This document shows positions 1 through 64,000 of a stretch of DNA of 64,000 nt, piece after piece. Every line of letters begins with the position of its first letter. The first letter of the stretch is position 1. Source of the DNA: Rossellomorea sp. y25. Its GTDB lineage: Bacteria; Bacillota; Bacilli; Bacillales; Bacillaceae_B. Under the pieces are notes generated by a model. That model worked only from the letters and a program-made list of their open reading frames with translations, was not told the origin of the DNA and searched no databases. A program made the translations under genes and the position numbers. The stretch spans positions 868,001 to 932,000 of the forward strand of contig NZ_CP145886.1 in NCBI RefSeq assembly GCF_038049935.1, read 5' to 3'.

Positions 1-780
1 TCTACAAGACACCTTGATGTTCAAGTGAATTTGGAGAATCCGGAAGCTGAAGTGAATGGGGACATTCCATTGGCAGAAGTTACGTTTGAAGCGAAGGATG
101 CCAAATTTTATAGAATGAACTACGTAACTGCGCCGACCTTCTCAAGCAAGTATACAGACGTTAACGGTCAAACGACTAATTTAAAGGGATATTTTGAAGG
201 ACAATATCCGGAACTGCTGCGCAGCTATTCAGAGATAAGAGGGGACATTAAAGCCCAAGGATTCTTTGGTACCGACGGAAAATATGACAATGGTACAGAC
301 TATTCAAATGCTCCAGTTTCCATAAAGGTGACCGATTGGGAAGGCAACGTACATGACGGGGAAATGGTCCGTAACAATGACTTTGTAGCGAAGCTCCCAG
401 TAACTGATAAGCCTTTCCAGATTGAAGTGAATATCCCTGGACACTTTCCGGTCAAATCCACTTTCACTATTTATGATCAACGTGAAGATAAGGTTGTCGG
501 CACATGGCATGGCTTGCCTCTGCGCACGCAGGATGCCGGGGACATCAACCAGGACAGTGTGATTGATATCATGGATGCGATCGAGATGAAAAACAGCTGG
601 GGAACAGATGAGCAACATTCAGACCTAAATTTCGACGGTACAGTTGATGCAAAGGACTTCGAATTAGTTGAATACAACTTCCTTGAAGCAGATCCTGGCG
701 TGGATTCAGCCCCGAAACCAGTGGAGAAATATAAAGGAAAGTCTTTGGATGATATTAAAAATGAATTAGGTATTGAATAA
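1..780 (+). CDS. C-terminal part of a secreted dockerin-domain protein (5' end outside window)
   Basis: The reading frame is open to the left edge, so this is the 3' end of a larger gene; the first in-frame GTG at 25 is internal. A beta-rich segment is followed by a type I dockerin-like module at about residues 180-220 of the visible part. It has two calcium-loop motifs, DINQDSVID and DLNFDGTVD, separated by helices. In Bacillaceae such modules often end large secreted subtilases or cell-wall proteins, but no catalytic residues are visible here, so the enzyme class is unknown. A hairpin terminator follows the stop. Confidence 0.7.
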   Translation, partial: STRHLDVQVNLENPEAEVNGDIPLAEVTFEAKDAKFYRMNYVTAPTFSSKYTDVNGQTTNLKGYFEGQYPELLRSYSEIRGDIKAQGFFGTDGKYDNGTDYSNAPVSIKVTDWEGNVHDGEMVRNNDFVAKLPVTDKPFQIEVNIPGHFPVKSTFTIYDQREDKVVGTWHGLPLRTQDAGDINQDSVIDIMDAIEMKNSWGTDEQHSDLNFDGTVDAKDFELVEYNFLEADPGVDSAPKPVEKYKGKSLDDIKNELGIE

Positions 781-791
781 AAAGATAATCG

Positions 792-825
792 AGACAAAGG
801 CACGCGCTGCCTTTGTCTTATAACT
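792..825 (+). terminator. hairpin terminator after dockerin gene
   Basis: An 11-bp perfect stem (AGACAAAGGCA at 792-802 with TGCCTTTGTCT at 808-818) has a 5-base loop and is followed by a U-poor tail, 12 bases after the stop codon. Confidence 0.7.
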
Positions 826-966
826 ATTATTGAGGTTTCGCGATTTACTTTGCTGATTCTAACTATCCCTGCGTGATTTCTCGTGATAGTATCTGTTCAA
901 GAAGAAAGGACCGAAACTCCTGAAAATCAAAGGAATTTAAATTTTAACAATATTCAAAATTAACTA

Positions 967-995
967 TTTACATTCTTCTGAAAATTCGATAGTAT
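967..995 (+). promoter_or_regulatory. putative sigma-A promoter of the catabolic cluster
   Basis: TTTACA (967-972), a 17-base spacer and TAGTAT (990-995) lie upstream of the NTF2-like gene. The expected start near 1002 puts the LacI-type operator at 1031-1046 about 30 bases downstream. That fits roadblock-type repression. Confidence 0.45.
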
Positions 996-1030
996 TCAAT
1001 GTATACAAATACTAATTGTTTTATGAATTT

Positions 1031-1046
1031 TTGAATGCGCATTCAA
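1031..1046. promoter_or_regulatory. LacI-type operator, copy 1
   Basis: Perfect 16-bp palindrome TTGAATGCGCATTCAA with a central CG, as in LacI/GalR-family operators. The same 16 bases recur at 5871-5886 and 7117-7132, with variants at 2277-2290 and 3962-3975. All are next to genes of the cluster that encodes a LacI regulator. Binding by that regulator is inferred. Confidence 0.8.
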
Positions 1047-1084
1047 TATGAAGACTCGTCCTTGAAATAAGGTGGGAGGTAACC

Positions 1085-2098
1085 ATGAGTAATTATCAAG
1101 AAGAGAAAAGAATTGTAAGACGTTACTTCGAAGAGCTCGAGAAATCTACACCAGAAGACGTACAAAGTGTTTTAAAGGAATATACTGGTGAAAATTATAG
1201 TTGGCAAGGAGTCTACCCCTTCCGTGAACAGGAGGGAGTTCAGGCAGTTGCGGAAACCTTTTGGGTCCCTTTATTAAGATCTCTAAAAAAACTGCAGCGT
1301 CGTCAGGACATTTTCATGGCTGGCACAAACGAAATAAGTGGTGAAACATGGGTCATGAGCATGGGGCATTTCATGGGCCTCTTTGATCAAGACTGGATGG
1401 GGATTCGACGAACAGGGAAAATGATCAACCTAAGATATGCAGAGTTCCATTGTGTAGAGGATGGTAAAATCACCAAAACGGGGTTATTCGTTGACCTGAT
1501 CGGATTCATGATCCAGGCAGGAGTGAACCCGCTGCCTCCTTCAACGGGTACATACTTTGTTTATCCAGGTCCAAGAAATCACGATGGTCTGCAATTTGAC
1601 GATGCTCCAGAAGAAGAAGGTGTGAAAACGCTGAATCTTGTCAATCAAATGGTCGATGATTTATCGGAATTGAATAAGAGTGGAGCTATGGGGTGTCCTC
1701 CGGAGGTCCTGGAACGTACTTGGTCGGAGGATATGATTTGGTATGGTCCTGGCGGGATCGGGGCGAGTTATACCATTCCGAGATATCAACAGCAGCACCA
1801 GCTTCCTTTTAGAAATGGTCTTAAGGATAAGGAATTCAATGGTCATGTGTGCCGGTTTGCTGAAGGACAGTTCGCGTGCTTCTTTGGATGGCCGAACCTT
1901 TCGAATACACCAATAGGTGGATTTCTGGGGCTGCCAGGCGGGAATGTTCGAGCTGACATGCAAGTGGTGGATGTGTATTACCGTCAAGGGGATAAGCTTT
2001 CTGAGAACTGGGTTCTGATCGATATCCCTTATTGGCTGAAGCAGCAGGGATTGGATATTTTTGAGCGAACCCAAGGGATTATGAATCCGTCACTTTAA
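1085..2098 (+). CDS. NTF2/SnoaL-like double-domain protein (catabolic cluster)
   Basis: A 337-residue cytosolic protein with two SnoaL/NTF2-like alpha+beta modules, at about residues 1-150 and 180-325. Each has the start helix, a WxGxGG- or WQGVYPF-like turn and a late beta strand (FHCVEDGKITKTGLF; VVDVYYRQGDKLSENWVLIDIPYW). Members of this fold include isomerases, hydratases, lyases and cyclases, so an enzymatic step in substrate breakdown is plausible, but no precise reaction can be named. The start follows GGTGGGAGG. It is the first gene of the LacI-controlled cluster, with its own operator 38 bases upstream. It is related in architecture to the protein at 5902-7095. Confidence 0.75.
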   Translation: MSNYQEEKRIVRRYFEELEKSTPEDVQSVLKEYTGENYSWQGVYPFREQEGVQAVAETFWVPLLRSLKKLQRRQDIFMAGTNEISGETWVMSMGHFMGLFDQDWMGIRRTGKMINLRYAEFHCVEDGKITKTGLFVDLIGFMIQAGVNPLPPSTGTYFVYPGPRNHDGLQFDDAPEEEGVKTLNLVNQMVDDLSELNKSGAMGCPPEVLERTWSEDMIWYGPGGIGASYTIPRYQQQHQLPFRNGLKDKEFNGHVCRFAEGQFACFFGWPNLSNTPIGGFLGLPGGNVRADMQVVDVYYRQGDKLSENWVLIDIPYWLKQQGLDIFERTQGIMNPSL

Positions 2099-2161
2099 GG
2101 ATCAGCGTCATGGTTACGTACATGATCACTTCTCCAACAGTATAAATGGAGATAAGAAATA

Positions 2162-2341
2162 ATGAATGCGTTTACAAAAGGAATGCTTGAAACTCTGCCT
2201 ATAACCATTCCAAACATCTTCGTCTCAATCATAAGCCTCTTAATAAAGGCAGTGGGTAGATCATCTTGCTTTTTTATGAATCCGCATTCAATAAATATGG
2301 ATATGGGGGGTCTTCGTTCAATATGGGTTGGATTGATATGA
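2162..2341 (+). CDS. possible 59-residue small membrane peptide
   Basis: ATG at 2162 is preceded by GGAGAT and opens a 59-codon frame. Its N-terminal half is hydrophobic (residues 13-30, ITIPNIFVSIISLLIKAV), and it ends inside the start of the symporter gene. The C-terminal part reads through the operator at 2277-2290, which argues that at least that part is not constrained as protein. It could be a leader peptide, a degraded transporter piece, or chance. Confidence 0.25.
   Translation: MNAFTKGMLETLPITIPNIFVSIISLLIKAVGRSSCFFMNPHSINMDMGGLRSIWVGLI
2277..2290. promoter_or_regulatory. LacI-type operator, copy 2 (imperfect)
   Basis: TGAATCCGCATTCA differs from the consensus TGAATGCGCATTCA at one position. 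It lies 33 bases before the preferred symporter start at 2323. Confidence 0.65.
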
Positions 2342-3915
2342 CGATTGTCGCAGTATATATGATTGCTCTGATCATTATGGGTTATAAACTGGGGAAGGGA
2401 AATCACACACAGGATGACTACTTTGTAGGTGGGAGATCTGTTGCAACATTCCCGATTGCTCTTTCCATTGCAGCCACCACGGTCAGTGCGAATGGATTTA
2501 TTGGAGGACCAGGCTGGGCGTATGGTTCGGGACTGATCGCTTTTATGTTGAATTTCAGCATACCTATCGTATTAATATTGACGTTATCGATCTTTCTCCC
2601 TTTTTTCTATAATCTAAAGGTGACGTCCATCTATGAATATATCGAAATGCGTCTGGGAGGGAAAAGCAGACTTTTAGTAGTCTTTGGATTTATTGTATCA
2701 AATGTGATTCAAGTAGGTTCGTTCTTATTTATTCCTTCACTGGTCATCCAAACCTTCACGGGATGGTCACTGACGATTGTCGTTCCCATGGTTGTGGCAG
2801 TGGCGATTCTGTACACGTTACTAGGCGGGATTAAAGCGGTTATCTGGACGGATGCGATTCAGATGTTTGTCTTGTGGGGTGGAGTCATTGCTGCATTTGT
2901 CATTATTCTGAGCAATTTAGATATTGGTTTCTTTGAGGCGATGAAGGTTGTGAAAGAAGAGGGGAAATTGGATGCACTTGATTTCTCGCTGGACGCGAAG
3001 TTAGAGAATGGTGTATGGGTTGGCCTGATTGGCGGTCTCTTTATGTGGCTTAAATATTATGCTACGGATCAGACACAGACTCAAAGGATGTTCGCGGCAA
3101 AGTCGATCAATGAAGTGAAGAAGTCGATCTGTATTAGCGGATTTGTGATGAACATTATGTATTTTGTGTTCATGTTCATAGGAGTATTGCTTTTCGTCTT
3201 CTTTGATGGCAGGGAATTCGATAATTCCAACAACATTATGATCACCTTCATTTCTAATAACATCCCTGTAGGAATCTTGGGGCTGATCATGGCAGGGATT
3301 TTTGCAGCTGCCATGTCCAGCATAGACTCCGTACTAAATTCAGTTACGACCGTCTTCATTAAAGACATTTATGAAAAGTTCATCACGAAAGGAAAGCCGG
3401 CTTCTCTAAAGGTTTCGATGGTCTTCACCCTTGTGTTTGGGGTATTGCTGATCGGATTTACATTGATGGCATTCAGCGGTACGACCGCTTCGATCTTAAA
3501 GACAGTGGGCAGCTACCTCTCGTACTTCTCAGGTTCGATACTGGCGATGTTTCTTTTGGCGATGTTCACGAAGAAAGCAAATGATAATGGAGTCGCAATC
3601 GGGTTTGTATTAGGAATCGTCATCACGACCTATATTGGAAACCTTGGGCTGGTGAACTGGCTCTGGAATTATCCGATCGGATGCGTGATCACTCTTATCA
3701 TTGGTTACATTTTCAGCTTACTATTTCAAAAGAATAGAAGAATGGAATTGGAAGAATTCACGTTTAATGGTCAAAGAGCAAGGTTGATAAAAGAAGGAAC
3801 TGTAACAGATGAAAACGGTCATTCCATTGTTCCGGGGGGCATGGACAAATACTCATATGCACTCATCGGATTGTTTATTGCACAGGTGATCATATTGGGG
3901 CTTATCCAGTTATAG
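2323..3915 (+). CDS. sodium:solute symporter (SSS family)
   Basis: A 530-residue integral membrane protein with about 13 hydrophobic helices and the SSS hallmarks: the N-terminal DDYFVGGRS loop, ATTVSANGFIGGPGWAYG in helix 2, LYTLLGGIKAVIWTDAIQ in the middle, and GIFAAAMSSIDSVLNSVTT near helix 8. It should import the cluster's substrate with Na+; the family covers sugars, carboxylates and vitamins, so specificity is open. The start at ATG 2323 is preferred because the longer frame from TTG 2266 would run through the operator, and GGGGGG lies 12 bases upstream of 2323. Confidence 0.85.
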   Translation: MGWIDMTIVAVYMIALIIMGYKLGKGNHTQDDYFVGGRSVATFPIALSIAATTVSANGFIGGPGWAYGSGLIAFMLNFSIPIVLILTLSIFLPFFYNLKVTSIYEYIEMRLGGKSRLLVVFGFIVSNVIQVGSFLFIPSLVIQTFTGWSLTIVVPMVVAVAILYTLLGGIKAVIWTDAIQMFVLWGGVIAAFVIILSNLDIGFFEAMKVVKEEGKLDALDFSLDAKLENGVWVGLIGGLFMWLKYYATDQTQTQRMFAAKSINEVKKSICISGFVMNIMYFVFMFIGVLLFVFFDGREFDNSNNIMITFISNNIPVGILGLIMAGIFAAAMSSIDSVLNSVTTVFIKDIYEKFITKGKPASLKVSMVFTLVFGVLLIGFTLMAFSGTTASILKTVGSYLSYFSGSILAMFLLAMFTKKANDNGVAIGFVLGIVITTYIGNLGLVNWLWNYPIGCVITLIIGYIFSLLFQKNRRMELEEFTFNGQRARLIKEGTVTDENGHSIVPGGMDKYSYALIGLFIAQVIILGLIQL

Positions 3916-3961
3916 GGAATGAGGCTTTGTCATTATCTGAATTTTTAATTATAATGGAATG

Positions 3962-3975
3962 TGAATCCGGATTCA
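3962..3975. promoter_or_regulatory. LacI-type operator, copy 3
   Basis: Perfect palindrome TGAATCCGGATTCA, 79 bases upstream of the LacI gene. It keeps the TGAAT/ATTCA arms but has a CCGG centre instead of GCGC. Suggests autoregulation. Confidence 0.6.
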
Positions 3976-4053
3976 TCATTCTCGCTAGATTATCGGAATA
4001 CCATAACAACCGGGTTTAATACACGAAGGCAACTTTTGAAAGGGTTTTGAAAA

Positions 4054-5085
4054 ATGAAAGCCAGAATTAGCGCATATGATGTGGCGAAACAGGCAAGTGT
4101 TTCACAATCGACCGTTTCCAGGGTCCTGAACAATTATCCTCATATCAAGGAATCTACAAGAAGGAAAGTCCTTGAAGCGATAAAGGAATTAGGGTTTACA
4201 AGGGATGAGATTGCCAGAAGCCTTGCCAGTAATAAAACGAGAACCATAGGATTGATTGTCGGGGATATCACGAATCCTTTCTTTGCCGAATCAGCGAAAG
4301 TGATTACGGGAAAAGCACAGGAGATGCAGTATGATGTGATCCTTTGTAATACGAATCACAATGAAGAGAACCTGGATAAATATATTCAAACCCTTAAAGG
4401 GAAGCGAGTCGATGGGATCATCATTGCCTCTGCAGATAAAAACAATCAAAGAATCAAAGAATTATATGATCAAGGATTTCCTGTCATTCTGTTCAATAGT
4501 ATCTTGGAACACGAGAAGGCGAATTATATAGCCGTCAACAACTACAAAGGAGCTAGACTTGCGGTGGAACATCTTTATCAATTGAACCATCGCCGCATTG
4601 GCTATATTGCAGGTCCTTCGAAGTATGTCACCACCCATTTGAGGAATTTAGGATACAAAGAAGCACTAGAGGACTTAGGGATTGTCGGAAACGATCAGTT
4701 TGTCTACAACAAAGAGTTTTCTTACGATGAAGTTTATCAGTTTACCAAAAAGTTATTAAAACAGAGTGACCGGCCAACAAGCTTTTTCTCTGCTTCCGAT
4801 CAAATGGCCCTTGCCGTGTTAGATGCTGCAGCTAGTGAAAACATCAAGGTACCGGAAGAATTATCAGTCGTAGGATTTGATGATATTGATTTGGCAAAGA
4901 ATCAATATATTGGACTCACCACCATCACCCAGCCGAAAGAAAAAATGGCAACCCTCGCCTTGGAAAAACTGATCTCCCTGATTGAAGAGGGCGAAGGGAA
5001 AGACGAAGGGTTTCAGATCATATTAGAACCCGATTTAATTCAACGAAAAACAACGGGAGTATGCAGGAACGAGAAAGGAGGATAA
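4054..5085 (+). CDS. LacI-family transcriptional regulator of the catabolic cluster
   Basis: A 343-residue DNA-binding repressor. The N-terminal helix-turn-helix and hinge (residues 5-60, AYDVAKQASVSQSTVSRVLN then RSLASNKTRTIGLIV) precede a periplasmic-binding-protein-like effector domain with GDITNPFF, VDGIIIAS and the C-terminal SVVGFDDIDLA. It lies inside the cluster between transporter and SDR, and five palindromes of LacI type surround it, so it very likely controls this regulon. The effector is presumably the substrate or an intermediate. The ribosome site is weak (AAAGGG). Only three bases separate its stop from the SDR start, so the two are co-transcribed. Confidence 0.9.
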   Translation: MKARISAYDVAKQASVSQSTVSRVLNNYPHIKESTRRKVLEAIKELGFTRDEIARSLASNKTRTIGLIVGDITNPFFAESAKVITGKAQEMQYDVILCNTNHNEENLDKYIQTLKGKRVDGIIIASADKNNQRIKELYDQGFPVILFNSILEHEKANYIAVNNYKGARLAVEHLYQLNHRRIGYIAGPSKYVTTHLRNLGYKEALEDLGIVGNDQFVYNKEFSYDEVYQFTKKLLKQSDRPTSFFSASDQMALAVLDAAASENIKVPEELSVVGFDDIDLAKNQYIGLTTITQPKEKMATLALEKLISLIEEGEGKDEGFQIILEPDLIQRKTTGVCRNEKGG

Positions 5086-5088
5086 GAA

Positions 5089-5850
5089 TTGAAGCACTTT
5101 GCTGAATTGAAAGGGAAAAGGGTCATGGTTACGGGAGGAAGTAAAGGCATTGGAAAGGATATCGCGCTCTCCTTTGCCAAACTGGGGGCCACAGTGGTGA
5201 TTTCAGGGAGGAATGATGAAGCCCTGTCAGCTGCTGTCCTTGAGCTGAAACGTTACTCCCCCGATTGTTCTTATGTGAAGGCCGACATCCGGCATGTAGC
5301 GGACATTCATAAGATGGTGGATGAGGCTGCCGCTCATATGGGGGGACTCGATGTACTGGTCAATAACGCAGGAGTGAATATTCCTAAACCAGCCATAGAA
5401 GTGACGGAGGAAGATTGGGACTCAATCCTTGATACAAATCTTAAAGGAAGCTTCTTCTCCTCCCAGCGTGCAGCGAAGTATTTTCTTTCACAAAAAAGTG
5501 GGAAGATCATCAACATTGTTTCACAGATGGCATTCGTTGGCTATATCAAGCGGGCAGCCTATTGTTCCAGTAAGGGAGGGGCCGTGCAAATGACCAAAGC
5601 TCTTGCTGTTGAGTGGGCACCCTACAATATCAAGGTTAATGCAGTGGCTCCAACATTTATTGAAACCGAGCTCACATCCAATATGTTTGAAGATCAAGAT
5701 TTTTATCAAGACGTGATCAATCGAATCCCATTAGGGAAACTTGCCCAACCTTCTGATGTGACAGGAGCGGTGTTATTTCTCGCTTCTGACATGGCAAACT
5801 TTGTAACGGGTGAAACCATCAAGGTTGATGGAGGTTGGACCGCAATTTAA
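5089..5850 (+). CDS. short-chain dehydrogenase/reductase (SDR)
   Basis: A 253-residue classical SDR. It has the cofactor-binding TGGSKGIG motif (residues 16-23), NNAG (around 91-94), the catalytic Ser in NIVSQMAF, the YxxxK active site in AAYCSSKGG and the C-terminal VDGGWTA. It resembles gluconate-5-dehydrogenase and 3-oxoacyl reductase types. It probably interconverts an alcohol and a ketone of the cluster's substrate with NAD(P). The TTG start at 5089 is supported by AAAGGAGG seven bases upstream, beginning inside the LacI gene end. Confidence 0.85.
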   Translation: MKHFAELKGKRVMVTGGSKGIGKDIALSFAKLGATVVISGRNDEALSAAVLELKRYSPDCSYVKADIRHVADIHKMVDEAAAHMGGLDVLVNNAGVNIPKPAIEVTEEDWDSILDTNLKGSFFSSQRAAKYFLSQKSGKIINIVSQMAFVGYIKRAAYCSSKGGAVQMTKALAVEWAPYNIKVNAVAPTFIETELTSNMFEDQDFYQDVINRIPLGKLAQPSDVTGAVLFLASDMANFVTGETIKVDGGWTAI

Positions 5851-5870
5851 AGAGTATCTTTTATTGCATT

Positions 5871-5886
5871 TTGAATGCGCATTCAA
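5871..5886. promoter_or_regulatory. LacI-type operator, copy 4
   Basis: TTGAATGCGCATTCAA, identical to the copies at 1031 and 7117, immediately before AAAGGAGGA of the next gene. An ATG inside the palindrome could be mistaken for that gene's start. Confidence 0.8.
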
Positions 5887-5901
5887 AAAGGAGGAATCAA
5901 G

Positions 5902-7095
5902 ATGCCGAAAGTGGATGAACGAAAAGAGGAAAAAGTAGAAATGGATCGTCCTCTTCATCAAGAACCTCAACATGACAACGTATTCTATGGCGACTCAACC
6001 GAAGTGAACCGTGTTGGCTATGCGGATTACAATGAATTTTCAAAGAATACAAAACGTAAACAAAGAATGAATGGATTCGACGAGGAGTATCTCGATTTTG
6101 TGGATTATATCATCAAGATCACCCATCGCATCTGGGAAGAGAAAGGGATCGGGATTATTTATCAAACCTATCATAATGATGTCACCATGCATACGGGAAC
6201 AGCCCATATACAAGGTGTAAATGAGGTGGTGTCCGGGACCTTACAGGCTTTGCACGCCTTTCCGGATCGAAGGCTTGTTGGTGAAAATGTCATATGGTCA
6301 GGTAATGATGAGGAAGGATTTTTATCTTCTCACCGTATCGCATCGAGTGCTACCAACCTGGGGGATTCCTCATTCGGGCCTGCTACAGGTAAGAAAGTTT
6401 TCTTTCGGACCACGGTTGACTGCTTTGTCCATTCAAACCGGATCGTGGAAGAGTGGCTTGTACGAGACAACCTGTATCTAGTCAAGCAGTTAGGATTTGA
6501 TCCCATCGAAGTGGCAAAGAAACTGGCACAGAATTCGGAGAACAAGACACCGGCACTGCAATCCCATTTCGGTTCAAGCGGTACAATGGAAGGGCAGCTG
6601 ATGCCTGCCGTTTATTCTCCGAAGTCAGAAGGTTTTGAAATTGGTGATTTTATTTTAGCCATGTACAACAAAGTGTGGGAATGGAGATTATTCAATCATG
6701 TGAAGGACTTTTACGCCGATCATGCGGTGGTCCACTATATCTGCAATAAAGATTTGATAGGCACTAGCCAGATCCAGGGAATGCTCGTCAGTTTGTTTGC
6801 CTCTTTCCCAAGTGCTAAATGTATGGTCGAGAGAGTGACCTGTAACGAGGGAGCCCAAAAGGGTGAATGGGATGTTGCCGTAAGGTGGAGACTGCAAGGG
6901 ATTCATGAGGGGATTGGGTATTTCGGTCAGCCAAGTGGAAAAACAGTAGAGGTATTGGGGATTTCTCACCTGAAAGTGAGGAATGAGAAAATTGTAGAAG
7001 AATGGATGACATTTGACGGCTTGGATGTACTGAGGCAGATCTATCTGGGTACAGAGTCTAATGCTGACGATGCCGAAGCCGAAACATACGAATAA
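5902..7095 (+). CDS. NTF2/SnoaL-like double-domain protein, second (ester-cyclase-like)
   Basis: A 397-residue cytosolic protein with two SnoaL-like modules at about residues 50-190 and 220-385. Each ends in a strand with the motif IVEEW (VEEWLVRDNLYLVKQLG; VEEWMTFDGLDVLRQIY), typical of ester-cyclase/SnoaL proteins. The polar, charged first 45 residues look unstructured. The reaction is unknown; the fold suits cyclisation, isomerisation or water addition. The start at ATG 5902 follows AAAGGAGGA; the upstream ATG at 5875 lies inside the operator. It is preceded by the SDR gene and followed by the dehydrogenase pair. Confidence 0.8.
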   Translation: MPKVDERKEEKVEMDRPLHQEPQHDNVFYGDSTEVNRVGYADYNEFSKNTKRKQRMNGFDEEYLDFVDYIIKITHRIWEEKGIGIIYQTYHNDVTMHTGTAHIQGVNEVVSGTLQALHAFPDRRLVGENVIWSGNDEEGFLSSHRIASSATNLGDSSFGPATGKKVFFRTTVDCFVHSNRIVEEWLVRDNLYLVKQLGFDPIEVAKKLAQNSENKTPALQSHFGSSGTMEGQLMPAVYSPKSEGFEIGDFILAMYNKVWEWRLFNHVKDFYADHAVVHYICNKDLIGTSQIQGMLVSLFASFPSAKCMVERVTCNEGAQKGEWDVAVRWRLQGIHEGIGYFGQPSGKTVEVLGISHLKVRNEKIVEEWMTFDGLDVLRQIYLGTESNADDAEAETYE

Positions 7096-7116
7096 ATCAT
7101 CTTTCATTACTTAGTT

Positions 7117-7132
7117 TTGAATGCGCATTCAA
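7117..7132. promoter_or_regulatory. LacI-type operator, copy 5
   Basis: TTGAATGCGCATTCAA again, directly abutting AAAAAGGAGG of the alcohol dehydrogenase gene. The same operator-plus-Shine-Dalgarno block (operator, AAAAGGAGGAA) occurs at 5871-5895, so the block was duplicated as a unit. Confidence 0.8.
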
Positions 7133-7147
7133 AAAGGAGGAAATACC

Positions 7148-8371
7148 ATGTCAGTACAAACGTCTATTCAGAAAGATCCTTCAAGTATAAATCAGGATTT
7201 TCATATGCCTGGGAATATCCGTTTCGGAGTCGACACGTTTTATTCCTTACCGGATGAGATTAAGAAATTAGAGGTTAGCAGAATCGTCATTATTAGTGAT
7301 AAAGGTCTTGAACGGGTTGGAGTCGTTGAACGTGTACTGGAATTAGTGGAATCGGCAGGAATCGAGAGTAACGTGTTTACAGACATTGAAGGAGAGCCGA
7401 CCTTTACTCTGGTACAAAAATCAGTAGAGTTTGTGAAGAAATCAGGAAGTGAACTCGTGATCGGCATCGGAGGCGGAAGCGCTCTGGATGTTTCCAAAGC
7501 GACGGCAGCTCTGGTGGATAAAGATGACGTGAGCCCGTATTTAAGTGGAGCCAAAACCATTGATTCCAGACAGGTCAAGTGCATTCTGCTTCCGACGACT
7601 TCAGGAACCGGATCGGAAGTGACGATGAATGCCATATTCGGGGATGAAGAGGAGGAAGTAAAACGGGGGATTGTCAGCAGGCATCTTCTGCCGGACCTCG
7701 CCATCATCGATCCTGCTCTGACACGCTCATGCCCGCAACGGGTCACCGCTGCTTCAGGTGTGGATGCTTTCACACATGCACTTGAATCGTATGTTGCCGT
7801 GAGAGCTACACCCTTAACGAAGATCTATGCTGAAAAGGCCATGAAGTTATTTAGTTCGAACATCACGAAGGCAGTTCATAACGGGAAAGACATGGAAGGA
7901 CGTATCGGAATGAGTTGGGTAAGCATGTTGGCAGGAGTTTCGTTAGCCAATGCAGGTGTGGGGGCCGTCCATGCCTTAGCTTACCCCCTCGGTGGAAAGT
8001 ACCACATCGAGCATGGAGTTGCCAATGCTCTCCTTATGCCGTTTGTTTTCGAAGAGACAGGGAAAACGTGCATGCAGGAAATGGTAGAGGTTGCAAACTA
8101 TCTTGAATTAGGAGATTACTCAAAAAAACCACACCAGGCGCTTAAGGCAGTAGTGGGATATCTATATGAATTACTGACGAATCTTGACCTCCCCACATCA
8201 TTAGCGGAGCTTGGGATTATGGAGGAAGATTTGCCTCTACTTGCCGGGCAAGCCTCACAGATTGATCGCCTTTTGTCCAACACGCCGTACCAATTGACCG
8301 AAAAGAAGATCTTAGCCATTTATCAAAAGGCATTCACGGGATACGAGAAAGGACGTGATGAAGGTTGCTGA
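7148..8371 (+). CDS. iron-containing alcohol dehydrogenase
   Basis: A 407-residue group III (Fe-dependent) alcohol dehydrogenase. The N-terminal Rossmann-like part has GIGGGSALDVSKA, and TTSGTGSEVT contacts the cofactor. The helical C-terminal part carries the metal ligands in GVDAFTHALESY and GAVHALAYPLGGKYHIEHG. It oxidises an alcohol, or reduces an aldehyde, with NAD(P). The next gene encodes an aldehyde dehydrogenase, so alcohol to aldehyde to acid is the natural reading. ATG 7148 follows AAAAAGGAGGAA; an upstream ATG lies in the operator. It overlaps the next gene by 7 bases, a sign of translational coupling. Confidence 0.9.
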   Translation: MSVQTSIQKDPSSINQDFHMPGNIRFGVDTFYSLPDEIKKLEVSRIVIISDKGLERVGVVERVLELVESAGIESNVFTDIEGEPTFTLVQKSVEFVKKSGSELVIGIGGGSALDVSKATAALVDKDDVSPYLSGAKTIDSRQVKCILLPTTSGTGSEVTMNAIFGDEEEEVKRGIVSRHLLPDLAIIDPALTRSCPQRVTAASGVDAFTHALESYVAVRATPLTKIYAEKAMKLFSSNITKAVHNGKDMEGRIGMSWVSMLAGVSLANAGVGAVHALAYPLGGKYHIEHGVANALLMPFVFEETGKTCMQEMVEVANYLELGDYSKKPHQALKAVVGYLYELLTNLDLPTSLAELGIMEEDLPLLAGQASQIDRLLSNTPYQLTEKKILAIYQKAFTGYEKGRDEGC

Positions 8372-9798
8372 AAAATCAACTCAAAAAGAAACTCTACATT
8401 GATGGCAGGTGGCAGGAAGCAAAGAACTATTATGAGTTGAAATCCCCATTCAGCGGAGACGTCATTGCCAGCGTCCCTTTGGCAGATGAACGGGAAGTGG
8501 AAGACGCCTTAGAGAGTGCACAATCAGGTTCTGAGAAAATGAAGCAATTGACTTCCTTGGAACGGTCGGACATCCTTGAGCGGGTTTCGCGACTTTTTGA
8601 AGAGAGATTTGAGGAAGCAGCAGAAATCCTTGCCATGGAATGTGCGAAGCCGATAAAGGCAGCTCGTGCTGAAATCGCGCGAACGATTGAAACGTATAAG
8701 TTTGCAAGCGAAGAGGCGAAAAGGATTCACGGGGAGACCATTCCGATGGATGCTGCCAAAAGTGGGAAGGGACGATTTGCCTTTACGATCCGTGAGCCTT
8801 TAGGGGTCATCGCAGCGATCACGCCCTTTAACTTCCCATTCAACCTTGTGGCCCATAAGCTGGGTCCCGCCTTTGCTGCCGGGAATTCAGTGGTCCTGAA
8901 GCCGGCGAATCAGACGCCTTTAAGTGCACTCCTTACAGCGGAAATTTTTGAGCAGGCAGGTCTGCCGGAAGGGGCGTTAAACGTAGTCACGGGGAGAGGC
9001 AGTGTCATTGGAAATCAGCTCGTAAAAGATCCGAGAGTGAAAATGGTCACCTTTACGGGAAGTGTAGAGGTTGGGCTTGGCATTAAGGAAAAGGCAGGGT
9101 TGAAAAAAGTAACACTTGAACTGGGTTCCAACTCTGCTGTCGTTGTCGATGGGGCGGAGGATATGGATGCTGTCGTTGATCGATGTGTGGAGGGGGCGTA
9201 TTCGTTTGCCGGTCAAGTATGCATTTCGGTGCAGAGAATATACGTGCAGGAAAAACTCTATGACTCTTTTGTTGATCAATTCATTGAAAGAACGAAACAG
9301 CTTGTGATCGGCGATCCAATGTCAGAAGGCACAGACTTATCGGCCATGATCAATCAAGGGGAGGCAGAAAGGATCGAAGAGTGGTTCAAGGAGGCAACAA
9401 AAGCAGGTGCGCACATCTTATATGGAGGAAAGCGGGAGGATGCCATCATACACCCAACTGTGATCACGGGGGGATCATCCACTTTATCCCTGAACTGCAA
9501 GGAAGCATTTGCTCCCATTGTCACGATCACACCATACGGTTCTTTGGATGAAGCGATCGGACTCGTGAACGATTCGGAATACGGATTGCAGGCGGGTATC
9601 TATACTACCTCTGTTCATAAAGCATTCGATGCCCTGCACCGACTTCAAGTCGGGGGAGTCATGATCAACGATATCCCTACTTTCAGAGTCGATCATATGC
9701 CATATGGTGGTGTAAAGAACAGCGGTACCGGCCGTGAAGGAATCAAATATTCCGTGGAAGAGATGACAGAACTGAAACTAGTGACATTTAAATTGTAA
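8365..9798 (+). CDS. NAD(P)-dependent aldehyde dehydrogenase
   Basis: A 477-residue ALDH-superfamily enzyme. It has ITPFNFPFN, GNSVVLKPANQTP, the FTGSVEVG cofactor loop, LELGSNSAVVV with the catalytic Glu, and the nucleophilic Cys in FAGQVCISVQR. The NFPFN and SVQR contexts resemble lactaldehyde, glyceraldehyde-3-phosphate (NADP) and semialdehyde dehydrogenases. It likely oxidises the aldehyde made by the alcohol dehydrogenase or released by the HpaI aldolase. The TTG start at 8365 overlaps the preceding gene. Confidence 0.9.
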   Translation: MLKNQLKKKLYIDGRWQEAKNYYELKSPFSGDVIASVPLADEREVEDALESAQSGSEKMKQLTSLERSDILERVSRLFEERFEEAAEILAMECAKPIKAARAEIARTIETYKFASEEAKRIHGETIPMDAAKSGKGRFAFTIREPLGVIAAITPFNFPFNLVAHKLGPAFAAGNSVVLKPANQTPLSALLTAEIFEQAGLPEGALNVVTGRGSVIGNQLVKDPRVKMVTFTGSVEVGLGIKEKAGLKKVTLELGSNSAVVVDGAEDMDAVVDRCVEGAYSFAGQVCISVQRIYVQEKLYDSFVDQFIERTKQLVIGDPMSEGTDLSAMINQGEAERIEEWFKEATKAGAHILYGGKREDAIIHPTVITGGSSTLSLNCKEAFAPIVTITPYGSLDEAIGLVNDSEYGLQAGIYTTSVHKAFDALHRLQVGGVMINDIPTFRVDHMPYGGVKNSGTGREGIKYSVEEMTELKLVTFKL

Positions 9799-9844
9799 GA
9801 ATAGTCAATAAATAAAATTTTGAATGATAGAAAGGGAGATTGCT

Positions 9845-10468
9845 ATGCCGACAGAACAACCGAAAGTGAAACGATATGTATCCAATGAAAAGATGGAAGA
9901 AAACTGGATCGTCCGATTTGATGATCTAAAATCAAAAGCCATTCCTCTCATGTTTATTGATAGTATCATACCAGGTCATCAACGCCTGAATTACGCCCTG
10001 ATCGGGGATACGGCCAGTGAAAATGATACCTATTCCCCTGAAATAACAGAACCACACGGGTTTCAAATCGGCATGGTGAAAGCACCTCCAGGGAATGGAC
10101 CGGCTTACCATACTCATGACTACATCGAAGCGTTTCTTCCTCTTTCCGGAAAATGGCGTTTCTATTGGGGAAATAGTGAAGATGAGATCGAGGGTGAAAC
10201 CATCATTGAAGAATGGGATTTAATTTCTCTGCCTCCAGGGTTATGGAGAGGCTTTGAAAATATCAGTGAGGATGATGCTTGGATCTTTGCCGTGCTTGAA
10301 CAGCATGAAGTATTCAACGGGAAAGATCCATACTGGGCTCCACAGGTCGTCAGGAAAGCTGCGGAACATGGCTTCCATGCAGATCAATCAGGAAAAATGA
10401 TCAAACCTGAGAATTTTTCAGCACTTGAGAAACAAATGGCGGAGAAGCTGAGGGCGGGAGAGAAATAG
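9845..10468 (+). CDS. cupin-domain protein
   Basis: A 207-residue protein with a cupin barrel at about residues 75-160. The metal-binding first motif appears as PAYHTHDYIEAFLPLSGKWRFYWG (H-x-H and a later E), and the second motif as EEWDLISLPPGLWRGFENI. The second motif lacks the usual His, so metal binding may be incomplete. It could be an isomerase or dioxygenase-like enzyme, or a sensor, for the cluster's intermediate. The start at 9845 follows AAAGGGAGA. A half operator (TTTTGAATGATAG at 9819-9831) remains upstream. Confidence 0.75.
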   Translation: MPTEQPKVKRYVSNEKMEENWIVRFDDLKSKAIPLMFIDSIIPGHQRLNYALIGDTASENDTYSPEITEPHGFQIGMVKAPPGNGPAYHTHDYIEAFLPLSGKWRFYWGNSEDEIEGETIIEEWDLISLPPGLWRGFENISEDDAWIFAVLEQHEVFNGKDPYWAPQVVRKAAEHGFHADQSGKMIKPENFSALEKQMAEKLRAGEK

Positions 10469-10471
10469 TAG

Positions 10472-11173
10472 ATGAAGAAAGAAGCGTTAGTATTCTTACC
10501 GGGTACGCTTTGTGATGAGAGACTTTGGGAGCATCAGTTGGAACATCTGACTGATGTTTCCGATCCTTCCGTTTCAATGTTAACTGGAGCAGACACCATA
10601 GAGGGAATGGCTGAATCCGTCTTGAAGCATGCCCCTGAACGCTTTGCTCTAGCCGGGCTTTCACTTGGTGGGATTGTGGCAATGGAAGTCATCCGGCAAG
10701 CACCAGAAAGAGTGACCAGACTTGCCCTATTGAACTCGAATCCACATGGCCCCAAGCCAGAGCAGTTGGAAAGCTGGAAGAGCCTTATGTCAAAAGTGGA
10801 ATCTGGGCAGTTCCAAAGCATAGTAGAGGAAAAGTTGTTACCGAATCTCATTCATCCCGGCAGGCAGGAAGATGACCAGTTGGTATCAACCATAAAGGAT
10901 ATGGCGGAGAGAGTAGGACCAGAAGGATATGTGCAGCAATTAATGGCCGTTTCTACGCGTTCTGACCTTCGGGAAGGCTTAAGGCAAATCAACGTTCCCA
11001 CGCTCCTTTTAGTAGGAAGGGAGGATCAGGTTTGCCCCTTGTCCTTACATGAAGAAATGCAGGCAACTATTTCAGAGTCCCGGTTAGTTATCGTAGATGA
11101 TTGTGGCCATTTAAGCAGTTTGGAGCGACCGGAAGAAGTGACGGCTGCTTTACGCAACTGGCTGATTGAGTGA
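10472..11173 (+). CDS. alpha/beta hydrolase
   Basis: A 233-residue alpha/beta-hydrolase. It has the oxyanion region FLPGTLCDERLW, the nucleophile Ser in GLSLGG (about residue 72), the acid Asp in LLVGREDQVCP and the His in DDCGHLSSLERPE. It is close in size and pattern to enol-lactonase-like and carboxylesterase-like enzymes. In this cluster it may open a lactone or ester formed upstream. It starts three bases after the cupin stop, so it is in the same operon. Confidence 0.85.
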   Translation: MKKEALVFLPGTLCDERLWEHQLEHLTDVSDPSVSMLTGADTIEGMAESVLKHAPERFALAGLSLGGIVAMEVIRQAPERVTRLALLNSNPHGPKPEQLESWKSLMSKVESGQFQSIVEEKLLPNLIHPGRQEDDQLVSTIKDMAERVGPEGYVQQLMAVSTRSDLREGLRQINVPTLLLVGREDQVCPLSLHEEMQATISESRLVIVDDCGHLSSLERPEEVTAALRNWLIE

Positions 11174-11201
11174 AAGGGTGTAAAGTAGGGAGGTAATTTC
11201 A

Positions 11202-11996
11202 TTGATCAATCGTGTAAAGGATAAACTCAGAAGCGGGGAAAGAGTACTTGGAAGTTTCATTGGATTCTATTCTCCCAACTTCATTGAAATGATCGGGTAT
11301 GCCGGATTTGATTTCGTGGTTATAGATGATGAGCATGGGGCATTCAGTTCTTCTGAATTAGAAAACATGATCCGGACAGCCGAATCAGTGGATCTAGTAC
11401 CCATTGTCCGAGTCTCATATGATCCGTCCAGTATCCAGAAGGCTTTGGATAGAGGGGCCAAAGGGGTACAAGTACCGATGGTCAATTCAAAGGAAGATGC
11501 CATAAAGGCTGTGAAAAGGGCGAAGTTCCCCCCTTTAGGAACCAGGGGTGTCGCTTATTCACACAGGGCGGCGCGCTATGGAAATCAAGGAGGGAAGGCA
11601 TTCTTAGATAGCTCCGATGAAAACATCTTGGTCATTCCACATATAGAAACCCTTGAAGCGGTGGAGAATATTGGGGAGATCATGGGGGTCGAAGGTATCG
11701 ATGTTCTTTTCATCGGTACAACCGACCTATCGGTTGATATGGGATTTAAAGAAGAAGGTGCCAACCATCCTGAAGTTCAAGGAGTCATACGAAACTTGTA
11801 TCAAACAGCATCAGAAAATAACGTTGCGATTGGAACGGTTGCGGCTGATAGTACAGGAGCGCAGCAAGCTTTTGAAAAAGGGGCAAATTATGTAGGGGTT
11901 GTAGCGAATTCAGTGATTCTTAAGGCGCTTCAGATAGTGGTAGAAGATACTAAAAGAGTTGGAAATGAAATGACCAATAGAGGTATTAGAAAGTAA
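11202..11996 (+). CDS. HpcH/HpaI-family aldolase
   Basis: A 264-residue class II (divalent-metal) pyruvate-type aldolase. It has DFVVIDDEHGAFSSSEL, PIVRVSYDPSSIQKALDRGAKGVQVPMV, the GTRGVAYSHRAARYG Arg/Gly stretch, PHIETLEAVENI (metal-binding Glu) and DVLFIGTTDLSVDMG (metal-binding Asp). Family members split 2-keto-3-deoxy acids into pyruvate or a related oxoacid and an aldehyde. This gives a likely end point for the pathway and suggests a sugar acid or hydroxylated oxoacid as substrate. The TTG start at 11202 follows GGGAGG. Last gene of the cluster. Confidence 0.88.
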   Translation: MINRVKDKLRSGERVLGSFIGFYSPNFIEMIGYAGFDFVVIDDEHGAFSSSELENMIRTAESVDLVPIVRVSYDPSSIQKALDRGAKGVQVPMVNSKEDAIKAVKRAKFPPLGTRGVAYSHRAARYGNQGGKAFLDSSDENILVIPHIETLEAVENIGEIMGVEGIDVLFIGTTDLSVDMGFKEEGANHPEVQGVIRNLYQTASENNVAIGTVAADSTGAQQAFEKGANYVGVVANSVILKALQIVVEDTKRVGNEMTNRGIRK

Positions 11997-12072
11997 AAAA
12001 AGAAATCTTCACCAAACTCGTAAAATAGATGGGGAAGAATGATGCTTTAGTGACCTTAATATGTTGGGAAAA

Positions 12073-12132
12073 AGGGAGGGTTCTCGTGCTTACGAATAAG
12101 GAAGCATGAGAACCCTCCCTGTGGTTTTTTTC
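12073..12132 (+). terminator. terminator of the catabolic cluster, formed by a GGTTCT/AGAACC repeat hairpin
   Basis: A near-perfect 19-bp stem (12073-12091 with 12102-12120) is followed by GTGGTTTTTTT. The stem sequence belongs to a dispersed G-rich family also seen at 13230, 22592, 24292, 28083 and 58657. Confidence 0.8.
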
Positions 12133-12208
12133 TGCGCATGTCTCCCAACCAGTGGGGCAGGCAGGGACCGAATCTCGTCCTTCGATCCAAGGCACCTTTC
12201 TCCCCGAC

Positions 12209-13027
12209 TTACAGAAATTTCTTCAAAGCCATATGAAGACTGGATGTCACAGTGATGTCCGAAGAATTGATTCCGAGATGGGTCATGGTCTGGGCGATCT
12301 CGGGTCTTATTCCGGATAGGATGGTTTCGATTCCGATGAGGGATAAGGCATCCATTACCTTGAAGATGCGGTCTGCTACCATCGTATCAATGATCGGAAC
12401 GCCGGACAGGTCAACCACCAGGTATTCTAAGGATAATTCGCTCCCTCTTGAGAGTGCTTTATCCATCAGTTCTTGGGCTCTTTCGGTGTCGATGTCACCG
12501 ATCAAAGGGAGTATGCCGACTTGATTGGTTATTTTAATCACCGGGATGGATAATTCTAATGCTACAGCTTCTGCAGCGTTGATCCGTGTATAAAATCTTC
12601 TTGTATACGACATGCTCAGCCAATGTACGGCCTTGTCCACCACTGCGTCAAAATCTGAAATCAGGTTATAGAATTCATCGAATGTCAAGTTGAAAGCGGA
12701 AGCTTCCTCTTTTATGATTTGTCCGATTAAATTTCGGTAATCTCTTACTTCGTCCAGAGCAATCTCCAATGGAAGGTTGAAATTCACGAGTGTATCGACT
12801 GCCTCTGATCCCCACTCCTGTAATTGCTCGAAGGCCGTATCCAAGTCACTTTCGATCGATTTTGCATAAATGTCAATGATATTCTCACGCCAACTATGAA
12901 GCTTCGATTCTATGTTGCTGTATTGGCTTGATCTCAAATTGTCCTTTTGAACGATAAGCTCTTGCTTTTGACTCAATACTTTGTCACAGATAGCTTTCGT
13001 GTATGTTCGTTTACCTTGATCGATCAT
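12209..13027 (-). CDS. RsbR-family stressosome protein (STAS domain)
   Basis: A 272-residue protein. The N-terminal ~150 residues are an all-helical RsbR-type sensor region, and the C-terminal ~110 residues form a STAS domain. The STAS domain carries DLSGVPIIDTMVADRIFKVMDAL and GIRPEIAQTMTHLGI, whose two Thr residues match the phospho-acceptor positions of RsbR paralogues. Such proteins build the cytosolic stressosome with RsbS and RsbT and feed the general stress sigma factor. No RsbS, RsbT or sigma gene is adjacent, so it is an orphan paralogue. The start at 13027 follows AAAGGAGAG. Confidence 0.85.
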   Translation of the reverse strand: MIDQGKRTYTKAICDKVLSQKQELIVQKDNLRSSQYSNIESKLHSWRENIIDIYAKSIESDLDTAFEQLQEWGSEAVDTLVNFNLPLEIALDEVRDYRNLIGQIIKEEASAFNLTFDEFYNLISDFDAVVDKAVHWLSMSYTRRFYTRINAAEAVALELSIPVIKITNQVGILPLIGDIDTERAQELMDKALSRGSELSLEYLVVDLSGVPIIDTMVADRIFKVMDALSLIGIETILSGIRPEIAQTMTHLGINSSDITVTSSLHMALKKFL

Positions 13028-13510
13028 GTACTCATCGTCTCTCCTTTTGCTGTAGTTTCCAATTATATTTTAACATATTCAAGAGTGAGAGTTGGAGCAT
13101 GAACGATTGAGCAGAGCCAGGGGACAATTCTAATGGCTTAGAACCTAGTCGATAAAAAGTGAAGGAATTAGGGTGTTTGTGAGGGAGAAGCAAAGGGGAT
13201 CGTGAAGTAAAGTGGCGGTTTTGCCACTTTTCTGAGTTCATAAAGGAAGCGCGAGAACCGTCTCTGGGCTTCTCGTTGAATCTAGGGATATGTCTAAAAG
13301 AGAGCTGTAGATCATCAAACCATTCTAATTAAAACCAGAACGTTGGTCTAAGAAGGATTAACGGCCATTTTTGTTGAATTTTTTATTGAATCAACCGTTA
13401 ATGGAAGAAGAAATATCGACTAAGGGGTTAATAAGTAGTTAGTAACACCAAAGAGTTGCAGTCTTAGAGATATGAAAAGTGTTACCACACAATGATAAGG
13501 AGTTGAAGAT
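13028..13510. other. 483-bp gene-free stretch between divergent genes
   Basis: It holds a partial GGTTCT/AGAACC-type repeat around 13230-13281 (AAAGGAAGCGCGAGAACCG) and a spaced inverted repeat ATTAACGG ... CCGTTAAT (about 13359-13400) around an A/T-rich centre, which might be an operator. No convincing coding frame is seen on either strand. Confidence 0.5.
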
Positions 13511-14182
13511 ATGAAGTTTCTGCTCACATCTGCAGGCGTCAATAACAAACGTATTCACGAAGCGTTGGTTGACATGCTGGACAAGCCGATCGCCGAATCC
13601 ACAGCCCTGTGCATCCCCACCGCGATGTACGGACACCCCTGGGTCGGCCCAGGCGTCAAAGCATGGGAGTTCATCAGTGGCAATTCCGGGAATCCAATGG
13701 TCGAGCTGGGCTGGAAATCCGTCGGAGTGCTGGAGCTCACAGCGCTGCCAAGTATCGACGAAGACCGGTGGGTGCCGCTGGTCCGGGAGACGGACGTCCT
13801 GCTGGTCTCAGGCGGGGACGCCCTCTACCTGAACCATTGGATGCGGCAATCGGGGCTTGCGGACCTTCTGCCGTCCCTGCAAGCAGTCTATGTGGGAATG
13901 AGTGCCGGGAGCATGGTGATGGCACCGAACATTGGTGATTCCTTCGTTGGCTGGACTCCCCCCGGCGGTGGCGATGATGCTCTCGGATTGGTCGATTTTT
14001 CAATCTTTCCCCACCTGGATCACGAAATGCTGCCGCATAACACCATGGCTGCCGCAGAGAAATGGGCTGCTGAAATGCAGGGTCAGGCATATGCGATTGA
14101 TGACCAAACGGCCATCAAGGTGATGGGCGGAGCGGTCGAAGTGATCTCTGAAGGGAATTGGAAATTGTTTTCGAAGGGATGA
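13511..14182 (+). CDS. peptidase S51 / dipeptidase E-like protein, G+C-rich
   Basis: A 223-residue protein of the class I glutamine-amidotransferase-like fold. The nucleophilic Ser sits in VGMSAGSMVM (about residue 131), with LVSGGDALYLNHWM before it and FPHLDHEMLPHN after, as in the S51 family (aspartyl dipeptidase, cyanophycinase). It would act in the cytosol on N-terminal Asp-type peptides. The start at 13511 follows AAGGAG. The gene is clearly richer in G+C than its neighbours (for example many CTG, GCC and GGC codons), which suggests recent transfer. Confidence 0.8.
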   Translation: MKFLLTSAGVNNKRIHEALVDMLDKPIAESTALCIPTAMYGHPWVGPGVKAWEFISGNSGNPMVELGWKSVGVLELTALPSIDEDRWVPLVRETDVLLVSGGDALYLNHWMRQSGLADLLPSLQAVYVGMSAGSMVMAPNIGDSFVGWTPPGGGDDALGLVDFSIFPHLDHEMLPHNTMAAAEKWAAEMQGQAYAIDDQTAIKVMGGAVEVISEGNWKLFSKG

Positions 14183-14236
14183 GGGGAGAGTGGGAACTGT
14201 CTCCACTCTAATCTAGACTGACAAATAATATACAAT

Positions 14237-14277
14237 TAGCAGGTATGCACGTAAAAGAGTTGGACCTGCTATTTTTT
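14237..14277 (+). terminator. hairpin terminator after S51 gene
   Basis: TAGCAGGT (14237-14244) pairs with ACCTGCTA (14264-14271), followed by TTTTTT. Confidence 0.75.
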
Positions 14278-14456
14278 ATATTGGCAGGGCAATCCTCGAA
14301 GCAATCTAGATGAAATGTACCAAGTAGCCTCGATTTCGCCATATCAATAGATTAATTATGATAGTATTGAAAATAATGGATATTCCATTTGCGGAAGGGT
14401 AGGCGGGGAGAAACAAGGCATACTCTCACTATGGAATCGACTAAGGAGAAAATGTA

Positions 14457-15323
14457 ATGAATACAAGTAAGATGTCAAAGGTAAATTTAGTCCAGTTTGA
14501 CAAGAAAGATATCCCGGGTTTAATTGAACTGTCTGAATCAGTGGGGTGGGACTATGATGAACACGAGATTGGTACAGTTATGTCATCTGGTAAAGTATTC
14601 GGCCATAAGAATACCGAAGGGGAAATTGTTTCAAGTGCCGCCATCATCCCCTATGAAGCCAATTTTGCCTCCATTGGTATGGTAATAGTCAACAAAGAGT
14701 ATAGAGGGATGGGATTAGGAAAAGAAGCGACACAACAATGTATGAATTCCATTTCAAGTGACATTGCGATCATGCTGATTTCGACTGAAGACGGGAAGCC
14801 TCTCTATGAAAAAATGGGGTTTAAAATCGTTGACCGAGTGCACAAGTACATATGCGACACCTATTCAAATTCTAATCTACCCAATCGAACAGTTACCATC
14901 GAACATTATAAAGAGAGCGACTTACATAAAATAATTGAGTTAGATGAAGATGCTTTTGGAGATAAGAGAAGCAACTTTCTTAAACATAGAATCAATCAAT
15001 CCGAGGAATGTGTAGTAGTGAAAGATTACATAGGGAACACTATAGGTTTTGGATTATCTATATTAGGACCTATTAATCTGATAATAGGTCCTATTGTGGC
15101 ACCGGATGCTCAAGTAGCATCAATGATTCTAGATAAGCTGACTATTGGGCATCAAGGCAAATTAAGGATCGATATACCATCAGGTAATGAAGTATTTATT
15201 GAAGCCGTTGAGAAATGCGGGTTTGTATGCGTGAGTAATCCATCAATTATGATATTTAACTCAACTGAGATGCCCCAGAGAAATGGTGAATTATTTGGAA
15301 TTGCTGCTCAGGTGTTTGGTTAA
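14457..15323 (+). CDS. GNAT acetyltransferase with two tandem domains
   Basis: A 288-residue cytosolic protein. The N-terminal GNAT domain (residues 8-140) has IGMVIVNKEYRGMGLGKEATQQCM, the acetyl-CoA P-loop, and YEKMGFKIVDRVHKY. A second, degenerate GNAT domain (about 148-280) starts at VTIEHYKESDLHKIIELDEDAFG and lacks a clear Q/RxxGxG loop. This architecture is common in Bacillus acetyltransferases of unknown substrate. Start ATG 14457 follows AAGGAG. Codon use is A+T-rich, opposite to the S51 gene upstream. Confidence 0.85.
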   Translation: MNTSKMSKVNLVQFDKKDIPGLIELSESVGWDYDEHEIGTVMSSGKVFGHKNTEGEIVSSAAIIPYEANFASIGMVIVNKEYRGMGLGKEATQQCMNSISSDIAIMLISTEDGKPLYEKMGFKIVDRVHKYICDTYSNSNLPNRTVTIEHYKESDLHKIIELDEDAFGDKRSNFLKHRINQSEECVVVKDYIGNTIGFGLSILGPINLIIGPIVAPDAQVASMILDKLTIGHQGKLRIDIPSGNEVFIEAVEKCGFVCVSNPSIMIFNSTEMPQRNGELFGIAAQVFG

Positions 15324-15471
15324 AAGACTTAGATATTTATAGTTTTCTCATTTGAATGTCGGCGGTTTCTTTATTTAGTTAAAGGGCAGGAATATTGAAG
15401 AAAGCATGTTATATTAGAAGCAAAGATAAAGCATTAGAATTCTTTATAGAGGGAGTTAGAGAGAAAATTTC

Positions 15472-15852
15472 ATGGGGGAAATAAAGGCTTGGGCGAAAAG
15501 ATTAAAACAACAAATCTTTGTACTATACTTATCTTATAAAGATGAAAGAGTACCTTGGTATGCTAAATTATTTACTGCTTGTGTAGTGGCTTATGCGTTT
15601 AGTCCGATTGATTTGATACCTGATTTCATACCGATACTTGGTTATTTAGATGATGTTATTATCGTTCCAATAGGTATAATGTTTGCATTAAAGATGATAC
15701 CTAAAGAAGTAATATCAGAATGTGAAGGTAAAGCAAAAGACATGATGAAAAATGGTAAACCGAAAAATTGGGTAGTAGGCTCACTCATCATTTTGTTATG
15801 GAGTATCATTATGTTGTGGGTTATTTTAATGACTTATCAGATATTCAGCTAA
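15472..15852 (+). CDS. YkvA/DUF1232 small membrane protein
   Basis: A 126-residue protein. Its DUF1232 motif AYAFSPIDLIPDFIPILGYLDDVIIVPIGI (residues 43-72) defines the YkvA family, and a C-terminal hydrophobic helix (about 103-124) should anchor it. The family function is unknown. The start follows GGGAG; a hairpin terminator lies downstream. Confidence 0.85.
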   Translation: MGEIKAWAKRLKQQIFVLYLSYKDERVPWYAKLFTACVVAYAFSPIDLIPDFIPILGYLDDVIIVPIGIMFALKMIPKEVISECEGKAKDMMKNGKPKNWVVGSLIILLWSIIMLWVILMTYQIFS

Positions 15853-15890
15853 AGGGAGCTTTAACGGAACAAGAAGATGACATAGACATA

Positions 15891-15922
15891 AAAAACCAGA
15901 GCCAAATAGGTCTGGTTTTTTT
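15891..15922 (+). terminator. hairpin terminator after DUF1232 gene
   Basis: AAAAACCAGA (15891-15900) pairs with TCTGGTTTTT (15911-15920), followed by TT. Its A-run also allows action on the opposite strand. Confidence 0.8.
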
Positions 15923-16119
15923 GCTGTTAAATAAGTGTTATTAGCACTGCTATTTCTGCTGCTAATTCGGGTGTGAGTAAGGTTTTCTCTCCTTAAGCGG
16001 AACCTCTTAGCTAAAGACAAACACAAATTTTTTAAAAAAGCCGTCTACTTTAAAGTGAGCCTATCACGGTCCCTATGGCTCTTGGAAAGCTAGAAGAACA
16101 CCTATAAAAGGCATGTAAA

Positions 16120-16269
16120 CTAATCATTTTCATTGATCTTACCATCGTTCCCCTTGTCACTGCCCGTAGCATTATTGATTACTTGAGAAACCAAGTTTAA
16201 CCCCTGATCCATCGTATTCATTGCATCTGCTTTTTGGCCGATATCTTTTGATTTTTCTTGTTTTTTCAT
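16120..16269 (-). CDS. 49-residue hydrophilic small protein
   Basis: ATG at 16269 is preceded by a strong GGAGGCGACC site, opening a 49-codon frame that begins MKKQEKSKDIGQKADAMN and ends GKINEND. It is charged, with no membrane segment or cysteine, and helical in the centre (DQGLNLVSQVINNA). I do not recognise a family. The good ribosome site and coding-like composition support it. Confidence 0.6.
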   Translation of the reverse strand: MKKQEKSKDIGQKADAMNTMDQGLNLVSQVINNATGSDKGNDGKINEND

Positions 16270-16512
16270 TATGGTCGCCTCCAATAGCTGGGATTAGTCG
16301 TAAATCAATTCACCTATATTCATTATGTTCACCGTACGATTAGGATATTCATGAATCGAGTAGGCCTATTTAACGTAAGAACAGAATCAGAATTCAAATG
16401 ATCTAGAATCCGAGTCTTCGGCAACAGGGGGCGCTCAACGAAAAAAGTGTCACTCTCTTTTGGTTGAATTCTTATAATGAATGAGATCTAACCATATGTA
16501 AGGAGGATTCAA

Positions 16513-16728
16513 ATGGAGAAAAGAGTTCAGTTTGACTTTGAAATAGATTTTACAAATGGCGGAGGGATACAAGGGCAGGAATTCCGCCTTGATATTGATG
16601 GAGATGACATCTCTGATCAAGAGCTGGCTGAATATATTGTGGAGGATATGAGGTTATTGATGGTTGGCGAAGTGAGAATATTGAACAAAAAAATCATTCA
16701 TGAAAAGCATAAACGAAGGTCTGTTTAA
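16513..16728 (+). CDS. conserved 71-residue protein
   Basis: A short protein starting MEKRVQFDFEIDFTNGGGIQ, with a beta-rich first half and an acidic helix DISDQELAEYIVEDMRLLMVGEVRI. It ends in a basic tail (HEKHKRRSV). Proteins with the FTNGGxxQGxxFRLDI pattern are widespread and short; I know no function for them. The start follows AAGGAGG, and a TATAAT -10 box lies at 16473-16478. Confidence 0.7.
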   Translation: MEKRVQFDFEIDFTNGGGIQGQEFRLDIDGDDISDQELAEYIVEDMRLLMVGEVRILNKKIIHEKHKRRSV

Positions 16729-16793
16729 GAGAAGAATGGGGGCGGTTCTGGTGCTTTCAGACTGAATGATCGATATATACCCCGGCTACCATA

Positions 16794-16970
16794 ATAAAGA
16801 AAATTCGACACGGAGGATCGATTTTGTCCCGATTTGGATCAATTCCACAGCAGAAGGGATTCCCTATAAGGAATTTCACTCCAATTCCGGTCCTCTTTAT
16901 CACTCAAGGAACGAATCTAGCTAAACGAATGTCCTTTTCCGTTGAAAATGATAAAAAGAGGACCGATGGA
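16794..16970. repeat. dispersed intergenic repeat A, copy 1 (internally deleted)
   Basis: It starts ATAAAGAAAATTCGACACGG and shares with copies at 31626, 46600 and 54782 the blocks GATTTGGATCAATTCCA, TTTCACTCCA and CCTTTTCCGTTGAAAA. The middle section with GGATCAATAA subrepeats is missing here. No open frame. Confidence 0.75.
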
Positions 16971-17043
16971 CTTCTATTCAAACATCAATCCGGATGATCG
17001 ATGGGAGCCCTCCCCGGTTCACTTTGATTTGACCTTGAAAATT

Positions 17044-17077
17044 ACGCCTTTTCCCGATTGGGATCAGGCGTTTTTTT
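17044..17077 (+). terminator. hairpin terminator upstream of the subtilase operon
   Basis: ACGCCT (17044-17049) pairs with AGGCGT (17066-17071), with an inner TCCC/GGGA pair, followed by a run of seven T. It isolates the subtilase promoter from upstream reading. Confidence 0.65.
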
Positions 17078-17090
17078 GTACGTTGGAAAA

Positions 17091-17145
17091 CTTAAGGTTG
17101 CGTTAAGCTTCCGTTAAGTTTCTTGTAAATGTTTCCCACTATAAT
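17091..17145 (+). promoter_or_regulatory. subtilase-operon promoter with three 11-bp-spaced CTTAA boxes
   Basis: Read on the complementary strand, 17118-17091 contains CTTAACGGAAG, CTTAACGCAAC and CTTAAG: three boxes at exact 11-base steps. The -10 TATAAT is at 17140-17145, and no good -35 is present where the boxes lie, as in promoters activated by OmpR-type regulators. The core CTTAACGCAACCTTAA matches 15 of 16 bases with CTTAAAGCAACCTTAA upstream of the response regulator gene (20414-20429). Control by that regulator is inferred. Confidence 0.6.
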
Positions 17146-17248
17146 ACATAGAGAAGAATTCTTCATATTAATTAGAGTCGATCGATTGATACGGCAGATT
17201 CAACATGATTTATCTGCCTTGACCAATAGAAAGGTAACGTCAAACTAA

Positions 17249-18079
17249 ATGAAACATAAAGAGACTTATCGTGTAATAGGTATCATCGCAATGTTGTTCG
17301 GGATCGCGCTGTTGTACTTGATGAATGAGAAGCAGCCGATCAAGGTCGCTGTACTGGACAGCGGAATAAATAAAGACCATCCGGCATTGAAAGGAAAGAT
17401 CCATCAATCATATAATGCCATCCAGCCGGATCAGCCGATTGAAGATCATTATGGTCACGGGACGCCCATTGCTGGCATCATAGCGGCTGAGGATACGGGA
17501 GGCGAAATGAGCGGACTCGCTCAACGGGTGTCTATATATGATGTGAAGGTTTTAGATAAGAAAGGCAACGGGAAGGTATCCGATTTGGTGAGAGGCATCC
17601 ACTGGTGCATCGAAGAGAAAGTAGACATCATCAATATCAGTTCCGGTTTTCAAGTGGATGACCCTTCTCTTAAGAAAGCCGTTGATAAGGCGCTTTCTTC
17701 CGGGATTATCATCATAGCGGCAGCAGGGAATACACTGGGGCAGGAGGCTGACTATCCGGCACGGTATGAGGGGGTATGGTCCATCACATCCGTAAACCCC
17801 AACCTCGTCCGATCTACATTGGCGGCAAGGGGAAAAGTGGATTTTGCCGCAACTGGGACAGAGGTTCTTTCAATTAATAAGGAAGGGGACTTCGAACCTT
17901 TCAGCGGTACCTCCTTCGCCGCAGCCCAAATATCTGGATATACTGCCCGCATACTGGAGCGTGAATCCCGTATGAAGGGAACCAAGGACATTTACAAAAT
18001 GCTGCAAACAGAAGCGATCGATTTAGGCGAAGCAGGACCTGACCAAGACTATGGACATGGTTTGGTTAGAATAAAATAA
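17249..18079 (+). CDS. membrane-anchored subtilisin-like serine peptidase (S8)
   Basis: A 276-residue subtilase. An uncleaved-looking N-terminal membrane helix (residues 9-25) is followed directly by the catalytic domain: Asp37 in VAVLDSG, His70 in HYGHGTPIAG, the oxyanion Asn in AAAGN, and the Ser in FSGTSFAAAQISG. There is no room for a propeptide, which is unusual for exported subtilases. The domain probably faces outside. The downstream gene for a secreted putative toxin begins within 14 bases, so the peptidase may process or release it. The ribosome site is modest (AAAGG). Confidence 0.88.
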   Translation: MKHKETYRVIGIIAMLFGIALLYLMNEKQPIKVAVLDSGINKDHPALKGKIHQSYNAIQPDQPIEDHYGHGTPIAGIIAAEDTGGEMSGLAQRVSIYDVKVLDKKGNGKVSDLVRGIHWCIEEKVDIINISSGFQVDDPSLKKAVDKALSSGIIIIAAAGNTLGQEADYPARYEGVWSITSVNPNLVRSTLAARGKVDFAATGTEVLSINKEGDFEPFSGTSFAAAQISGYTARILERESRMKGTKDIYKMLQTEAIDLGEAGPDQDYGHGLVRIK

Positions 18080-18092
18080 AGAGGTGCGCTCA

Positions 18093-18896
18093 TTGAAAAA
18101 ACTACTAGTAAAAAGTTTGATTATCACATTGTTGTTCTCCATCCTCCCACAAGGCAGTTTGGCCGCAACAGAGGATAACGCTCCACCACAAGGAATCGAT
18201 TTAGAACAAGCTGAAAGGTCACTTAGTGAGGAACATGATGTCGACCTCTCAGAACAGGTGAAAGTAGAGCTTAAAGAAGACAGTGACGAGAAACTTGTCT
18301 TAGATATGAAAGTGGATGAAGAAGATCTTAAAGTGGATACTGAACTGACCATGGACCTTGAGAGCCAGGATGCCGTGATCACAGGCAACATTGTGGATGA
18401 ATCAGGGAAGGAATACCATGAGTCCTATCATGTTGTCTTCCACGAAGTAGACGATGAGATCCTGATCGCTACCCTGATTGATACCGAAACAGGCGAAGAG
18501 TACGAGATCAACTCTACTACTCTACAAGCTTCGGTTATTCCCATTATCGTCGGTGTTGTATTACGACTCGGTATCAAGTATGCTATTAAAAAGTTTGGAA
18601 AAACAGCCGTAAAGAATGCTTTGAAACAAAGCCTGAAGAAAAAATGGAGTGCAGACGATCTAAAATCACTTCCAAAAGCAGATCAAAATGACATCAAAAA
18701 AATGTACGGCACGGCGTCCGATGCCTGGGATTTCTTCAGTGCCCAAGTCTCCAGTCATAGGGAAGTTTCACCTGGAGTATTTGTCGGAAAAGACAAGAAC
18801 GGGGTCACCTTTACATATAGGAAATCTTCTAAATCAGGGCCTCCTACCATCGATATAAACGGAATAAAAGGCGTTAGAAAAATAAAGTTTCTTTAG
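18093..18896 (+). CDS. SAR2788-type secreted putative toxin
   Basis: About 267 residues. A signal peptide (MKKLLVKSLIITLLFSILPQ, likely cut after SLA) is followed by an acidic beta-rich region (about 25-130). A hydrophobic/basic segment (IIVGVVLRLGIKYAIKKFGKTAVKNAL) comes next, then a C-terminal module, SSHREVSPGVFVGKDKNGVTFTYRKSSKSGPP to the end. This layout matches proteins annotated as the SAR2788 family of putative toxins. The C-terminal tail resembles small RNase-like polymorphic toxin tips, which is inference only. The TTG start at 18093 fits AGAGGTG seven bases upstream; a GTG at 18084 is the alternative. Confidence 0.7.
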   Translation: MKKLLVKSLIITLLFSILPQGSLAATEDNAPPQGIDLEQAERSLSEEHDVDLSEQVKVELKEDSDEKLVLDMKVDEEDLKVDTELTMDLESQDAVITGNIVDESGKEYHESYHVVFHEVDDEILIATLIDTETGEEYEINSTTLQASVIPIIVGVVLRLGIKYAIKKFGKTAVKNALKQSLKKKWSADDLKSLPKADQNDIKKMYGTASDAWDFFSAQVSSHREVSPGVFVGKDKNGVTFTYRKSSKSGPPTIDINGIKGVRKIKFL

Positions 18897-18912
18897 GGAA
18901 AGAGGGAAAAAA

Positions 18913-19467
18913 GTGGAGAGATTTCAAAAAGCAGAGGACATTTCCCGGTTAAAGGAAGCATTCCATAGAGTATTTAAGAAATCGGATCCATTTGGAGATC
19001 CATTTCAAGAAACCCTCAACGAAAGGGTGCTGATCTTCCCAACTAACGGATATTATCTTCAGGAAAATCAGTTCCATGCTCTGATGAAAACCATGGAACA
19101 GGTTGGACATGGGAACTTTTACGTGTCGGAGTCGGAAGGAGATTCTTTTAATCTTTCACAGGACTTTTTCTCGGAGCTGGCACCGCACCACTGGGGCGCC
19201 GAGAATACCATTGCCTACGAAGACTATCAAGCCATTCCTCTTGTGGTCGAGAATTCCCTCTATTCGCCACATGGAGAATGGGGCTTGCAAGTCTCTCATG
19301 AAGATCACGCAATCCTTGCAGGGACTTCAACATTCATTGATGCCTTTAAAGAAGCATATCCTGAATGGAAAGAGGACACAGAAAAATTCCTTCAACATTG
19401 GGTAGGTGTAAATAAGGAATACTCTACAGATATTTCGTGGATTCACGATTTTTTAAAACCATTTTAA
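18913..19467 (+). CDS. putative immunity protein for the adjacent toxin
   Basis: A 184-residue acidic, soluble protein without signal peptide, starting at GTG 18913 only 16 bases after the toxin gene. It has many aromatic and acidic residues (HHWGAENTIAYEDYQ; AYPEWKEDTEKFLQHWVGV). I do not recognise the family. Its position directly after a secreted toxin, its acidity against the basic toxin tip and a terminator right after it make immunity the best reading. Confidence 0.5.
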   Translation: MERFQKAEDISRLKEAFHRVFKKSDPFGDPFQETLNERVLIFPTNGYYLQENQFHALMKTMEQVGHGNFYVSESEGDSFNLSQDFFSELAPHHWGAENTIAYEDYQAIPLVVENSLYSPHGEWGLQVSHEDHAILAGTSTFIDAFKEAYPEWKEDTEKFLQHWVGVNKEYSTDISWIHDFLKPF

Positions 19468-19475
19468 GCATCATT

Positions 19476-19508
19476 AAAACCGGCCAAGTTTGTTCTGGCT
19501 GGTTTTGC
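19476..19508 (+). terminator. terminator of the subtilase-toxin-immunity operon
   Basis: AAAACCGGCCA (19476-19486) pairs with TGGCTGGTTTT (19496-19506) with one G-T pair. Confidence 0.75.
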
Positions 19509-19620
19509 TGCTTTGTTTTCGTGAAAGCGAACGAAAACCCTTCCCGTGATTCTACGAACTATGTAGGCCTCTGTTTATTATCCACCCACGTATTACAACT
19601 TAAAGCAAGGCTTACTTTTA

Positions 19621-19782
19621 TTACGTGTCTCCTCTTTTATAATTTATGATAAATATGGTGGACAGACTTGTAATGGTCATCAGGCCCATTTGAAAAGGGC
19701 TTGGTTTAACATTTATAAGTATGATAGTTAACGATATCACAAAGAAAGAAATACCGTAGACTAATCGTTTTCTTAAACTCAT
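19621..19782 (-). CDS. 53-residue small membrane protein
   Basis: ATG at 19782 has CAGGAGGT upstream. The product begins MSLRKRLVYGISFFVISLTI and has two hydrophobic segments (residues 8-24 and 32-47) with basic ends, so a two-helix membrane peptide is expected. I do not recognise a family. It faces the toxin-immunity operon and sits between that operon and the two-component system. Confidence 0.65.
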   Translation of the reverse strand: MSLRKRLVYGISFFVISLTIILINVKPSPFQMGLMTITSLSTIFIINYKRGDT

Positions 19783-19879
19783 TTCCATACCTCCTGACTG
19801 ATATAGAACATTGGTTTATTCATATTTCTTACCCGCAAGGTCGTGCCTGGTTTGATATTTGATAGATTTTCATCTTATC

Positions 19880-20317
19880 TTAACGCTTCGTAATAATTTC
19901 TTTCGCCAGTCTATTATCAGGATCTAATTCAAGCATCCTTCTCGCCGTATCATACGCTTCCTCTTCACTGACTACTTTATCGGGGATATGATGCAAGAAT
20001 AACAGATTGGATAAATACCTGATATCTTGTCGGTCTGTTAATTCCACACATCGCCTTGCATGATAAAGGGCAGCGTAATAAGCACCGTCCAGGTAACTTA
20101 GTGGAATCGCCATCAATCTAAACGCCATTTCATGTAACTCAACGTTTTCCTCTTCGACTAGTAAACTCATGATGAATGCGTAATTCGTTATACTTGAATC
20201 CTTGAAGGCGTTTTCCATCAGTTCTTCATCAAGTTCTGAATAGGAAAGTTCATTCATCATTTCTTTTGCCTCTACAAAGTGTCCTTTTATGATGAACTCA
20301 TTTAATTTGTTTGTCAT
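19880..20317 (-). CDS. helical TPR-like protein of unknown function
   Basis: About 145 residues, all alpha-helical in pattern. Helix pairs such as GHFVEAKEMMNELSYSELDEELMENAF and EEEAYDTARRMLELDPDNRLAKEIITK resemble tetratricopeptide repeats. It is acidic and soluble, with no signal. Start ATG 20317 has GGTGGG eight bases upstream; ATG 20323 is too close to it. Divergent from the response regulator gene across the CTTAA-box region. Function unknown. Confidence 0.65.
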   Translation of the reverse strand: MTNKLNEFIIKGHFVEAKEMMNELSYSELDEELMENAFKDSSITNYAFIMSLLVEEENVELHEMAFRLMAIPLSYLDGAYYAALYHARRCVELTDRQDIRYLSNLLFLHHIPDKVVSEEEAYDTARRMLELDPDNRLAKEIITKR

Positions 20318-20400
20318 GTTCATTACCCACCAAACTACTTTTTTTAAAATGGCCGGTCATATATTTGAAGGACCATTAACTAATTTATTGTACACAACTT

Positions 20401-20474
20401 CCTTAACTCCAACCTTAAAGCAACCTTAAATTAACCATAAATCTCAAAAACCCTTGTAACTTTCATGATAAAAT
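20401..20474 (+). promoter_or_regulatory. response-regulator promoter with four CCTTAA-type boxes
   Basis: CCTTAA occurs at 20401, 20413 and 20424, and CCATAA at 20435, in steps of 12, 11 and 11 bases, the period expected for tandem binding of an OmpR-type regulator. A TAAAAT -10 lies at 20469-20474 without a good -35. The core CTTAAAGCAACCTTAA is nearly identical to the boxes before the subtilase gene, which suggests autoregulation plus control of that operon. Confidence 0.6.
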
Positions 20475-20513
20475 AGGATGGAAATTTGATTTTACAAGAC
20501 TGGGAGTAACGGT

Positions 20514-21209
20514 ATGGCAGAGTTAATTTATATAGCGGAAGATGATGTGGATATTAACCGATTGATCAGCCTTCATTTGCGGAATGAGGGGTATCAGGTG
20601 GAGCAGGCGTATGATGGAGAAGCAGTGATCCGGAAATGCAGGGAGAAGCGGCCGAGCCTTCTGATCCTGGACCTGATGATGCCGAAATTGGGCGGGTTTC
20701 AGGTGATCAAGGAAGTTCGGAAGTGGTGCAAGGCTCCGATCATGCTGCTGACAGCGAGGGCGGATGATGCAGACAAAGTTCTGGGATTTGGGCTGGGGGC
20801 AGATGATTATGTCGTGAAGCCCTTCAGCATGGTTGAGCTTGTATCAAGGGTGAACGCGCAGATCCGGCGGTATACGGATTATAGTGTGGTGGAGGAAGAA
20901 GGGGTCATTCGCAACGGATCGCTCGAATATGATCCTATCAATCAAACGGTGACCAAGGATGGGGAGCGGCTTCTGTTGACCCCGAAGGAGACAATGCTCT
21001 TATCCATCTTCATGAAGAATGTGAACCGGCTGTATTCGAAGGCCCAGCTGTATGAGCTTGTATGGAACACGGACTACATCGGTGACAGCAATACGATCAT
21101 GGTCCATATCAGTCGGATCAGAGAACAAATCGAAGCAGATCCTAAATCCCCGACGTACATCACGACGGTGAAAGGGCTCGGTTATCGGATGGAGAATCAT
21201 GAAGACTAA
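20514..21209 (+). CDS. OmpR-family response regulator
   Basis: A 231-residue regulator. The receiver domain (residues 1-115) has the acidic pair E9/D10/D11, phospho-acceptor Asp53 in LLILDLMMP, the Thr in LLTARADD and the Lys in YVVKPFS. The winged-helix DNA-binding domain (about 130-228) ends GDSNTIMVHISRIREQIEADP and TVKGLGYRME. Start ATG 20514 follows GGGAGTAA. It overlaps the kinase gene by 11 bases. Confidence 0.93.
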   Translation: MAELIYIAEDDVDINRLISLHLRNEGYQVEQAYDGEAVIRKCREKRPSLLILDLMMPKLGGFQVIKEVRKWCKAPIMLLTARADDADKVLGFGLGADDYVVKPFSMVELVSRVNAQIRRYTDYSVVEEEGVIRNGSLEYDPINQTVTKDGERLLLTPKETMLLSIFMKNVNRLYSKAQLYELVWNTDYIGDSNTIMVHISRIREQIEADPKSPTYITTVKGLGYRMENHED

Positions 21210-22587
21210 TCCGATCCTCCTTAAAAAATCCATTTCCATCACCAAGCAGTTTTTTATCAACTATGCTTTATTGTTCATCATTCTACTCGGAGTGGGGACG
21301 TTCACCCTGGTGGCAAACTTTGTATATGTCGAGACCGTGTATGAGGATTTGGATCAGGAATTCCTTAAAGGGACGTATGAAGATGCGAAGAAATCTGGGA
21401 TGAAAGCGGCATTCAAGAAGAATGAGCTGCCGGATCATGCGTACCTTGAAATCGTCAGTACCGATTATAAAGTGACCGATCAATTCAATAGTCCTCACAA
21501 GATCGGGTTTACCTATGGATTGAATGAATTTCTGAAGAACACCGATACGTACGATACGGATTTATACATACCTGAAAACGGTGAAGAGTATCTATTGCTC
21601 TATTTCCCCGCAGATGACTATTTCCAATTGGATGATGTGTTCTTCTTCACCATCTTCTTCTTCATCGTGTGCTTGATCGTCATCCTGTACTGGTACGTGA
21701 AAAGAACATCCGTCCAGCTCATTCAGCCGATCCAAAAGCTTCTGAAGGGGATCGATTCGATTTCAGCAGGAAACTATGGAGAAAAAATCGAGTTCGAGGC
21801 GAATCAGGAATTGAACCAGTTGAAGAATAACATCAACCTAATGGCACAGACGATTGGCACGGAAATCGCCTTAAAGGAAAGGTCCGAAAGCCTGAGAAAA
21901 CAGCTCATCCTGGATATCTCCCATGATCTGAAAACCCCACTTACCAATATACAGGGATACGCTGAAACGTTGACCAGCCTGACGAATATGAGTCGTTCTG
22001 ATCAGAAGAGATATACCGATATCATCGTGTCCAACAGCAAGAGAGCAAATCGGCTCATCCATGACCTGTTCGACTTGTCCCATTTGGAAATAGAGTGTGA
22101 TTCGGTTTCCCTTAAGGAAAAGGATATGGCCGAATGGCTCCGTACCATGCTGTCTTCTTTTGTAGTAGAGTTCGAAGAAAAAGGGATGGAGTATCACCTG
22201 GATATTACCGAGGATCCCCTGAGGGTAAGGTTCGATCGATCCAAGCTTGAGCGTGCGATTACGAACATTCTCCATAATGGGATGGCGTACAGTGATGGCT
22301 ATCTGTCCATTTCACTCAAGCAGCAGGAGAACCAGGCCGTGATGACGATCGAAGACAAAGGGATAGGGATCCCCGCCGACTACCACGAAAGGATCTTCGA
22401 GCCGTTTGTGAGGATGGACGAATCCCGGAATGGCGAGACAGGGGGAACGGGACTGGGACTTTCCATTGCGAAGAAAATCATCGAGCAAAGTGGTGGGACC
22501 ATTGAGTTGGATGGGAGTTATGAGGACGGTTGCCGGTTTGTGGTGAGGTTTGCGGGTCTTGAGGACGGTTCTGTCGCTGCGGGCTGA
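21199..22587 (+). CDS. sensor histidine kinase
   Basis: A 462-residue membrane kinase. TM1 (about residues 17-37), an extracytoplasmic sensor region of ~110 residues and TM2 (about 150-172) are followed by HAMP. Next come HisKA with the phospho-His in LDISHDLKTPLTNIQGY, and an HATPase domain with the N box (LERAITNILHNGMAY), DKGIGIPADY and GGTGLGLSIAKKIIEQSGG. It partners the preceding regulator. The acidic sensor loop suggests a cationic or envelope signal, but that is a guess. Confidence 0.92.
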   Translation: MKTNPILLKKSISITKQFFINYALLFIILLGVGTFTLVANFVYVETVYEDLDQEFLKGTYEDAKKSGMKAAFKKNELPDHAYLEIVSTDYKVTDQFNSPHKIGFTYGLNEFLKNTDTYDTDLYIPENGEEYLLLYFPADDYFQLDDVFFFTIFFFIVCLIVILYWYVKRTSVQLIQPIQKLLKGIDSISAGNYGEKIEFEANQELNQLKNNINLMAQTIGTEIALKERSESLRKQLILDISHDLKTPLTNIQGYAETLTSLTNMSRSDQKRYTDIIVSNSKRANRLIHDLFDLSHLEIECDSVSLKEKDMAEWLRTMLSSFVVEFEEKGMEYHLDITEDPLRVRFDRSKLERAITNILHNGMAYSDGYLSISLKQQENQAVMTIEDKGIGIPADYHERIFEPFVRMDESRNGETGGTGLGLSIAKKIIEQSGGTIELDGSYEDGCRFVVRFAGLEDGSVAAG

Positions 22588-22591
22588 CTTG

Positions 22592-22622
22592 AAAAGGAGC
22601 ATGAGGACCGTCCCCGTGCTTT
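22592..22622. repeat. partial G-rich AGGACCGTCCCC repeat
   Basis: AAAAGGAGCATGAGGACCGTCCCCGTGCTTT is the right-hand part of the GGTTCT/AGAACC intergenic repeat, just after the kinase gene. Confidence 0.5.
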
Positions 22623-22694
22623 CCCATGACAAGGAATAATCATTTTATTATCGTAATAAAAAAACGAATACGATTCTCACATTCGTATAATTCT

Positions 22695-22762
22695 AGGGAC
22701 ACGGGGACAGGTACCTTGTCCCACTATTGAATAAGAGCCAACGTACCTATCCCTGCGGCTCC
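22695..22762. repeat. GGGGACAGGT/ACCTGTCCCC-type hairpin repeat
   Basis: GGGGACAGGTACCTTGTCCC is followed after ~20 bases by AGAGCCAACGTACCTATCCC. Close relatives lie at 30012, 34536, 42920 and 58618, always between genes. Here it reaches into the ArsR upstream region. Confidence 0.65.
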
Positions 22763-22778
22763 TTTCAAAATTTTTCTA

Positions 22779-22816
22779 AATATTCCTTGATAGGAATATT
22801 CCTTTCGGAGTATATT
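22779..22816 (+). promoter_or_regulatory. ArsR promoter and operator
   Basis: The inverted repeat AATATTCC (22779-22786) / GGAATATT (22793-22800) encloses TTGATA, which fits as a -35. TATATT at 22811-22816 fits the -10 after 18 bases. The start codon at 22823 lies only seven bases on, so the transcript may be nearly leaderless. Autorepression by the ArsR protein is inferred. Confidence 0.45.
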
Positions 22817-22822
22817 AGGGAT

Positions 22823-23149
22823 ATGAAAACCATATTACATGCTCTCGCCGAGCCAAATCGCCTGCTTATAGTTGAACTTCTGCGTGATGGACCCCTTACA
22901 GTGGGGGAAATCACTGACAAACTACGAATGAACCAGCCGCAAGTTTCTAAGCATCTCAGAGTATTGAATCAGTCAGGTCTCGTCGAAGTCCAGCCAATTG
23001 CCAATCGACGTTACTACAAGCTAAGGCCTGAGCCTTTTAAAGAGTTGGATACGTGGGTGGATTCTTATCAACACCTATGGAACGAGCGATTTAATCGTTT
23101 GGATGAGTACCTGCAAGAAGTAAAACGAAAGGGAGTGGATGAAGATTAA
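22823..23149 (+). CDS. ArsR-family regulator
   Basis: A 108-residue winged-helix repressor. Its recognition region is LTVGEITDKLRMNQPQVSKHLRVLNQSGLVEV and its wing is NRRYYKLRP. The Cys metal-binding motif of ArsR/SmtB sensors (ELCVCDL) is absent, so it belongs to the group that pairs with SRPBCC (AHSA1-like) proteins, as here. Start ATG 22823 is preferred; a longer frame from 22727 would translate the intergenic repeat. Confidence 0.85.
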   Translation: MKTILHALAEPNRLLIVELLRDGPLTVGEITDKLRMNQPQVSKHLRVLNQSGLVEVQPIANRRYYKLRPEPFKELDTWVDSYQHLWNERFNRLDEYLQEVKRKGVDED

Positions 23150-23338
23150 CCGAAAGTGGGTCAGTCATGTTCATAGGGCCATGTCTAGAGAAGAATGGAA
23201 ACATAGTTAGAAAGGCAGAAGGAGTTAAGGATTCTCTGAAGAATACTACTATCGGTTCCTTTTTTATAGGGCTATTGAGGTTTAAGGGCAACACGTCTTC
23301 ACATATGTACGTTCATTTGAAATGGAGGAGGAAACGAA

Positions 23339-23860
23339 ATGTCCAACAGCAATCAAATGTTTTCCAGAGTGGAGGAAAACCGGGTGCTTGTACTGGAGAG
23401 GGTGTTCGATGCACCGCGTGACCTGGTGTTCAGTATGTTTAAAGAACCTGATCATCTAAAAAATTGGTGGGGACCAAGAGGCTGGGAGTTACCTGTATGC
23501 CACGTGGATTTCCGTCCAGGCGGTGTCTGGCACTACTGCATGAAGTGCGTGGATCAAAGCCAGGGTCAATTCTACGGGATGGAATCTTGGGGGAAAGGTG
23601 TTTACCAAGAAATCATCGAACCGGAAAAGATCGTCTACGTCGATGCTTTCTCGGATGCGGAAGGCCATACGAATGAAGACATGCCATCAACGGAAGTTAC
23701 GCTTGAATTCATCGATATGGGCAGCAAGACGAAGCTGATCAGCCGTTCTGTTTACTCTTCAGAAGACGCCCTTAAGACCGTTATGGACATGGGAATGATA
23801 CAAGGCATCACAGAAACCTGGGATCGCTTGGAAGAAGCTCTTCAGTTGCTAAATAAGTGA
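23339..23860 (+). CDS. SRPBCC/AHSA1-like protein
   Basis: A 173-residue protein of the START/Bet v1-like fold. It opens with RVLVLERVFDAPRDLVFSMFKEPDHLKNWWGPRGW and contains FRPGGVWHYCM and TKLISRSVYSSEDALKTV. Members bind hydrophobic ligands or act as cochaperone-like modules. ArsR/SRPBCC gene pairs are common in Bacillus. Start ATG follows GAGGAGG. The 190 bases before it hold no clear gene. Confidence 0.85.
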   Translation: MSNSNQMFSRVEENRVLVLERVFDAPRDLVFSMFKEPDHLKNWWGPRGWELPVCHVDFRPGGVWHYCMKCVDQSQGQFYGMESWGKGVYQEIIEPEKIVYVDAFSDAEGHTNEDMPSTEVTLEFIDMGSKTKLISRSVYSSEDALKTVMDMGMIQGITETWDRLEEALQLLNK

Positions 23861-23901
23861 AAAATACAGAGTGAATGTATTCTAAAGGAGTGGAGCAATC
23901 A

Positions 23902-24282
23902 ATGATTAATAAGGTCGGTCAAATTATGGTGTACGTTGATAACCAAGATGAGGCAGTACGTTTTTGGACAGAAAAAGTAGGATTTAGCGTAAAGGCTGAG
24001 GAAGATAATGGTCAAGGAATGAGATGGATTGAAGTGGCGCCAACAAAGGAGGCCGAAACAAGCATCATTCTGCACAATAAGGAATTCGTGGCAAAAATGT
24101 CACCTGGAATAAATCTTGGTACCCCTTCTTTAATGTTCTTCACCGATCAATTTGATGAATTATATACCGATTTATCCAACAAGGAGATCAAAGTGGGCGA
24201 AATTGTCAATATGCCTGCCGGCAGGGTATTTAACTTTGCCGATGATGAAGAAAACTACTTTGCCGTCATGGAACAAAAGTAA
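23902..24282 (+). CDS. VOC-family (glyoxalase-like) protein
   Basis: A 126-residue vicinal-oxygen-chelate fold protein. VGQIMVYVDNQDEAVRFWTEKVGFSV is the typical first beta-alpha-beta unit, and the second half ends GRVFNFADDEENYFAVMEQ. Such proteins include glyoxalases and antibiotic-binding proteins; the activity is open. ATG 23902 has AAAGGAG upstream, and the earlier ATG at 23875 would place that site inside the coding region. Likely co-transcribed with the SRPBCC gene. Confidence 0.85.
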   Translation: MINKVGQIMVYVDNQDEAVRFWTEKVGFSVKAEEDNGQGMRWIEVAPTKEAETSIILHNKEFVAKMSPGINLGTPSLMFFTDQFDELYTDLSNKEIKVGEIVNMPAGRVFNFADDEENYFAVMEQK

Positions 24283-24291
24283 GCGGGAAGC

Positions 24292-24352
24292 ATGGGGAGG
24301 GTTCTGCTGGTTCACCCTGACCGAAAAGGAAGCGCGAGAACCGTCACGGTGT
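24292..24352. repeat. GGTTCT/AGAACC hairpin repeat
   Basis: Opens GGGGAGGGTTCTGCTGGTTC, closes GGAAGCGCGAGAACCGTCAC; same family as 12073 and 28083. Confidence 0.6.
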
Positions 24353-24408
24353 TTCTTAAACTGTGGGAACAAACGTACGAACTGAATGATCAATCAATAA
24401 AAAAGAAA

Positions 24409-24446
24409 ACAGCTGGCTTAGAGGGAAGGGCCAGCTGTCTCTTTGT
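24409..24446. terminator. hairpin terminator between convergent genes
   Basis: ACAGCTGGC (24409-24417) pairs with GCCAGCTGT (24430-24438). It has an A-rich left flank and CTCTTT on the right, so it may serve both the VOC gene and the ECF sigma gene. Confidence 0.65.
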
Positions 24447-24495
24447 ATCTGATGGAAACAATGAGAACTGCGATCAAGTGATCTGATGGAGTCTC

Positions 24496-25362
24496 CTATT
24501 GCAAATGTCGTAGTTTATCGGGATTAGCAACCGTGTAAATCGTCTGGATTTGATTGCCGCTGAAGGCAAAGGAGTACACATATTGTAATTGGTCATCAAT
24601 TGTTAAGATCAGTCCTGGTAGACGGTTGACAGATGTATAGTTGATGGTGAACTTACCTGCATACATTTTCATTAGGTTTTGGAGCAATTGAACCACTCTG
24701 AAAGCACCCAGAATTGGGACTTGTGCAGCTTTTACTTTGCCGCCGCCATCCGAGTACATTGCGACATCTTCACTGACAAGTTCCAATAATTGATTTACGT
24801 TTCCATTTAATATGGACTGTACAAACTCTTTTATGGTAGATTCGGCCATTGAAATGGAAGGTTGTTTCTTAGGAGCGTATCCCATGCTTTTCTTCGCACG
24901 GTGAAAAATCTGCCGGCAGTTTGCATTGCTTTTTCCTAGGATTTCAGCGATATCATCATACGAGTATTGAAAAACTTCTCTAAGCAAAAAGACGGCTCGT
25001 TCTATGGCATTTAGTTGTTGTAATAATAGTAGATAGGCGGTAGAGAGGGACTCTTGTTGAAGAAAGGCTTGGGAAGGATCGTTAGTTGAATTCTCAACTT
25101 CAAGCAACGGCTCGGGGAGCCACGGTCCAACGTATACCTCACGTTTCTTGGCGGATGACCGTATTAAATCCAGACAACGATTGGTGACGATCTTACATAG
25201 ATACGCTTTTTTGTTTTCGATTTGATCGCGGTTGGGAAGCTGATTAAAGGTTATAAACGCTTCCTGGACAATATCCTCTGAATCCATCACGCTGCCTAAC
25301 ATACGGTAGGCTAATGAAAAAAGCAAAGGTTGATAGGTTTGATAAAGTCCTTCCATACTCAT
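24496..25362 (-). CDS. ECF41-type RNA polymerase sigma factor with SnoaL-like tail
   Basis: A 288-residue sigma factor. The sigma-2 region (residues 5-75, SLAYRMLGSVMDSEDIVQEAF) and sigma-4 region (110-165, AIERAVFLLREVFQYSYDDIAEILG) are followed by a ~110-residue SnoaL-like extension. Three signatures of the ECF41 group are present: WLPEP in the linker, DGGGK in the extension and NPDKL near the end. In this group the extension, not a separate anti-sigma factor, modulates activity. It overlaps the oxidoreductase gene by an ATGA, so the oxidoreductase is its partner and likely target. Confidence 0.9.
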   Translation of the reverse strand: MSMEGLYQTYQPLLFSLAYRMLGSVMDSEDIVQEAFITFNQLPNRDQIENKKAYLCKIVTNRCLDLIRSSAKKREVYVGPWLPEPLLEVENSTNDPSQAFLQQESLSTAYLLLLQQLNAIERAVFLLREVFQYSYDDIAEILGKSNANCRQIFHRAKKSMGYAPKKQPSISMAESTIKEFVQSILNGNVNQLLELVSEDVAMYSDGGGKVKAAQVPILGAFRVVQLLQNLMKMYAGKFTINYTSVNRLPGLILTIDDQLQYVYSFAFSGNQIQTIYTVANPDKLRHLQ

Positions 25363-26648
25363 CTTTTGATTTCCTCTCTGGTGTTTAGTAGATGTGAAAC
25401 AGCTCGTTTAGCGCTGGCTACCGATGCATCAACGAGAAGCTCCCCATGTGATGCCCAGTCCCCAGCAACATATAGTCCCTCAATTTCAGGAACAGCAGGT
25501 CCGGGATCTTCCGTTCTATTCATATGAGGAAAATCGTGGACAACCGTCATTTTCGGCAGGAACTGTCTTATTACTAATTCATTCCGCCAGCCGGGTTGAA
25601 CCACATCTAACACGTGCTCCAACTCAGCCTCATCCTTCGCAGCATCTGTTTGTGCCCCCTGATATTTAAAAAGCGATATCAGCTGTGTCCCATCATCACT
25701 CAAGATAGCAGGCCTTGGTTTACCCTCCCGTGAATGGTTCGAGAGGAAAATGGATCGATCCAATCCATAAGTGAATTGGTTCCTTGGCTTAGGCAGCTGG
25801 CGTAAACCAACATCCAGACAGGCAACCGTAACAGGAATCGATTGATCGTTCCACGTGTGAAGGGCAGTTTGATCTGCATGAGGAACCAGCTTGTGAGAAA
25901 TAGACGGTGGAGTGGTTAGTATGACATTGGATACTTCTATTCTAGTACCATCTTGACATAAAATCGAGTGTACGTTTTGATCTTGATGTTCGATTATCCC
26001 CACCTTACGATCACTGACCAATTCCACTCCCAGTTGGACAGCAAGTTTACGCAGTTCTTCTACAAGTGTCCCCCATCCTTTATCGAGATACCGAACCCCA
26101 TTAAGTGAACGCTGCAGTTGCTTTAAGGCAGGCCCTGCAGTGTGTAATTCAGGTGCAAGGACATAAGTGGATGTTCGGAGCAGTGCATAGAACACGTTCC
26201 GCAGCATGGGATCATGCAATTGAGTTTCTATCCAATCGCGTATACTGATCTCGTTCCAAACGCTTGTGTCCATTTTACCTAATTTAATGAACCACTTCGC
26301 GAATTCGAGCTTTCCTGCCCAACTTAGGAGCGGTGTTTGAAAGAAGGAGGATATGTTCGTTGGTAAGGGCACTACTTGTTCTTTCCACATCCCGTAAGCA
26401 TCGATAGAAGGTGTGCTCCCCTCAAGTCGTAATCCGAGTTCCCGGAATGCTTCATACGCCTCCCCTTTATATAGTGCATGACCGCCCAAATTAAAATAGA
26501 CCCCCTGTTTTTTGTTGGTGATGGCTCTGCCCCCAAATCGCTTTTGCTGTTCGAATACAAGGGTTCGTTTTCCTGCTTTTGCTGTATGGATAGCAGCCGT
26601 TAATCCAGCGATTCCTCCACCTACAATAACCACATCATATTTTCCCAT
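25359..26648 (-). CDS. FAD-dependent oxidoreductase (amine-oxidase/phytoene-dehydrogenase-like)
   Basis: About 429 residues. The N-terminal FAD-binding Rossmann motif VVIVGGGIAGLTAAIHTAKAGKRTLVFEQQ is followed by RFGGRA. The C-terminal FAD contact EGLYVAGDWASHGELLVDASVASAKRA completes the flavin site. Substrate unknown; the family oxidises amines, carotenoid precursors or porphyrinogens. Four ATGs open the frame; the last (26648) has the best distance from AAAGG. It is the first gene of the operon with the ECF41 sigma factor. Confidence 0.85.
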   Translation of the reverse strand: MGKYDVVIVGGGIAGLTAAIHTAKAGKRTLVFEQQKRFGGRAITNKKQGVYFNLGGHALYKGEAYEAFRELGLRLEGSTPSIDAYGMWKEQVVPLPTNISSFFQTPLLSWAGKLEFAKWFIKLGKMDTSVWNEISIRDWIETQLHDPMLRNVFYALLRTSTYVLAPELHTAGPALKQLQRSLNGVRYLDKGWGTLVEELRKLAVQLGVELVSDRKVGIIEHQDQNVHSILCQDGTRIEVSNVILTTPPSISHKLVPHADQTALHTWNDQSIPVTVACLDVGLRQLPKPRNQFTYGLDRSIFLSNHSREGKPRPAILSDDGTQLISLFKYQGAQTDAAKDEAELEHVLDVVQPGWRNELVIRQFLPKMTVVHDFPHMNRTEDPGPAVPEIEGLYVAGDWASHGELLVDASVASAKRAVSHLLNTREEIKR

Positions 26649-26680
26649 CATCATCATCCTTTTGGTTTATTTACTGATAT

Positions 26681-26707
26681 AACGGATGAGTGAATGATTC
26701 TGTGACA
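26681..26707 (-). promoter_or_regulatory. ECF41-type promoter
   Basis: On the minus strand TGTCACA (26707-26701) is followed by exactly 16 bases and CGTT (26684-26681). This matches the published ECF41 pattern TGTCACA-N16-CGTC except for the last base. It lies 24-33 bases upstream of the oxidoreductase start codons, so the sigma factor probably drives its own operon. Confidence 0.7.
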
Positions 26708-26900
26708 GAATAGAGGAAAAAGATTTTTTGGAAGAAATTGTTGGACAAAGAATGGATTGAGACATAAGTAGTGAATTTAATAGCGAAAAGAGTATTGCTC
26801 CATAATAAAAGTGATTTCCTGATGGGCGCATCTTCAGAATAAGAGGATCACAGCCGTTTCCTGAGGTTATATTTGGTTGTGAGAAGATGTATTTAACTCC

Positions 26901-26929
26901 TTGACAATTTATAAAAATTTTATTATCCT
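26901..26929 (+). promoter_or_regulatory. sigma-A promoter of the adenosine deaminase gene
   Basis: TTGACA (26901-26906), 17-base spacer, TATCCT (26924-26929). The transcript would begin about 15 bases before the riboswitch aptamer. Confidence 0.65.
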
Positions 26930-26951
26930 TTAAAAAATTAATATTCTTACA

Positions 26952-27016
26952 TTCGTATAACTCCAATAATATGGTTTGGAGGTCTCTACCAGGAACCAAT
27001 AAATCCTGATTACGAA
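26952..27016 (+). promoter_or_regulatory. adenine-type purine riboswitch aptamer
   Basis: P1 is TTCGTA (26952-26957) with TACGAA (27011-27016). P2 is CTCCAA/TTTGGAG with loop TAATATGG. P3 is CAGGA/TCCTG with loop ACCAATAAA, and the junction has TCTACC. These are the conserved elements of purine riboswitches. The junction base in TGATTACG is T where guanine riboswitches have C, which predicts adenine specificity. The gene it controls, adenosine deaminase, fits. Confidence 0.9.
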
Positions 27017-27062
27017 GAAGATACTATTATGAGTATTTTCTTCGTAATCAGGATTTTTTTTG
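27001..27062 (+). terminator. riboswitch expression-platform terminator
   Basis: An 18-bp perfect stem (27001-27018 with 27039-27056) ends in a run of T. Its left arm uses the 3' half of aptamer P1 and P3, so ligand binding and termination exclude each other. Adenine should turn expression on, as for the pbuE switch of B. subtilis. Confidence 0.88.
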
Positions 27063-27084
27063 AAAAAATGGAGGAGGAACAACA

Positions 27085-28077
27085 ATGAATCATTCTACAA
27101 TGCCTAAAATTGAACTGCACTGCCATCTGGATGGGAGTGTCAGACCTGAGACTATTATTGAAATGGCCAAGAGAGATGGCATAGATCTCCCTTCCTTTGA
27201 AAGGGAAGAGATGAAAGAAGAGCTCATTGCCCCATTAGACTGCGAATCATTGGATGAATACTTAGAGAAATTCTCGATCCCTAATGCCGTGATGCAGTCA
27301 AAAGAAAATTTAAAGAGAATCACCTTTGAGCTTTATGAAGATGCAGCGGAGGAAAACGTGAAATATATGGAGGTCCGGTTCGCCCCGCTGCTTCATACAC
27401 AACAGGGATTATCGGTAGAAGAGATCATTGGAAGTGTCATTGAAGGCATGAAAGAAGCAGAAGAACAGTTTGATATTAAAGGAAATATCATTTTGTGTTG
27501 TATGAGAACGATGTCTCCGGAACGTGCCTTTGAGGTCGTTGAAAAGGGGAAGGGCTTCCTTGGAAAAGGAGTCGTCGCGATCGATTTATGTGCGTCCGAA
27601 GAAGAAGGGTTCTGCGGGAAGTTCATTGAACCCATCACCCTGGCGAGGGAATATGGATACAGAGTCACGATCCACGCCGGTGAAACGGGCGTTGGAAGAA
27701 ATGTGCTCGAGGCCGTTGAATGGCTCGGGGCAGAACGAATCGGGCATGGTGTGTATATTACAGACTGTCCGGAAGCGTATCAGGTTGTAAAGGATAAGGG
27801 AATTGTGCTTGAAATCTGTCCGACAAGCAATGTTCAGACGAAAGCGGTTAAAACGTTCCGTGATCACCCTCTCTACGATTTTCACAGAGCCGGAATTAAG
27901 ATTACCATCAATACTGACAACAGAACCGTATCGAATACCACGATGACGAAGGAATGTGAGTTAGTCTGGGGTGAATTTGCCATGAGTGAGGAGGATTATG
28001 GGGAGATTTATATGAACAGTGTGGAAGCTGCTTTTGTGAGTGATGAGGTGAAGGAAAGGTTGAAGAAGTACTTATAG
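27085..28077 (+). CDS. add: adenosine deaminase
   Basis: A 330-residue cytosolic zinc enzyme converting adenosine to inosine. Zinc ligands and catalytic residues are in place: ELHCHLDGSVR near the start, VTIHAGETG with the catalytic Glu, ERIGHGVYI, and INTDNRTVSNT with the zinc-binding Asp. The start follows GGAGGAGG. The adenine riboswitch upstream makes expression depend on purine supply, so the enzyme likely works in purine salvage. Length is standard for the family. Confidence 0.95.
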   Translation: MNHSTMPKIELHCHLDGSVRPETIIEMAKRDGIDLPSFEREEMKEELIAPLDCESLDEYLEKFSIPNAVMQSKENLKRITFELYEDAAEENVKYMEVRFAPLLHTQQGLSVEEIIGSVIEGMKEAEEQFDIKGNIILCCMRTMSPERAFEVVEKGKGFLGKGVVAIDLCASEEEGFCGKFIEPITLAREYGYRVTIHAGETGVGRNVLEAVEWLGAERIGHGVYITDCPEAYQVVKDKGIVLEICPTSNVQTKAVKTFRDHPLYDFHRAGIKITINTDNRTVSNTTMTKECELVWGEFAMSEEDYGEIYMNSVEAAFVSDEVKERLKKYL

Positions 28078-28082
28078 GAAAG

Positions 28083-28147
28083 TATGGGGATGATTCTGCT
28101 GCTTCTACTTGACTTCAAAGGAAGAATGAGAACCGTCCCCACGCTTC
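28083..28147. repeat. GGTTCT/AGAACC-type hairpin repeat
   Basis: TATGGGGATGATTCTGCTGC on the left and AAGAATGAGAACCGTCCCCA on the right; member of the dispersed family. Confidence 0.6.
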
Positions 28148-28218
28148 GCTAATTATATTGGAGAGAAGTAGAACAGGACGGTGCCCGCGCGCCGAAGATA
28201 AAAGGATGAATGAGATGG

Positions 28219-28266
28219 AAATGCCCCCGACCGCAGAATGGTACTGCGGTCGGGGGCATTTCTGAT
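28219..28266. terminator. 18-bp perfect hairpin (bidirectional terminator type)
   Basis: 28219-28236 pairs perfectly with 28244-28261 (AAATGCCCCCGACCGCAG and its complement) around a 7-base loop, ending TTTCTGATTT. It separates add from the Cys-rich genes. Confidence 0.75.
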
Positions 28267-28360
28267 TTCGTCCTGTAACTCTATGAGACTAGTTATCAGA
28301 CGTTACACTCTATCTTATATTTCATACTGTATACTATCACTCTAAAAAGGGGATGAAAGT

Positions 28361-29122
28361 ATGCCAAAAAGTAGGAAACCAAGTGTATGTACGATAAGAC
28401 AGACAACGGATGGTACTGATTTTTCTATTCCTTGTGACGGGAGTTCTCGAACGTTCTTTAGGAGTATAACGGATACTATTCATAATGAAGTGAGTGTGGA
28501 TATTCAGAATAGGTCAGAGACTGAGGATTGTGTGATGACCTTAGTAATAGAAAGAAGAGATGGTTCTATCTTTACTAAGGTCGTCCAGCCCCCTCAACCT
28601 TCAGAGACTAGTAATGGGTATTCCATTTATGATCAAGATGTGGTCAGTATTTCCGTCAGATGCGAGGGAAACCCGGAGAAAACGTGTGATGGATTAATCT
28701 TTTTTAATAGTTTTTCTTGTTATTGTATAGAATGTGGGTTTAGAAGGTGTGAAACGAAGACGGTCCCTTCAACAGATCCAGGATGCATGACAATACCAAT
28801 GAACACCTTTGCTAGATTTAATCAACCGTGTGATGGGGAACTGCGAACCATTTTAGATAATTTGTCCGATCGGAACAGTACGACGAGAGTAACGATTCAA
28901 AATTTCTCGCCCGAATGCAAGATGACAGCCATTATTGAGGCCAATGACGGAGCAAAAATAGAGAGGACCGTCATCTTCACTCTTTCATTCAATCTTTCTG
29001 TTGAAGACATCAGAAAGGTATCAATAAGGTGTGAAGGAGAGCCAAATGGTGTCTGCGAAGGAACAGTGACCTCTGAAAAGAGATCCTGTTTATGCTGCAA
29101 TGAGAGAGTGTTAAAAGATTAA
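28361..29122 (+). CDS. Cys-rich two-repeat beta protein, possibly endospore-appendage-like
   Basis: 253 residues made of two ~115-residue repeats (about 8-128 and 135-250). Each repeat has a shared pattern: IPCDG or QPCDG, an RT(F/I) strand, VxIQN, a C-MT-xIExxDG hairpin, VSIRCEGxPxxxCxG and a closing CxC pair (CYCIEC, CLCC). No signal peptide. The Cys-rich ends with a beta-sandwich of this length recall DUF3992/Ena endospore-appendage subunits, but I cannot confirm kinship. Start ATG 28361 follows AAAAGGGG. Confidence 0.65.
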   Translation: MPKSRKPSVCTIRQTTDGTDFSIPCDGSSRTFFRSITDTIHNEVSVDIQNRSETEDCVMTLVIERRDGSIFTKVVQPPQPSETSNGYSIYDQDVVSISVRCEGNPEKTCDGLIFFNSFSCYCIECGFRRCETKTVPSTDPGCMTIPMNTFARFNQPCDGELRTILDNLSDRNSTTRVTIQNFSPECKMTAIIEANDGAKIERTVIFTLSFNLSVEDIRKVSIRCEGEPNGVCEGTVTSEKRSCLCCNERVLKD

Positions 29123-29210
29123 AATTAATCCAAAAGAAGGAAATTTATGTCGCCTTACCGCATGGAAGAAGACAGACATTTCATGACAAAATAAAAGGAG
29201 CTGATTTAAT

Positions 29211-29995
29211 ATGAATGGTGTTGATTGTAGGAGTGCCAATACATTATGTAATATACAGTCTGAATCATATTTAGATAATGATTTCTCTATACCCTGTGAT
29301 GGGGAAAGGAGATATTTCTTCGAGATCATGGGAGGGGACAAATGTAGTGAAAGTATCGTGAGTATTAGAAATATCACAAGGCCGCCAGCTACCTGCACGA
29401 TGACCTTGATCATAGAAAAGAATGACGGGACCATCATAAGCAGGGTTGTTCCTCCACCAATCCAAGTATTTAATAGTAATGCCATCGCTATAGCAGTAAA
29501 TGGGTTAAAGAGTGTCTCAGTGAAATGCGAAGGTTTACCTGAGAATACATGCCAGGGACAAATTACAGTATCTCAACAAGTATGTGAATGTCTGTCATGC
29601 CATACTTGTTCTATGAAAAAGAAGAAAAAGTGTAAGGGCAGGAGTATCGAACAAGAGGAATGCAGTCTACAAGGACTGCAATTATCCCCTTCGTTCCCCA
29701 GTTTTTTGAACAGAACTGTAATGGTACCACTCGAACCGTATATGAAGATCTATCGGCTCGTGAGAGTGTGACCCAGATAACCGTATCCAATCTAGAAGTA
29801 TCCGGTTCTGAAGAATGTATGATGACCGCTATCATTGAAACAATGGATGGCAGAATAACTACTGAAATCATAGAAGGTAGAGAAGCTTTTCTTGTTGATA
29901 ATATTAGAAGTCTTTCAATTACATGTACAGGTGATCCAGACGGTATTTGTCGGGGGCAGTTTACTGGACAAAAGCAATTCTGTTTGTGTTGTTGA
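29211..29995 (+). pseudogene. frameshifted paralogue of the Cys-rich two-repeat protein
   Basis: The first frame from ATG 29211 (AAAGGAG upstream) encodes repeat 1 (FSIPCDGERRYFFE ... SVKCEGLPENTCQG ... CECLSCHTC) and then leaves the pattern after EEC. Repeat 2 continues in another frame from about 29660 (FEQNCNGTTRTVYEDL ... CMMTAIIETMDGRI ... CTGDPDGICRG ... FCLCC). The frame switch lies between about 29655 and 29690. An indel, a sequencing error or programmed frameshifting would each explain it. Frame 2 alone lacks a good ribosome site. Confidence 0.6.
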
Positions 29996-30011
29996 AGTCC
30001 TGAAGCGGAAG

Positions 30012-30073
30012 CCATAGGGCCAGGTTCCTTGGCACCATTTGTATGAGAGCCACGGTACCTGTCCCCGTGGTTA
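30012..30073. repeat. GGTTCCTTGG/ACCTGTCCCC hairpin repeat
   Basis: Opens GCCATAGGGCCAGGTTCCTT, closes CACGGTACCTGTCCCCGTGG; same family as 22695 and 34536. Confidence 0.6.
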
Positions 30074-30090
30074 GTGGTTCGCCTAAGTGA

Positions 30091-30142
30091 AAGAAGGATC
30101 AAAGAACACCCCAACGTTCTTTGATCCTTCTTCTTTTTTTAA
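30091..30142 (+). terminator. hairpin terminator
   Basis: AAGAAGGATCAAAGAAC (30091-30107) pairs with GTTCTTTGATCCTTCTT (30116-30132), followed by CTTTTTTT. 17-bp perfect stem. Confidence 0.85.
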
Positions 30143-30167
30143 AAAAAATCGTTCTATTACGCACCTC

Positions 30168-30220
30168 TATAGTGTATGATACATAGTATAAACCATATAG
30201 TGTACGACACACAGTATAAT
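30168..30220 (+). promoter_or_regulatory. tandem PadR operator and -10 box
   Basis: Two 23-base sites (30168-30190 and 30196-30218) begin TATAGTGTA and end AGTATA; the first contains the palindrome TGTATGATACA. Their centres are 28 bases apart. A TATAAT at 30215-30220 overlaps the second, so binding by the PadR protein would block its own promoter. Confidence 0.65.
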
Positions 30221-30240
30221 TCAATCAAAGAGGTGAACAT

Positions 30241-30582
30241 ATGGATAAGTCACTGCTGACTTCCTTGACGACGGAACTGAGGAGGGGGACATTGACCCTG
30301 GCCGTATTGAGTCAATTGCGGTCACCCCAGTATGGATATTCACTTGTCCAATTACTGGAGAAAAGCGGAATTTCGATGGAGCAGAGTACACTTTATCCGC
30401 TGCTGCGCCGTTTGGAGAAGCAAGAACTGGTCACTAGCAGCTGGGACCGGTCGGAAAGCAGGCCGAGAAGGTATTATGTGCTGAGCGAATACGGCACTGA
30501 GATCTTGGGACAGTTACAGGCCGAATGGGAAAAGATGTCGGGGGAACTGGCCATTTTATTAAAGGGGGATGAGGAAGGATGA
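30241..30582 (+). CDS. PadR-family transcriptional regulator
   Basis: A 113-residue winged-helix regulator. The core RGTLTLAVLSQLRSPQYGYSLVQLLEKSGISMEQSTLYPLLRRLEKQELV is followed by the wing RPRRYYVLSEYG, with a short C-terminal dimer helix, as in the short PadR type. Start follows AAGAGGTG. It overlaps the next gene by ATGA, the standard pairing of PadR with HAAS-domain membrane proteins. Confidence 0.92.
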   Translation: MDKSLLTSLTTELRRGTLTLAVLSQLRSPQYGYSLVQLLEKSGISMEQSTLYPLLRRLEKQELVTSSWDRSESRPRRYYVLSEYGTEILGQLQAEWEKMSGELAILLKGDEEG

Positions 30583-31565
30583 AGCTTGTTGAACTCTATA
30601 TTCAAGAAGTGATGAGAAGGCTGCCGGAGAAGAATCGGGAGGATATTGCCCTCGAATTGACATCCACGATTGAAGACATGTTGCCGGAGGAGTATACAGA
30701 GGATGATGTGAGGGAGGTACTGACGTCACTCGGGAACCCTGCCGTGCTTGCTTCGAATTATCAAGACAGGCCGATGCACCTGATCGGGCCAAGATATTAT
30801 GATCTGTATATGACGCTCTTGAAGGTCATTCTCCCGATTTCTGCCGCCATCACATTCATCGTGTTAGCCGTATCATCTGTATTGAGCTACTCAGGGGAAT
30901 CAAGTCCCATTGAGATATTCCTGTCCATCGCAGGAAATGGCGTGGTCGAGGTCATCGGAACTGGAATGCAGGTCTTCTTTTGGCTGACCCTCACCTTCGC
31001 CATCATCGAGCGGACCGTTTCTTCGGACAGTCAGCTTCCGATCACCATGAAAGGAAAAGAGTGGACGCCTGATGACTTGAATGACATCCCGTATATCCCA
31101 AAAGAAAAACGAATTTCCAAGCTGGAGATTTTCGGAGGTCTGGTATGGACGGTCATCTGGTCAACCTGTTACTTTAAAGCGTCAAGTATCGTCGGATTGT
31201 ATGAAAAGAGTGACAACGAAAGAATGTTTACTCCTATCTTTGATCAGGAGGTACTCATGGGGTATTGGCCGTTGGTCGTGGTCCTGATCGGCTTGGAACT
31301 TCACCTGCTTCTTCTAAAATGGAAAGCGGGGGTCTGGACCAGGAAGCTTGCGATCGTGAATGCCGTATATCAGTTCATTCCTGTTCTAGCCTTTATGTTT
31401 GTTTTCAGGAACATGGAGGTGCTGAATACCGGATTCACAGATAGGATACAGGAACTGTTCAACAGCTCCTTCAATTTCCAGTGGCTCTACCTGACGATAT
31501 CGGTTGGATTATTGGTCACTGCGGTGATCAACAGCTATGATGGATTGAAAAAAGCGTATAGATGA
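30579..31565 (+). CDS. HAAS-domain membrane protein
   Basis: A 328-residue protein. The N-terminal HAAS signalling domain (residues 1-65, QEVMRRLPEKNREDIALELTSTIEDML ... VLTSLGNPAVLASNY) is followed by about six membrane helices (for example 83-105, 125-145, 220-240 and 295-315). Such proteins sit next to PadR regulators in Firmicutes and are thought to couple membrane state to gene control. The exact role is unknown. Translationally coupled to the PadR gene. Confidence 0.85.
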   Translation: MKLVELYIQEVMRRLPEKNREDIALELTSTIEDMLPEEYTEDDVREVLTSLGNPAVLASNYQDRPMHLIGPRYYDLYMTLLKVILPISAAITFIVLAVSSVLSYSGESSPIEIFLSIAGNGVVEVIGTGMQVFFWLTLTFAIIERTVSSDSQLPITMKGKEWTPDDLNDIPYIPKEKRISKLEIFGGLVWTVIWSTCYFKASSIVGLYEKSDNERMFTPIFDQEVLMGYWPLVVVLIGLELHLLLLKWKAGVWTRKLAIVNAVYQFIPVLAFMFVFRNMEVLNTGFTDRIQELFNSSFNFQWLYLTISVGLLVTAVINSYDGLKKAYR

Positions 31566-31602
31566 AAAAAGGTTCCGATCTCTTGATCGGAACCTTTTTT
31601 CT
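31565..31602 (+). terminator. hairpin terminator after HAAS gene
   Basis: AAAAAAGGTTCCGATC pairs with GATCGGAACCTTTTTT around TCTT; strong stem with T-run. Confidence 0.85.
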
Positions 31603-31625
31603 TTAAGTCACGGTACCTGCCTGTC

Positions 31626-31895
31626 ATAAAGAAAATTCGACACCAAGAATCAATTATGTAAAAAGAGGATTAATAATCTCCAGAGAGTATTAATTAATCC
31701 AGTACAGGATCAATCATCCCCATTCAGGATTGAATGTGTCCCAATCTGGATTAATTCCAAACTCAAAGGCATTCCCTTTGAGAAACTTCACTCTATAGTC
31801 GGCATCTCATCCCCTCCCAGGACCCGTCTCCAACTAAAAATGGACAATCTAACGCCTTTTCCCGTCGAAAAGCAGATCAAAAAGGACAAATGGAC
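31626..31895. repeat. dispersed intergenic repeat A, copy 2 (full length)
   Basis: ATAAAGAAAATTCGACACCA opens the element. Internal GGATTAATAA-like subrepeats and CAGGATTGAATGTGTC follow, then ATCTGGATTAATTCCAAA, AAATGGACAATCTAACG and CCCGTCGAAAAGCAGATC. Matches copies 3 and 4 along its whole length; no open frame. Directly preceded by a fragment of the ACGGTACCTG repeat family (31608-31620). Confidence 0.75.
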
Positions 31896-32084
31896 TCCGA
31901 TTCGAACAGCAAGCCCGGAACCTCAGTCTTATAAAGTAGTACCGAGGCAAGGACCATTTATCCGGGAAACACACGAGTGAACTTGTGGTAAAATAAAGTT
32001 ATAGGATTGTTCCAATAAAAGGAATTTGATTGATGAACTCTACTGAACGGACTGTACTCTAAATAGGAAATGAGGGAAACACAC

Positions 32085-32660
32085 ATGAAAAACGTGTTGG
32101 TATTGATCACAGACGGTTTCGCCGATTGGGAAGCAAGCTACGTAACGGCAGAAATCAATAAACAAGGAACGGGTTATCACGTTCAGACCATTGCGATTGA
32201 TAAAGAGCCTAAGGTTTCGATGGGTGGGTTAAGGGTCGTTCCGGATCATAGTTTAGAAGATTATCCTATGTCACTTGAGATGCTGATCATTCCCGGGGGT
32301 ACTGGATGGAGAGAAGAAAAAAATCAACAGACAAAGAAGCTTGTGGATCATTGTTTTGAAAACGGAATTCCAGTGGCCGCCATTTGTGATGCCACCACGT
32401 TCTTAGGGATTCATGGATATCTGGATGACCGTAAACATACTGGGAATTCACTGGCCTATTTAAAAGAAGGGGCACCCAACTACCGAGGGGATGAGCACTA
32501 TATAGAAAGGCAATCGGTCAGTGATGGTGGCCTGATCACAGCGAATGGAACCGGGGCATTGGAGTTTTCGAGGGATATCTTGCATAAGCTTGGTGTGCTG
32601 GAAGGGGAAAAACTGCAAGGTTGGTATGATATGTTTAAGAATGGTTTTTTGAAAAGTTGA
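32085..32660 (+). CDS. DJ-1/PfpI-family protein
   Basis: A 191-residue class I glutamine-amidotransferase-like protein. It has MKNVLVLITDGFADWEASYV, MLIIPGGTGW, and a nucleophile elbow with Cys in VAAICDATTFLG, as in PfpI/YoaZ-type proteins. The family covers deglycase, chaperone and peptidase claims, so function is open. ATG 32085 is preferred over 32070, because GAGGGA falls between the two. Confidence 0.85.
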   Translation: MKNVLVLITDGFADWEASYVTAEINKQGTGYHVQTIAIDKEPKVSMGGLRVVPDHSLEDYPMSLEMLIIPGGTGWREEKNQQTKKLVDHCFENGIPVAAICDATTFLGIHGYLDDRKHTGNSLAYLKEGAPNYRGDEHYIERQSVSDGGLITANGTGALEFSRDILHKLGVLEGEKLQGWYDMFKNGFLKS

Positions 32661-32693
32661 TAGAGTACATGAAATACTTGTATGGAGGCTCAT

Positions 32694-33827
32694 ATGAAAT
32701 CACTTAATAAACAATATAATCAAATAACAGAATACATAAATGACCTGCTTCATGATCACCAGGGAGTCGGAGTAAGCGTTGCCATTGTGAAAGATTCAGC
32801 CACGATCTATTCCAAGGGGTTTGGGAATGCCAGGATCGGAAATGCAGAACGCCCGATTGACGGCGATACTAGGATGAGCATTCAAAGTATATCCAAGAAC
32901 TTTATGGCGCTTTCCATCATGAAGCTTGTAGAGAAGAATTTAATTGCATTGGACGATGCGGTTGTTACCTATTTGCCATACTTCAGAACGAAGAATCAAG
33001 AACAAAGCGACAGGATCACCATCAGACATGTGTTATCCCACACGGCAGGTTTTCCTTCAGAAGTGGGGATCGCCAATATGATTGCTCCGAATGTAAAGGA
33101 AATATTCTCAGATACACCGACAGAATTTCAGGAAGCATTGGACCATTATCAGCTTACAGAAGAAGAGATTACTAGTATAAAAAATCGCGAAGATATCACG
33201 AAATGGTTCGAAAAAGTAGAATTGGAATACCCACCAGGGGAGGGATGGAATTATTGCACGGATGCGTATGTGATTCTTGCCGATCTTTTTGAAAAAGTGA
33301 CAGGCCGCAAATGGGAAGCATCCCTGCACGATGACATCCTCACACCTCTTGGTATGAAGCGGACGACGAGTGACCCGCATGAGGTGGAAGAAGATCAGAA
33401 CAGTGCCAGATATTATGTAGGCGAGGATAAAATAGAAACGCCTTTTCCCATCAATCCAATCTCGGCTCCAATCGGGTATTTGTATTCGACTGCCAATGAT
33501 TTAGGCAACTATTTAACATTCCATTTGAATAAGGAATCGGCTATCTTACGATCAGAATTAATAGAAGAAATGCAAAAGCCCATTCATCTTGTAAGCGAAG
33601 AGTGGAGGGCGCCTGGATGTGATGTCAGGAGCTATGGACTTGCATGGTTTACAGATACGTATAGAGGATATAAAATCGTCGAACATGGGGGAGGTCAGTT
33701 AGGTGTCAGATCCCTGATGACCATGGTTCCTGAGCTCAATCTGGGAGTGGTGGTTTTATTGAATTATGATGGGACTATTCATCATGATATTTGTGATAGG
33801 ATCATGGATGTTTTTATGGATTCATAA
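32694..33827 (+). CDS. serine hydrolase of the beta-lactamase (class C / PBP4*) family
   Basis: A 377-residue protein with the SxxK active site in SIQSISKNFMAL, a Tyr-containing second motif in WNYCTDAYVILADLFEKVTGR (Y-C-T instead of Y-x-N) and HGGGQLG as third motif. No signal peptide, so it acts in the cytosol, probably as an esterase or peptidase rather than a resistance enzyme. The changed second motif is unusual. ATG 32694 has GGAGG five bases upstream. Confidence 0.85.
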   Translation: MKSLNKQYNQITEYINDLLHDHQGVGVSVAIVKDSATIYSKGFGNARIGNAERPIDGDTRMSIQSISKNFMALSIMKLVEKNLIALDDAVVTYLPYFRTKNQEQSDRITIRHVLSHTAGFPSEVGIANMIAPNVKEIFSDTPTEFQEALDHYQLTEEEITSIKNREDITKWFEKVELEYPPGEGWNYCTDAYVILADLFEKVTGRKWEASLHDDILTPLGMKRTTSDPHEVEEDQNSARYYVGEDKIETPFPINPISAPIGYLYSTANDLGNYLTFHLNKESAILRSELIEEMQKPIHLVSEEWRAPGCDVRSYGLAWFTDTYRGYKIVEHGGGQLGVRSLMTMVPELNLGVVVLLNYDGTIHHDICDRIMDVFMDS

Positions 33828-33832
33828 CAGTT

Positions 33833-33971
33833 GGACGATCAAAAGGGGGGCTTCCTCCTATCGAACTTCCACCGGAATGCCGTGGGGAAAGCAAGAAAAA
33901 TAAATCCCGGGATCCGGGAATGATGGGCTTCCGATCAGGGATGAGTTTGAACTGGAGAAGGGTGTGAGTTA
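33833..33971 (+). pseudogene. C-terminal relic of a GNAT acetyltransferase gene
   Basis: Bases 33836-33965 align with the 3' end of the intact GNAT gene at 63244-63741. In one frame DQKGGFLLSNFHRNAVGKAR matches YQKRGFMISTIHRFAVEKAR; after a frame change GLPIRDEFELEKGV matches GIPIRDEIELEKGV. Only about 45 codons remain, without a start, squeezed between the serine hydrolase and GrpB genes. Confidence 0.75.
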
Positions 33972-33975
33972 ACTG

Positions 33976-34512
33976 ATGGAAAAACGAAATTGGCCAAAAT
34001 GGGCTGTGGAATCAATAGAGATTGAATCTCCAAACCCGGACTGGATTGACGCAGGAACCGCTGAAGCGAGGGGACTCCTACGCTTGTTAGGTCCCTATGG
34101 TGTAAAGGGAGTGGAGCATATTGGAAGCACCTCGATCCGCAACCTTCCTGCCAAACCGATTCTTGACTTGATGGCGATGATTCCATCCTTTGACGACTTA
34201 GACGAGATTGCATGTAAACTTGCGGAGGGTCAATGGCATTATGTTCCGCCGGGGTTGGACAACCGACCTTGGAGGAGATTTTTCATAAAGGTGGAAAACG
34301 AAAAACGTGTCGCTCATCTACACCTAATGCCAGAAGGTGAACCAAGATGGGAGCAGCAACGTTTGTTTCGGGATCTTCTAAACGGAAACCCAACTTTAAG
34401 GGATGAATACGCTGTGTTAAAAAAACATCTGGCCAACCAATTTCCTGACGATCGGGAAGCCTATTCGGAAGGGAAAACAGCATTTATTCAAAGAGTATTC
34501 GCTCGCTTGTAA
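33976..34512 (+). CDS. GrpB-family (UPF0157) protein
   Basis: 178 residues of the nucleotidyltransferase-like GrpB/UPF0157 family: VKGVEHIGSTSIRNLPAKPILDLMAMI, the C-terminal HLHLMPEGEPRWEQQRLFRDLL and ALKKHLA-like helices. Function unknown. Start ATG 33976 follows directly after the GNAT relic, whose AAGGGTGTGAG may supply the ribosome site. A truncated second copy of this gene lies at 55038-55224. Confidence 0.85.
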   Translation: MEKRNWPKWAVESIEIESPNPDWIDAGTAEARGLLRLLGPYGVKGVEHIGSTSIRNLPAKPILDLMAMIPSFDDLDEIACKLAEGQWHYVPPGLDNRPWRRFFIKVENEKRVAHLHLMPEGEPRWEQQRLFRDLLNGNPTLRDEYAVLKKHLANQFPDDREAYSEGKTAFIQRVFARL

Positions 34513-34535
34513 ATGAGGGAGAGAAATGAAGAATA

Positions 34536-34594
34536 GGCACGGGTACCTTGGCCTCATTAATGGAAAAGAGCCACGGTACCTGTCCCTGTGGTTC
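34536..34594. repeat. GGTACCTTGG/ACCTGTCCC hairpin repeat
   Basis: GGCACGGGTACCTTGGCCTC and GAGCCACGGTACCTGTCCCT flank a ~20-base spacer; same family as 30012. It may serve as terminator between the convergent GrpB and DUF4190 genes. Confidence 0.6.
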
Positions 34595-34598
34595 CTGT

Positions 34599-34889
34599 TC
34601 AAGTAGAAATCGTACTCGTAAATGTCATATAAGCAATGACGACCCAACAAATGGAAAATACAATGCCGATTATACTGAAAATGACCCCTGCAATGGCCAG
34701 ATTCTTGCCCTCCCGGTTATCACGTTTTACTTCTTTCAGTCCGATCATACCCAGTATGACACCGACTATGCCCAGAACAGCTCCGATAACAGGAATAATC
34801 ACAATGACGATGGATAGGATACCTAATATGAATGAGGCAACCGATTTTCCATTTAACCCTTTCCTCTCAGTCTCATGAACCTGATTCAT
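34599..34889 (-). CDS. DUF4190-type small membrane protein
   Basis: A 96-residue protein. A short polar start (MNQVHETERKGLNGKS) is followed by two membrane helices, SVASFILGILSIVIVIIPVIG/AVLGIVGVILG and NLAIAGVIFSIIGIVFSICWV, with a basic loop KEVKRDNREGKN between them, the DUF4190 pattern. Function unknown. ATG 34889 has AAGGGGGA upstream; a longer frame to 34925 would include that site. Confidence 0.8.
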   Translation of the reverse strand: MNQVHETERKGLNGKSVASFILGILSIVIVIIPVIGAVLGIVGVILGMIGLKEVKRDNREGKNLAIAGVIFSIIGIVFSICWVVIAYMTFTSTIST

Positions 34890-35111
34890 TGAACAGTCCC
34901 CCTTTTTAAAAAGTATATGACTCATGCAATAGAAAACGACCCTTCCAATTTTCCGGAGGGACGGACCTCCAGAATCTTTTCAGTTTCCCTCATAGTTGAC
35001 TGATGAAAGGTTATAGAAAGGAAGTTGACACAGAAAACTCACCCTGCACTTTGGTTAATTTTATGCCATATTGGGGATTCTTCTTACTAGTGACCAAAGA
35101 GGAGTGAGCGT

Positions 35112-35459
35112 ATGGAGTTAGAAGGCAAGAAGTTAAAAGACAGGGCATTCGCCGCTATGAGTAAGTTCAAAGATACTATGAAGGGGACGTATTATTCTAT
35201 CGCAGATATTCCCACAGCTTCCGTACAGGAGCTGGCGGATTTCGTACAGCACCATCACGACACACAAGAAACCAGGAAGCATCTTTTGGGTATCACCATT
35301 ACCTTTTCCAGGTTGAACATCAACCATTATCACTTCTACTTAGAAACAAAGGCTGACCGTATTTTACAACTGGATGGTTCATTACACGGGAAGAGATTCG
35401 TTTCCTATCGTTCCTATAGGGATTCTGATGAATTAGATTCGCAAGTTAAATTGAGTTAA
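35112..35459 (+). CDS. hypothetical 115-residue protein
   Basis: A soluble, basic protein: MELEGKKLKDRAFAAMSKFK, a helix VQELADFVQHHHDTQETRKHLL and a beta-rich end NINHYHFYLETKADRILQLDG. A His cluster (HHH) is notable but not diagnostic. AGAGGAG precedes the start. I do not recognise the family. Confidence 0.6.
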   Translation: MELEGKKLKDRAFAAMSKFKDTMKGTYYSIADIPTASVQELADFVQHHHDTQETRKHLLGITITFSRLNINHYHFYLETKADRILQLDGSLHGKRFVSYRSYRDSDELDSQVKLS

Positions 35460-35471
35460 GAGTAGGGAAAA

Positions 35472-35904
35472 GAGCCTGGGACAAAACTAAAATGCCACGA
35501 TGTAAAGACGAACAATAGAAGTGTAGGTTCTTAATACCGCTAATGATTTCCGTGCAAGACTACACTTTCCGCGGGTAGCCGGTGAGCCTCCTCGGCAAGC
35601 CTGCGGGTAGAAAGGCGGAAGGGCTTCGCTCAGAGGCGGTTGGCATAAGGCGGAGCGGCCTTGAAGGCGTTCTTTGCCTTCATGGACGATCAGACTTATG
35701 ACATTTGCCTCTAAGCCCTATAGCTGGACAAGTCTCACATAAGCTACTTTTCCCGCAGGAGTCTTCGTCTTGCACTCCAATCAACCGCTGGAAACAGCTA
35801 AAATCAAATGTATCGAAATAAATAATAAACCCGAACAAATCTGCTTCTTAGAAGGTAGATTTGTTCGGGTTTCACTTAGACTAAAACACTTTTGTCCCAG
35901 CCTC
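35472..35904. repeat. ~430-bp intergenic element with inverted ends (GAGCCTGGGACAAAA type)
   Basis: The left end GAGCCTGGGACAAAA (35472-35486) is inverted at the right end as TTTTGTCCCAGCCTC (35890-35904) with one mismatch. Inside are CCGCGGGTAGCCGGTGAGCC, GGCTTCGCTCAGAGGCGG and, near the right end, a 16-bp perfect hairpin (35827-35842 with 35857-35872). Elements with GAGGCTGGGACAAAA ends are spread through Bacillaceae and staphylococci. No coding frame is convincing. Confidence 0.7.
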
Positions 35905-36072
35905 ATTTTTTCGTCTCCTCACTTCCCTGAAAAAACATCGTATAAATTGTAAAGATGGTAAATCTCAAGTAAATATATCAACGAAGCAATGCAGAGAGTA
36001 TAAACATGCAAGGGGGACCAGTTAAATAAGGAATGGATCTCTTCCATTCACCCTCCAGTTTATCCCGGTTTT

Positions 36073-36103
36073 AAAAAAGAGCCATGGGGCGATCCCAAGG
36101 CTC
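36073..36103 (-). terminator. terminator of the TOMM cluster
   Basis: On the minus strand GAGCCTTGGG pairs with CCCCATGGCTC and is followed by TTTTTT, directly after the SagB stop codon. Confidence 0.8.
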
Positions 36104-37681
36104 CTAACTTAACAAACTCCCTTTCACCCAAGCCCGCTCCCGAAAAGGTCCGATCGGGATTTGAATCAAGGTGGTTTGACCTTTTGAATCGAGTTTGTAG
36201 ATTTCATCTGTCAACGTCGTATCAAACCCAAGCAGCGGGTGTCCGCCAAACCCGGCGGCCGATGAAGCCAATAGCAGGCGCTGTACTAGCATTCCGGCTT
36301 CCATTTGCATGATCCTGTAGCCTCTGTATCCCAAGGTGTCTTGATAGTGATCTTTGTTCCCGATGATATGAAGGCATAGGGGCACCTGATGCAAATTGAC
36401 ATTATCTAGAGACAGACCTGATTGAAGCTGAAGACGATGATCCCCTGTGCTGATCTGCCGCAATGAATGGCGGACGCTGTCATATGCGTATGCCCCATTT
36501 GGTACGCCTTCCACATTATATAAACAGCCAAAAATCGAAACACCGGATTCATTGCCGTAAGGAACTTCGTCGATGTCACTTCGAAAGGAGTAGGACTGAG
36601 TCGCTTTTTTTAATAACGTCGCGAGCTTCTGCTGACTGACCTTACTCATGACAAAATCCATTTCGGGGGAATGGCGGTTTTTGCATATTTCAACAAAATC
36701 ATAGGTGAAGGGCTCCACCTCTGGCAGATGAATTTCGTTTTCACCGGTTCTGAAAGCCGGTTGTTTTCCGAGTTTCTGAAAATCGGCTGTCGAACCGATT
36801 TTAGAAGCTTCATTCGCTTCTAGTAACATAGGAAACTCTCTAATCCTTTCAGACCTTTCGTAGTGTTCTACAGAAAGTGGGGGAAGCTCCCTGCATACTT
36901 CTTCAGCGGTGAATGTCCGTTCCATTCCCTTCCTATTTCCAGCCCAGTTCGTTGGTGCAACCGAAAGCGGGATGACGGTATAAACACTTTCCTCTTCCTC
37001 GGTCAGTCCAAGCAGAGAGTTGACCGCTGAATCCAGAAATTGAACATATACTCCTGACTCGAAGCCAAACCGTTTGGCTGTCTCCAGCAGCTGCCCCATC
37101 AGAACACCGGCATCCAATCCCTGCAGCCGATAGGCAAAGTTATTGTATTTAAAGAAGTTTTTCCAGAACCTTGTGGAGACAAAGGCTGTGGCAAAGCAGG
37201 ATGAAATTTCGCAGCGATTGCCGAGTGCCCTTTCCACGTATGAATCGACATTCCCTTCCCGGAGCAGGACGAGGCGATGGTGGGCAACATCATAATGATA
37301 GATTCCGTGGGGTAAATCATCCAATTTTAAATAGATATATAGTTCATTCGGATACAGGGCCCCTCCTGATGGAGCGAACCGCCGATAAGAGTGGATGGGG
37401 TAAGACTCCTGATGCTCGGAGTCATCAGAATCCACCGACTGGCTTACCCCGGTGATGCCATAGACATACCAGAGAAAATGACCGATTCTTTCTAAGTCGG
37501 GTTCTGACGGTGCCTGGCTCCAGGTGAGTGACACCGGTACTTCAAGAGACAATGGCACGACCCGCAACCCCCGGTATAGCTTATAGGGGAGAGGGGCATC
37601 GTCCCAGTCCGCTTCCCAGTTTGGCTGATTGGCCCGATTGATATCAAATTGCAGATTGTGTAAAAATTCTTCCAGACTCAT
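36104..37681 (-). CDS. SagB-type (nitroreductase-fold) azoline dehydrogenase
   Basis: 525 residues holding two nitroreductase-like halves. The first has YGITGVSQ and YRRFAPSGGALYPNELYIYL (residues ~75-125) and the second has VSIFGCLYNVEGVPNGAYAYDSVRHSLRQIS and GYRGYRIMQMEAGMLVQRLLLASSAAGFGGHPLLGFD. SagB/ThcOx enzymes use FMN to oxidise azolines to thiazoles and oxazoles in modified peptides. Last gene of a four-gene operon whose precursor peptide lies at 41690. AGGAGG precedes the start. Confidence 0.9.
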   Translation of the reverse strand: MSLEEFLHNLQFDINRANQPNWEADWDDAPLPYKLYRGLRVVPLSLEVPVSLTWSQAPSEPDLERIGHFLWYVYGITGVSQSVDSDDSEHQESYPIHSYRRFAPSGGALYPNELYIYLKLDDLPHGIYHYDVAHHRLVLLREGNVDSYVERALGNRCEISSCFATAFVSTRFWKNFFKYNNFAYRLQGLDAGVLMGQLLETAKRFGFESGVYVQFLDSAVNSLLGLTEEEESVYTVIPLSVAPTNWAGNRKGMERTFTAEEVCRELPPLSVEHYERSERIREFPMLLEANEASKIGSTADFQKLGKQPAFRTGENEIHLPEVEPFTYDFVEICKNRHSPEMDFVMSKVSQQKLATLLKKATQSYSFRSDIDEVPYGNESGVSIFGCLYNVEGVPNGAYAYDSVRHSLRQISTGDHRLQLQSGLSLDNVNLHQVPLCLHIIGNKDHYQDTLGYRGYRIMQMEAGMLVQRLLLASSAAGFGGHPLLGFDTTLTDEIYKLDSKGQTTLIQIPIGPFRERAWVKGSLLS

Positions 37682-37701
37682 CCTCCTTACCTCCTAGTAC
37701 C

Positions 37702-39648
37702 TTAAGGAAACGGATGCGGTTTTTGATTCAGCTGCTCATAGGTCAACGGCCGGTCGGCATATCCCAGTTCTGCAGGGACTTGAAGGACTCTTTCCAATCC
37801 TGTCAGACGGGTGAGGTGATGACCGAATGTCATGGGAAGCATGCCGGGAATCAAGACTTTCACGCAGTATAGTCCGTTTTGTTCCAGTTCGGGTGCGGTT
37901 TGATCCACGACAATGACATCAAGGTTCCGGTTCCGGAAAGTTTCTAGAATATCCTTCAGGTCATCCGTAAGATCTTTGTGATCAGACATCCAGTTGAATA
38001 CTTCCTGAAAACTCCGCAAAGGCCGGCTGTCATCCTGCAAAAATGTGAAACGTTCCTCGGCCTGGGGCAGTCCATACAGCATGCCGTGATCATCCATCTG
38101 CCTGACAAGGGAATCATCGTCAAGCATTTTTTCATAATTCGACTTGTTCTTCTCCAATTTTTCATCCAGATTCAGCATCATCCCGGCGAGCTCCTGAATC
38201 GCGCTTTTTGCCGCTCTTACCGGATCCAGATGGGCACCTGCCGCGAGGATCAGATTCAATCCTTGATCCTTCCTGTTCTTGGCCATCGCAAAGACGCTTG
38301 GAATTCCGTGCTCCATGGTAGAGTCATACAAATATAGATCATACCCTGCAACTGCCCGCATCCGTTCGATCATTAACTGAAGCTCCTCGTCCTCTGCCGT
38401 AAGAGGATCGAGACGGTGCAGATTGAGTTCGGCATACCAGGTCATAAGGAACGAATCCCTTTCGACTACCTCCATGATTCCGTAAAAAATCGCTTCCTCC
38501 CGGCTTCCCCCAAGGGCACAGCCATTGGACGTTTCATAGACAAAACCGGATGAGCCGCAACCCAGACTGTAATAGGAGAGGAGCTCAGGGACGAGAATCG
38601 GCCGTTCTTCGATGAGGGAGTAACCCCAAACCCAGTCCATTGCCCGGTCAGGGTCGAACTTCTCAAATGGGAAGCCTGGCATAGCGTACTGCTCGTCGGT
38701 GTGCACGCCGACCTTCAGGGGATTCAGTGCATGTTCCGCCAATTGTCGGTAGCTGTCATGGACGACTGTCCGTTTGCCCCGGGGCTCTAGGCCGCAGTGA
38801 CGTTCCAATCCTTCAAGAATGGCAGTCAGCTCGCTGTCTGAGTAGACTTGAGTCCGTCCAGCCGTTCCTTCATCCCCGGAGAACATCGGCATATTGACAC
38901 TCGCATCGGCAAATGGCGTCACCAGATCGTACATCTTGCTGTTGAAAAGTCCGGTACGATTATCCAGATAGTCTTTAACAAGAACGTTTTTCAAATCATC
39001 CAGGGGAGTACAGCGGAAACTGCCGGCATGAATCTTCGGGCTGGGCTGAAGGGAAACATGGGCTATTTCCGGTGAGTCATCCGGAATCTGGCTGCAGATC
39101 CGGCATAACGAGTCGGGAACGAAGGAGTGCCAGGAGCTGTTCAATGTTTTCAAGTCGGTTACACATATCCGTCTTTCGGAATACGCCTTTTCACCCTCAA
39201 GGAGCCTGCCGGCTTCTGCTGCAATCATGTGAGTCATATGCAGTAAACCGGTATTCGAAGCCCACGGGTCTTTCGCGATTCCACCAACTTCAGCGAGTTT
39301 TTCCTGTACCTCCCGCATTTCATTCCGTTCCTTTCCTCCAAGGAGACGCCTCACATCGGCACATTGTGAGCATCCTGGTATGTTCGGACGAACCAGGGGG
39401 CCGATGATTCCCTCTCCAAACGAAACGAAGCCTCTCAGCCATGGTACTTGAGCCTGCCTCATCACTTCTTCGGCCATGTGATGGACAGCCGGATTCCAGG
39501 TATCATCCAATGTCAGCACCAAATCTGTATGTGCCGGAAACTTTTTTTCAACGTTTTTTTGCCGGAAAACGGGATAGCGGGCTGACATTTGCGCACATAC
39601 AAGGTCCGCAAGCATCCCACTTCCCACAATCACCACGAAAGAACTCAT
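37702..39648 (-). CDS. TOMM leader-binding / YcaO cyclodehydratase fusion
   Basis: 648 residues. The N-terminal ~240 residues form an E1-like/leader-peptide-binding domain (VVIVGSGMLADLVCAQM; CSQCADVRRLL and LCRICSQIPD as CxxC zinc pairs). The rest is a YcaO domain (PFEKFDPDRAMDWVWGYSLIEERPILVPELLSYYS; EVVERDSFLMTWYAELNLHRLDPL; LAAGAHLDPVRAAKSAIQELAGM), ending in a proline-rich KPHPFP tail as in azole-forming YcaOs. It should activate backbone amides with ATP to make azolines from Cys/Ser/Thr of the precursor. Confidence 0.92.
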   Translation of the reverse strand: MSSFVVIVGSGMLADLVCAQMSARYPVFRQKNVEKKFPAHTDLVLTLDDTWNPAVHHMAEEVMRQAQVPWLRGFVSFGEGIIGPLVRPNIPGCSQCADVRRLLGGKERNEMREVQEKLAEVGGIAKDPWASNTGLLHMTHMIAAEAGRLLEGEKAYSERRICVTDLKTLNSSWHSFVPDSLCRICSQIPDDSPEIAHVSLQPSPKIHAGSFRCTPLDDLKNVLVKDYLDNRTGLFNSKMYDLVTPFADASVNMPMFSGDEGTAGRTQVYSDSELTAILEGLERHCGLEPRGKRTVVHDSYRQLAEHALNPLKVGVHTDEQYAMPGFPFEKFDPDRAMDWVWGYSLIEERPILVPELLSYYSLGCGSSGFVYETSNGCALGGSREEAIFYGIMEVVERDSFLMTWYAELNLHRLDPLTAEDEELQLMIERMRAVAGYDLYLYDSTMEHGIPSVFAMAKNRKDQGLNLILAAGAHLDPVRAAKSAIQELAGMMLNLDEKLEKNKSNYEKMLDDDSLVRQMDDHGMLYGLPQAEERFTFLQDDSRPLRSFQEVFNWMSDHKDLTDDLKDILETFRNRNLDVIVVDQTAPELEQNGLYCVKVLIPGMLPMTFGHHLTRLTGLERVLQVPAELGYADRPLTYEQLNQKPHPFP

Positions 39649-41555
39649 CAGGTTTCCTCCTCTCGCAGCAGCACACTGAACACGCCTGCGAGCTCCTGTT
39701 TAAAAGCGGGTTCAATATTCAGCTCATGCACGACTAACTTCTTCTGATTTCTTTTCAAGGTATTGATTGCTTCTTTCAGGTTCTCACGTTGGATTCTGTC
39801 TTCATTCGCTTGAATGGCTATTCTTTGGGCATTCTGTTCCTCTAATGCAAAGACAACAGGTTTTGCGTCGATGGACTCCGTATCATTCTGAGCTTGAAAG
39901 AGTGCATGCTGCAAAGAGTTCCTCAGTGCCATGGTGATCGTGAAATCGGTATTTCCATACCAGCCATTCTTTCCACGAACATAGACGACAGGAAATCCAG
40001 CCAAATCCTCCCCTAATCCGATTTCCGGCTTTCCTTGCATGGTGGTCAGTGCCTTTAAGTAAAAACGGCATTTTTCATCTTCCACCCCATCCAATTCAAG
40101 ACGGGAAATCGTGCAGCTTTGAACAGATTCTCTTTTCCTCAGCCCCTCAGTCAAACACTTCCGAAGACCGCGACCGACACATTCTGCAAATGTCGCTCCT
40201 GCTCCGGTGGCCATATATTCACCCGTCTCATGAGGGACGATCATCCTGGTCAATCGTGAAGCGTACATCTCTATTCCTCTTAATCCGGCTTCCCGGCGTG
40301 CTTCTTCATGGGTCAAACCATTGCAGATCACTTCATCGAGCAGTTCTGCGGGACCTTTGGATAGTACATCGATCGGCTGGACACGGCATTGAGCCAATGG
40401 AAGCTGCTTTGTTTCTCCTTCCTCCCATACATGAAAAACCCCCGTCTCTTTTGACGTCAGCAGACTGAAGAAATACAGCATCTTTTCAGGGTCAGATCTA
40501 TCAGAGTCCTGTTCCAACCGTGTTTCCAGACTCTGAACGGCTTCAGCTGCTACGTTCCCTGTTTCCAGGGGATGGGGTAAAAAGGAATGCCAGCTTCCTT
40601 CAAGGGTTTCTGAATCCAGCAGAAAGATTCGATTTCTCTGATTGGATTTTGAAACACCTGTCAGCTCCTTGTATAACTCAAAGACAATCATGTTCGCAAG
40701 CATCGCTCCAGGGACCGCCGATTCAGCAGGGAACTGATTTTCCTTTAGCAAGGCAGTCGTGTGGATGCGCCTCCATGCCGATTCCCAGCCAGCCTCGGAA
40801 TCAGGATGGATGATGGGGCCAGCGATTCCTTTCTGCCTGTGACAAATCGCCGGAATAAACAGCTTCTTATCTGTTCGGCAGATGGCATGGAGGAGGTCCA
40901 ACTCCTCAAGGTTTTCTTTATGACTTACGTATAAAATGGAATCGAAAGGCTTCAGGGTCTCCCGCCATCCGTCTTCATTGAATCTCACTTCCAGGAGCTC
41001 TACCTCCGGATCGGTTTTACACGCATGGTCCACAAGCTCCAGCAGCCGGCCTCTATTCGTTGGAACCTCATCGGTCAGGAGCACCTGCAGCTTAGCCATC
41101 CCGGATTCAATCAGCGATGAAACGAGTGAAGTCAGTAAAGGACCAGATCCGACTGCCAGGACATTGGCCCCGCGGTAGGTTTCAAACCTTGAAGCTCCCG
41201 AACCTGCCAAACTGTCGACAAATTCGATCTGTGATGCGAATTTCTCCACTGCATGTTGGGGCAGCCGGTGTGGCTGATCCCTGCTCACGTCCCGAACAAA
41301 TCCATTTTTATGCAAAACCTCTGCCATTTCCATGACCCTGTTTTGATAAGGTCCAGGCAGACCGTTCGTCAAATACTCAAGGGAGTACTCCCCATTGAAC
41401 ATCGGCAGCAGCTTCTCCACCCATTGATCTATTCCACTTCCTTCCATGCGGAAAGAGCATTGGTTATTCCTAAAGAAAACACCGCTGTTTGGTTCAGGGA
41501 GGTAAAACGTATCCCTCTTCACTTTTAAACGCATAGAAGGGTCCAACTTTGCCAT
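39648..41555 (-). CDS. thiazole-containing bacteriocin maturation protein (ThiF-like)
   Basis: About 635 residues of the family annotated as putative thiazole-containing bacteriocin maturation protein. It starts with a winged-helix/leader-recognition-like region (LKVKRDTFYLPEPNSGVFFRNNQCSF). A degenerate ThiF/E1-like Rossmann part follows (RGANVLAVGSGPLLTSLVSSLIESGMAKLQVLLTDEV). A long C-terminal half has YcaO-like traces (AECVGRGLRKCLTEGLRKR). It is expected to deliver the precursor to the YcaO enzyme. ATG 41555 has AAGGAGG upstream. It overlaps the next gene by one base. Confidence 0.88.
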   Translation of the reverse strand: MAKLDPSMRLKVKRDTFYLPEPNSGVFFRNNQCSFRMEGSGIDQWVEKLLPMFNGEYSLEYLTNGLPGPYQNRVMEMAEVLHKNGFVRDVSRDQPHRLPQHAVEKFASQIEFVDSLAGSGASRFETYRGANVLAVGSGPLLTSLVSSLIESGMAKLQVLLTDEVPTNRGRLLELVDHACKTDPEVELLEVRFNEDGWRETLKPFDSILYVSHKENLEELDLLHAICRTDKKLFIPAICHRQKGIAGPIIHPDSEAGWESAWRRIHTTALLKENQFPAESAVPGAMLANMIVFELYKELTGVSKSNQRNRIFLLDSETLEGSWHSFLPHPLETGNVAAEAVQSLETRLEQDSDRSDPEKMLYFFSLLTSKETGVFHVWEEGETKQLPLAQCRVQPIDVLSKGPAELLDEVICNGLTHEEARREAGLRGIEMYASRLTRMIVPHETGEYMATGAGATFAECVGRGLRKCLTEGLRKRESVQSCTISRLELDGVEDEKCRFYLKALTTMQGKPEIGLGEDLAGFPVVYVRGKNGWYGNTDFTITMALRNSLQHALFQAQNDTESIDAKPVVFALEEQNAQRIAIQANEDRIQRENLKEAINTLKRNQKKLVVHELNIEPAFKQELAGVFSVLLREEET

Positions 41556-41627
41556 AGCGCTCCTCCTTACATCCGCTAATGTGACTATCATTATCATCGT
41601 ATGAGTCTCAATTTGTCCCTTATGTAT

Positions 41628-41661
41628 AAAAAAGACCCCTGCACCGACTCATACAGGGATC
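41628..41661 (-). terminator. attenuating terminator between precursor and maturation genes
   Basis: On the minus strand GATCCCTG (41661-41654) pairs with CAGGGGTC (41641-41634), followed by TTTTTT. Placed after the precursor, it would give more precursor than enzyme transcript. Confidence 0.65.
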
Positions 41662-41689
41662 AAGTTGAAAACAATATTCTAAATGCCGA

Positions 41690-41950
41690 TTATCGGCCGC
41701 AGCGTCCACATCTTCCGCAACCGCCACATCTGCCACAGCCACCGCATCTGCCGCAGCCTCCGCAACGGAAACATCCACCACAGCCAAAACAGCTAAAGAA
41801 GCATGAGAAGCCAAAGCCGAAACAGCCTCCAAATCCAAGGAAAAGTCTTTCGTCATTCGGATCATACATGTTTTGATCCCAGGAAACAGGTTGTGTTGCC
41901 TGGAAATCACCTACATTCAGACTTTGAAGTTCATTGTGAAAGTTATTCAT
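41690..41950 (-). CDS. heterocycloanthracin/sonorensin-type precursor peptide
   Basis: 86 residues. The leader is MNNFHNELQSLNVGDFQATQ plus PVSWDQNMYDPNDERLF, typical of heterocycloanthracin precursors. The core is Gly/Cys-rich with 13 Cys, ending in CGGCGR-type units that repeat at the DNA level as 9- and 18-base units. The Cys residues are the likely thiazole sites. ATG 41950 has GGAGGT ten bases upstream; ATG 41959 would be too close to it. It is first in the operon with the three maturation genes. Export and immunity genes are not visible nearby. Confidence 0.9.
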   Translation of the reverse strand: MNNFHNELQSLNVGDFQATQPVSWDQNMYDPNDERLFLGFGGCFGFGFSCFFSCFGCGGCFRCGGCGRCGGCGRCGGCGRCGRCGR

Positions 41951-42286
41951 TCTCTTCATTACCTCCCAAACAAATTACCCAAGGGCTCTCGAAACTAAGA
42001 AACAAAAACTTTTTTAAAGGAATTTCTGTCATTTAGGTAAATGCACTATGTGAACACTCTTCAACAATCTATGTCACCTTGCTGGGTATTGTTACTGATA
42101 CATAAGCCTATTTAAAGAGGGAGGTTGGAATAGACAGTGCTTCATTAGAAAATAGTTAACTCCAACGATCGAAAAACAACTACTGGTGGAGAAAAGATCG
42201 TATATAGGTGGAAAATTTGATTTTTTTTGTATTCGTTTTTGTTACTTTTTTCGATAAGTTTCTGACTAATCGCTCCATATAAAGTG

Positions 42287-42320
42287 AAAAAAAGACCCGT
42301 CGAATTTGACGAGTCTTTTA
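42287..42320 (-). terminator. terminator after the 18-residue frame
   Basis: On the minus strand AAAGACTCGTC pairs with GACGGGTCTTT (one G-T), followed by a T-run. Confidence 0.7.
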
Positions 42321-42374
42321 ACTGTGTGCTTCTTCTGTAGAAGGATATAGTGGTAAATAAACAGGTGGTTTCAT
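42318..42374 (-). CDS. possible 18-residue peptide gene
   Basis: ATG 42374 has AGAGGGA seven bases upstream, and TATAAT (42398-42393) sits just before that. The peptide is MKPPVYLPLYPSTEEAHS, ending right at a strong terminator. Promoter-like box, ribosome site, frame and terminator in ~110 bases suggest a real short transcript. The peptide itself is not recognised. Confidence 0.35.
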   Translation of the reverse strand: MKPPVYLPLYPSTEEAHS

Positions 42375-42491
42375 ACAATTCCCTCTACTTAGATTATACT
42401 ACTAAAAATGATCAATTTATAGACTGCACTTTCTAGAGCTCCTGCCCTATACTGTTAAAAGCAAGCCTAAAATTCTAAGAGGTGATTCAGT

Positions 42492-42908
42492 ATGAATGGT
42501 AAAAAAGATGTTTTAGACAATGGTCCTTTCTTTCATGGTACGAAAGCGGAATTGAACATCGGAGAGCTTCTTGAACCACAACACTTATCAAATTACCAAG
42601 ACAAAAAATCAAACTATATCTATTTCACCGCAACATTAGATGCAGCTAAATGGGGTGCTGAATTAGCAACATCTGATTCAAAAGAAAGAATTTACATGGT
42701 AGAACCATTAGGCGAATTTGAAGACGACCCGAACTTAACGAACAAAAGATTCAAAGGAAATCCAACCCGTTCTTACAGATCTAAATCGCCATTAAAAATA
42801 ATAGCAGAATTAGGTTCATGGGAAAGACATTCCGATGAAGAAATCACTCATATGCTGACAAGCTTAAAAACGTTACGTGAACAAGGAAAAGCTATCATAT
42901 ACGATTAA
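42492..42908 (+). CDS. arr: rifampin ADP-ribosyltransferase
   Basis: A 138-residue enzyme that inactivates rifamycins by NAD-dependent ADP-ribosylation. Length and motifs match the Arr family: His15 in FFHGTKAEL, Tyr44 in NYIYFTATLDAAKWGAELA, Asp78/79 in EFEDDPNLTNKRFKGNPTRSYRS, and SPLKIIAELGSWERH. AAGAGGTG precedes the start. A+T-richer than neighbours. A G-rich hairpin repeat follows. Resistance in the host is likely but depends on expression. Confidence 0.93.
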   Translation: MNGKKDVLDNGPFFHGTKAELNIGELLEPQHLSNYQDKKSNYIYFTATLDAAKWGAELATSDSKERIYMVEPLGEFEDDPNLTNKRFKGNPTRSYRSKSPLKIIAELGSWERHSDEEITHMLTSLKTLREQGKAIIYD

Positions 42909-42919
42909 TTTAAAAAATC

Positions 42920-42980
42920 GCGGGGACAGGTTCCTTGGCTATCTTATTGTATAAGGGCCTTGGTGCCTGTCCCCGTTGTT
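42920..42980. repeat. GGGGACAGGT/ACCTGTCCCC-type hairpin repeat
   Basis: CGGGGACAGGTTCCTTGGCT and GGTGCCTGTCCCCG frame a ~25-base spacer between convergent arr and tetR genes. Confidence 0.65.
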
Positions 42981-43013
42981 CTGAATGTCCATTCTTAGTC
43001 TGCAGGAGAAGTT

Positions 43014-43652
43014 CTAATGTCGATTATTTTCCATGCTTTTGAAATCATTCCCAGAAGAAGATGAAAGGCCCGCACTGCAGAACCCAACAATCCTTGAAAT
43101 CAATTCCCGGTCAGAAAGAGAAGAGCTATTACCATCCGGAAGGTCAATGAATTTCCCTAGATTATGGATGATGAGGCCTATCATATTGCGGTACCTCCAA
43201 TATAGTTCTTCTTCAGATAATTCCGGGAGGCGTTTCTTTAGAGCCTCCAGGTATGCTGCGTCGATCTCTCTTGTATTCTGATAGAATGTCTCGCGGGTTT
43301 CTGCTTGGGTATCGATCAGCAGCCTTCCCAATATAGCTGTTTTGACTTTTCGATCCGCTTTGTTTGAATAAAGAAGAAAAAAAGGGGTAGTAAAGGCCTC
43401 CACGATATCTGAAACCTGACATTGATCCAATTCAGACAGTCTTCTGAGCTGTTCCTTATTTAACTCCCCAGAAATTCCTTCAACCAACTCCTCGATCAGC
43501 TGAGATTTAGATCCGAAGTAATAGTTGACGGCAGCCACATTCACTTCAGCCATTTCCGTGACGGTCCGCAATGAAAAATTGGAACCTTCATGGGCAAAGG
43601 CTTGTTCAGCGGCTTTTAAGATCCGCTCTTTTTTATCCTTGCGCTTGGACAC
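43014..43652 (-). CDS. TetR-family regulator
   Basis: A 212-residue repressor. The N-terminal helix-turn-helix (RILKAAEQAFAHEGSNFSLRTVTEMAEVNVAAVNYYFGSKSQLIEELVEG) is followed by a helical ligand-binding domain (70-200). GTG start 43652 has AGGAGG upstream. Divergent from the rhodanese operon, with one palindrome before each gene, so it probably represses both. Confidence 0.9.
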   Translation of the reverse strand: MSKRKDKKERILKAAEQAFAHEGSNFSLRTVTEMAEVNVAAVNYYFGSKSQLIEELVEGISGELNKEQLRRLSELDQCQVSDIVEAFTTPFFLLYSNKADRKVKTAILGRLLIDTQAETRETFYQNTREIDAAYLEALKKRLPELSEEELYWRYRNMIGLIIHNLGKFIDLPDGNSSSLSDRELISRIVGFCSAGLSSSSGNDFKSMENNRH

Positions 43653-43665
43653 TCCGCTTTCCTCC

Positions 43666-43683
43666 TTAAACAGTTGTTTTAAA
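43666..43683 (-). promoter_or_regulatory. TetR operator, tetR side
   Basis: Minus strand TTTAAAACAACTGTTTAA differs by about one base from the site at 43899. It overlaps the upstream edge of the tetR ribosome site. Confidence 0.65.
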
Positions 43684-43860
43684 CATTATTATAGTCATTT
43701 CATTCGTGTGAAATCAACCCGGATGAGTGAGAGTGTACACGTGAACATTCGTTGACGTCCAGGTGAACGATTTATGACAAATCGTTCCTTGTAAAAGCCA
43801 GAAAGGCAAAAAACCTTGATATATAAGGTTTTGTCATCGTTAGTAAGGAAACTGAATGAA

Positions 43861-43916
43861 TTGACAAAAGCGAGAAACATTTTTACTATAAAAGTGAATT
43901 AAAACAACTGTTTTAA
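43861..43916 (+). promoter_or_regulatory. promoter and TetR operator of the rhodanese operon
   Basis: TTGACA (43861-43866), 17-base spacer, TACTAT (43884-43889). The palindrome TTAAAACA-AC-TGTTTTAA (43899-43916) covers the transcription start. Confidence 0.75.
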
Positions 43917-43940
43917 ATTATTGTTTAAAAGGAGAGAACG

Positions 43941-44576
43941 ATGGGAAATAACGTTTGTACCATATGCACGGAATCACATGTGGAGTTGAAAGATGGTCTT
44001 TGCAGGAACTGCAGGCAGTCCTGCTTCTCCATTTCACTTAAGATGAAGCGCTCTAAAGAGTGGTATGCCCTTGGGATCAAATCGACGAAAGAGGAAGCAG
44101 AGGCAGCGGCCAAACAAACGATGGACATGTTTCCATTATTCGAAACGTATAGGGTAGAAGAAATTCCTTTTACATTAAAGGAACATAAGGGGAAAGGAGG
44201 CGGAGTGGTCGCTGTAAAACCTAAAGATCTGAAGGAACAATTGAAAGCCAACGATGCCATACAATTGTTGGATGTCAGGGAATCTTTCGAAGTGGAATCA
44301 GGTATGTTACCAGGAGCGATTCATATTCCGATTAAGGAGCTTCCTTCAAAGTTGAATGAATTAGAGAAGGGGAAAGAGTATGTGGTCTATTGCTCTGCAG
44401 GATATAGAAGCCCTTATATTTGTGAGTTTTTAAGAGACAACGGCTTTTCTGCTTCTCATCTCGAAGGCGGGATGATCGCATGGAAGGGAGCGGGATTCAT
44501 CCTCCCAATCGTCACAGGAACCTTGAAAACGGTTAGTAAATGGAAGAGACAAGGGAGAAGGGAGACCCGGTCATGA
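43941..44576 (+). CDS. rhodanese-domain protein with N-terminal zinc-ribbon-like module
   Basis: 211 residues. An N-terminal CTIC...CRNC pair (residues 6-24) suggests a zinc site. A rhodanese domain (about 95-195) follows: IQLLDVRESFEVESGMLPGAIHIPIKEL and the persulfide Cys in VVYCSAGYRSPYICEFL. It would carry sulfane sulfur received from the cysteine desulfurase encoded next, whose gene overlaps by ATGA. Start follows AAAGGAGAG. Confidence 0.88.
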   Translation: MGNNVCTICTESHVELKDGLCRNCRQSCFSISLKMKRSKEWYALGIKSTKEEAEAAAKQTMDMFPLFETYRVEEIPFTLKEHKGKGGGVVAVKPKDLKEQLKANDAIQLLDVRESFEVESGMLPGAIHIPIKELPSKLNELEKGKEYVVYCSAGYRSPYICEFLRDNGFSASHLEGGMIAWKGAGFILPIVTGTLKTVSKWKRQGRRETRS

Positions 44577-45700
44577 TTTACTTTGATAACAGTGCGACAA
44601 CGTTTGTAGATGATAACATCCTGAAAGAGTTTGTACATGTTTCAACGGCTTATCCAGGAAATCCTTCCTCTTCTCACCGGCTGGGACAGGCTGCTTCTCT
44701 GATGCTTGAAAAGGCGAGAGCACGGGCGGTAGAAGCTCTGGGGGGAGAATCGGGTGAAGTGATCTTTACTTCAGGAGGGACAGAGAGCAACACTTTGGCC
44801 GTGAAGGGTGCGGCTTATGCCAACCGACAAAAGGGCCATCACATCATTACCACCTCCATTGAACACGCTTCTGTCTATGAAACTTGTAGACAGCTTGAAC
44901 AGGAAGGGTTCACCGTCTCCTATCTGCCGGTCGATTCTCATGGAATGATCCATCTAGAGGATCTCAAACGAGAAATCTGTCCTGAGACCATCTTGATTTC
45001 CATTATGGGGGTCAATAATGAGGTGGGGAGCATACAGCCTATAGAGGAGGTCGCTACCTTGTTAGCAAAGTACCCCGACATCCTCTTTCACGTAGATTTT
45101 GTCCAAGGGTTCGGGAAGATTTCACTGGATATGAGTCGGATTGACCTGCTGTCCCTATCCGGGCATAAACTTCACGCCCCAAAAGGAACGGGTCTATTGT
45201 ATGTAAAGGATGGAACCAACCTGTTTCCCGTTCAAGCAGGGGGAGGACAGGAACGTGCATTGCGATCAGGAACGGAGAACCTGGCTGGAAGTGTAGCCCT
45301 GTCGTTAGCCATGGAGAAACAGGTACTTCGTTTTGAAGAAAGTGTCAATCATCTGACCTCATTAAGAAATCACCTAATCCAAGGGCTCAGAATGATTCCG
45401 GGCGTCACGATCCATTCCCCTGAGAATGGAGCTCCCCATATTGTTCATTTCTCTACAAAGGGGACCAATTCGAGGGACGTCATGGAGCAGTTAGGACAGG
45501 AGGAGATCTATGTTTCAAACGGTTCTGCCTGTTCATCCAAAAGCGGGAAGCCGTCCCGGGTGCTTTCCGCTGCGGGTATCCAGGAGGAGAATGCGGCAGG
45601 CGCTATCAGGGTCAGTTTCTCCATCCACAATACGCTTGAAGAAGTTGACCAACTCCTGATGTGCTTTATTCGAATTTGTCAAAAGGACATATTCGTATGA
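44573..45700 (+). CDS. cysteine desulfurase (NifS/IscS-like)
   Basis: A 375-residue PLP enzyme. It has YFDNSATTFVDDNIL at the start, SGGTESNTLAVKGAA, the cofactor Lys in LSGHKLHAPKGTG and the catalytic Cys in SNGSACSSKSG. It takes sulfur from cysteine and passes it as persulfide, probably to the rhodanese protein. It overlaps both flanking genes by ATGA, so the three are tightly coupled. No Fe-S scaffold gene is adjacent, which argues for a special sulfur-transfer or sulfide-related job. Confidence 0.92.
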   Translation: MIYFDNSATTFVDDNILKEFVHVSTAYPGNPSSSHRLGQAASLMLEKARARAVEALGGESGEVIFTSGGTESNTLAVKGAAYANRQKGHHIITTSIEHASVYETCRQLEQEGFTVSYLPVDSHGMIHLEDLKREICPETILISIMGVNNEVGSIQPIEEVATLLAKYPDILFHVDFVQGFGKISLDMSRIDLLSLSGHKLHAPKGTGLLYVKDGTNLFPVQAGGGQERALRSGTENLAGSVALSLAMEKQVLRFEESVNHLTSLRNHLIQGLRMIPGVTIHSPENGAPHIVHFSTKGTNSRDVMEQLGQEEIYVSNGSACSSKSGKPSRVLSAAGIQEENAAGAIRVSFSIHNTLEEVDQLLMCFIRICQKDIFV

Positions 45701-46320
45701 GAAGGGTGTCTTTCCTTTTCCTGTTGATCATCGTGTTGGCATGGTTCGGACATACATTCTCAAAGAATTTCATCGTGGATCCTGATTTCTCACGATTTCT
45801 CGAGCATAAAGGTTCCTTTGAGCTGTTGGAGAATCATCTTTGGACGTTCTTCCTTAGAACGCACATCATCCTATCACTTGTAGCGCTTTGTGCGGGACCC
45901 ATCGCTCTTTTGAAGAGATCCAGGAAAGGGACGGCTACTTTGCACAAGTACGCCGGGCGATTCTACGTCCTTTCTATTTTCCTAAATGCCATACCTGCTC
46001 TATATGTCTCTTTTTATGCCACAGGTGGATGGATCAGTTTCCTGGGCTTCCTGTGTCTGAATGTGGTTTGGACGGGAACCACTTACCTGGCCTATAAGAA
46101 GATCAGGCAGGGAAAAGTGGCCGATCACAAAAGATGGATGACGAGGAGCTATGCTGTCACTCTAGCCAACACATCGATCTACATCCTGACACTGGCATTG
46201 AATAGTGGCGCGGGTCTGGACTACATCGTGTCTTATCAAATCTCCGTTTGGATTGGATGGTTCTTGAATCTTATCATCGCAGAGGGAATCATCAAGAGAA
46301 GAGATGACAATAGGGGATAA
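45697..46320 (+). CDS. DUF2306 membrane protein
   Basis: A 207-residue protein with six to seven hydrophobic helices and the DUF2306 pattern: HIILSLVALCAGPIALL ... RKGTATLHKYAGRFYVLSIF ... VADHKRWMTRSYAVTLAN. The conserved His residues in HKYAGR and DHKRWM could bind haem or metal. Function unknown. It is the third gene of the TetR-controlled sulfur operon. Confidence 0.8.
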   Translation: MRRVSFLFLLIIVLAWFGHTFSKNFIVDPDFSRFLEHKGSFELLENHLWTFFLRTHIILSLVALCAGPIALLKRSRKGTATLHKYAGRFYVLSIFLNAIPALYVSFYATGGWISFLGFLCLNVVWTGTTYLAYKKIRQGKVADHKRWMTRSYAVTLANTSIYILTLALNSGAGLDYIVSYQISVWIGWFLNLIIAEGIIKRRDDNRG

Positions 46321-46599
46321 TGCGGTTGTCGTAGCCGGAAGGATCCTGACAAAATCAGTATCGGCGAACTATCCGGGAGTTGGAAATCCTAAGCAGTATG
46401 AGAAATATCGAATGATTAAATTTATTCCAAGAAAAAGATACCTCCCCATATTAAATGAGTGTTCCATAGACAGAAGAGCACCCTTTATTGATAGATCGGG
46501 ACTTGCAGCAATTTATTCTATAAGTATTAAAGCAAACAATAGATATTCAGTTTTCTGTTTTTCTAAGGAGGGGCGGTACCGACCCGTGGCTTCTCCAAA

Positions 46600-46862
46600 A
46601 TAAAGAACATTCGACATGGCGGATCAATTCGTTAAAAAGGGGATTGATAAATCGAAAGCAGGATCAATAAATTCCGTACAGGATTAATAATCGGAAATCA
46701 GGATTGAATGTGGCGGAATCTGGTTCAATTCCAAAGCTGGAAGAACTTCGTATGGAGGATTTGACTTTATATCCGTCACCTCATGCCCATAAAGGAGCCG
46801 GCTCCAGATAAAAATTGACAATCTAAGGTCTTTCTCCGTCGAAAAGCAGATAAAAGAAGATA
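46600..46862. repeat. dispersed intergenic repeat A, copy 3 (full length)
   Basis: ATAAAGAACATTCGACATGG opens; GGATTGATAA, GGATCAATAA and GGATTAATAA subrepeats follow, then CAGGATTGAATGTGGCGG, CTCCAGATAAAAATTGACAA and CCGTCGAAAAGCAGATAA. Confidence 0.75.
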
Positions 46863-46929
46863 GGTTGGCTTCAATTTAAGTAAGCTTCCGGATACATCCA
46901 GTACTTTCATTCTACTATCTTACCAGATT

Positions 46930-46968
46930 CTTTTTTTACAATTGAATATATGGTATCTTCCAGTAGAG
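46930..46968. repeat. 39-bp block shared with 63173-63211
   Basis: CTTTTTTTACAATTGAATAT followed by ATGGTATCTTCCAGTAGAG; 37 of 39 bases match the region just upstream of the GNAT gene at 63244. Here no GNAT gene follows. Confidence 0.7.
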
Positions 46969-47137
46969 TACCTCGTTATGTGTAAAATAGGGGAAGAGGG
47001 CGAAAGAACCCCGTATGAATTATAGAAATGATCCTAAGCTGTTTTCATCAGCATTAGGGTAGCCTGAAAATGGCGAATTCAAGTGCAGTCTATAATGAGC
47101 TGCTTGAGAACAACAATTTATTAGGAGGGATCCACCC

Positions 47138-48145
47138 ATGCATGATAAAAAAGTGCGCTGGGGAATCATCGGCTGCGGCGATGTGACAGAGAAGAAAAGC
47201 GGCCCTGCCTTTCAGAAGGTGAAAAATTCAGAGCTTGTCGCGGTCATGCGGAGGACAGGCGATTTGGCCAAAGATTACGCGGAAAGACATCAGGTACCCA
47301 AGTGGTACGATGACGCCAATGCACTCATAAATGATCCTGAGGTGGATGCGGTTTATATCGCCACGCCGCCAGGCTCTCACAAGGAATATACGCTGAAGGC
47401 AGCGGCTGCGGGGAAACCTGTTTATGTTGAAAAACCGATGGCTCGTGACTTTGATGAATGCACTGAAATGGTGGCTGCTTGTAAAGAGGCTGGTGTTCCC
47501 TTGTATGTGGCATACTACCGCCGGGCACAGGAGCGCTTTTTGAAAATCAAAGAATTGCTGGATCAAGAGGCAATCGGAGACGTTCGTTTTGTCTCCTCGA
47601 CTCAGTATCAAAAAGCGCGGGTCGACGTGAAGGATTCCGAACATCTTCCTTGGCGTGTCCAGCCTGCTGTTGCCGGTGGCGGATTATTCTTCGATCTGGC
47701 CAGCCATACTCTCGATATTCTAGATTTTCTGCTCGGACCCATACAAGAGGCAAAAGGGTTTGCATCGAATCAAGGTGGCTATTATGAGGCAGAAGATATT
47801 GTGACGGGTACATATCAATTTACATCCGGCGTTCAAGGAATCGGAAAGTGGTGTTTCACGGCTTTTGAAGATGTGGACATGAATGAGATTGTCGGAAGTA
47901 AAGGGAAGATCTGCTTTTCTACTTTTGGAGATGATCCCGTCACGTTGACAACAATTGAAGGAAAAGAGCAATGGAGTTTTGAACGCCCCCTCCATGTTCA
48001 TCAGCCGCTTGTTGAAACGATTGTGAAAGAGCTGACCGAGGGTGGCGATTGGTGTCCAAGTACTGGAGATTCCGGTGCACGAACGAATTGGGTGATGGAT
48101 GCGATCGTCGGGAAAGAAAGGCACCTGAGTGCGTTAAAAATCTAG
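47138..48145 (+). CDS. Gfo/Idh/MocA-family oxidoreductase
   Basis: 335 residues. The N-terminal NAD(P)-binding Rossmann domain has WGIIGCGDVTEKKSGPAF and DAVYIATPPGSHKEYTLKAAAAGKPVYVEKPMARD, including the EKP motif. The C-terminal alpha/beta domain contains the GGGLFFDLASHTLDIL catalytic His region. It probably oxidises or reduces a sugar or inositol-like compound. AGGAGGGA precedes the ATG. It stands alone without sugar-transport genes. Confidence 0.88.
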   Translation: MHDKKVRWGIIGCGDVTEKKSGPAFQKVKNSELVAVMRRTGDLAKDYAERHQVPKWYDDANALINDPEVDAVYIATPPGSHKEYTLKAAAAGKPVYVEKPMARDFDECTEMVAACKEAGVPLYVAYYRRAQERFLKIKELLDQEAIGDVRFVSSTQYQKARVDVKDSEHLPWRVQPAVAGGGLFFDLASHTLDILDFLLGPIQEAKGFASNQGGYYEAEDIVTGTYQFTSGVQGIGKWCFTAFEDVDMNEIVGSKGKICFSTFGDDPVTLTTIEGKEQWSFERPLHVHQPLVETIVKELTEGGDWCPSTGDSGARTNWVMDAIVGKERHLSALKI

Positions 48146-48277
48146 CTGATTTTAGAACCGGAACGCTTTTGAATGCAATGGATTCACCATGGTCTTGGGA
48201 GCATGACCTCGGGCACGGTAACGTTATAACGTACTCGGGGCAGGCTCCGTTTAAAAACAGTATTTTATTTATTTCAT

Positions 48278-48324
48278 TTGACAGTAGGTAATAAATGATA
48301 TATAGTTAGTTTGTCAAACTAACT
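48278..48324 (+). promoter_or_regulatory. marR promoter with operator
   Basis: TTGACA (48278-48283), 17-base spacer, TATAGT (48301-48306). A perfect inverted repeat AGTTAGTTT-gtc-AAACTAACT (48304-48324) covers the -10 and start. Confidence 0.75.
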
Positions 48325-48345
48325 TAAAGGTAGGTTGTTGCATTT

Positions 48346-48783
48346 ATGGAAGAAATTCTTCGTGAATTTATCGTTACACTTGACACTTCTTTTAAGAAGT
48401 TGGTCCAAGAGACGATTGAAACAGCAGGTGTCTCCAATTTAAGTGTCAATCAGATTCAGTATATACAAGCGATCGGCACACTTCGGTATCCTACTATTAG
48501 TGAGATAGCCGAAGCGCTCAACATCACGAAAGCATCGGCCACGACAGGAATTAATAAATTGGTTTCACTCGGCTATGCGAAAAAAAGCCAATCAACCGAA
48601 GATAAAAGGATTTATCACGTGACACTTACTGAATCCAGCCAGACATTCATGCGTCTGCATCAAAAGGCTTTGGAGGATTATGTCGCATTCATCGAACGGC
48701 TGCTTACCCCGGATGAGGCTGAACAGTTCAAACGGACATTGGAGAAATTGATCAAGGGGTTCTACGAGAAAAGCGCCGAATAA
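48346..48783 (+). CDS. MarR-family regulator
   Basis: A 145-residue winged-helix regulator: TISEIAEALNITKASATTGINKLVSLGYAKKSQSTEDKRIYHVTLTE is the DNA-binding part, with flanking dimer helices. A perfect palindrome overlaps its promoter. Two shortened versions (AGTTAGTCTAACT) precede the glycosyltransferase gene, so it likely represses itself and the whole operon until a toxic ligand binds. Confidence 0.9.
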   Translation: MEEILREFIVTLDTSFKKLVQETIETAGVSNLSVNQIQYIQAIGTLRYPTISEIAEALNITKASATTGINKLVSLGYAKKSQSTEDKRIYHVTLTESSQTFMRLHQKALEDYVAFIERLLTPDEAEQFKRTLEKLIKGFYEKSAE

Positions 48784-48826
48784 CGTTCTGGAACAGTGGG
48801 AAAGTCCCTTGTTCCCCTAAAATATA

Positions 48827-48907
48827 AGTTAGTCTAACTAAAAGAAAGTTCCGTGAACATCAATTAGCCTAACGAATGAAATTTCTTAAAGGTAAGTTAG
48901 TCTAACT
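48827..48907 (+). promoter_or_regulatory. two MarR operators before the glycosyltransferase
   Basis: AGTTAGTCTAACT occurs at 48827-48839 and 48895-48907, with a partial match ATTAGCCTAAC between them. It has the same TTAG/CTAA arms as the marR operator. Confidence 0.7.
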
Positions 48908-48934
48908 AAATTAATTGATATGAGGTGTAAACGA

Positions 48935-50188
48935 ATGAAAATTTCATTATTAACCACAGGTACAAGAGGAGATACCCAACCATACATTGCACTTGGGAAA
49001 GAACTAAAGAATCTTGGTCATGAAGTGAAACTTGCCGCATTTGAAAATTATGGGGAGTTGGTGGAGCAGCATGGTTTGCACTTCCATCCAATCAAAGGGG
49101 ATATTGCCAAAATTTCAAGGGAAATGGCCAAAAGCTCGATTGAGTCCGACAACCCGATTAAATTTTTTTCTAGCTTTCAAAAGATGAAGCCTTATATAAA
49201 AGATAAGCAGATGGGAATGCAGAGGGATCTGTTCGAGGCGTGTGAGGGAGCAGATGCCATCATCTATCATCCGGGAGCAGCCATCGGTCAGTTCGCCGGT
49301 GAACATTGGGGTGTGCCGACTATTCTTGCGTCCCCTTTTCCCATGGCACCTACAAAAGAATACCCCGCCCTCATCTTCTATCAGCTGAGATGGGGCAAGA
49401 CGGTCAATCTCCTGACACATAAATTGTTCGAGAAGGGATTCTGGCTTACGATCAAGCCTTCGATCGCTGCATTTTGGAAGGAACGTTTCGGTGGACGCCC
49501 GCCCCATTTTACCAACCCATTTGGTAGAGAGTCGACAACGGATCATACCTCTGTCATGTCGATGAGTCCCTGCGTATTTCCACAACCCAAAGCTGGGATG
49601 AAGTCGTTGGGTTACTGGTTTCTGGATGAGGATCTGAGCGAGTGGACTCCACCCCGCGATCTTGTCGACTTTATGGATCAAGGGGATGCGCCCGTTTATG
49701 TGGGGTTCGGAAGCATTTATGATGAGCGTGCCGATACAACAACGAAACTGGTCATAGAGGCACTCCGTAAATCCGGTAAAAGGGGGATTATCGGGACGGG
49801 TTGGAATCAGGTTGGGAACAAAGAAGGATATGAAGATATGTACTTCATTGAAAGTATTCCTCATACATGGCTTTTCCCTAAGATGGCCGGGGTCATCCAT
49901 CACGGAGGGGCGGGTACCACAGCAACCGCATTCCGTGCAGGTGTCCCAAGTGTCGTCATCCCCCATGGAAATGATCAGTTCGCCTGGGGAAAACGGACAG
50001 AAGAATTGGGGGTAGGGCCCGCCCCCATCCCGAGAAAGGAATTGACGGTGGAAAATCTATCGCAAGCAATTACTTCCATGCAACAAGAACCGATGAAAAA
50101 GATTGCTCTCGAATTGGGAAGACAGCTGCAACAAGAAAATGGTGCCGGAGAAACGGCAGATTACATTCATCACTTTCTGAAAGGGTAG
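48935..50188 (+). CDS. family 1 glycosyltransferase (macrolide/sterol glucosyltransferase type)
   Basis: A 417-residue GT-B enzyme. It opens MKISLLTTGTRGDTQPYIAL, and its C-terminal nucleotide-sugar site reads IPHTWLFPKMAGVIHHGGAGTTATAFRAGVPSVVIPHGNDQFAWGKRTEELG. This pattern marks UDP-glucose-dependent transferases acting on lipids, macrolides and other small hydrophobic molecules. With MarR control and two exporters downstream it probably detoxifies a compound or decorates a product for export. ATG 48935 follows GAGGTG. Confidence 0.88.
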   Translation: MKISLLTTGTRGDTQPYIALGKELKNLGHEVKLAAFENYGELVEQHGLHFHPIKGDIAKISREMAKSSIESDNPIKFFSSFQKMKPYIKDKQMGMQRDLFEACEGADAIIYHPGAAIGQFAGEHWGVPTILASPFPMAPTKEYPALIFYQLRWGKTVNLLTHKLFEKGFWLTIKPSIAAFWKERFGGRPPHFTNPFGRESTTDHTSVMSMSPCVFPQPKAGMKSLGYWFLDEDLSEWTPPRDLVDFMDQGDAPVYVGFGSIYDERADTTTKLVIEALRKSGKRGIIGTGWNQVGNKEGYEDMYFIESIPHTWLFPKMAGVIHHGGAGTTATAFRAGVPSVVIPHGNDQFAWGKRTEELGVGPAPIPRKELTVENLSQAITSMQQEPMKKIALELGRQLQQENGAGETADYIHHFLKG

Positions 50189-50196
50189 GGATCGAT

Positions 50197-51648
50197 ATGA
50201 CAGACGCAAATAACCAGGACTTCCGTTTTGGCCCAATGTTTACGGTCATGCTGTTAGGGGCTTTCGTGGGCATTCTAAATGAAACTTTATTGTCTACGGC
50301 GTTGCCATCCATTATGAATGACTTCGGTTTGAATGAGAATAAGGTACAGTGGCTGACGACAGCTTTCTTACTGACCAACGGCGTCATGATTCCCATTTCG
50401 GCTTATTTGATTGAACGGTTCTCGACAAGGGCGCTTTTCCTGTCAGCAATCGGGTTGTTCGGTCTGGGGACTATGCTTGCAGCCCTCTCCCACAGCTTTT
50501 CATTGCTATTGTTGGGAAGGGTGGTACAGGCAGCGGGCTCCGGTATCATGCTTCCACTGATCATGACGATCATCCTGACCATCATACCAAAGGGGAATAG
50601 AGGTCGGATGATGGGCTGGGCTGGTATCGTCATTTCCTTTGGACCAGCGATCGGACCAACCTTGTCCGGGTTCTTACTCGAATATTTCTCTTGGAGAGCG
50701 CTATTCTTCGTTGTCCTGCCCATTGTGGCAGTGATCATGGTGCTGGCGGTTGTGTATGTGAAAAATGTGACAAAGCTGACTCGTCCCAGAATCGATTTCC
50801 TGTCGATTTTCCTCTCCTCTCTTGGATTTGGGGGATTGCTTTATGGATTCAGCGTGGCGGGGGAAAAAGGCTGGTCCAGCCAAATCGTCCTCCTCTTCAT
50901 CACAATGGGCTTCATGACGCTTGGAATCTTCATATGGAGGCAGCTAAGACTCAAACAACCATTACTTCAATTTAGAGTCTTTGGTTATAAGACTTTTACG
51001 TTATCTCTAGTGATCACGATGGTCGTCATCATTTCGATGATCGGCGCAGAAACATTGCTGCCACTGTATATGCAGAATGTAAGAGGATTCAGTCCGCTCC
51101 AATCCGGCTTAATGCTATTGCCGGGGGCGATTGTGATGGGGGTCATGTCCCCGGTTACCGGAATTCTTTTTGACAAATGGGGTGCAAGAAAATTGGCTGT
51201 TCCTGGACTCCTGATCGTCGTTGTGACGTCTTTCTTGATGACGAATTTATCCATGGAGACGTCGATTGTCTACCTGTCCGCCATTTATTGTCTTCGGATG
51301 TTCGGATTGTCTCTTGCGATGATGCCAGTGATGACGAATGGGCTGAATCAGATCCCTGTTGAGTGGAGTGCCCATGGATCCGCAATGGCCAATACATTCC
51401 AGCAGATTTCGGGTTCGATCGGGACCGCCATATTGATCACGATTATGACAATGTCCTCAAAAGGTTACACACCTGAAGGTCCTTCCGGAGGCGGATCACA
51501 GATGATCGGTGAGATGGCCATGGTACATGGGTATAACCAGGCATTTCTATTTGCTTCATTCCTTGCCATTGGGGCGCTGGTTCTGTCCCTCTTCTTAAAA
51601 AAGGGAGCATCAGTACAAACGGAAGGCCATGAAATAAGCAATGGATAA
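50197..51648 (+). CDS. MFS drug exporter, DHA2 (14-helix) type
   Basis: A 483-residue transporter with about 14 helices. Motif A-like regions, LLGAFVGILNETLLSTALPSIMNDFGLNENKVQWLTTAFLLTNGVMIPISAYLIERFSTR and the helix-5 GWAGIVISFGPAIGPTLSGFLLEYFSWRALFFVVLP mark an EmrB/QacA-like proton antiporter. It follows the glycosyltransferase by nine bases. Likely exports the free or glycosylated compound. Confidence 0.9.
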   Translation: MTDANNQDFRFGPMFTVMLLGAFVGILNETLLSTALPSIMNDFGLNENKVQWLTTAFLLTNGVMIPISAYLIERFSTRALFLSAIGLFGLGTMLAALSHSFSLLLLGRVVQAAGSGIMLPLIMTIILTIIPKGNRGRMMGWAGIVISFGPAIGPTLSGFLLEYFSWRALFFVVLPIVAVIMVLAVVYVKNVTKLTRPRIDFLSIFLSSLGFGGLLYGFSVAGEKGWSSQIVLLFITMGFMTLGIFIWRQLRLKQPLLQFRVFGYKTFTLSLVITMVVIISMIGAETLLPLYMQNVRGFSPLQSGLMLLPGAIVMGVMSPVTGILFDKWGARKLAVPGLLIVVVTSFLMTNLSMETSIVYLSAIYCLRMFGLSLAMMPVMTNGLNQIPVEWSAHGSAMANTFQQISGSIGTAILITIMTMSSKGYTPEGPSGGGSQMIGEMAMVHGYNQAFLFASFLAIGALVLSLFLKKGASVQTEGHEISNG

Positions 51649-51682
51649 AACAAAAGAACATTCATTATAGGAGGAACAACAC

Positions 51683-53629
51683 ATGAGTATCAAAGTCAGC
51701 AACATTAAGAAATCTTATAAGCTTGGTAAGAGTGAAAGTGTTCAAGTATTGCATGGTGTGGATGTAGAATTCAATCAGGGGGAGTTCGTATCCATCCTAG
51801 GGGAGTCCGGGAGCGGGAAGTCCACCCTGATGAACATCATCGGCGGGATGGACAGGGATTTCGAAGGAGATGTGATGGTGGACGGAACAAGCCTTCAAGG
51901 GATGAAGGAAAATGAGCTCGATGCGTATCGGAAGCTTAAAGTAGGATTTATCTTCCAGAGCTTTAATCTGATCAGTCATTTGTCCGTATTGGAAAACGTT
52001 GTCCTGACTATGCAGATGACGGACATGAGTGCGTCTGAAAGAGAACAGAAAGCTAAGAAGACTTTGACCGACCTTGGCTTGGGGAATCATATAGATAAAA
52101 AACCGAATCAACTTTCCGGAGGGCAGAAACAAAGGGTGGCCATCGCACGCGCGCTTTCCAATGATCCTGACATTATCCTTGCAGATGAACCGACAGGGGC
52201 TCTTGATAAGAAAAACAGCGAGCAGATCATGCAGCTGCTGGATGATATCGCGGCACAAGGAAAGCTTGTCATAACGGTTACTCATTCTCAAAAGGTGGCG
52301 GACTATGGAACCAGAATCATCACTATGGATGATGGGAACATCATAAAAGATGAATCGTTGAGAGAACCTTATGGCCAGAAAGAGAACGCACCGAAGGTCA
52401 AAACGAAGAACTTGAGATTCGGGGCAGCGATGAAAATGGCTTACAACAATATCCGATTGAACCTCAAACGAAATCTGCTCGTATCATTCGGTGGTGCGAT
52501 CGGAATCTTGAGCGTCATCCTGATGTTGGGGTTGGGGTCAGGGGTGACCGACTATATCAATAAAGAAATCAATGCCAATCTGAATCCGAACCTCATTCAA
52601 GTGACGAAAGCGCCCGAAGGTGATGGAAGTGCAGGCTCAGGACCACTACCGAATCCAGTGCAGGAAACGGTGCCCCTTGAACAGGAGGATGTACGGCGAG
52701 TAAAGAACATCGACCATGTCAAGAAAGTCGAGAATGTCTATACGTTAACGATGGGAAGCTCCATTTTGTACAAGGATACATCAGTGAATATCGTACAATA
52801 CCAAACGATGAACGATAGTGTGAATAAAGAGGATCTCATTGCAGGCGAACTCCCCGGGGTTGATGAAGTACTGCTTTCTGAAACGGCCGCAGAAAAAGTG
52901 AAAGACTCTCCTGAAGAACTTGCCGGAGAACAAGTGGAACTTTACATCAATACAACAGATGATCAAAACAGGCCGGTCATCCTAAAGAAAGAAATGACTG
53001 TGTCAGGAGTCATCAAAGGCAGCATGAATCAGGATCTTGCCTACACATCGTATCAGACATTAGATGAGATGTTTCAAAGTGAAGACATCACATTAATGGC
53101 CACCCAGCTGGATGTGACGGTGGAAGAGGATAAGTATGTCGATAGGGTACAGGCAGATCTGGAGGACGCAGGCTTCACCGGTACCGGGGTAGGGAACATC
53201 CTGAACCAGGTGACAAATTATTTGAAAATCGCCACCAATGTATTAGCTGGGATAGCCGGTATTTCCCTGCTAGTGTCCGCTATCATGATCATTGTCGTGC
53301 TGTACATCAGCGTAGTGGAACGGACAAAGGAAATCGGGATCCTGCGTGCCGTGGGGGCAAGAAGAAAAGACATCAAACGGATCTTCTTTTCAGAAGCCGC
53401 TTTACTCGGTTTTGCTAGCGGCGTGATCGGGGTCCTGATGGCAAGCATTATCGGGATATTGGGAAATAATGTGATGCAACAGGCGTTCGATGCCCAGTTG
53501 ATCCAAATCAGTGCAGGGAATGTTCTGACGGGAATCCTGATCAGTGTGATCATCAGCATCCTTGCTGCCTTGTTGCCAGCTGCCAAAGCATCAAAGCTGG
53601 ATCCGATGGAATCGCTGCGCTACGAATAA
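51683..53629 (+). CDS. MacB-like ABC transporter (ATPase fused to permease)
   Basis: 648 residues. The ATPase domain (1-225) has Walker [10 protein letters not shown], signature [15 protein letters not shown] and Walker [13 protein letters not shown]. The permease has one helix near 275, a large extracytoplasmic MacB-type domain (295-520) and three C-terminal helices (about 530-640) with [24 protein letters not shown], the FtsX/MacB motif. It probably works as a mechanotransmission-type exporter or peptide sensor. Last gene of the MarR operon. Confidence 0.92.
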
Positions 53630-53678
53630 TCAGGCTTTGGTCATTCGAGCAAAACCAACACTAATGAATATGTTATAT

Positions 53679-53708
53679 AGGGCCCAGGCCATCATGCTGG
53701 GCTCTTTC
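53679..53708 (+). terminator. weak hairpin terminator after the MacB gene
   Basis: AGGGCCCAG (53679-53687) pairs with CTGGGCTCT (53697-53705), with short T content. Confidence 0.5.
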
Positions 53709-53728
53709 TGTGAAATGGAGGAGGTAAC

Positions 53729-54685
53729 GTGATTCACGCTTTTGGAATTACACATGAAAATAAGCTGGAGACGGATATTTTGATTGGAAGGGGACTCCAA
53801 TCATATAAATGGATCTGGATCGATTTCGATACCCCTACGGTTGAAGAAATCAGTCATTTATCTGATACGTTCCACTTTCATCCTTTAGCGATCGAGGACT
53901 GTCTCCAATCGATTCAAAGACCTAAATTGGACTATTACGAGGATCATACCTTCTACGTAACCCATGCAGTGAAGAAAGGACGGGAAGGACTGTCAAAGGA
54001 AGAGGTTCAATTCTTTGTCGGAAAACAGTTCATAGTAAGCTTCCACCGGTATCAATCAATAGAGATCAATCAAGTACAGAGACGGATACGGGAAGTACAA
54101 GCTGGGATTGAAAACTGGGACCCCAATTATGTGTTTTATCAAGTGGTAGATAAAATCGTGGACAACTACTTTCCCGTTATTTATGAAATAGAAGACCGCT
54201 TGGACAGAATTGAAGAGAATCGGCAAAACCAATCGATGAATGTTCTAATGACCGAGCTTTTTGATACACGCTCCCAATTGCTGACACTGCGTCATATCAT
54301 CCATCCAATGCGCGATCTCCTTTATAGAATGCTCAATTCCCAACACTTACAAGGGATTAAAGAGAAAAGGAAGTATTTTTCGGATATTTACGACCATCTT
54401 CTAAAACTATCTGAAATGGTCATGTCGAACAGGGAAATTACGGTGGATATCCGAGATAGCTATCTATCATTGAACTCCTTGCAAACCAACAATGTCATGA
54501 AAATCCTTACGATCATTACGTCCATTTTCGCTCCTTTGACGTTTATCGCAGGAATTTATGGGATGAACTTTGTTCACATGCCGGAACTGAGGTGGACCTA
54601 CGGCTACGCCATTGTACTCGGAGTCATGGGCTTGGTATGTATTTTGATGATCGGGTGGTTTTGGAAGAGGGGATGGTTTAGATGA
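53729..54685 (+). CDS. corA: CorA-family magnesium transporter
   Basis: 318 residues. A large cytosolic N-terminal domain is followed by a long helix and two C-terminal membrane helices. The selectivity motif GMN is in IYGMNF at the end of the first. GTG start 53729 has GGAGGAGG upstream. The C-terminus KRGWFR is basic as usual. Probably Mg2+ (or Co2+/Ni2+) import. It seems to be its own transcription unit. Confidence 0.92.
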   Translation: MIHAFGITHENKLETDILIGRGLQSYKWIWIDFDTPTVEEISHLSDTFHFHPLAIEDCLQSIQRPKLDYYEDHTFYVTHAVKKGREGLSKEEVQFFVGKQFIVSFHRYQSIEINQVQRRIREVQAGIENWDPNYVFYQVVDKIVDNYFPVIYEIEDRLDRIEENRQNQSMNVLMTELFDTRSQLLTLRHIIHPMRDLLYRMLNSQHLQGIKEKRKYFSDIYDHLLKLSEMVMSNREITVDIRDSYLSLNSLQTNNVMKILTIITSIFAPLTFIAGIYGMNFVHMPELRWTYGYAIVLGVMGLVCILMIGWFWKRGWFR

Positions 54686-54781
54686 CCCATGGCGTGGCGA
54701 ATCTGCCGGGGGGCTGGAACCGGGGGACTGTCCCTGTGGTTCCGCTGACCCCGCCTTTTTGGCCTCATAAGGTATGCTGAG

Positions 54782-55036
54782 GTAAAGAAAATTCGACACG
54801 GAGGATCAATTATTTAATAAGAGGATCAATAAAATTCTAAACAGGATTGATAATCGAAAAACTAGGAGCAATAAACGTAGATCAGGATTGAATAGGGTCT
54901 GATTTGGATCAATTCCACATTCGGTGGCGTTTCCATGGTGGATTTCACTCCAGTACCGGGGCCTCATGCTCACCAAAGAACCTGCTCCAGATAAAAATGG
55001 ACAATATAACGTTCTTTTTTGTTGAAAATCAGATAA
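54782..55036. repeat. dispersed intergenic repeat A, copy 4, abutting a truncated GrpB gene
   Basis: GTAAAGAAAATTCGACACGG opens, with GGATCAATAA and GGATTGATAA subrepeats, then GATTTGGATCAATTCCACAT, TTTCACTCCAGTACC and TGTTGAAAATCAGATAA. It ends where GrpB homology begins. Preceded by CTGTCCCTGTGGTTCC of the hairpin family. Confidence 0.8.
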
Positions 55037-55037
55037 T

Positions 55038-55224
55038 AACGCTGGAGGGGGAACCGAGATGGGAACAGCAGCGGTCATTCCAGGAACGTTTGAACGAAAA
55101 ACCCTTTTTGAAGGGAGAATATGCAGAGCTCAAGAAGCATCTGGCGGACCGAACTGATGACCGGGAAGCCCATTCGGAAGCAAAGGCAGCATTTATTCAA
55201 AGAGTATTGAATATGGAGAGGTAA
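55038..55224 (+). pseudogene. truncated GrpB-family gene (last ~60 codons)
   Basis: LEGEPRWEQQRSFQERLNEK ... LKKHLADRTDDREAHSEAK ... AAFIQRVLNMER matches the C-terminal third of the intact GrpB protein at 33976-34512. The upstream two thirds are absent and replaced by repeat A, so this is a remnant. An open frame starting in the repeat (54904) is accidental. Confidence 0.8.
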
Positions 55225-55340
55225 GGTTTGAGAGAGGCTGTGAAGGGAGCTTTTTGTTAGATGATACCTTGCTTGATAGGAATCGTGAGGTAGATCAACT
55301 GCTTTTGATTATTAGGTAGTTCACTTTTAAAACAAAAAAA

Positions 55341-55388
55341 GGGTGCCAGCCCCGGCACAGTGAATGTGCTGGGGGCTGGCACCCCTTT
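55341..55388. terminator. strong bidirectional terminator
   Basis: GGGTGCCAGCCCC...GGGGGCTGGCACCC with inner GCACA/TGTGC pairs, an A-run on the left and CTTTT on the right. Ends the minus-strand dihydrouridine synthase gene. Confidence 0.8.
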
Positions 55389-55401
55389 TAAACAAGGGCC
55401 C

Positions 55402-56397
55402 TTACTTAGTCACAGAAAAGCCTTCCTCATCTTTCACTCCATCTGCATACTCATCAAGAAGAGCGCGAACTTCGTCGGTGGTGACGGTTTCCATCAGACG
55501 ATTTCTCAGCTCGCTCGCTCCACGGAAGCCGCGGACGTAAATCTTGAAGAAGCGGCGGAGCGGTTTGAACGGACGAGGCTCGAGTTCATCGTTATACTTA
55601 TCATGAAGATCCAGCTGCAGCCTCAGAAGGTCAAGCAGTTCTTCACTTGTATGTTCTTTCTTCTCTTTTTCGAAGGCGAACGGATTATGGAAGATCCCTC
55701 TTCCGATCATGATGCCGTCCACGCCATATTTCTCGGCGAGCTCAAGTCCTTTCTGGCGGTCAGGGATGTCTCCGTTGATCGTCAGTAAGGTGTGTGGGGC
55801 GATTTCGTCACGGAGTTTCTTGATCTCCGGAATCAGCTCCCAGTGGGCATCAACGTCACTCATTTCCTTTTTCGTACGGAGGTGGATGGACAGGTTGACA
55901 ATATCCTGTTCCAACAGGTGCTTCAGCCAGTCGTGCCATTCCTCCACCTTAGTATATCCGAGACGGGTCTTCACACTGACGGGAAGTCCACCCGCTTTGG
56001 CTGCCTGGATGAGTTCCGCTGCGACTTCCGGGCGGCGGATCAGTCCTGATCCTTTTCCGTTCGCTGCGACATTGTGTACAGGACAACCCATGTTGATATC
56101 GATTCCGCGAAAGCCCATTTTCGCCACACCGATACTTGTTTGGCGGAAGTATTCAGGCTTGTCCCCCCAAATATGGGCGACGATCGGCTGTTCATCTTCC
56201 GTGAACGTCAAACGTCCGCGTACGCTGTCTTTTCCTTTCGGATGACAGTAGCTTTCTGTATTCGTAAACTCTGTGAAAAACACGTCAGGTCTCGCCGCTT
56301 CACTCACAACATGACGAAAAACGACATCGGTCACGGCTTCCATCGGTGCCAAAACAAAAAACGGTTTAGGCAACTCATGCCAAAAATTATCTTTCAT
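55402..56397 (-). CDS. tRNA-dihydrouridine synthase
   Basis: A 331-residue FMN-dependent TIM-barrel enzyme. It has [17 protein letters not shown], the catalytic Cys in [27 protein letters not shown] and [16 protein letters not shown]. It reduces uridine in tRNA D-loops. The family branch resembles atypical Dus proteins of Bacillaceae rather than classical DusB. Start follows GGAAAGGG. Confidence 0.92.
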
Positions 56398-56814
56398 ATC
56401 TATTTAAACCCTTTCCTTAAGGAAAACATGTTCCCAAAATTAAAAAGTAGAATGCTTCAGTCTTATCCATTCCCAGATAGGCTGGATTCCAACCAGTATA
56501 TACTTTAATAGGAATAAACGAAAAGTGCAAGGGGACGAGTCGTCTTATTTTGAGGAAAATCCTCCTTCATTCTCCTCTGGAAGGGGGAGATTGGATGATA
56601 GTGGTGTTGAAAATAGAACGATGAACCTTCTCACAAATAGAGGTACCGCCAGTAAGCTAACGTTTTGCACACCAAGGGACCGGATTTCATTCATATCTCA
56701 AAGATGAAAAAATACCCAAAAAGTACAACCAACATCTGTAAAAAATTGCTATAATGATTCTTATAGTGCAGGGCAGGCACTCACATATTGAATGACAGTA
56801 AAGGGGAGCTGCTG
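56398..56814. other. 417-bp intergenic stretch with a promoter near its right end
   Basis: Holds a TATAAT (56750-56755) that fits as the promoter of the YiaAB gene. A frame at 56525-56707 has no good ribosome site and odd composition. Nothing else recognised. Confidence 0.5.
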
Positions 56815-57285
56815 ATGTCTGAGTTTAATGAAAACCCGTTAATGAAGAGCGATGAAACGAAACCAAAGATCAAGGTGGAAAGAAAAGAAGGGGAACCGAC
56901 TGCCGCCTTTAAAGGGGCGAGCTGGGCGGCCTTTGTAGTAGGTGCTTCCGCTTATCTGATCGGCCTGTTCAATGCTTCGATGGAACTGAATGAGAAGGGG
57001 TATTACTTTGCGGTATTGATTTTCGGACTGTATGCAGCAGTATCCCTTCAAAAAGCGGTAAGGGACAAAGAAGAGGATATCCCGGTTTCCGGCATCTATT
57101 ATGGGCTCAGCTGGTTTGCCGTCATTGTGGCCATTTCCTTGATGGCGATCGGACTTTATAATGCGGGGAGTATCATTTTAAGCGAAAAAGGATTTTACGG
57201 TATGTCATTTGTTCTTTGTCTGTTTGCTGCCATCACCATTCAGAAAAATATCCGGGATACGCAGTGGGCCAGAGAAAGGGAATAA
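56815..57285 (+). CDS. YiaA/YiaB-type membrane protein
   Basis: 156 residues. A polar N-terminal tail is followed by two copies of the YiaAB two-helix unit (WAAFVVGASAYLIGLFNASMELNEKGYYFAVLIFGLYAAVSLQKAVRD and WFAVIVAISLMAIGLYNAGSIILSEKGFYGMSFVLCLFAAITIQKNIRD). The shared NEKG/SEKG turns and QK(A/N)xRD ends show internal duplication. Function unknown. ATG 56815 follows AAAGGGGAG. Confidence 0.88.
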   Translation: MSEFNENPLMKSDETKPKIKVERKEGEPTAAFKGASWAAFVVGASAYLIGLFNASMELNEKGYYFAVLIFGLYAAVSLQKAVRDKEEDIPVSGIYYGLSWFAVIVAISLMAIGLYNAGSIILSEKGFYGMSFVLCLFAAITIQKNIRDTQWARERE

Positions 57286-57297
57286 TTCTTAAAAAAA

Positions 57298-57343
57298 AAG
57301 AAGTATCCAAGAACCATTCAACGTTCTTGATACTTCTTTTTTA
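57298..57343. terminator. bidirectional hairpin terminator
   Basis: AAGAAGTATCCAAGAAC (57298-57314) pairs with GTTCTTGATACTTCTT (57323-57338) with one bulge. A-run left, T-run right, between convergent genes. Confidence 0.85.
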
Positions 57344-57352
57344 TGACATCAT

Positions 57353-58544
57353 TTAAGCCGATGTGGCGTGCTTCCGGTCCAAGCGATGACTCAAGAAGGT
57401 CAACAGACTCGCACCAAGTGCAACGACCCCGCCGACAAGTGTCACATTCAATAATGGGCCTTGATGGTAGACAAGCCCTCCGAGTGCCGATCCCATGGCG
57501 ATGCCGACATTGCTTGCAACGGGCATCAAGGAAGCGGCGAGTCCTGTCGCTTTCGGCTGATACACACCGGCTAGGTCGATCAAGTAAAGCTGGGTCGAGG
57601 TGGTGAGCAGAATCGCCATCAGGGACATCAGTCCAATGTTGATCAATCCGACGACGAAATGGCCGGTGGTAAAGTACAATCCCATCAGGACAAAGGCCTG
57701 GATAAGGAAAACGAATCGAAGGCGTCCGATGGCATTGTGGCTGGCAATCTTTCCGGCCAGTATGTTACTGAAAATCGAGATGAAACCGTAGGCAAACAGG
57801 ATCAAGCTGATGGAGCTGCCCGGTGCGCCCATCATGTTCAGAATCGGGACAAGATACGTAAAGACCGCATAGGTTGCACCGAATCCAAGAGCCGGGATGA
57901 AGAAAGCCATCAAGATCCGCGGGTGGGTCAACAACGAAAACTGATCACGCATGGAACTGCGGTATTGACTGAGCTTACTCGGCAAATTCATGAAAGAGGC
58001 CAAAAAGGCAACCACACCAAGAATCGTCGTTAACAGGAACGTGGCATGCCAGTCGTACCACTCCGCGATGACGGTACCGATGGGTACTCCGATCACGTTT
58101 GCCAGAGTAAACCCGCCGAAAACGAAGGAAATGGCCACTCCCCGTTTCGTTACTGGAATCGCTTCGCTGGCGATCGTCATGGCAAGGGAAATCGAAACGC
58201 CTGTGACGATGGCTGTCAGCATTCGAAGGACAAGCAGCATGACGTAGCTCGTCGAAATCACACACAATGCATTCAGGATGATAAACGACCCTATCAAAAA
58301 CAACATCCATTTCCGCTTAGGAAAATGGCTTGTTGCAGACATGACGACCGGGGTGGCGATGGCAAAGGTAATCGCAAACGCTGACACAAGCGTACCTGCC
58401 TTTGCGTTGGTTATATGAAGGCTCGAGGAAATCTCCGTTAAGATCCCCACGATGACAAACTCGCTTGTGCCGAGAACAAAAGTTAGTAAACTAAGCGTGA
58501 AGATAAGAAACCACTGTTGTTTGGTTAATACAGTCTCTTGCATA
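57353..58544 (-). CDS. MFS transporter, DHA1 (12-helix) type
   Basis: A 397-residue exporter of the AraJ/PbuE/YdhP-like group. FTLSLLTFVLGTSEFVIVGILTEI opens helix 1, and VMSATSHFPKRKWMLF is the motif-A loop. A second half-repeat ends at SHRLDRKHATSA. Probable sugar, nucleobase or drug efflux. ATG 58544 has AAGAGGT upstream; the longer frame to 58591 adds an unlikely leader. Confidence 0.88.
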
Positions 58545-58617
58545 AGTACCTCTTTTCTAGGATGGATAGACATCAATAGTAGTATGGGCAAACAATTTCA
58601 TTATCATATCATAAAAT

Positions 58618-58673
58618 GGGACAGTGGGGACAGGTCCCTTGTCCCAGGAAACATGGGGGGCGGTTCTGGTGCT
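58618..58673. repeat. joined GGGGACAGGT and GGCGGTTCTGGTGC repeats
   Basis: GGGACAGTGGGGACAGGTCC followed by GGGGGGCGGTTCTGGTGCTT: parts of both hairpin families side by side. The matching right arm CCGCGGAACCTGTCCCCACT lies at 58769-58788. Confidence 0.6.
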
Positions 58674-58681
58674 TCCTAAAC

Positions 58682-58722
58682 AAAAAAGGAATGCTATTCA
58701 TTCTCAGCATTCCTTTTTTTGC
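58682..58722. terminator. hairpin terminator
   Basis: AAAAAGGAATGCT pairs with AGCATTCCTTTTT around ATTCATTCTC. Confidence 0.75.
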
Positions 58723-58793
58723 TTTTACGGTTTCTATATCAAGGCATACGCGACGTCAACAGCCAGTAGCCGCGGAACCTGTCCCCACTGTTC

Positions 58794-60446
58794 TCAAATC
58801 TCCGGCCGCACCCACAACTTCGAAAAGTCCACATATCCAAAATGCTTGATCTCAATGTTCATAATGTCAGTCGAAAAAGGGATGTATCGTTTCTCGTAAT
58901 AGAGTGGAATCATGATGGATTCTCTCATGAGCCTATTCTCCAGCTCCATATTTAAGGCGGTCCAGTCTTCGAATGATGTTTGACGATATTCCTCCAGACG
59001 GGACTTCCACGTACTGTCTTTTTCAAAAAGGGGATAAAGAGGCGAATATCCGTTTTTCAAAAAGTGATAAAACGAGAAGTTCTGGTTGGATTCAAAGATT
59101 TCTCCGTGAACGAATAGGTCCACATGGAATGTCTCGGGCTGCCTCTTCAGGGTGTCGGCAAAGGAAAACCACTTAACGTCGACTGGAATGCCTTCTTTTT
59201 CAAAAACCTCCACAAGCCACTCGGTGGTTTTCGCTGTATGATTGGCACAACGGATCACAATCGGCTCTTTAAACAAGGGACGTTCTGCCTCCGGGATAGT
59301 CATGGATTGGTCCTGTCCGATCAGGATGCTCTTGCCGTTCGGTGTCAGGCGGGGATCGAGGTCACGAAGGGTGTGGCGGTTCTTCGCAATCACCCAGTGC
59401 AGATAATCCCGTACGGCTTTTCTTTGAATCTGGGAATCTCGTCCCGGAACGGCATTCATGACGACAATCCCGAAGCCCGAGTCACTCTCGACCTCAACAG
59501 AAGAAGACTGACTCTCTTCAATGTGAGAATGATAAATTCCTTTGAAATCTTTCGGCACCTGGACAAATTCTACAGCATCGAGGAGCGGCCTCTCCTGAAA
59601 GTGCTCTTTAAAGGCAGCGAGAGTTGTCTTAGCATCTGTATTCTCCTCGATGGAAAAGCATCCAGTCCCGAAGGTCCGTCCCTTGTTTTCTTTATAAATG
59701 CTCGCACACATCATGCTGAGCATGGGGAGGATGTAGCTGCAGCCCCCGGGGTGATGGATATCGATGATGAGGGGGGCCTTTGCCTCGATCCTTTCGACTG
59801 GTTCCCAAAGATCTTGATAATGAGGGCATGTCCGAAGCTGTTCGAGACAATGGACAACATCCTTTGCCGTCAGGAGGGAACCGTCGTGGAATTGGATGTC
59901 CTTTTTTACATATAGTCGCAGTTTCGCAGATGAAGCGTCCCAGCTGTGTGCAAGTTCCGGGAGGATGTCCCCTTCTTCTGTGAGGGAGACGAGGCGGTTG
60001 AATACGTTTGCCACTAGATGGGCGCTGAGGACATCGGCTGCCTCCAATGGGTGGATAGAGAAAAAGGGATATCTCTTCGGCACGATCAGCTTATCTTTGG
60101 ACTCTTTCACAAATCCGAGCTTACTGTGGAATTTATTCATCAGCCTCATCTTGCTGTCGGTTGACCAGTTGTACATGAGATACTTGCTGCTAGTCTCAAT
60201 TGGTTCCTCGTCCAGGAGCTTTACGACTTCCTCTTCGAACTCTTCCTCCACATCTTTCTTCCATAGAAGTGTCGATACATTTCCCCGTCCGCGTCCCGGT
60301 GTAAAGGCAATCCAGCCTTCTTTATCCCATTTTTTCAAATAACGGGTCGTCTGCTTGTGGCTCAATTGCAGGGTTTCAGAGATTTCCTCCACTCGGATGC
60401 TGCCTGATGGATAGTACCGCCAAAGGGTTAGTAATTTATTCTCCAC
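58794..60446 (-). CDS. SgrR-type regulator fused to a solute-binding domain
   Basis: About 550 residues. The N-terminal winged helix (WRYYPSGSIRVEEISETLQLSHKQTTRYLKKWDKEGWIAFTPGRGRGN) is followed by an extracellular-type solute-binding domain of the peptide/nickel class (HLVANVFNRLVSLTEEGDILPELAHSWD; KDVVHCLEQLRT). There is no signal peptide, so it acts in the cytosol as a ligand-sensing activator. GTG 60446 fits AGGAGGAG; the frame to 60473 would cover that site. Divergent from an MFS gene, the usual SgrR-exporter arrangement. Confidence 0.85.
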   Translation of the reverse strand: MENKLLTLWRYYPSGSIRVEEISETLQLSHKQTTRYLKKWDKEGWIAFTPGRGRGNVSTLLWKKDVEEEFEEEVVKLLDEEPIETSSKYLMYNWSTDSKMRLMNKFHSKLGFVKESKDKLIVPKRYPFFSIHPLEAADVLSAHLVANVFNRLVSLTEEGDILPELAHSWDASSAKLRLYVKKDIQFHDGSLLTAKDVVHCLEQLRTCPHYQDLWEPVERIEAKAPLIIDIHHPGGCSYILPMLSMMCASIYKENKGRTFGTGCFSIEENTDAKTTLAAFKEHFQERPLLDAVEFVQVPKDFKGIYHSHIEESQSSSVEVESDSGFGIVVMNAVPGRDSQIQRKAVRDYLHWVIAKNRHTLRDLDPRLTPNGKSILIGQDQSMTIPEAERPLFKEPIVIRCANHTAKTTEWLVEVFEKEGIPVDVKWFSFADTLKRQPETFHVDLFVHGEIFESNQNFSFYHFLKNGYSPLYPLFEKDSTWKSRLEEYRQTSFEDWTALNMELENRLMRESIMIPLYYEKRYIPFSTDIMNIEIKHFGYVDFSKLWVRPEI

Positions 60447-60512
60447 GTTGCTTCTCCTCCTAAAAGGGGACATCGATTTGAAAAGTGTCTATTTTTATAA
60501 TCTTTCGTCTAG

Positions 60513-60528
60513 TTTACTATACAGTAAA
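60513..60528. promoter_or_regulatory. palindrome between sgrR-like and MFS genes
   Basis: TTTACT-ATAC-AGTAAA lies in the 100-bp divergent region, 19 bases before the MFS start and ~67 before the regulator start. Possible operator. Confidence 0.45.
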
Positions 60529-60546
60529 TAGAGGAGGGGTAACAAC

Positions 60547-61812
60547 ATGAAGTGGAAGGAATTACCTCAAAACATAAAAGTACGGATGATCACATCATTC
60601 TTTAACCGTGCCGTCTCATCCGCCGTCATGCCGTTCATGGCACTGTTCTTTGCTCAGGAACTGAATAAGATCTGGGCAGGGATCTTCCTGATCGTCACCG
60701 TGGTGATCGGGTTTTTCATCAATCTGGTCGGGGGATACATTTCAGACCGCTTTCCCCGGAAGAAAGTCCTGCTGACAACGTCCTGGCTGAACGCCATGTT
60801 CTTTTTCATCATGACTGTTAGTCTTTTTCCGAAGGATAACTTGATCCTGCTGTTTGCAGGTGCCTATATCGGGTTCATCATCACGAGCAGCCTGGGCCGT
60901 CCTGCAATGCATGCGATTATCATCGATTCGACGACGCCGGAGAACCGTAAAGCCGTCTACGCCTTGGATTACTGGCTCGTCAACCTGTCCATGGCGATCG
61001 GTGCGGCCCTAGGGGGACTACTGTATTTGGACCATCAGACAGAGCTATTTATGATGCTGACCTTTACGTCCATGACGATTCCCGTTGCGTATGGGATCTG
61101 GCTTCAGGACAACTTCAAGGATCATCTGCAGAAAAAGCACGAGAATGTGTTCATCGATCTCGTGAACAATTACCGGATAGCCTTCAGGGATTCGGCATTC
61201 GTGAAAGTGGTGGCAGGGTCCACCTTCATCTTCGCAGCGGAATTCTCCCTGAACAGCTATATCGGGATCCGTTTAGCGGAAACCTTCAAGGCTGTGAACA
61301 TCGGGGATTTTGAAATCGTCGGAGTCAGGATGCTCAGTATTTTGAACATTGAGAACATGTTGCTCGTCGTCTGCCTCACGTTCATCATCAACCGTTATAC
61401 AGACCGCCTGAATAAGAAGAACGCCCTCTTGATCGGACTCATCCTGTACGGAATCGGCTATATGGCGGTCACATCCGCCAACACGTGGTACGTCCTGATT
61501 GCATTTAATCTGATTGCGACAATGGGGGAACTGATCTACTCCCCGATCCGTAACGCAGAGCAGGCTAATATGATCCCAAGCGATAAGCGGGGCTCCTACT
61601 CCGCATTTTCTAACCTGTCCTTCAGCGGGGCGGATCTTGTCGCACGGTCCACGATCATTATCGGTGCCTTCTTGATGCCGACGATGATGAGTGTTTATAT
61701 CGGTTTCATCGTTATGCTCGGTACCGTTCTTGTTTATACGGGATTGTTTGGCGGAAGCTGGGTAAAGGCGAAAGTGTTGGACAGTGGTGTTGGTGCGAGT
61801 GGAGGAAAGTAA
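60547..61812 (+). CDS. MFS transporter (MdtH/YfmO-like)
   Basis: A 421-residue protein with about 12 helices. FFNRAVSSAVMPFMALFFAQEL, GGYISDRFPRKKVLLTT (motif A) and PAMHAIIIDSTTPENRKAVYALDYWLVNLSMAIGAALGG are typical. Start follows GAGGAGGGG. Its divergent SgrR-type neighbour likely controls it. Substrate unknown. Confidence 0.9.
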   Translation: MKWKELPQNIKVRMITSFFNRAVSSAVMPFMALFFAQELNKIWAGIFLIVTVVIGFFINLVGGYISDRFPRKKVLLTTSWLNAMFFFIMTVSLFPKDNLILLFAGAYIGFIITSSLGRPAMHAIIIDSTTPENRKAVYALDYWLVNLSMAIGAALGGLLYLDHQTELFMMLTFTSMTIPVAYGIWLQDNFKDHLQKKHENVFIDLVNNYRIAFRDSAFVKVVAGSTFIFAAEFSLNSYIGIRLAETFKAVNIGDFEIVGVRMLSILNIENMLLVVCLTFIINRYTDRLNKKNALLIGLILYGIGYMAVTSANTWYVLIAFNLIATMGELIYSPIRNAEQANMIPSDKRGSYSAFSNLSFSGADLVARSTIIIGAFLMPTMMSVYIGFIVMLGTVLVYTGLFGGSWVKAKVLDSGVGASGGK

Positions 61813-61816
61813 AAGG

Positions 61817-61854
61817 GAAGGGGATTCCTGGAAGGAGGAATCCCCTTTTTTTGA
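61817..61854 (+). terminator. hairpin terminator after MFS gene
   Basis: AAGGGGATTCCT pairs with AGGAATCCCCTT, followed by TTTTT. Confidence 0.85.
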
Positions 61855-62028
61855 TGGTTTCTAAATCACGAGTTGTTCCGTTGATCAGAGGGAATGAAAA
61901 AGTAATTAAGGAGCAAGAGGGAGTGAGTGGTATGAGTATGAGTATGAGTCCCTCTTTAGCATGATCTTCATTACCACTTTCCTTTGTGATTCTTATTCAT
62001 TAAATCCCCCATTGCTTTAAGTGTAACG

Positions 62029-62265
62029 TCACATTTTATTATCACTCTTATCAATCATTCTAGAGATTAATTTTTGACAACCTATTGTATAGAGAAACAT
62101 GATTAAAAAAGGATTGATCGTTGGGAAAATTTCCACCCCATCCTCTTTTACATGTACCACGTACAAGCTTGAGATGTTGTAGTTCTCTGCAAGGGAACTC
62201 AACAGAATAAAGCCTAAGTAGAACCCAATAAATGATAGTACATATAAAATGAACATTTTGATCAT
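62029..62265 (-). CDS. small two-helix membrane protein
   Basis: About 78 residues with hydrophobic segments MFILYVLSFIGFYLGFILLSS and INPFLIMFLYTIGCQKLIS separated by a soluble stretch. GGGAG lies six bases before ATG 62265. Possibly co-transcribed with the two genes upstream at 62312-63081. Not recognised. Confidence 0.6.
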   Translation of the reverse strand: MIKMFILYVLSFIGFYLGFILLSSLAENYNISSLYVVHVKEDGVEIFPTINPFLIMFLYTIGCQKLISRMIDKSDNKM

Positions 62266-62311
62266 AACCATCTCCCTCTTGTGTTCGGGCACCCGCTAGT
62301 TTAAATAAGAC

Positions 62312-62548
62312 TTAAAACTCAATTCCAGACAGCTGCTTTATTTCTTCTAATCGTTTCTCATGACGTTCAACTGTCATAAGGGGGTTCTTGTGGTGAATCA
62401 AATTTACTATAGAGGAAAAGCTTTCTTTCAATCCTTCGATTTTTTCCGCCTGACTATTGTTATCGTAAAACGAATAGATTCCCTCATACGCCCACGTAAT
62501 GAACTCATGGACATCTTCCTCGATCCTTCTCCTAATGGTCAGTTCCAT
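62312..62548 (-). CDS. hypothetical 78-residue helical protein
   Basis: A charged, helical protein (MELTIRRRIEEDVHEFITWAYE ... VERHEKRLEEIKQLSGIEF) without a membrane segment. AAGGGGG lies ten bases before ATG 62548. It starts 14 bases after the lipoprotein gene ends, so the two form an operon. Not recognised. Confidence 0.6.
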   Translation of the reverse strand: MELTIRRRIEEDVHEFITWAYEGIYSFYDNNSQAEKIEGLKESFSSIVNLIHHKNPLMTVERHEKRLEEIKQLSGIEF

Positions 62549-62562
62549 GCTTTTCATCCCCC

Positions 62563-63081
62563 TTAGGATTCTTTGTCCTGTTTCTCGATCCACTTTTCCA
62601 CTTTTCTCTCCATCTCTTTTTGCAATTCCCCAATGTTTCCACTATCTCTCTGAGCGGATTTAACGTATTTCGCCGGGAACATTTTTTCCAAGGAGGACTG
62701 ATACATGCTGCCGTCCTTTGGTTCTATGTATTCAATCACAGAATAGGTCCCATCTTTTATGCTTAACCGAATTACGGCAGGTAATGAATGCCCGGACTGG
62801 GCCTCTATTCCGGTCGCTTTATTAAATCCACCGTAATACGACCACATATACACACTCAGGATCCCATCCTTTTCGCTCGTTCCATAGATTTTGTGGACTT
62901 CAAACTGCTTTTCTGTACCGTAGTAGGAGGTGGAATAGTTCTGGATGATATATTGGGAGATCGCGTTATCAATTTGTTGGGTTATCTGTTTATCTCCGTC
63001 GATCAGATTCTGTTCTTTCCCGTAACACCCGGCCAATAAGACCACTGCCATTAGTAAAAGTAAAACTCGTACCTTTTTCAA
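62563..63081 (-). CDS. small lipoprotein
   Basis: About 172 residues. MKKVRVLLLLMAVVLLAGC carries a lipobox (LLAGC) for lipidation and membrane anchoring outside the cell. The rest is a beta-rich domain (QYIIQNYSTSYYGTEKQFEVHKIYGTSE; VIRLSIKDGTYSVIEYIEPKDG) and a charged helical tail. TTG 63081 with AAGGAG upstream is preferred over longer starts to 63129. Function unknown. Confidence 0.75.
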   Translation of the reverse strand: MKKVRVLLLLMAVVLLAGCYGKEQNLIDGDKQITQQIDNAISQYIIQNYSTSYYGTEKQFEVHKIYGTSEKDGILSVYMWSYYGGFNKATGIEAQSGHSLPAVIRLSIKDGTYSVIEYIEPKDGSMYQSSLEKMFPAKYVKSAQRDSGNIGELQKEMERKVEKWIEKQDKES

Positions 63082-63172
63082 AATGTCCTTGCTCCTTGTA
63101 TACATGTATTTTTGAAGGTTATAAGACATGGAGAATTTAATTCCATTTTACCATAGGGTTTCTTGTATTTTC

Positions 63173-63211
63173 CTTTTTTTACAATTAAATCTATGGTATC
63201 TTCCAGTAGAG
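63173..63211. repeat. 39-bp block shared with 46930-46968
   Basis: CTTTTTTTACAATTAAATCT followed by ATGGTATCTTCCAGTAGAG, 33 bases before the GNAT start. Conservation in two places suggests a promoter or RNA element duplicated with, and once without, the gene. Confidence 0.7.
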
Positions 63212-63243
63212 CACTCACGAAACGGATAAGGGGGAGAGGACGA

Positions 63244-63741
63244 ATGAGGATCGTATCACTTAAAGAGATGCCGAAAGAGAACCTGGTTGAATTCTTCAAT
63301 CGGCATTGGGGCAGTCCGAAGATGGTCATTTCCAGTGGGATCTATGACTGTGCTGCGTTAGACGGCTTTGCCTACCTGAATGAAGAAACCGTAATCGCAG
63401 GTTTGATTACATATGTGGTCAAAGACGAAGAATGCGAGATTATTTCCCTTGATAGTTTGGAAGAAAAGAAGGGCATCGGCACCTCCCTGATGAAAGAAGT
63501 AGAAAAGGTGGCAGTCGGGAGCCGGTGCAAGCGCATCACGCTGATCACAACCAATGACAATCTGCCGGCACTGAAATTTTACCAAAAGAGGGGCTTCATG
63601 ATTTCAACTATTCACCGGTTCGCAGTGGAGAAGGCGAGAAAGGTAAAGCCTGAGATCCCTATGATCGGAATTGACGGGATTCCCATTAGAGATGAAATTG
63701 AACTGGAGAAGGGGGTGACTCTGACGGATGATTATACTTAA
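63244..63741 (+). CDS. GNAT-family acetyltransferase
   Basis: A 165-residue protein. AALDGFAYLNEETVIAGLITYVVKDEECEIISLDSLEEKKGIGTSLMKEVEKVA contains the acetyl-CoA loop, and NLPALKFYQKRGFMISTIHRFAVEKAR the C-terminal strand and helix. GIPIRDEIELEKGVTL closes it. Substrate unknown. ATG 63244 follows GGGGGAGAGG; the frame back to 63163 runs through the shared 39-bp block. Its 3' end is duplicated as a relic at 33833. Confidence 0.88.
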   Translation: MRIVSLKEMPKENLVEFFNRHWGSPKMVISSGIYDCAALDGFAYLNEETVIAGLITYVVKDEECEIISLDSLEEKKGIGTSLMKEVEKVAVGSRCKRITLITTNDNLPALKFYQKRGFMISTIHRFAVEKARKVKPEIPMIGIDGIPIRDEIELEKGVTLTDDYT

Positions 63742-63768
63742 AATAATGAAAAGAGTAGGAGGGAAGAT

Positions 63769-64000
63769 GTGAACAATTTTAATAAAGCGTTATCTCTTGT
63801 AAACAAATTAGTCTATGAACCTAATCAATTAACCTTAAAATCGGTTCAAGAAGAAAAACAAAATGCGAATTACGGAGCTGGTACATTTGAACTGGCTTCT
63901 CGTTCAGTTCGATTTAGGGTCGCAAAAGTAACACCTAATAAGGTGGGGCAATTTGTTGCATTTTGGGAAAAAGATGAAAATGATAATAATCAACCATTTA
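63769..64000 (+). CDS. MepB-like protein (3' end outside window)
   Basis: The first 77 residues (MNNFNKALSLVNKLVYEPNQ ... EEKQNANYGAGTFELASRSV ... KVGQFVAFWEKDENDN) match the start of MepB-family proteins, known from the staphylococcal mepRAB locus; their role is unclear. GTG 63769 has AGGAGGGA upstream. The gene runs off the right edge. Confidence 0.75.
   Translation, partial: MNNFNKALSLVNKLVYEPNQLTLKSVQEEKQNANYGAGTFELASRSVRFRVAKVTPNKVGQFVAFWEKDENDNNQPF

Follow-up and report, generated by a model that had tools for sequence, protein, structure and literature searches.

A candidate LacI-controlled catabolic regulon with two double-NTF2 proteins in Rossellomorea sp. y25

On balance, we think it probable, though far from assured, that ten genes within a 64,000-nucleotide stretch of the Rossellomorea sp. 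y25 genome (the window) form a LacI-repressed catabolic regulon that imports and degrades one compound. A preliminary description of this DNA knew of no pathway with such a gene set, and we likewise found none described among the open-access PMC papers listed by our searches. Marine, soil and leaf bacteria of several phyla carry close versions of the set, and the substrate therefore merits a search: it would be a compound that these bacteria use and whose breakdown we did not find in those papers. A double-NTF2 catabolic enzyme, if confirmed, would be a new use of the fold, and the operators, the small gene set and a host that is not a known pathogen make the question of the substrate open to induction screening.

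Gene order and protein families

Pfam and NCBIfam profile searches bear out the ten open reading frames at 1085–11996 in the order and with the families first described (Table 1). Pfam was applied to nine of the ten proteins, the HpaI/GarL-type aldolase being assigned by NCBIfam only. Starts were refined for the SSS symporter (ATG 2323), SnoaLB (ATG 5902) and Fe-ADH (ATG 7148); the symporter frame opens at 2266, and ATG 2323, which lies 3′ of operator 2, is preferred.

Table 1. Coordinates of genes, putative operators and promoter-like sites in the window.
Feature	Position	Strand	Evidence
Promoter-like TTTACA-17-TAGTAT, 5′ of operator 1	967..995	+	9/12 matches, weak
Operator 1, TTGAATGCGCATTCAA	1031..1046	+	Exact pattern copy; sites also before SnoaLA-type gene in L005, L006, L007, L044
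SnoaLA, double-NTF2 protein, 337 aa	1085..2098	+	PF07366/PF12680; model pLDDT 90.1, pTM 0.90
Operator 2, ATGAATCCGCATTCAA	2276..2291	+	Two-mismatch copy of TTGAATGCGCATTCAA
SSS sodium/solute symporter, 530 aa	2323..3915	+	PF00474; TIGR00813 272 bits vs cut-off 184
Promoter-like TTGTCA-17-TATAAT before lacI	3927..3955	+	11/12 matches, region's best
Operator 3, GTGAATCCGGATTCAT, directly 3′ of −10 box	3961..3976	+	Read from sequence
LacI-family repressor, 343 aa	4054..5085	+	PF00356 58.9 bits, PF13377 114.7 bits
SDR dehydrogenase, 253 aa, Ser-Tyr-Lys motif	5089..5850	+	PF13561; NF005559 242 bits vs cut-off 215
Operator 4, TTGAATGCGCATTCAA, adjoining SnoaLB ribosome site on 5′ side	5871..5886	+	Exact pattern copy
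SnoaLB, double-NTF2 protein, 397 aa	5902..7095	+	PF07366, two stretches; model pLDDT 87.1, pTM 0.85
Operator 5, TTGAATGCGCATTCAA, adjoining Fe-ADH ribosome site on 5′ side	7117..7132	+	Exact pattern copy
Iron-type alcohol dehydrogenase (Fe-ADH), 407 aa	7148..8371	+	PF00465/PF25137
Aldehyde dehydrogenase (ALDH), 477 aa	8365..9798	+	PF00171
Cupin, 214 aa	9824..10468	+	Pfam; HxHx3E kept, Arg at usual last-His position
Alpha/beta hydrolase, 233 aa, GLSLG nucleophile motif	10472..11173	+	PF00561; PcaD model 113 bits < cut-off 256
HpaI/GarL-type pyruvate aldolase, 264 aa	11202..11996	+	GarL-type model 166 bits < cut-off 393

The earlier recognition of two double-NTF2 proteins is upheld by Pfam, in which both exceed the SnoaL gathering score of 28.4 (38.9 and 93.8 bits), and by the predicted folds, in which SnoaLA and SnoaLB are each modelled as two NTF2 domains. 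An Asp near the end of an EW/D motif is kept in each of the four domains: D137 and D313 of SnoaLA are invariant in 38 aligned rows, and D189 and D372 of SnoaLB are at least 90% conserved in 32. The SnoaLB pair aligns with the Asp of 8ysb and IdmH, in profile matches to solved chains that are weak (E 1e-4 to 7e-3); SnoaLA alone gave no match to solved structures at E ≤ 0.01. The catalytic Asp of SnoaL itself is Asp121, to which these residues may correspond.

Family matches also support the functions proposed at the outset, namely uptake of a substrate, oxidation of alcohols and aldehydes, a hydrolytic step and cleavage by a pyruvate aldolase. The closest solved chain to the symporter is 5nv9 (‘putative sodium:solute symporter’, 197 bits), a sialic acid carrier, followed by multivitamin and monocarboxylate transporters. 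The SDR exceeds the cut-off of a glucose-1-dehydrogenase subfamily (NF005559), and the nearest NCBIfam models of Fe-ADH and ALDH are lactaldehyde reductase (273 bits, under the cut-off of 523) and lactaldehyde dehydrogenase (550 bits, under the cut-off of 650). The aldolase matches its family profile, aligning residue by residue with the solved HpaI aldolases 7v8t and 4b5s; it scores 166/164, 160 and 127 bits with the GarL, HpaI and KDR-aldolase models, against cut-offs of 393/407, 369 and 441. Assigning a substrate from NCBIfam names was dropped, the aldolase, ALDH and Fe-ADH equivalogs all being under cut-off. The usual cupin motif has His in its final position; in 28 aligned cupins two His and one Glu are kept and Arg stands at the last-His position. 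Beta-diketone dioxygenases use that third His, and a Dke1-like identity is therefore not claimed for the cupin, which alone gave no match to solved structures at E ≤ 0.01.

Putative operators and their conservation

The repressor is matched in both its HTH and its ligand-binding domain (PF00356, PF13377). The five palindromic sites had been called near-identical, which holds for the three exact copies of TTGAATGCGCATTCAA and the two-mismatch ATGAATCCGCATTCAA but not for GTGAATCCGGATTCAT, a shorter site that departs from the consensus in four bases and is itself a perfect 14-bp palindrome. At up to three mismatches the window contains 5 matches (4 within the locus) against 0.41 expected, a number reached by none of 100 shuffles of the window. 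The 4.63-Mb genome has three exact copies, all in the locus, and two 2-mismatch copies, one in the locus and one outside it at C1:3994447; 31 places match with up to three mismatches, while the reversed pattern matches at 8. Promoter-like sites number 11 in the region, below the average of 20.1 in its shuffles.

Of 14 Bacilli loci, the window included, 11 have operator-type sites in front of genes of the same kinds; none was found in the Bacilli loci L012, L045 and L047. Copies with a CCGG centre, as in operator 3, stand before lacI in L006, L044 and L046, and a palindrome scan gave other candidate CG-centred palindromes in L010, L011, L021, L024 and L025. The view of the locus as one LacI regulon is thus sustained by the presence of the repressor and by the retention of the palindromes in relatives.

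Variation among related loci

We compared 42 loci chosen by a match to SnoaL or to the cupin, and because of this choice only co-occurrence with the remaining genes is informative. Judged by gene content, the set is split in two. The entry module consists of the double-SnoaL proteins and the transporter, joined in other loci by an amidase and a dehydrogenase of HisD/HpsN type; the core comprises the cupin, the alpha/beta hydrolase, an aldolase (HpaI or RraA) and, usually, SDR. Cupin, hydrolase and HpaI/RraA occur together in 30 of the 42 loci. Ten of these core loci have Fe-ADH and ALDH, 19 a HisD-like gene (5 have both) and 4 OtnK/OtnC, while L007 and L052 have none of these. Since the Fe-ADH/ALDH pair is replaced in this way, the ALDH, although present, need not remove the aldehyde released by the aldolase, as had been supposed.

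A SnoaL protein accompanies the core in 25 of the 30 loci, with up to five SnoaL genes in one locus (L017); a Klebsiella locus (L050) has the core without one, and in two clostridial loci, Vibrio europaeus and one haloarchaeon the sequence examined around the SnoaL genes contains no core. The double-NTF2 proteins had been placed at the centre of the set; on comparison they belong to the entry module and are not always present, and the cupin is equally constant. The cupin family also occurs outside the set, accompanied by no more than a LacI gene in L051 and by none of the other parts in L056. Among 55 plasmid records with the cupin, many of them from near-identical strains, 46 also have a SnoaLB match (0.04 expected under independence), less than 15 kb away in 44. 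All 12 loci with an amidase or nitrilase also carry a HisD-like gene. The HisD-like protein of L013 scores 323 bits with a solved sulfopropanediol 3-dehydrogenase versus 263 with histidinol dehydrogenase, and the RraA of L017 has only two weak matches to solved structures, neither named HMG/CHA aldolase.

Related sets are found in Bacilli, Deinococcus, alpha- and gamma-proteobacteria, the carriers including roseobacters and one Pelagibacteraceae (SAR11-type) genome. The set is rare: with a threshold of E ≤ 1e-40, SnoaLB is present in 2 of 398 genomes of its own class and in 6 of 150 relatives (its own genome counted in both), which points to a patchy distribution and not to a core locus. Among the named matches listed, SnoaLA is ∼75–80% identical in Clostridium, Ilyobacter, Cetobacterium and Vibrio; the V. 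europaeus SnoaLA DNA had no match in E. coli genomes. In V. europaeus (L028), SSS and L-serine ammonia-lyase genes diverge from MFS–SnoaLA, and a repeated element lies between them and again before lacI; it was chosen by eye from intergenic sequence, so that one copy matches by construction, and a third copy, with three mismatches, is found outside the cluster at 21970. An initial scan of L028 for palindromes had given no hit. An unassigned glycyl-radical enzyme gene is located ∼9 kb from SnoaLA in the same locus. The clostridial LacI proteins are only 30–31% identical to that of the window, and the best match of the V. europaeus LacI is that of Ruegeria (35%); given this low similarity, another substrate is possible in these loci.

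Possible pathways and known systems

In the favored regulon, the sodium symporter would import an anionic polyhydroxylated compound, on which SnoaLA and SnoaLB would act first, removing or rearranging a substituent by acid/base catalysis to yield a common intermediate. The SDR would oxidize a secondary alcohol, and Fe-ADH and ALDH would convert CH2OH to carboxylate, as the HisD/HpsN-like enzyme may do in other loci. The cupin and alpha/beta hydrolase would open a ring, lactone or diketone, and HpaI would cleave a 4-hydroxy-2-oxo acid to pyruvate and a second piece. Binding of the substrate or an intermediate to LacI would free the five sites, including that of lacI itself. The interchange of HisD-like, Fe-ADH plus ALDH and OtnK/OtnC genes suggests that the second piece is probably a four-carbon hydroxy- or keto-acid, in which case the substrate perhaps has seven carbons. 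Points against the favored regulon are the core loci L007 and L052, which have none of the oxidizing or kinase sets, the Bacilli loci that gave no operator-type site, the cupins of L051 and L056, and the low number of promoter-like sites.

A linear sugar-acid route is rather unlikely. It would follow the oxidize, open, dehydrate and retro-aldol scheme of the sulfo-ED and non-phosphorylating deoxysugar routes: the SDR would make a lactone, the hydrolase would open it, SnoaL or the cupin would dehydrate, and HpaI would give pyruvate and lactaldehyde or glycolaldehyde for ALDH and Fe-ADH to consume. The SDR subfamily agrees with this scheme, as do the lactaldehyde enzymes nearest to ALDH and Fe-ADH, though under cut-off, and LacI and the CUT1-type transporters of related loci suit sugars. 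However, the clusters of the annotated plasmid loci read include no gene annotated as a sugar-acid dehydratase, the one IlvD/Edd gene lying ∼12 kb from SnoaLB in L025, and the substitution of RraA for HpaI and of HisD for ADH/ALDH would agree less well with aldehyde products.

We also consider it unlikely that, as a special case of the catabolic regulon, the substrates are mycosporine-like amino acids or gadusols. SnoaLA and SnoaLB would then hydrolyze amino-acid substituents off the C7 ring, HisD-like or Fe-ADH and ALDH enzymes would oxidize the CH2OH on the tertiary carbon, and the cupin and hydrolase would cleave the 1,3-dione. From a tertiary 4-hydroxy-2-oxo acid, HpaI or RraA would release pyruvate together with acids of the oxaloacetate or 3-oxo-tetronate type, the C4 keto acid passing into OtnK/OtnC in some bacteria, while anaerobes and some vibrios would retain the stripping step alone and use the freed amino acids. 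On paper, the HpaI/RraA and HisD/OtnK/OtnC exchanges would suit a C7 tertiary alcohol; the coreless SnoaL genes of the clostridia and V. europaeus, the L-serine ammonia-lyase of the latter beside the repeated element, and the pairing of amidase/nitrilase with HisD-like genes, as glutaminol side chains could need, point the same way. The Klebsiella core without SnoaL, the cupin without the third His and the divergent LacI proteins count against it; the RraA matches are neither for nor against the proposed cleavage. A published report suggests that Vibrio harveyi removes amino acids from shinorine and porphyra-334, its passages on this naming no gene (PMC3083659). The named SnoaLA matches do not include V. 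harveyi (120 listed of 680, most of them unnamed), and no mycosporine or gadusol breakdown by defined genes was found among the open-access PMC papers listed. If true, the window would hold one form of a pathway for C7 compounds of the sunscreen type, fungal mycosporines included, that is widespread and so far undescribed, and the double-NTF2 enzymes would be the hydrolases, long missing, for stripping amino acids off the mycosporine ring.

It is quite improbable that the double-NTF2 proteins merely bind or scavenge a compound that the remaining genes degrade: the five core loci without SnoaL proteins would fit, but the Asp kept in all four domains, its SnoaLB counterparts in 8ysb and IdmH and the multiplicity of SnoaL genes in L017 do not. 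An organosulfonate substrate, to which the sulfopropanediol dehydrogenase-like score of L013 might point, is most improbable, for the locus has no HpsN-like gene, the single HisD homologue of the genome (40% identical, outside the locus) is likely biosynthetic, and no gene named as desulfonating was found in the annotated loci, although the glycyl-radical enzyme of L028 is from a family that includes desulfonating enzymes.

Several known systems resemble parts of the favored catabolic regulon. HpsN (dihydroxypropanesulfonate 3-dehydrogenase), the closest solved relative of the L013 protein, is absent from the window, and the HisD-like genes of relatives differ in their neighbours, which are SnoaL, SDR, cupin and aldolase genes. 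In V. pelagius, Salinivibrio, Thioclava and Ensifer NER9, genes annotated for the OtnI/OtnK/OtnC tetronate route lie near this cupin, HpaI and hydrolase, whereas the window has Fe-ADH, ALDH and SDR instead. Inositol (iol) catabolism, with its dehydrogenase, dehydratase, hydrolase, isomerase, aldolase and aldehyde dehydrogenase, works alike on paper, but the window set has no kinase, and no iol family is among the profile matches listed for the ten genes (best 25 for SDR and ALDH). The aldolase is of the same family as the HpaI/GarL/RhmA class II pyruvate aldolases; because all four NCBIfam models are under cut-off, the substrates of known members are not implied. The SnoaL/AknH cyclases and SnoaL2/AclR serve polyketide synthesis, whereas here two domains per chain occur in a putative catabolic LacI regulon. 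The polyether epoxide hydrolases Lsd19 and MonBI/MonBII are double-NTF2 proteins too, but low TM-scores to 3rga (0.31 and 0.27) and high rmsd (17 and 19), at 9–10% identity, indicate that their two domains are arranged differently from those of SnoaLA and SnoaLB. Double-NTF2 enzymes are thus already known, and it is their role in a catabolic regulon that seems new.

Gene cluster and operator-like sites

The cluster lies in the window at G000:C1:868001-932000 of the 4.63-Mb Rossellomorea sp. y25 genome (G000); among named relatives, Rossellomorea aquimaris comes closest at this locus, with a SnoaLB that is 96% identical. The ten genes and five palindromes of the preliminary description were confirmed, both in gene order and families and in the palindromes themselves: three are exact 16-mers, one carries two mismatches, and one is a 14-bp palindrome (operator 3). 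A scan of the window at ≤3 mismatches returned 5 matches versus 0.41 expected. The region's best promoter match precedes lacI and is followed immediately by operator 3; overall the region contains 11 promoter-like sites versus 20.1 in shuffles, that is, fewer than shuffled. Operators 4 and 5 are situated directly 5′ of the SnoaLB and Fe-ADH ribosome sites, within what otherwise looks like a single transcription unit, and they may therefore act as roadblocks or control weak internal promoters.

Features of the window and of compared loci (L numbers) in other genomes or plasmids
Feature	Location	Coordinates	Strand	Content
Ten co-directional genes	window	1085-11996	+	SnoaLA, SSS symporter, LacI, SDR, SnoaLB, Fe-ADH, ALDH, cupin, alpha/beta hydrolase, HpaI aldolase
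Promoter-like site	window	3927-3955		TTGTCA-17-TATAAT, before lacI
Putative operator 1	window	1031-1046		
Putative operator 2	window	2276-2291		
Putative operator 3	window	3961-3976		
Putative operator 4	window	5871-5886		
Putative operator 5	window	7117-7132		
Dockerin domain protein	window	25-780		type I, PF00404, 39 bits
Downstream gene	window	12209-13027	-	
Further operator copy	G000:C1	3994447-3994462		two mismatches; = L048 5447-5462
Module 1	L046			LacI-SDR-Fe-ADH-ALDH-cupin-hydrolase-HpaI
Module 2	L046			amidase-ABC-LacI-SnoaLB-HisD
SnoaL gene in two pieces	L012	11465-12520		
SnoaL gene in two pieces	L036	14895-16000		
Haloarchaeal SnoaL cluster	L029 (Halobellus limi plasmid)	10596-16989		four SnoaLA-like genes, one further SnoaL gene, MetE-like gene
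solA	L034 (Roseomonas)	10670-11833		annotated N-methyl-L-tryptophan oxidase

Elsewhere in the genome a single two-mismatch copy of the operator is present, ~220 bases before an apparent cell-wall amidase gene and beside an apparent uvrB (both labelled by eye). Just upstream of the cluster, the dockerin ORF runs past the window's left edge; we did not expect this domain in this bacterial family. The downstream gene, whose product we take to resemble an RsbR-type stressosome protein, has a 93% identical counterpart after the R. aquimaris locus (L005).

Conservation of the palindromes in relatives was examined in 24 loci, comprising 14 from Bacilli (window included) and 10 from elsewhere. Two to five operator-like sites are present in 11 of the 14 Bacilli loci, a count that includes the window and its close, hence not independent, relative L005, with 0.05-0.45 expected per locus; the palindromes are thus conserved. 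These sites mostly lie close before SnoaL, SSS, LacI, SDR, Fe-ADH, ALDH, cupin or transporter genes, and none was detected in L012, L045 or L047. Half of the non-Bacilli loci (5/10) contain one or two sites at ≤3 mismatches (0-0.3 expected). A separate scan of 24 loci for perfect CG-centred palindromes, the counts of which carry no chance level, placed TTTCAAACGTTTGAAA ahead of SnoaLB in each of the two clostridial loci and TTGAATACGTATTCAA in Pantoea L021. In the same scan Novosphingobium L025 showed three copies of TTGCATTCGAATGCAA, and two palindromes of similar sequence precede the cupin gene of Ensifer L024; the remaining loci gave no palindrome or other sequences. In Klebsiella L050 the lacI-hisD interval holds a near-perfect site of the TTGCATTCGAATGCA type, which Roseomonas L034 carries twice.

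Proposed entry and core modules

A comparison of 42 loci, each matching SnoaL or cupin, indicates from gene content that the set divides into a putative entry module (double-SnoaL proteins and transporter) and a putative core module. The core of cupin, hydrolase and HpaI or RraA aldolase is present in 30/42 loci, 25 of which also encode a SnoaL protein. Cores lacking SnoaL occur in Klebsiella L050, Rhizorhabdus L052 and the Otn loci L053-L055; SnoaL occurs without a core, within the stretch read, in clostridial L010/L011, Vibrio europaeus L028, V. pelagius L018 and others, the L018 plasmid carrying an Otn-type core (L053) 134 kb away. In L046, from the same genus as the window, the two modules are separate and face each other. 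Among cupin-bearing plasmid records, which include many near-identical strains (15 are Sinorhizobium), 46/55 have a SnoaLB match, located within 15 kb of cupin in 44/46; the two exceptions are V. pelagius.

A MetE-like gene (cobalamin-independent methionine synthase II family) is found in only 5/42 loci (L014, L015, L017, L029 and L032), from marine or halophilic genera. The haloarchaeal cluster of L029 lies near an ABC transporter and aldA, the two-piece SnoaL genes of L012 and L036 appear broken or frameshifted, and solA in L034 immediately precedes SnoaLB.

The earlier reading of the cluster as a LacI catabolic regulon is partly supported overall, and the comparison adds to it the entry and core modules, three alternative oxidising/kinase sets, operator conservation and a possible C7/tertiary-alcohol substrate. 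No described pathway with this gene set was found among the open-access papers searched.

Oxidising sets and the candidate substrate

Among the 30 core loci, Fe-ADH and ALDH occur together in 10, all Bacilli, and a HisD-like gene occurs in 19, five of which also contain Fe-ADH and ALDH. OtnK/OtnC are found in four, accompanied by OtnI in three, where neither of the other sets is complete; L007 and L052 have none of the three. All 12 of the 42 loci with an amidase or nitrilase also have a HisD-like gene. Two HisD-like paralogues are present in each of L020, L021, L023, L025, L033 and L035, and in most of these loci one copy adjoins SDR, with its partner close to SnoaLB or the amidase/nitrilase.

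HisD-type enzymes catalyse both oxidation steps alone, and the closest solved relative of the HisD-like enzyme of L013 is sulfopropanediol 3-dehydrogenase; Fe-ADH with ALDH and the HisD-like enzyme seem to do the same job, CH2OH to COOH. If OtnK acts on 3-oxo-tetronate, the piece left after pyruvate would have four carbons and the aldolase substrate seven. Known RraA-type aldolases yield two keto acids, so a tertiary alcohol would be the likelier target where HpaI and RraA replace each other; the RraA of L017 matches solved structures only weakly, which decides the point neither way. Together these exchanges would point to a C7 substrate with a tertiary alcohol.

Gadusols and mycosporines, whose C7 ring carries a C(OH)(CH2OH) centre, would on paper fit both the carbon count and the tertiary alcohol, which makes them candidates, albeit improbable ones. 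In V. europaeus, genes for L-serine ammonia-lyase and SSS diverge from MFS-SnoaLA. The gap between these divergent genes contains ATGAATGCGTACCCAT, which recurs with two mismatches ahead of lacI and with three mismatches at one place elsewhere; at three mismatches 0.15 matches would be expected, and the copy in the gap served as the query. According to a review, Vibrio harveyi has been suggested to cleave amino acids off shinorine and porphyra-334, bacteria form mycosporine-glycine and 4-deoxygadusol, and mycosporine-glutaminol is found in fungi and terrestrial cyanobacteria (PMC3083659). Against this candidate, however, V. harveyi does not appear among the named SnoaLA matches listed, and Klebsiella L050 has the core without SnoaL.

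The double-NTF2 proteins

SnoaLA is ~75-80% identical in named clostridial, fusobacterial and Vibrio proteins among the best 120 of 3682 matches. Identity at this level suggests that the protein has kept one function and has spread recently. Fusobacterial and archaeal relatives are represented here as proteins or by one plasmid locus only. SnoaLB is rare: at E ≤ 1e-40 it occurs in 2/398 genomes of its own class and in 6/150 relatives, its own genome being counted in both.

The predicted models are confident (pLDDT 90.1 for SnoaLA and 87.1 for SnoaLB). Each of the four domains in the two proteins retains an Asp towards the end of its EW/D motif and so might be catalytic; in SnoaL itself Asp121 serves as the catalytic residue. 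The whole SnoaLA and SnoaLB chains resemble Lsd19 and MonB in possessing two domains, with a poor superposition; SnoaL, SnoaL2 and AclR are matched by single domains of the models.
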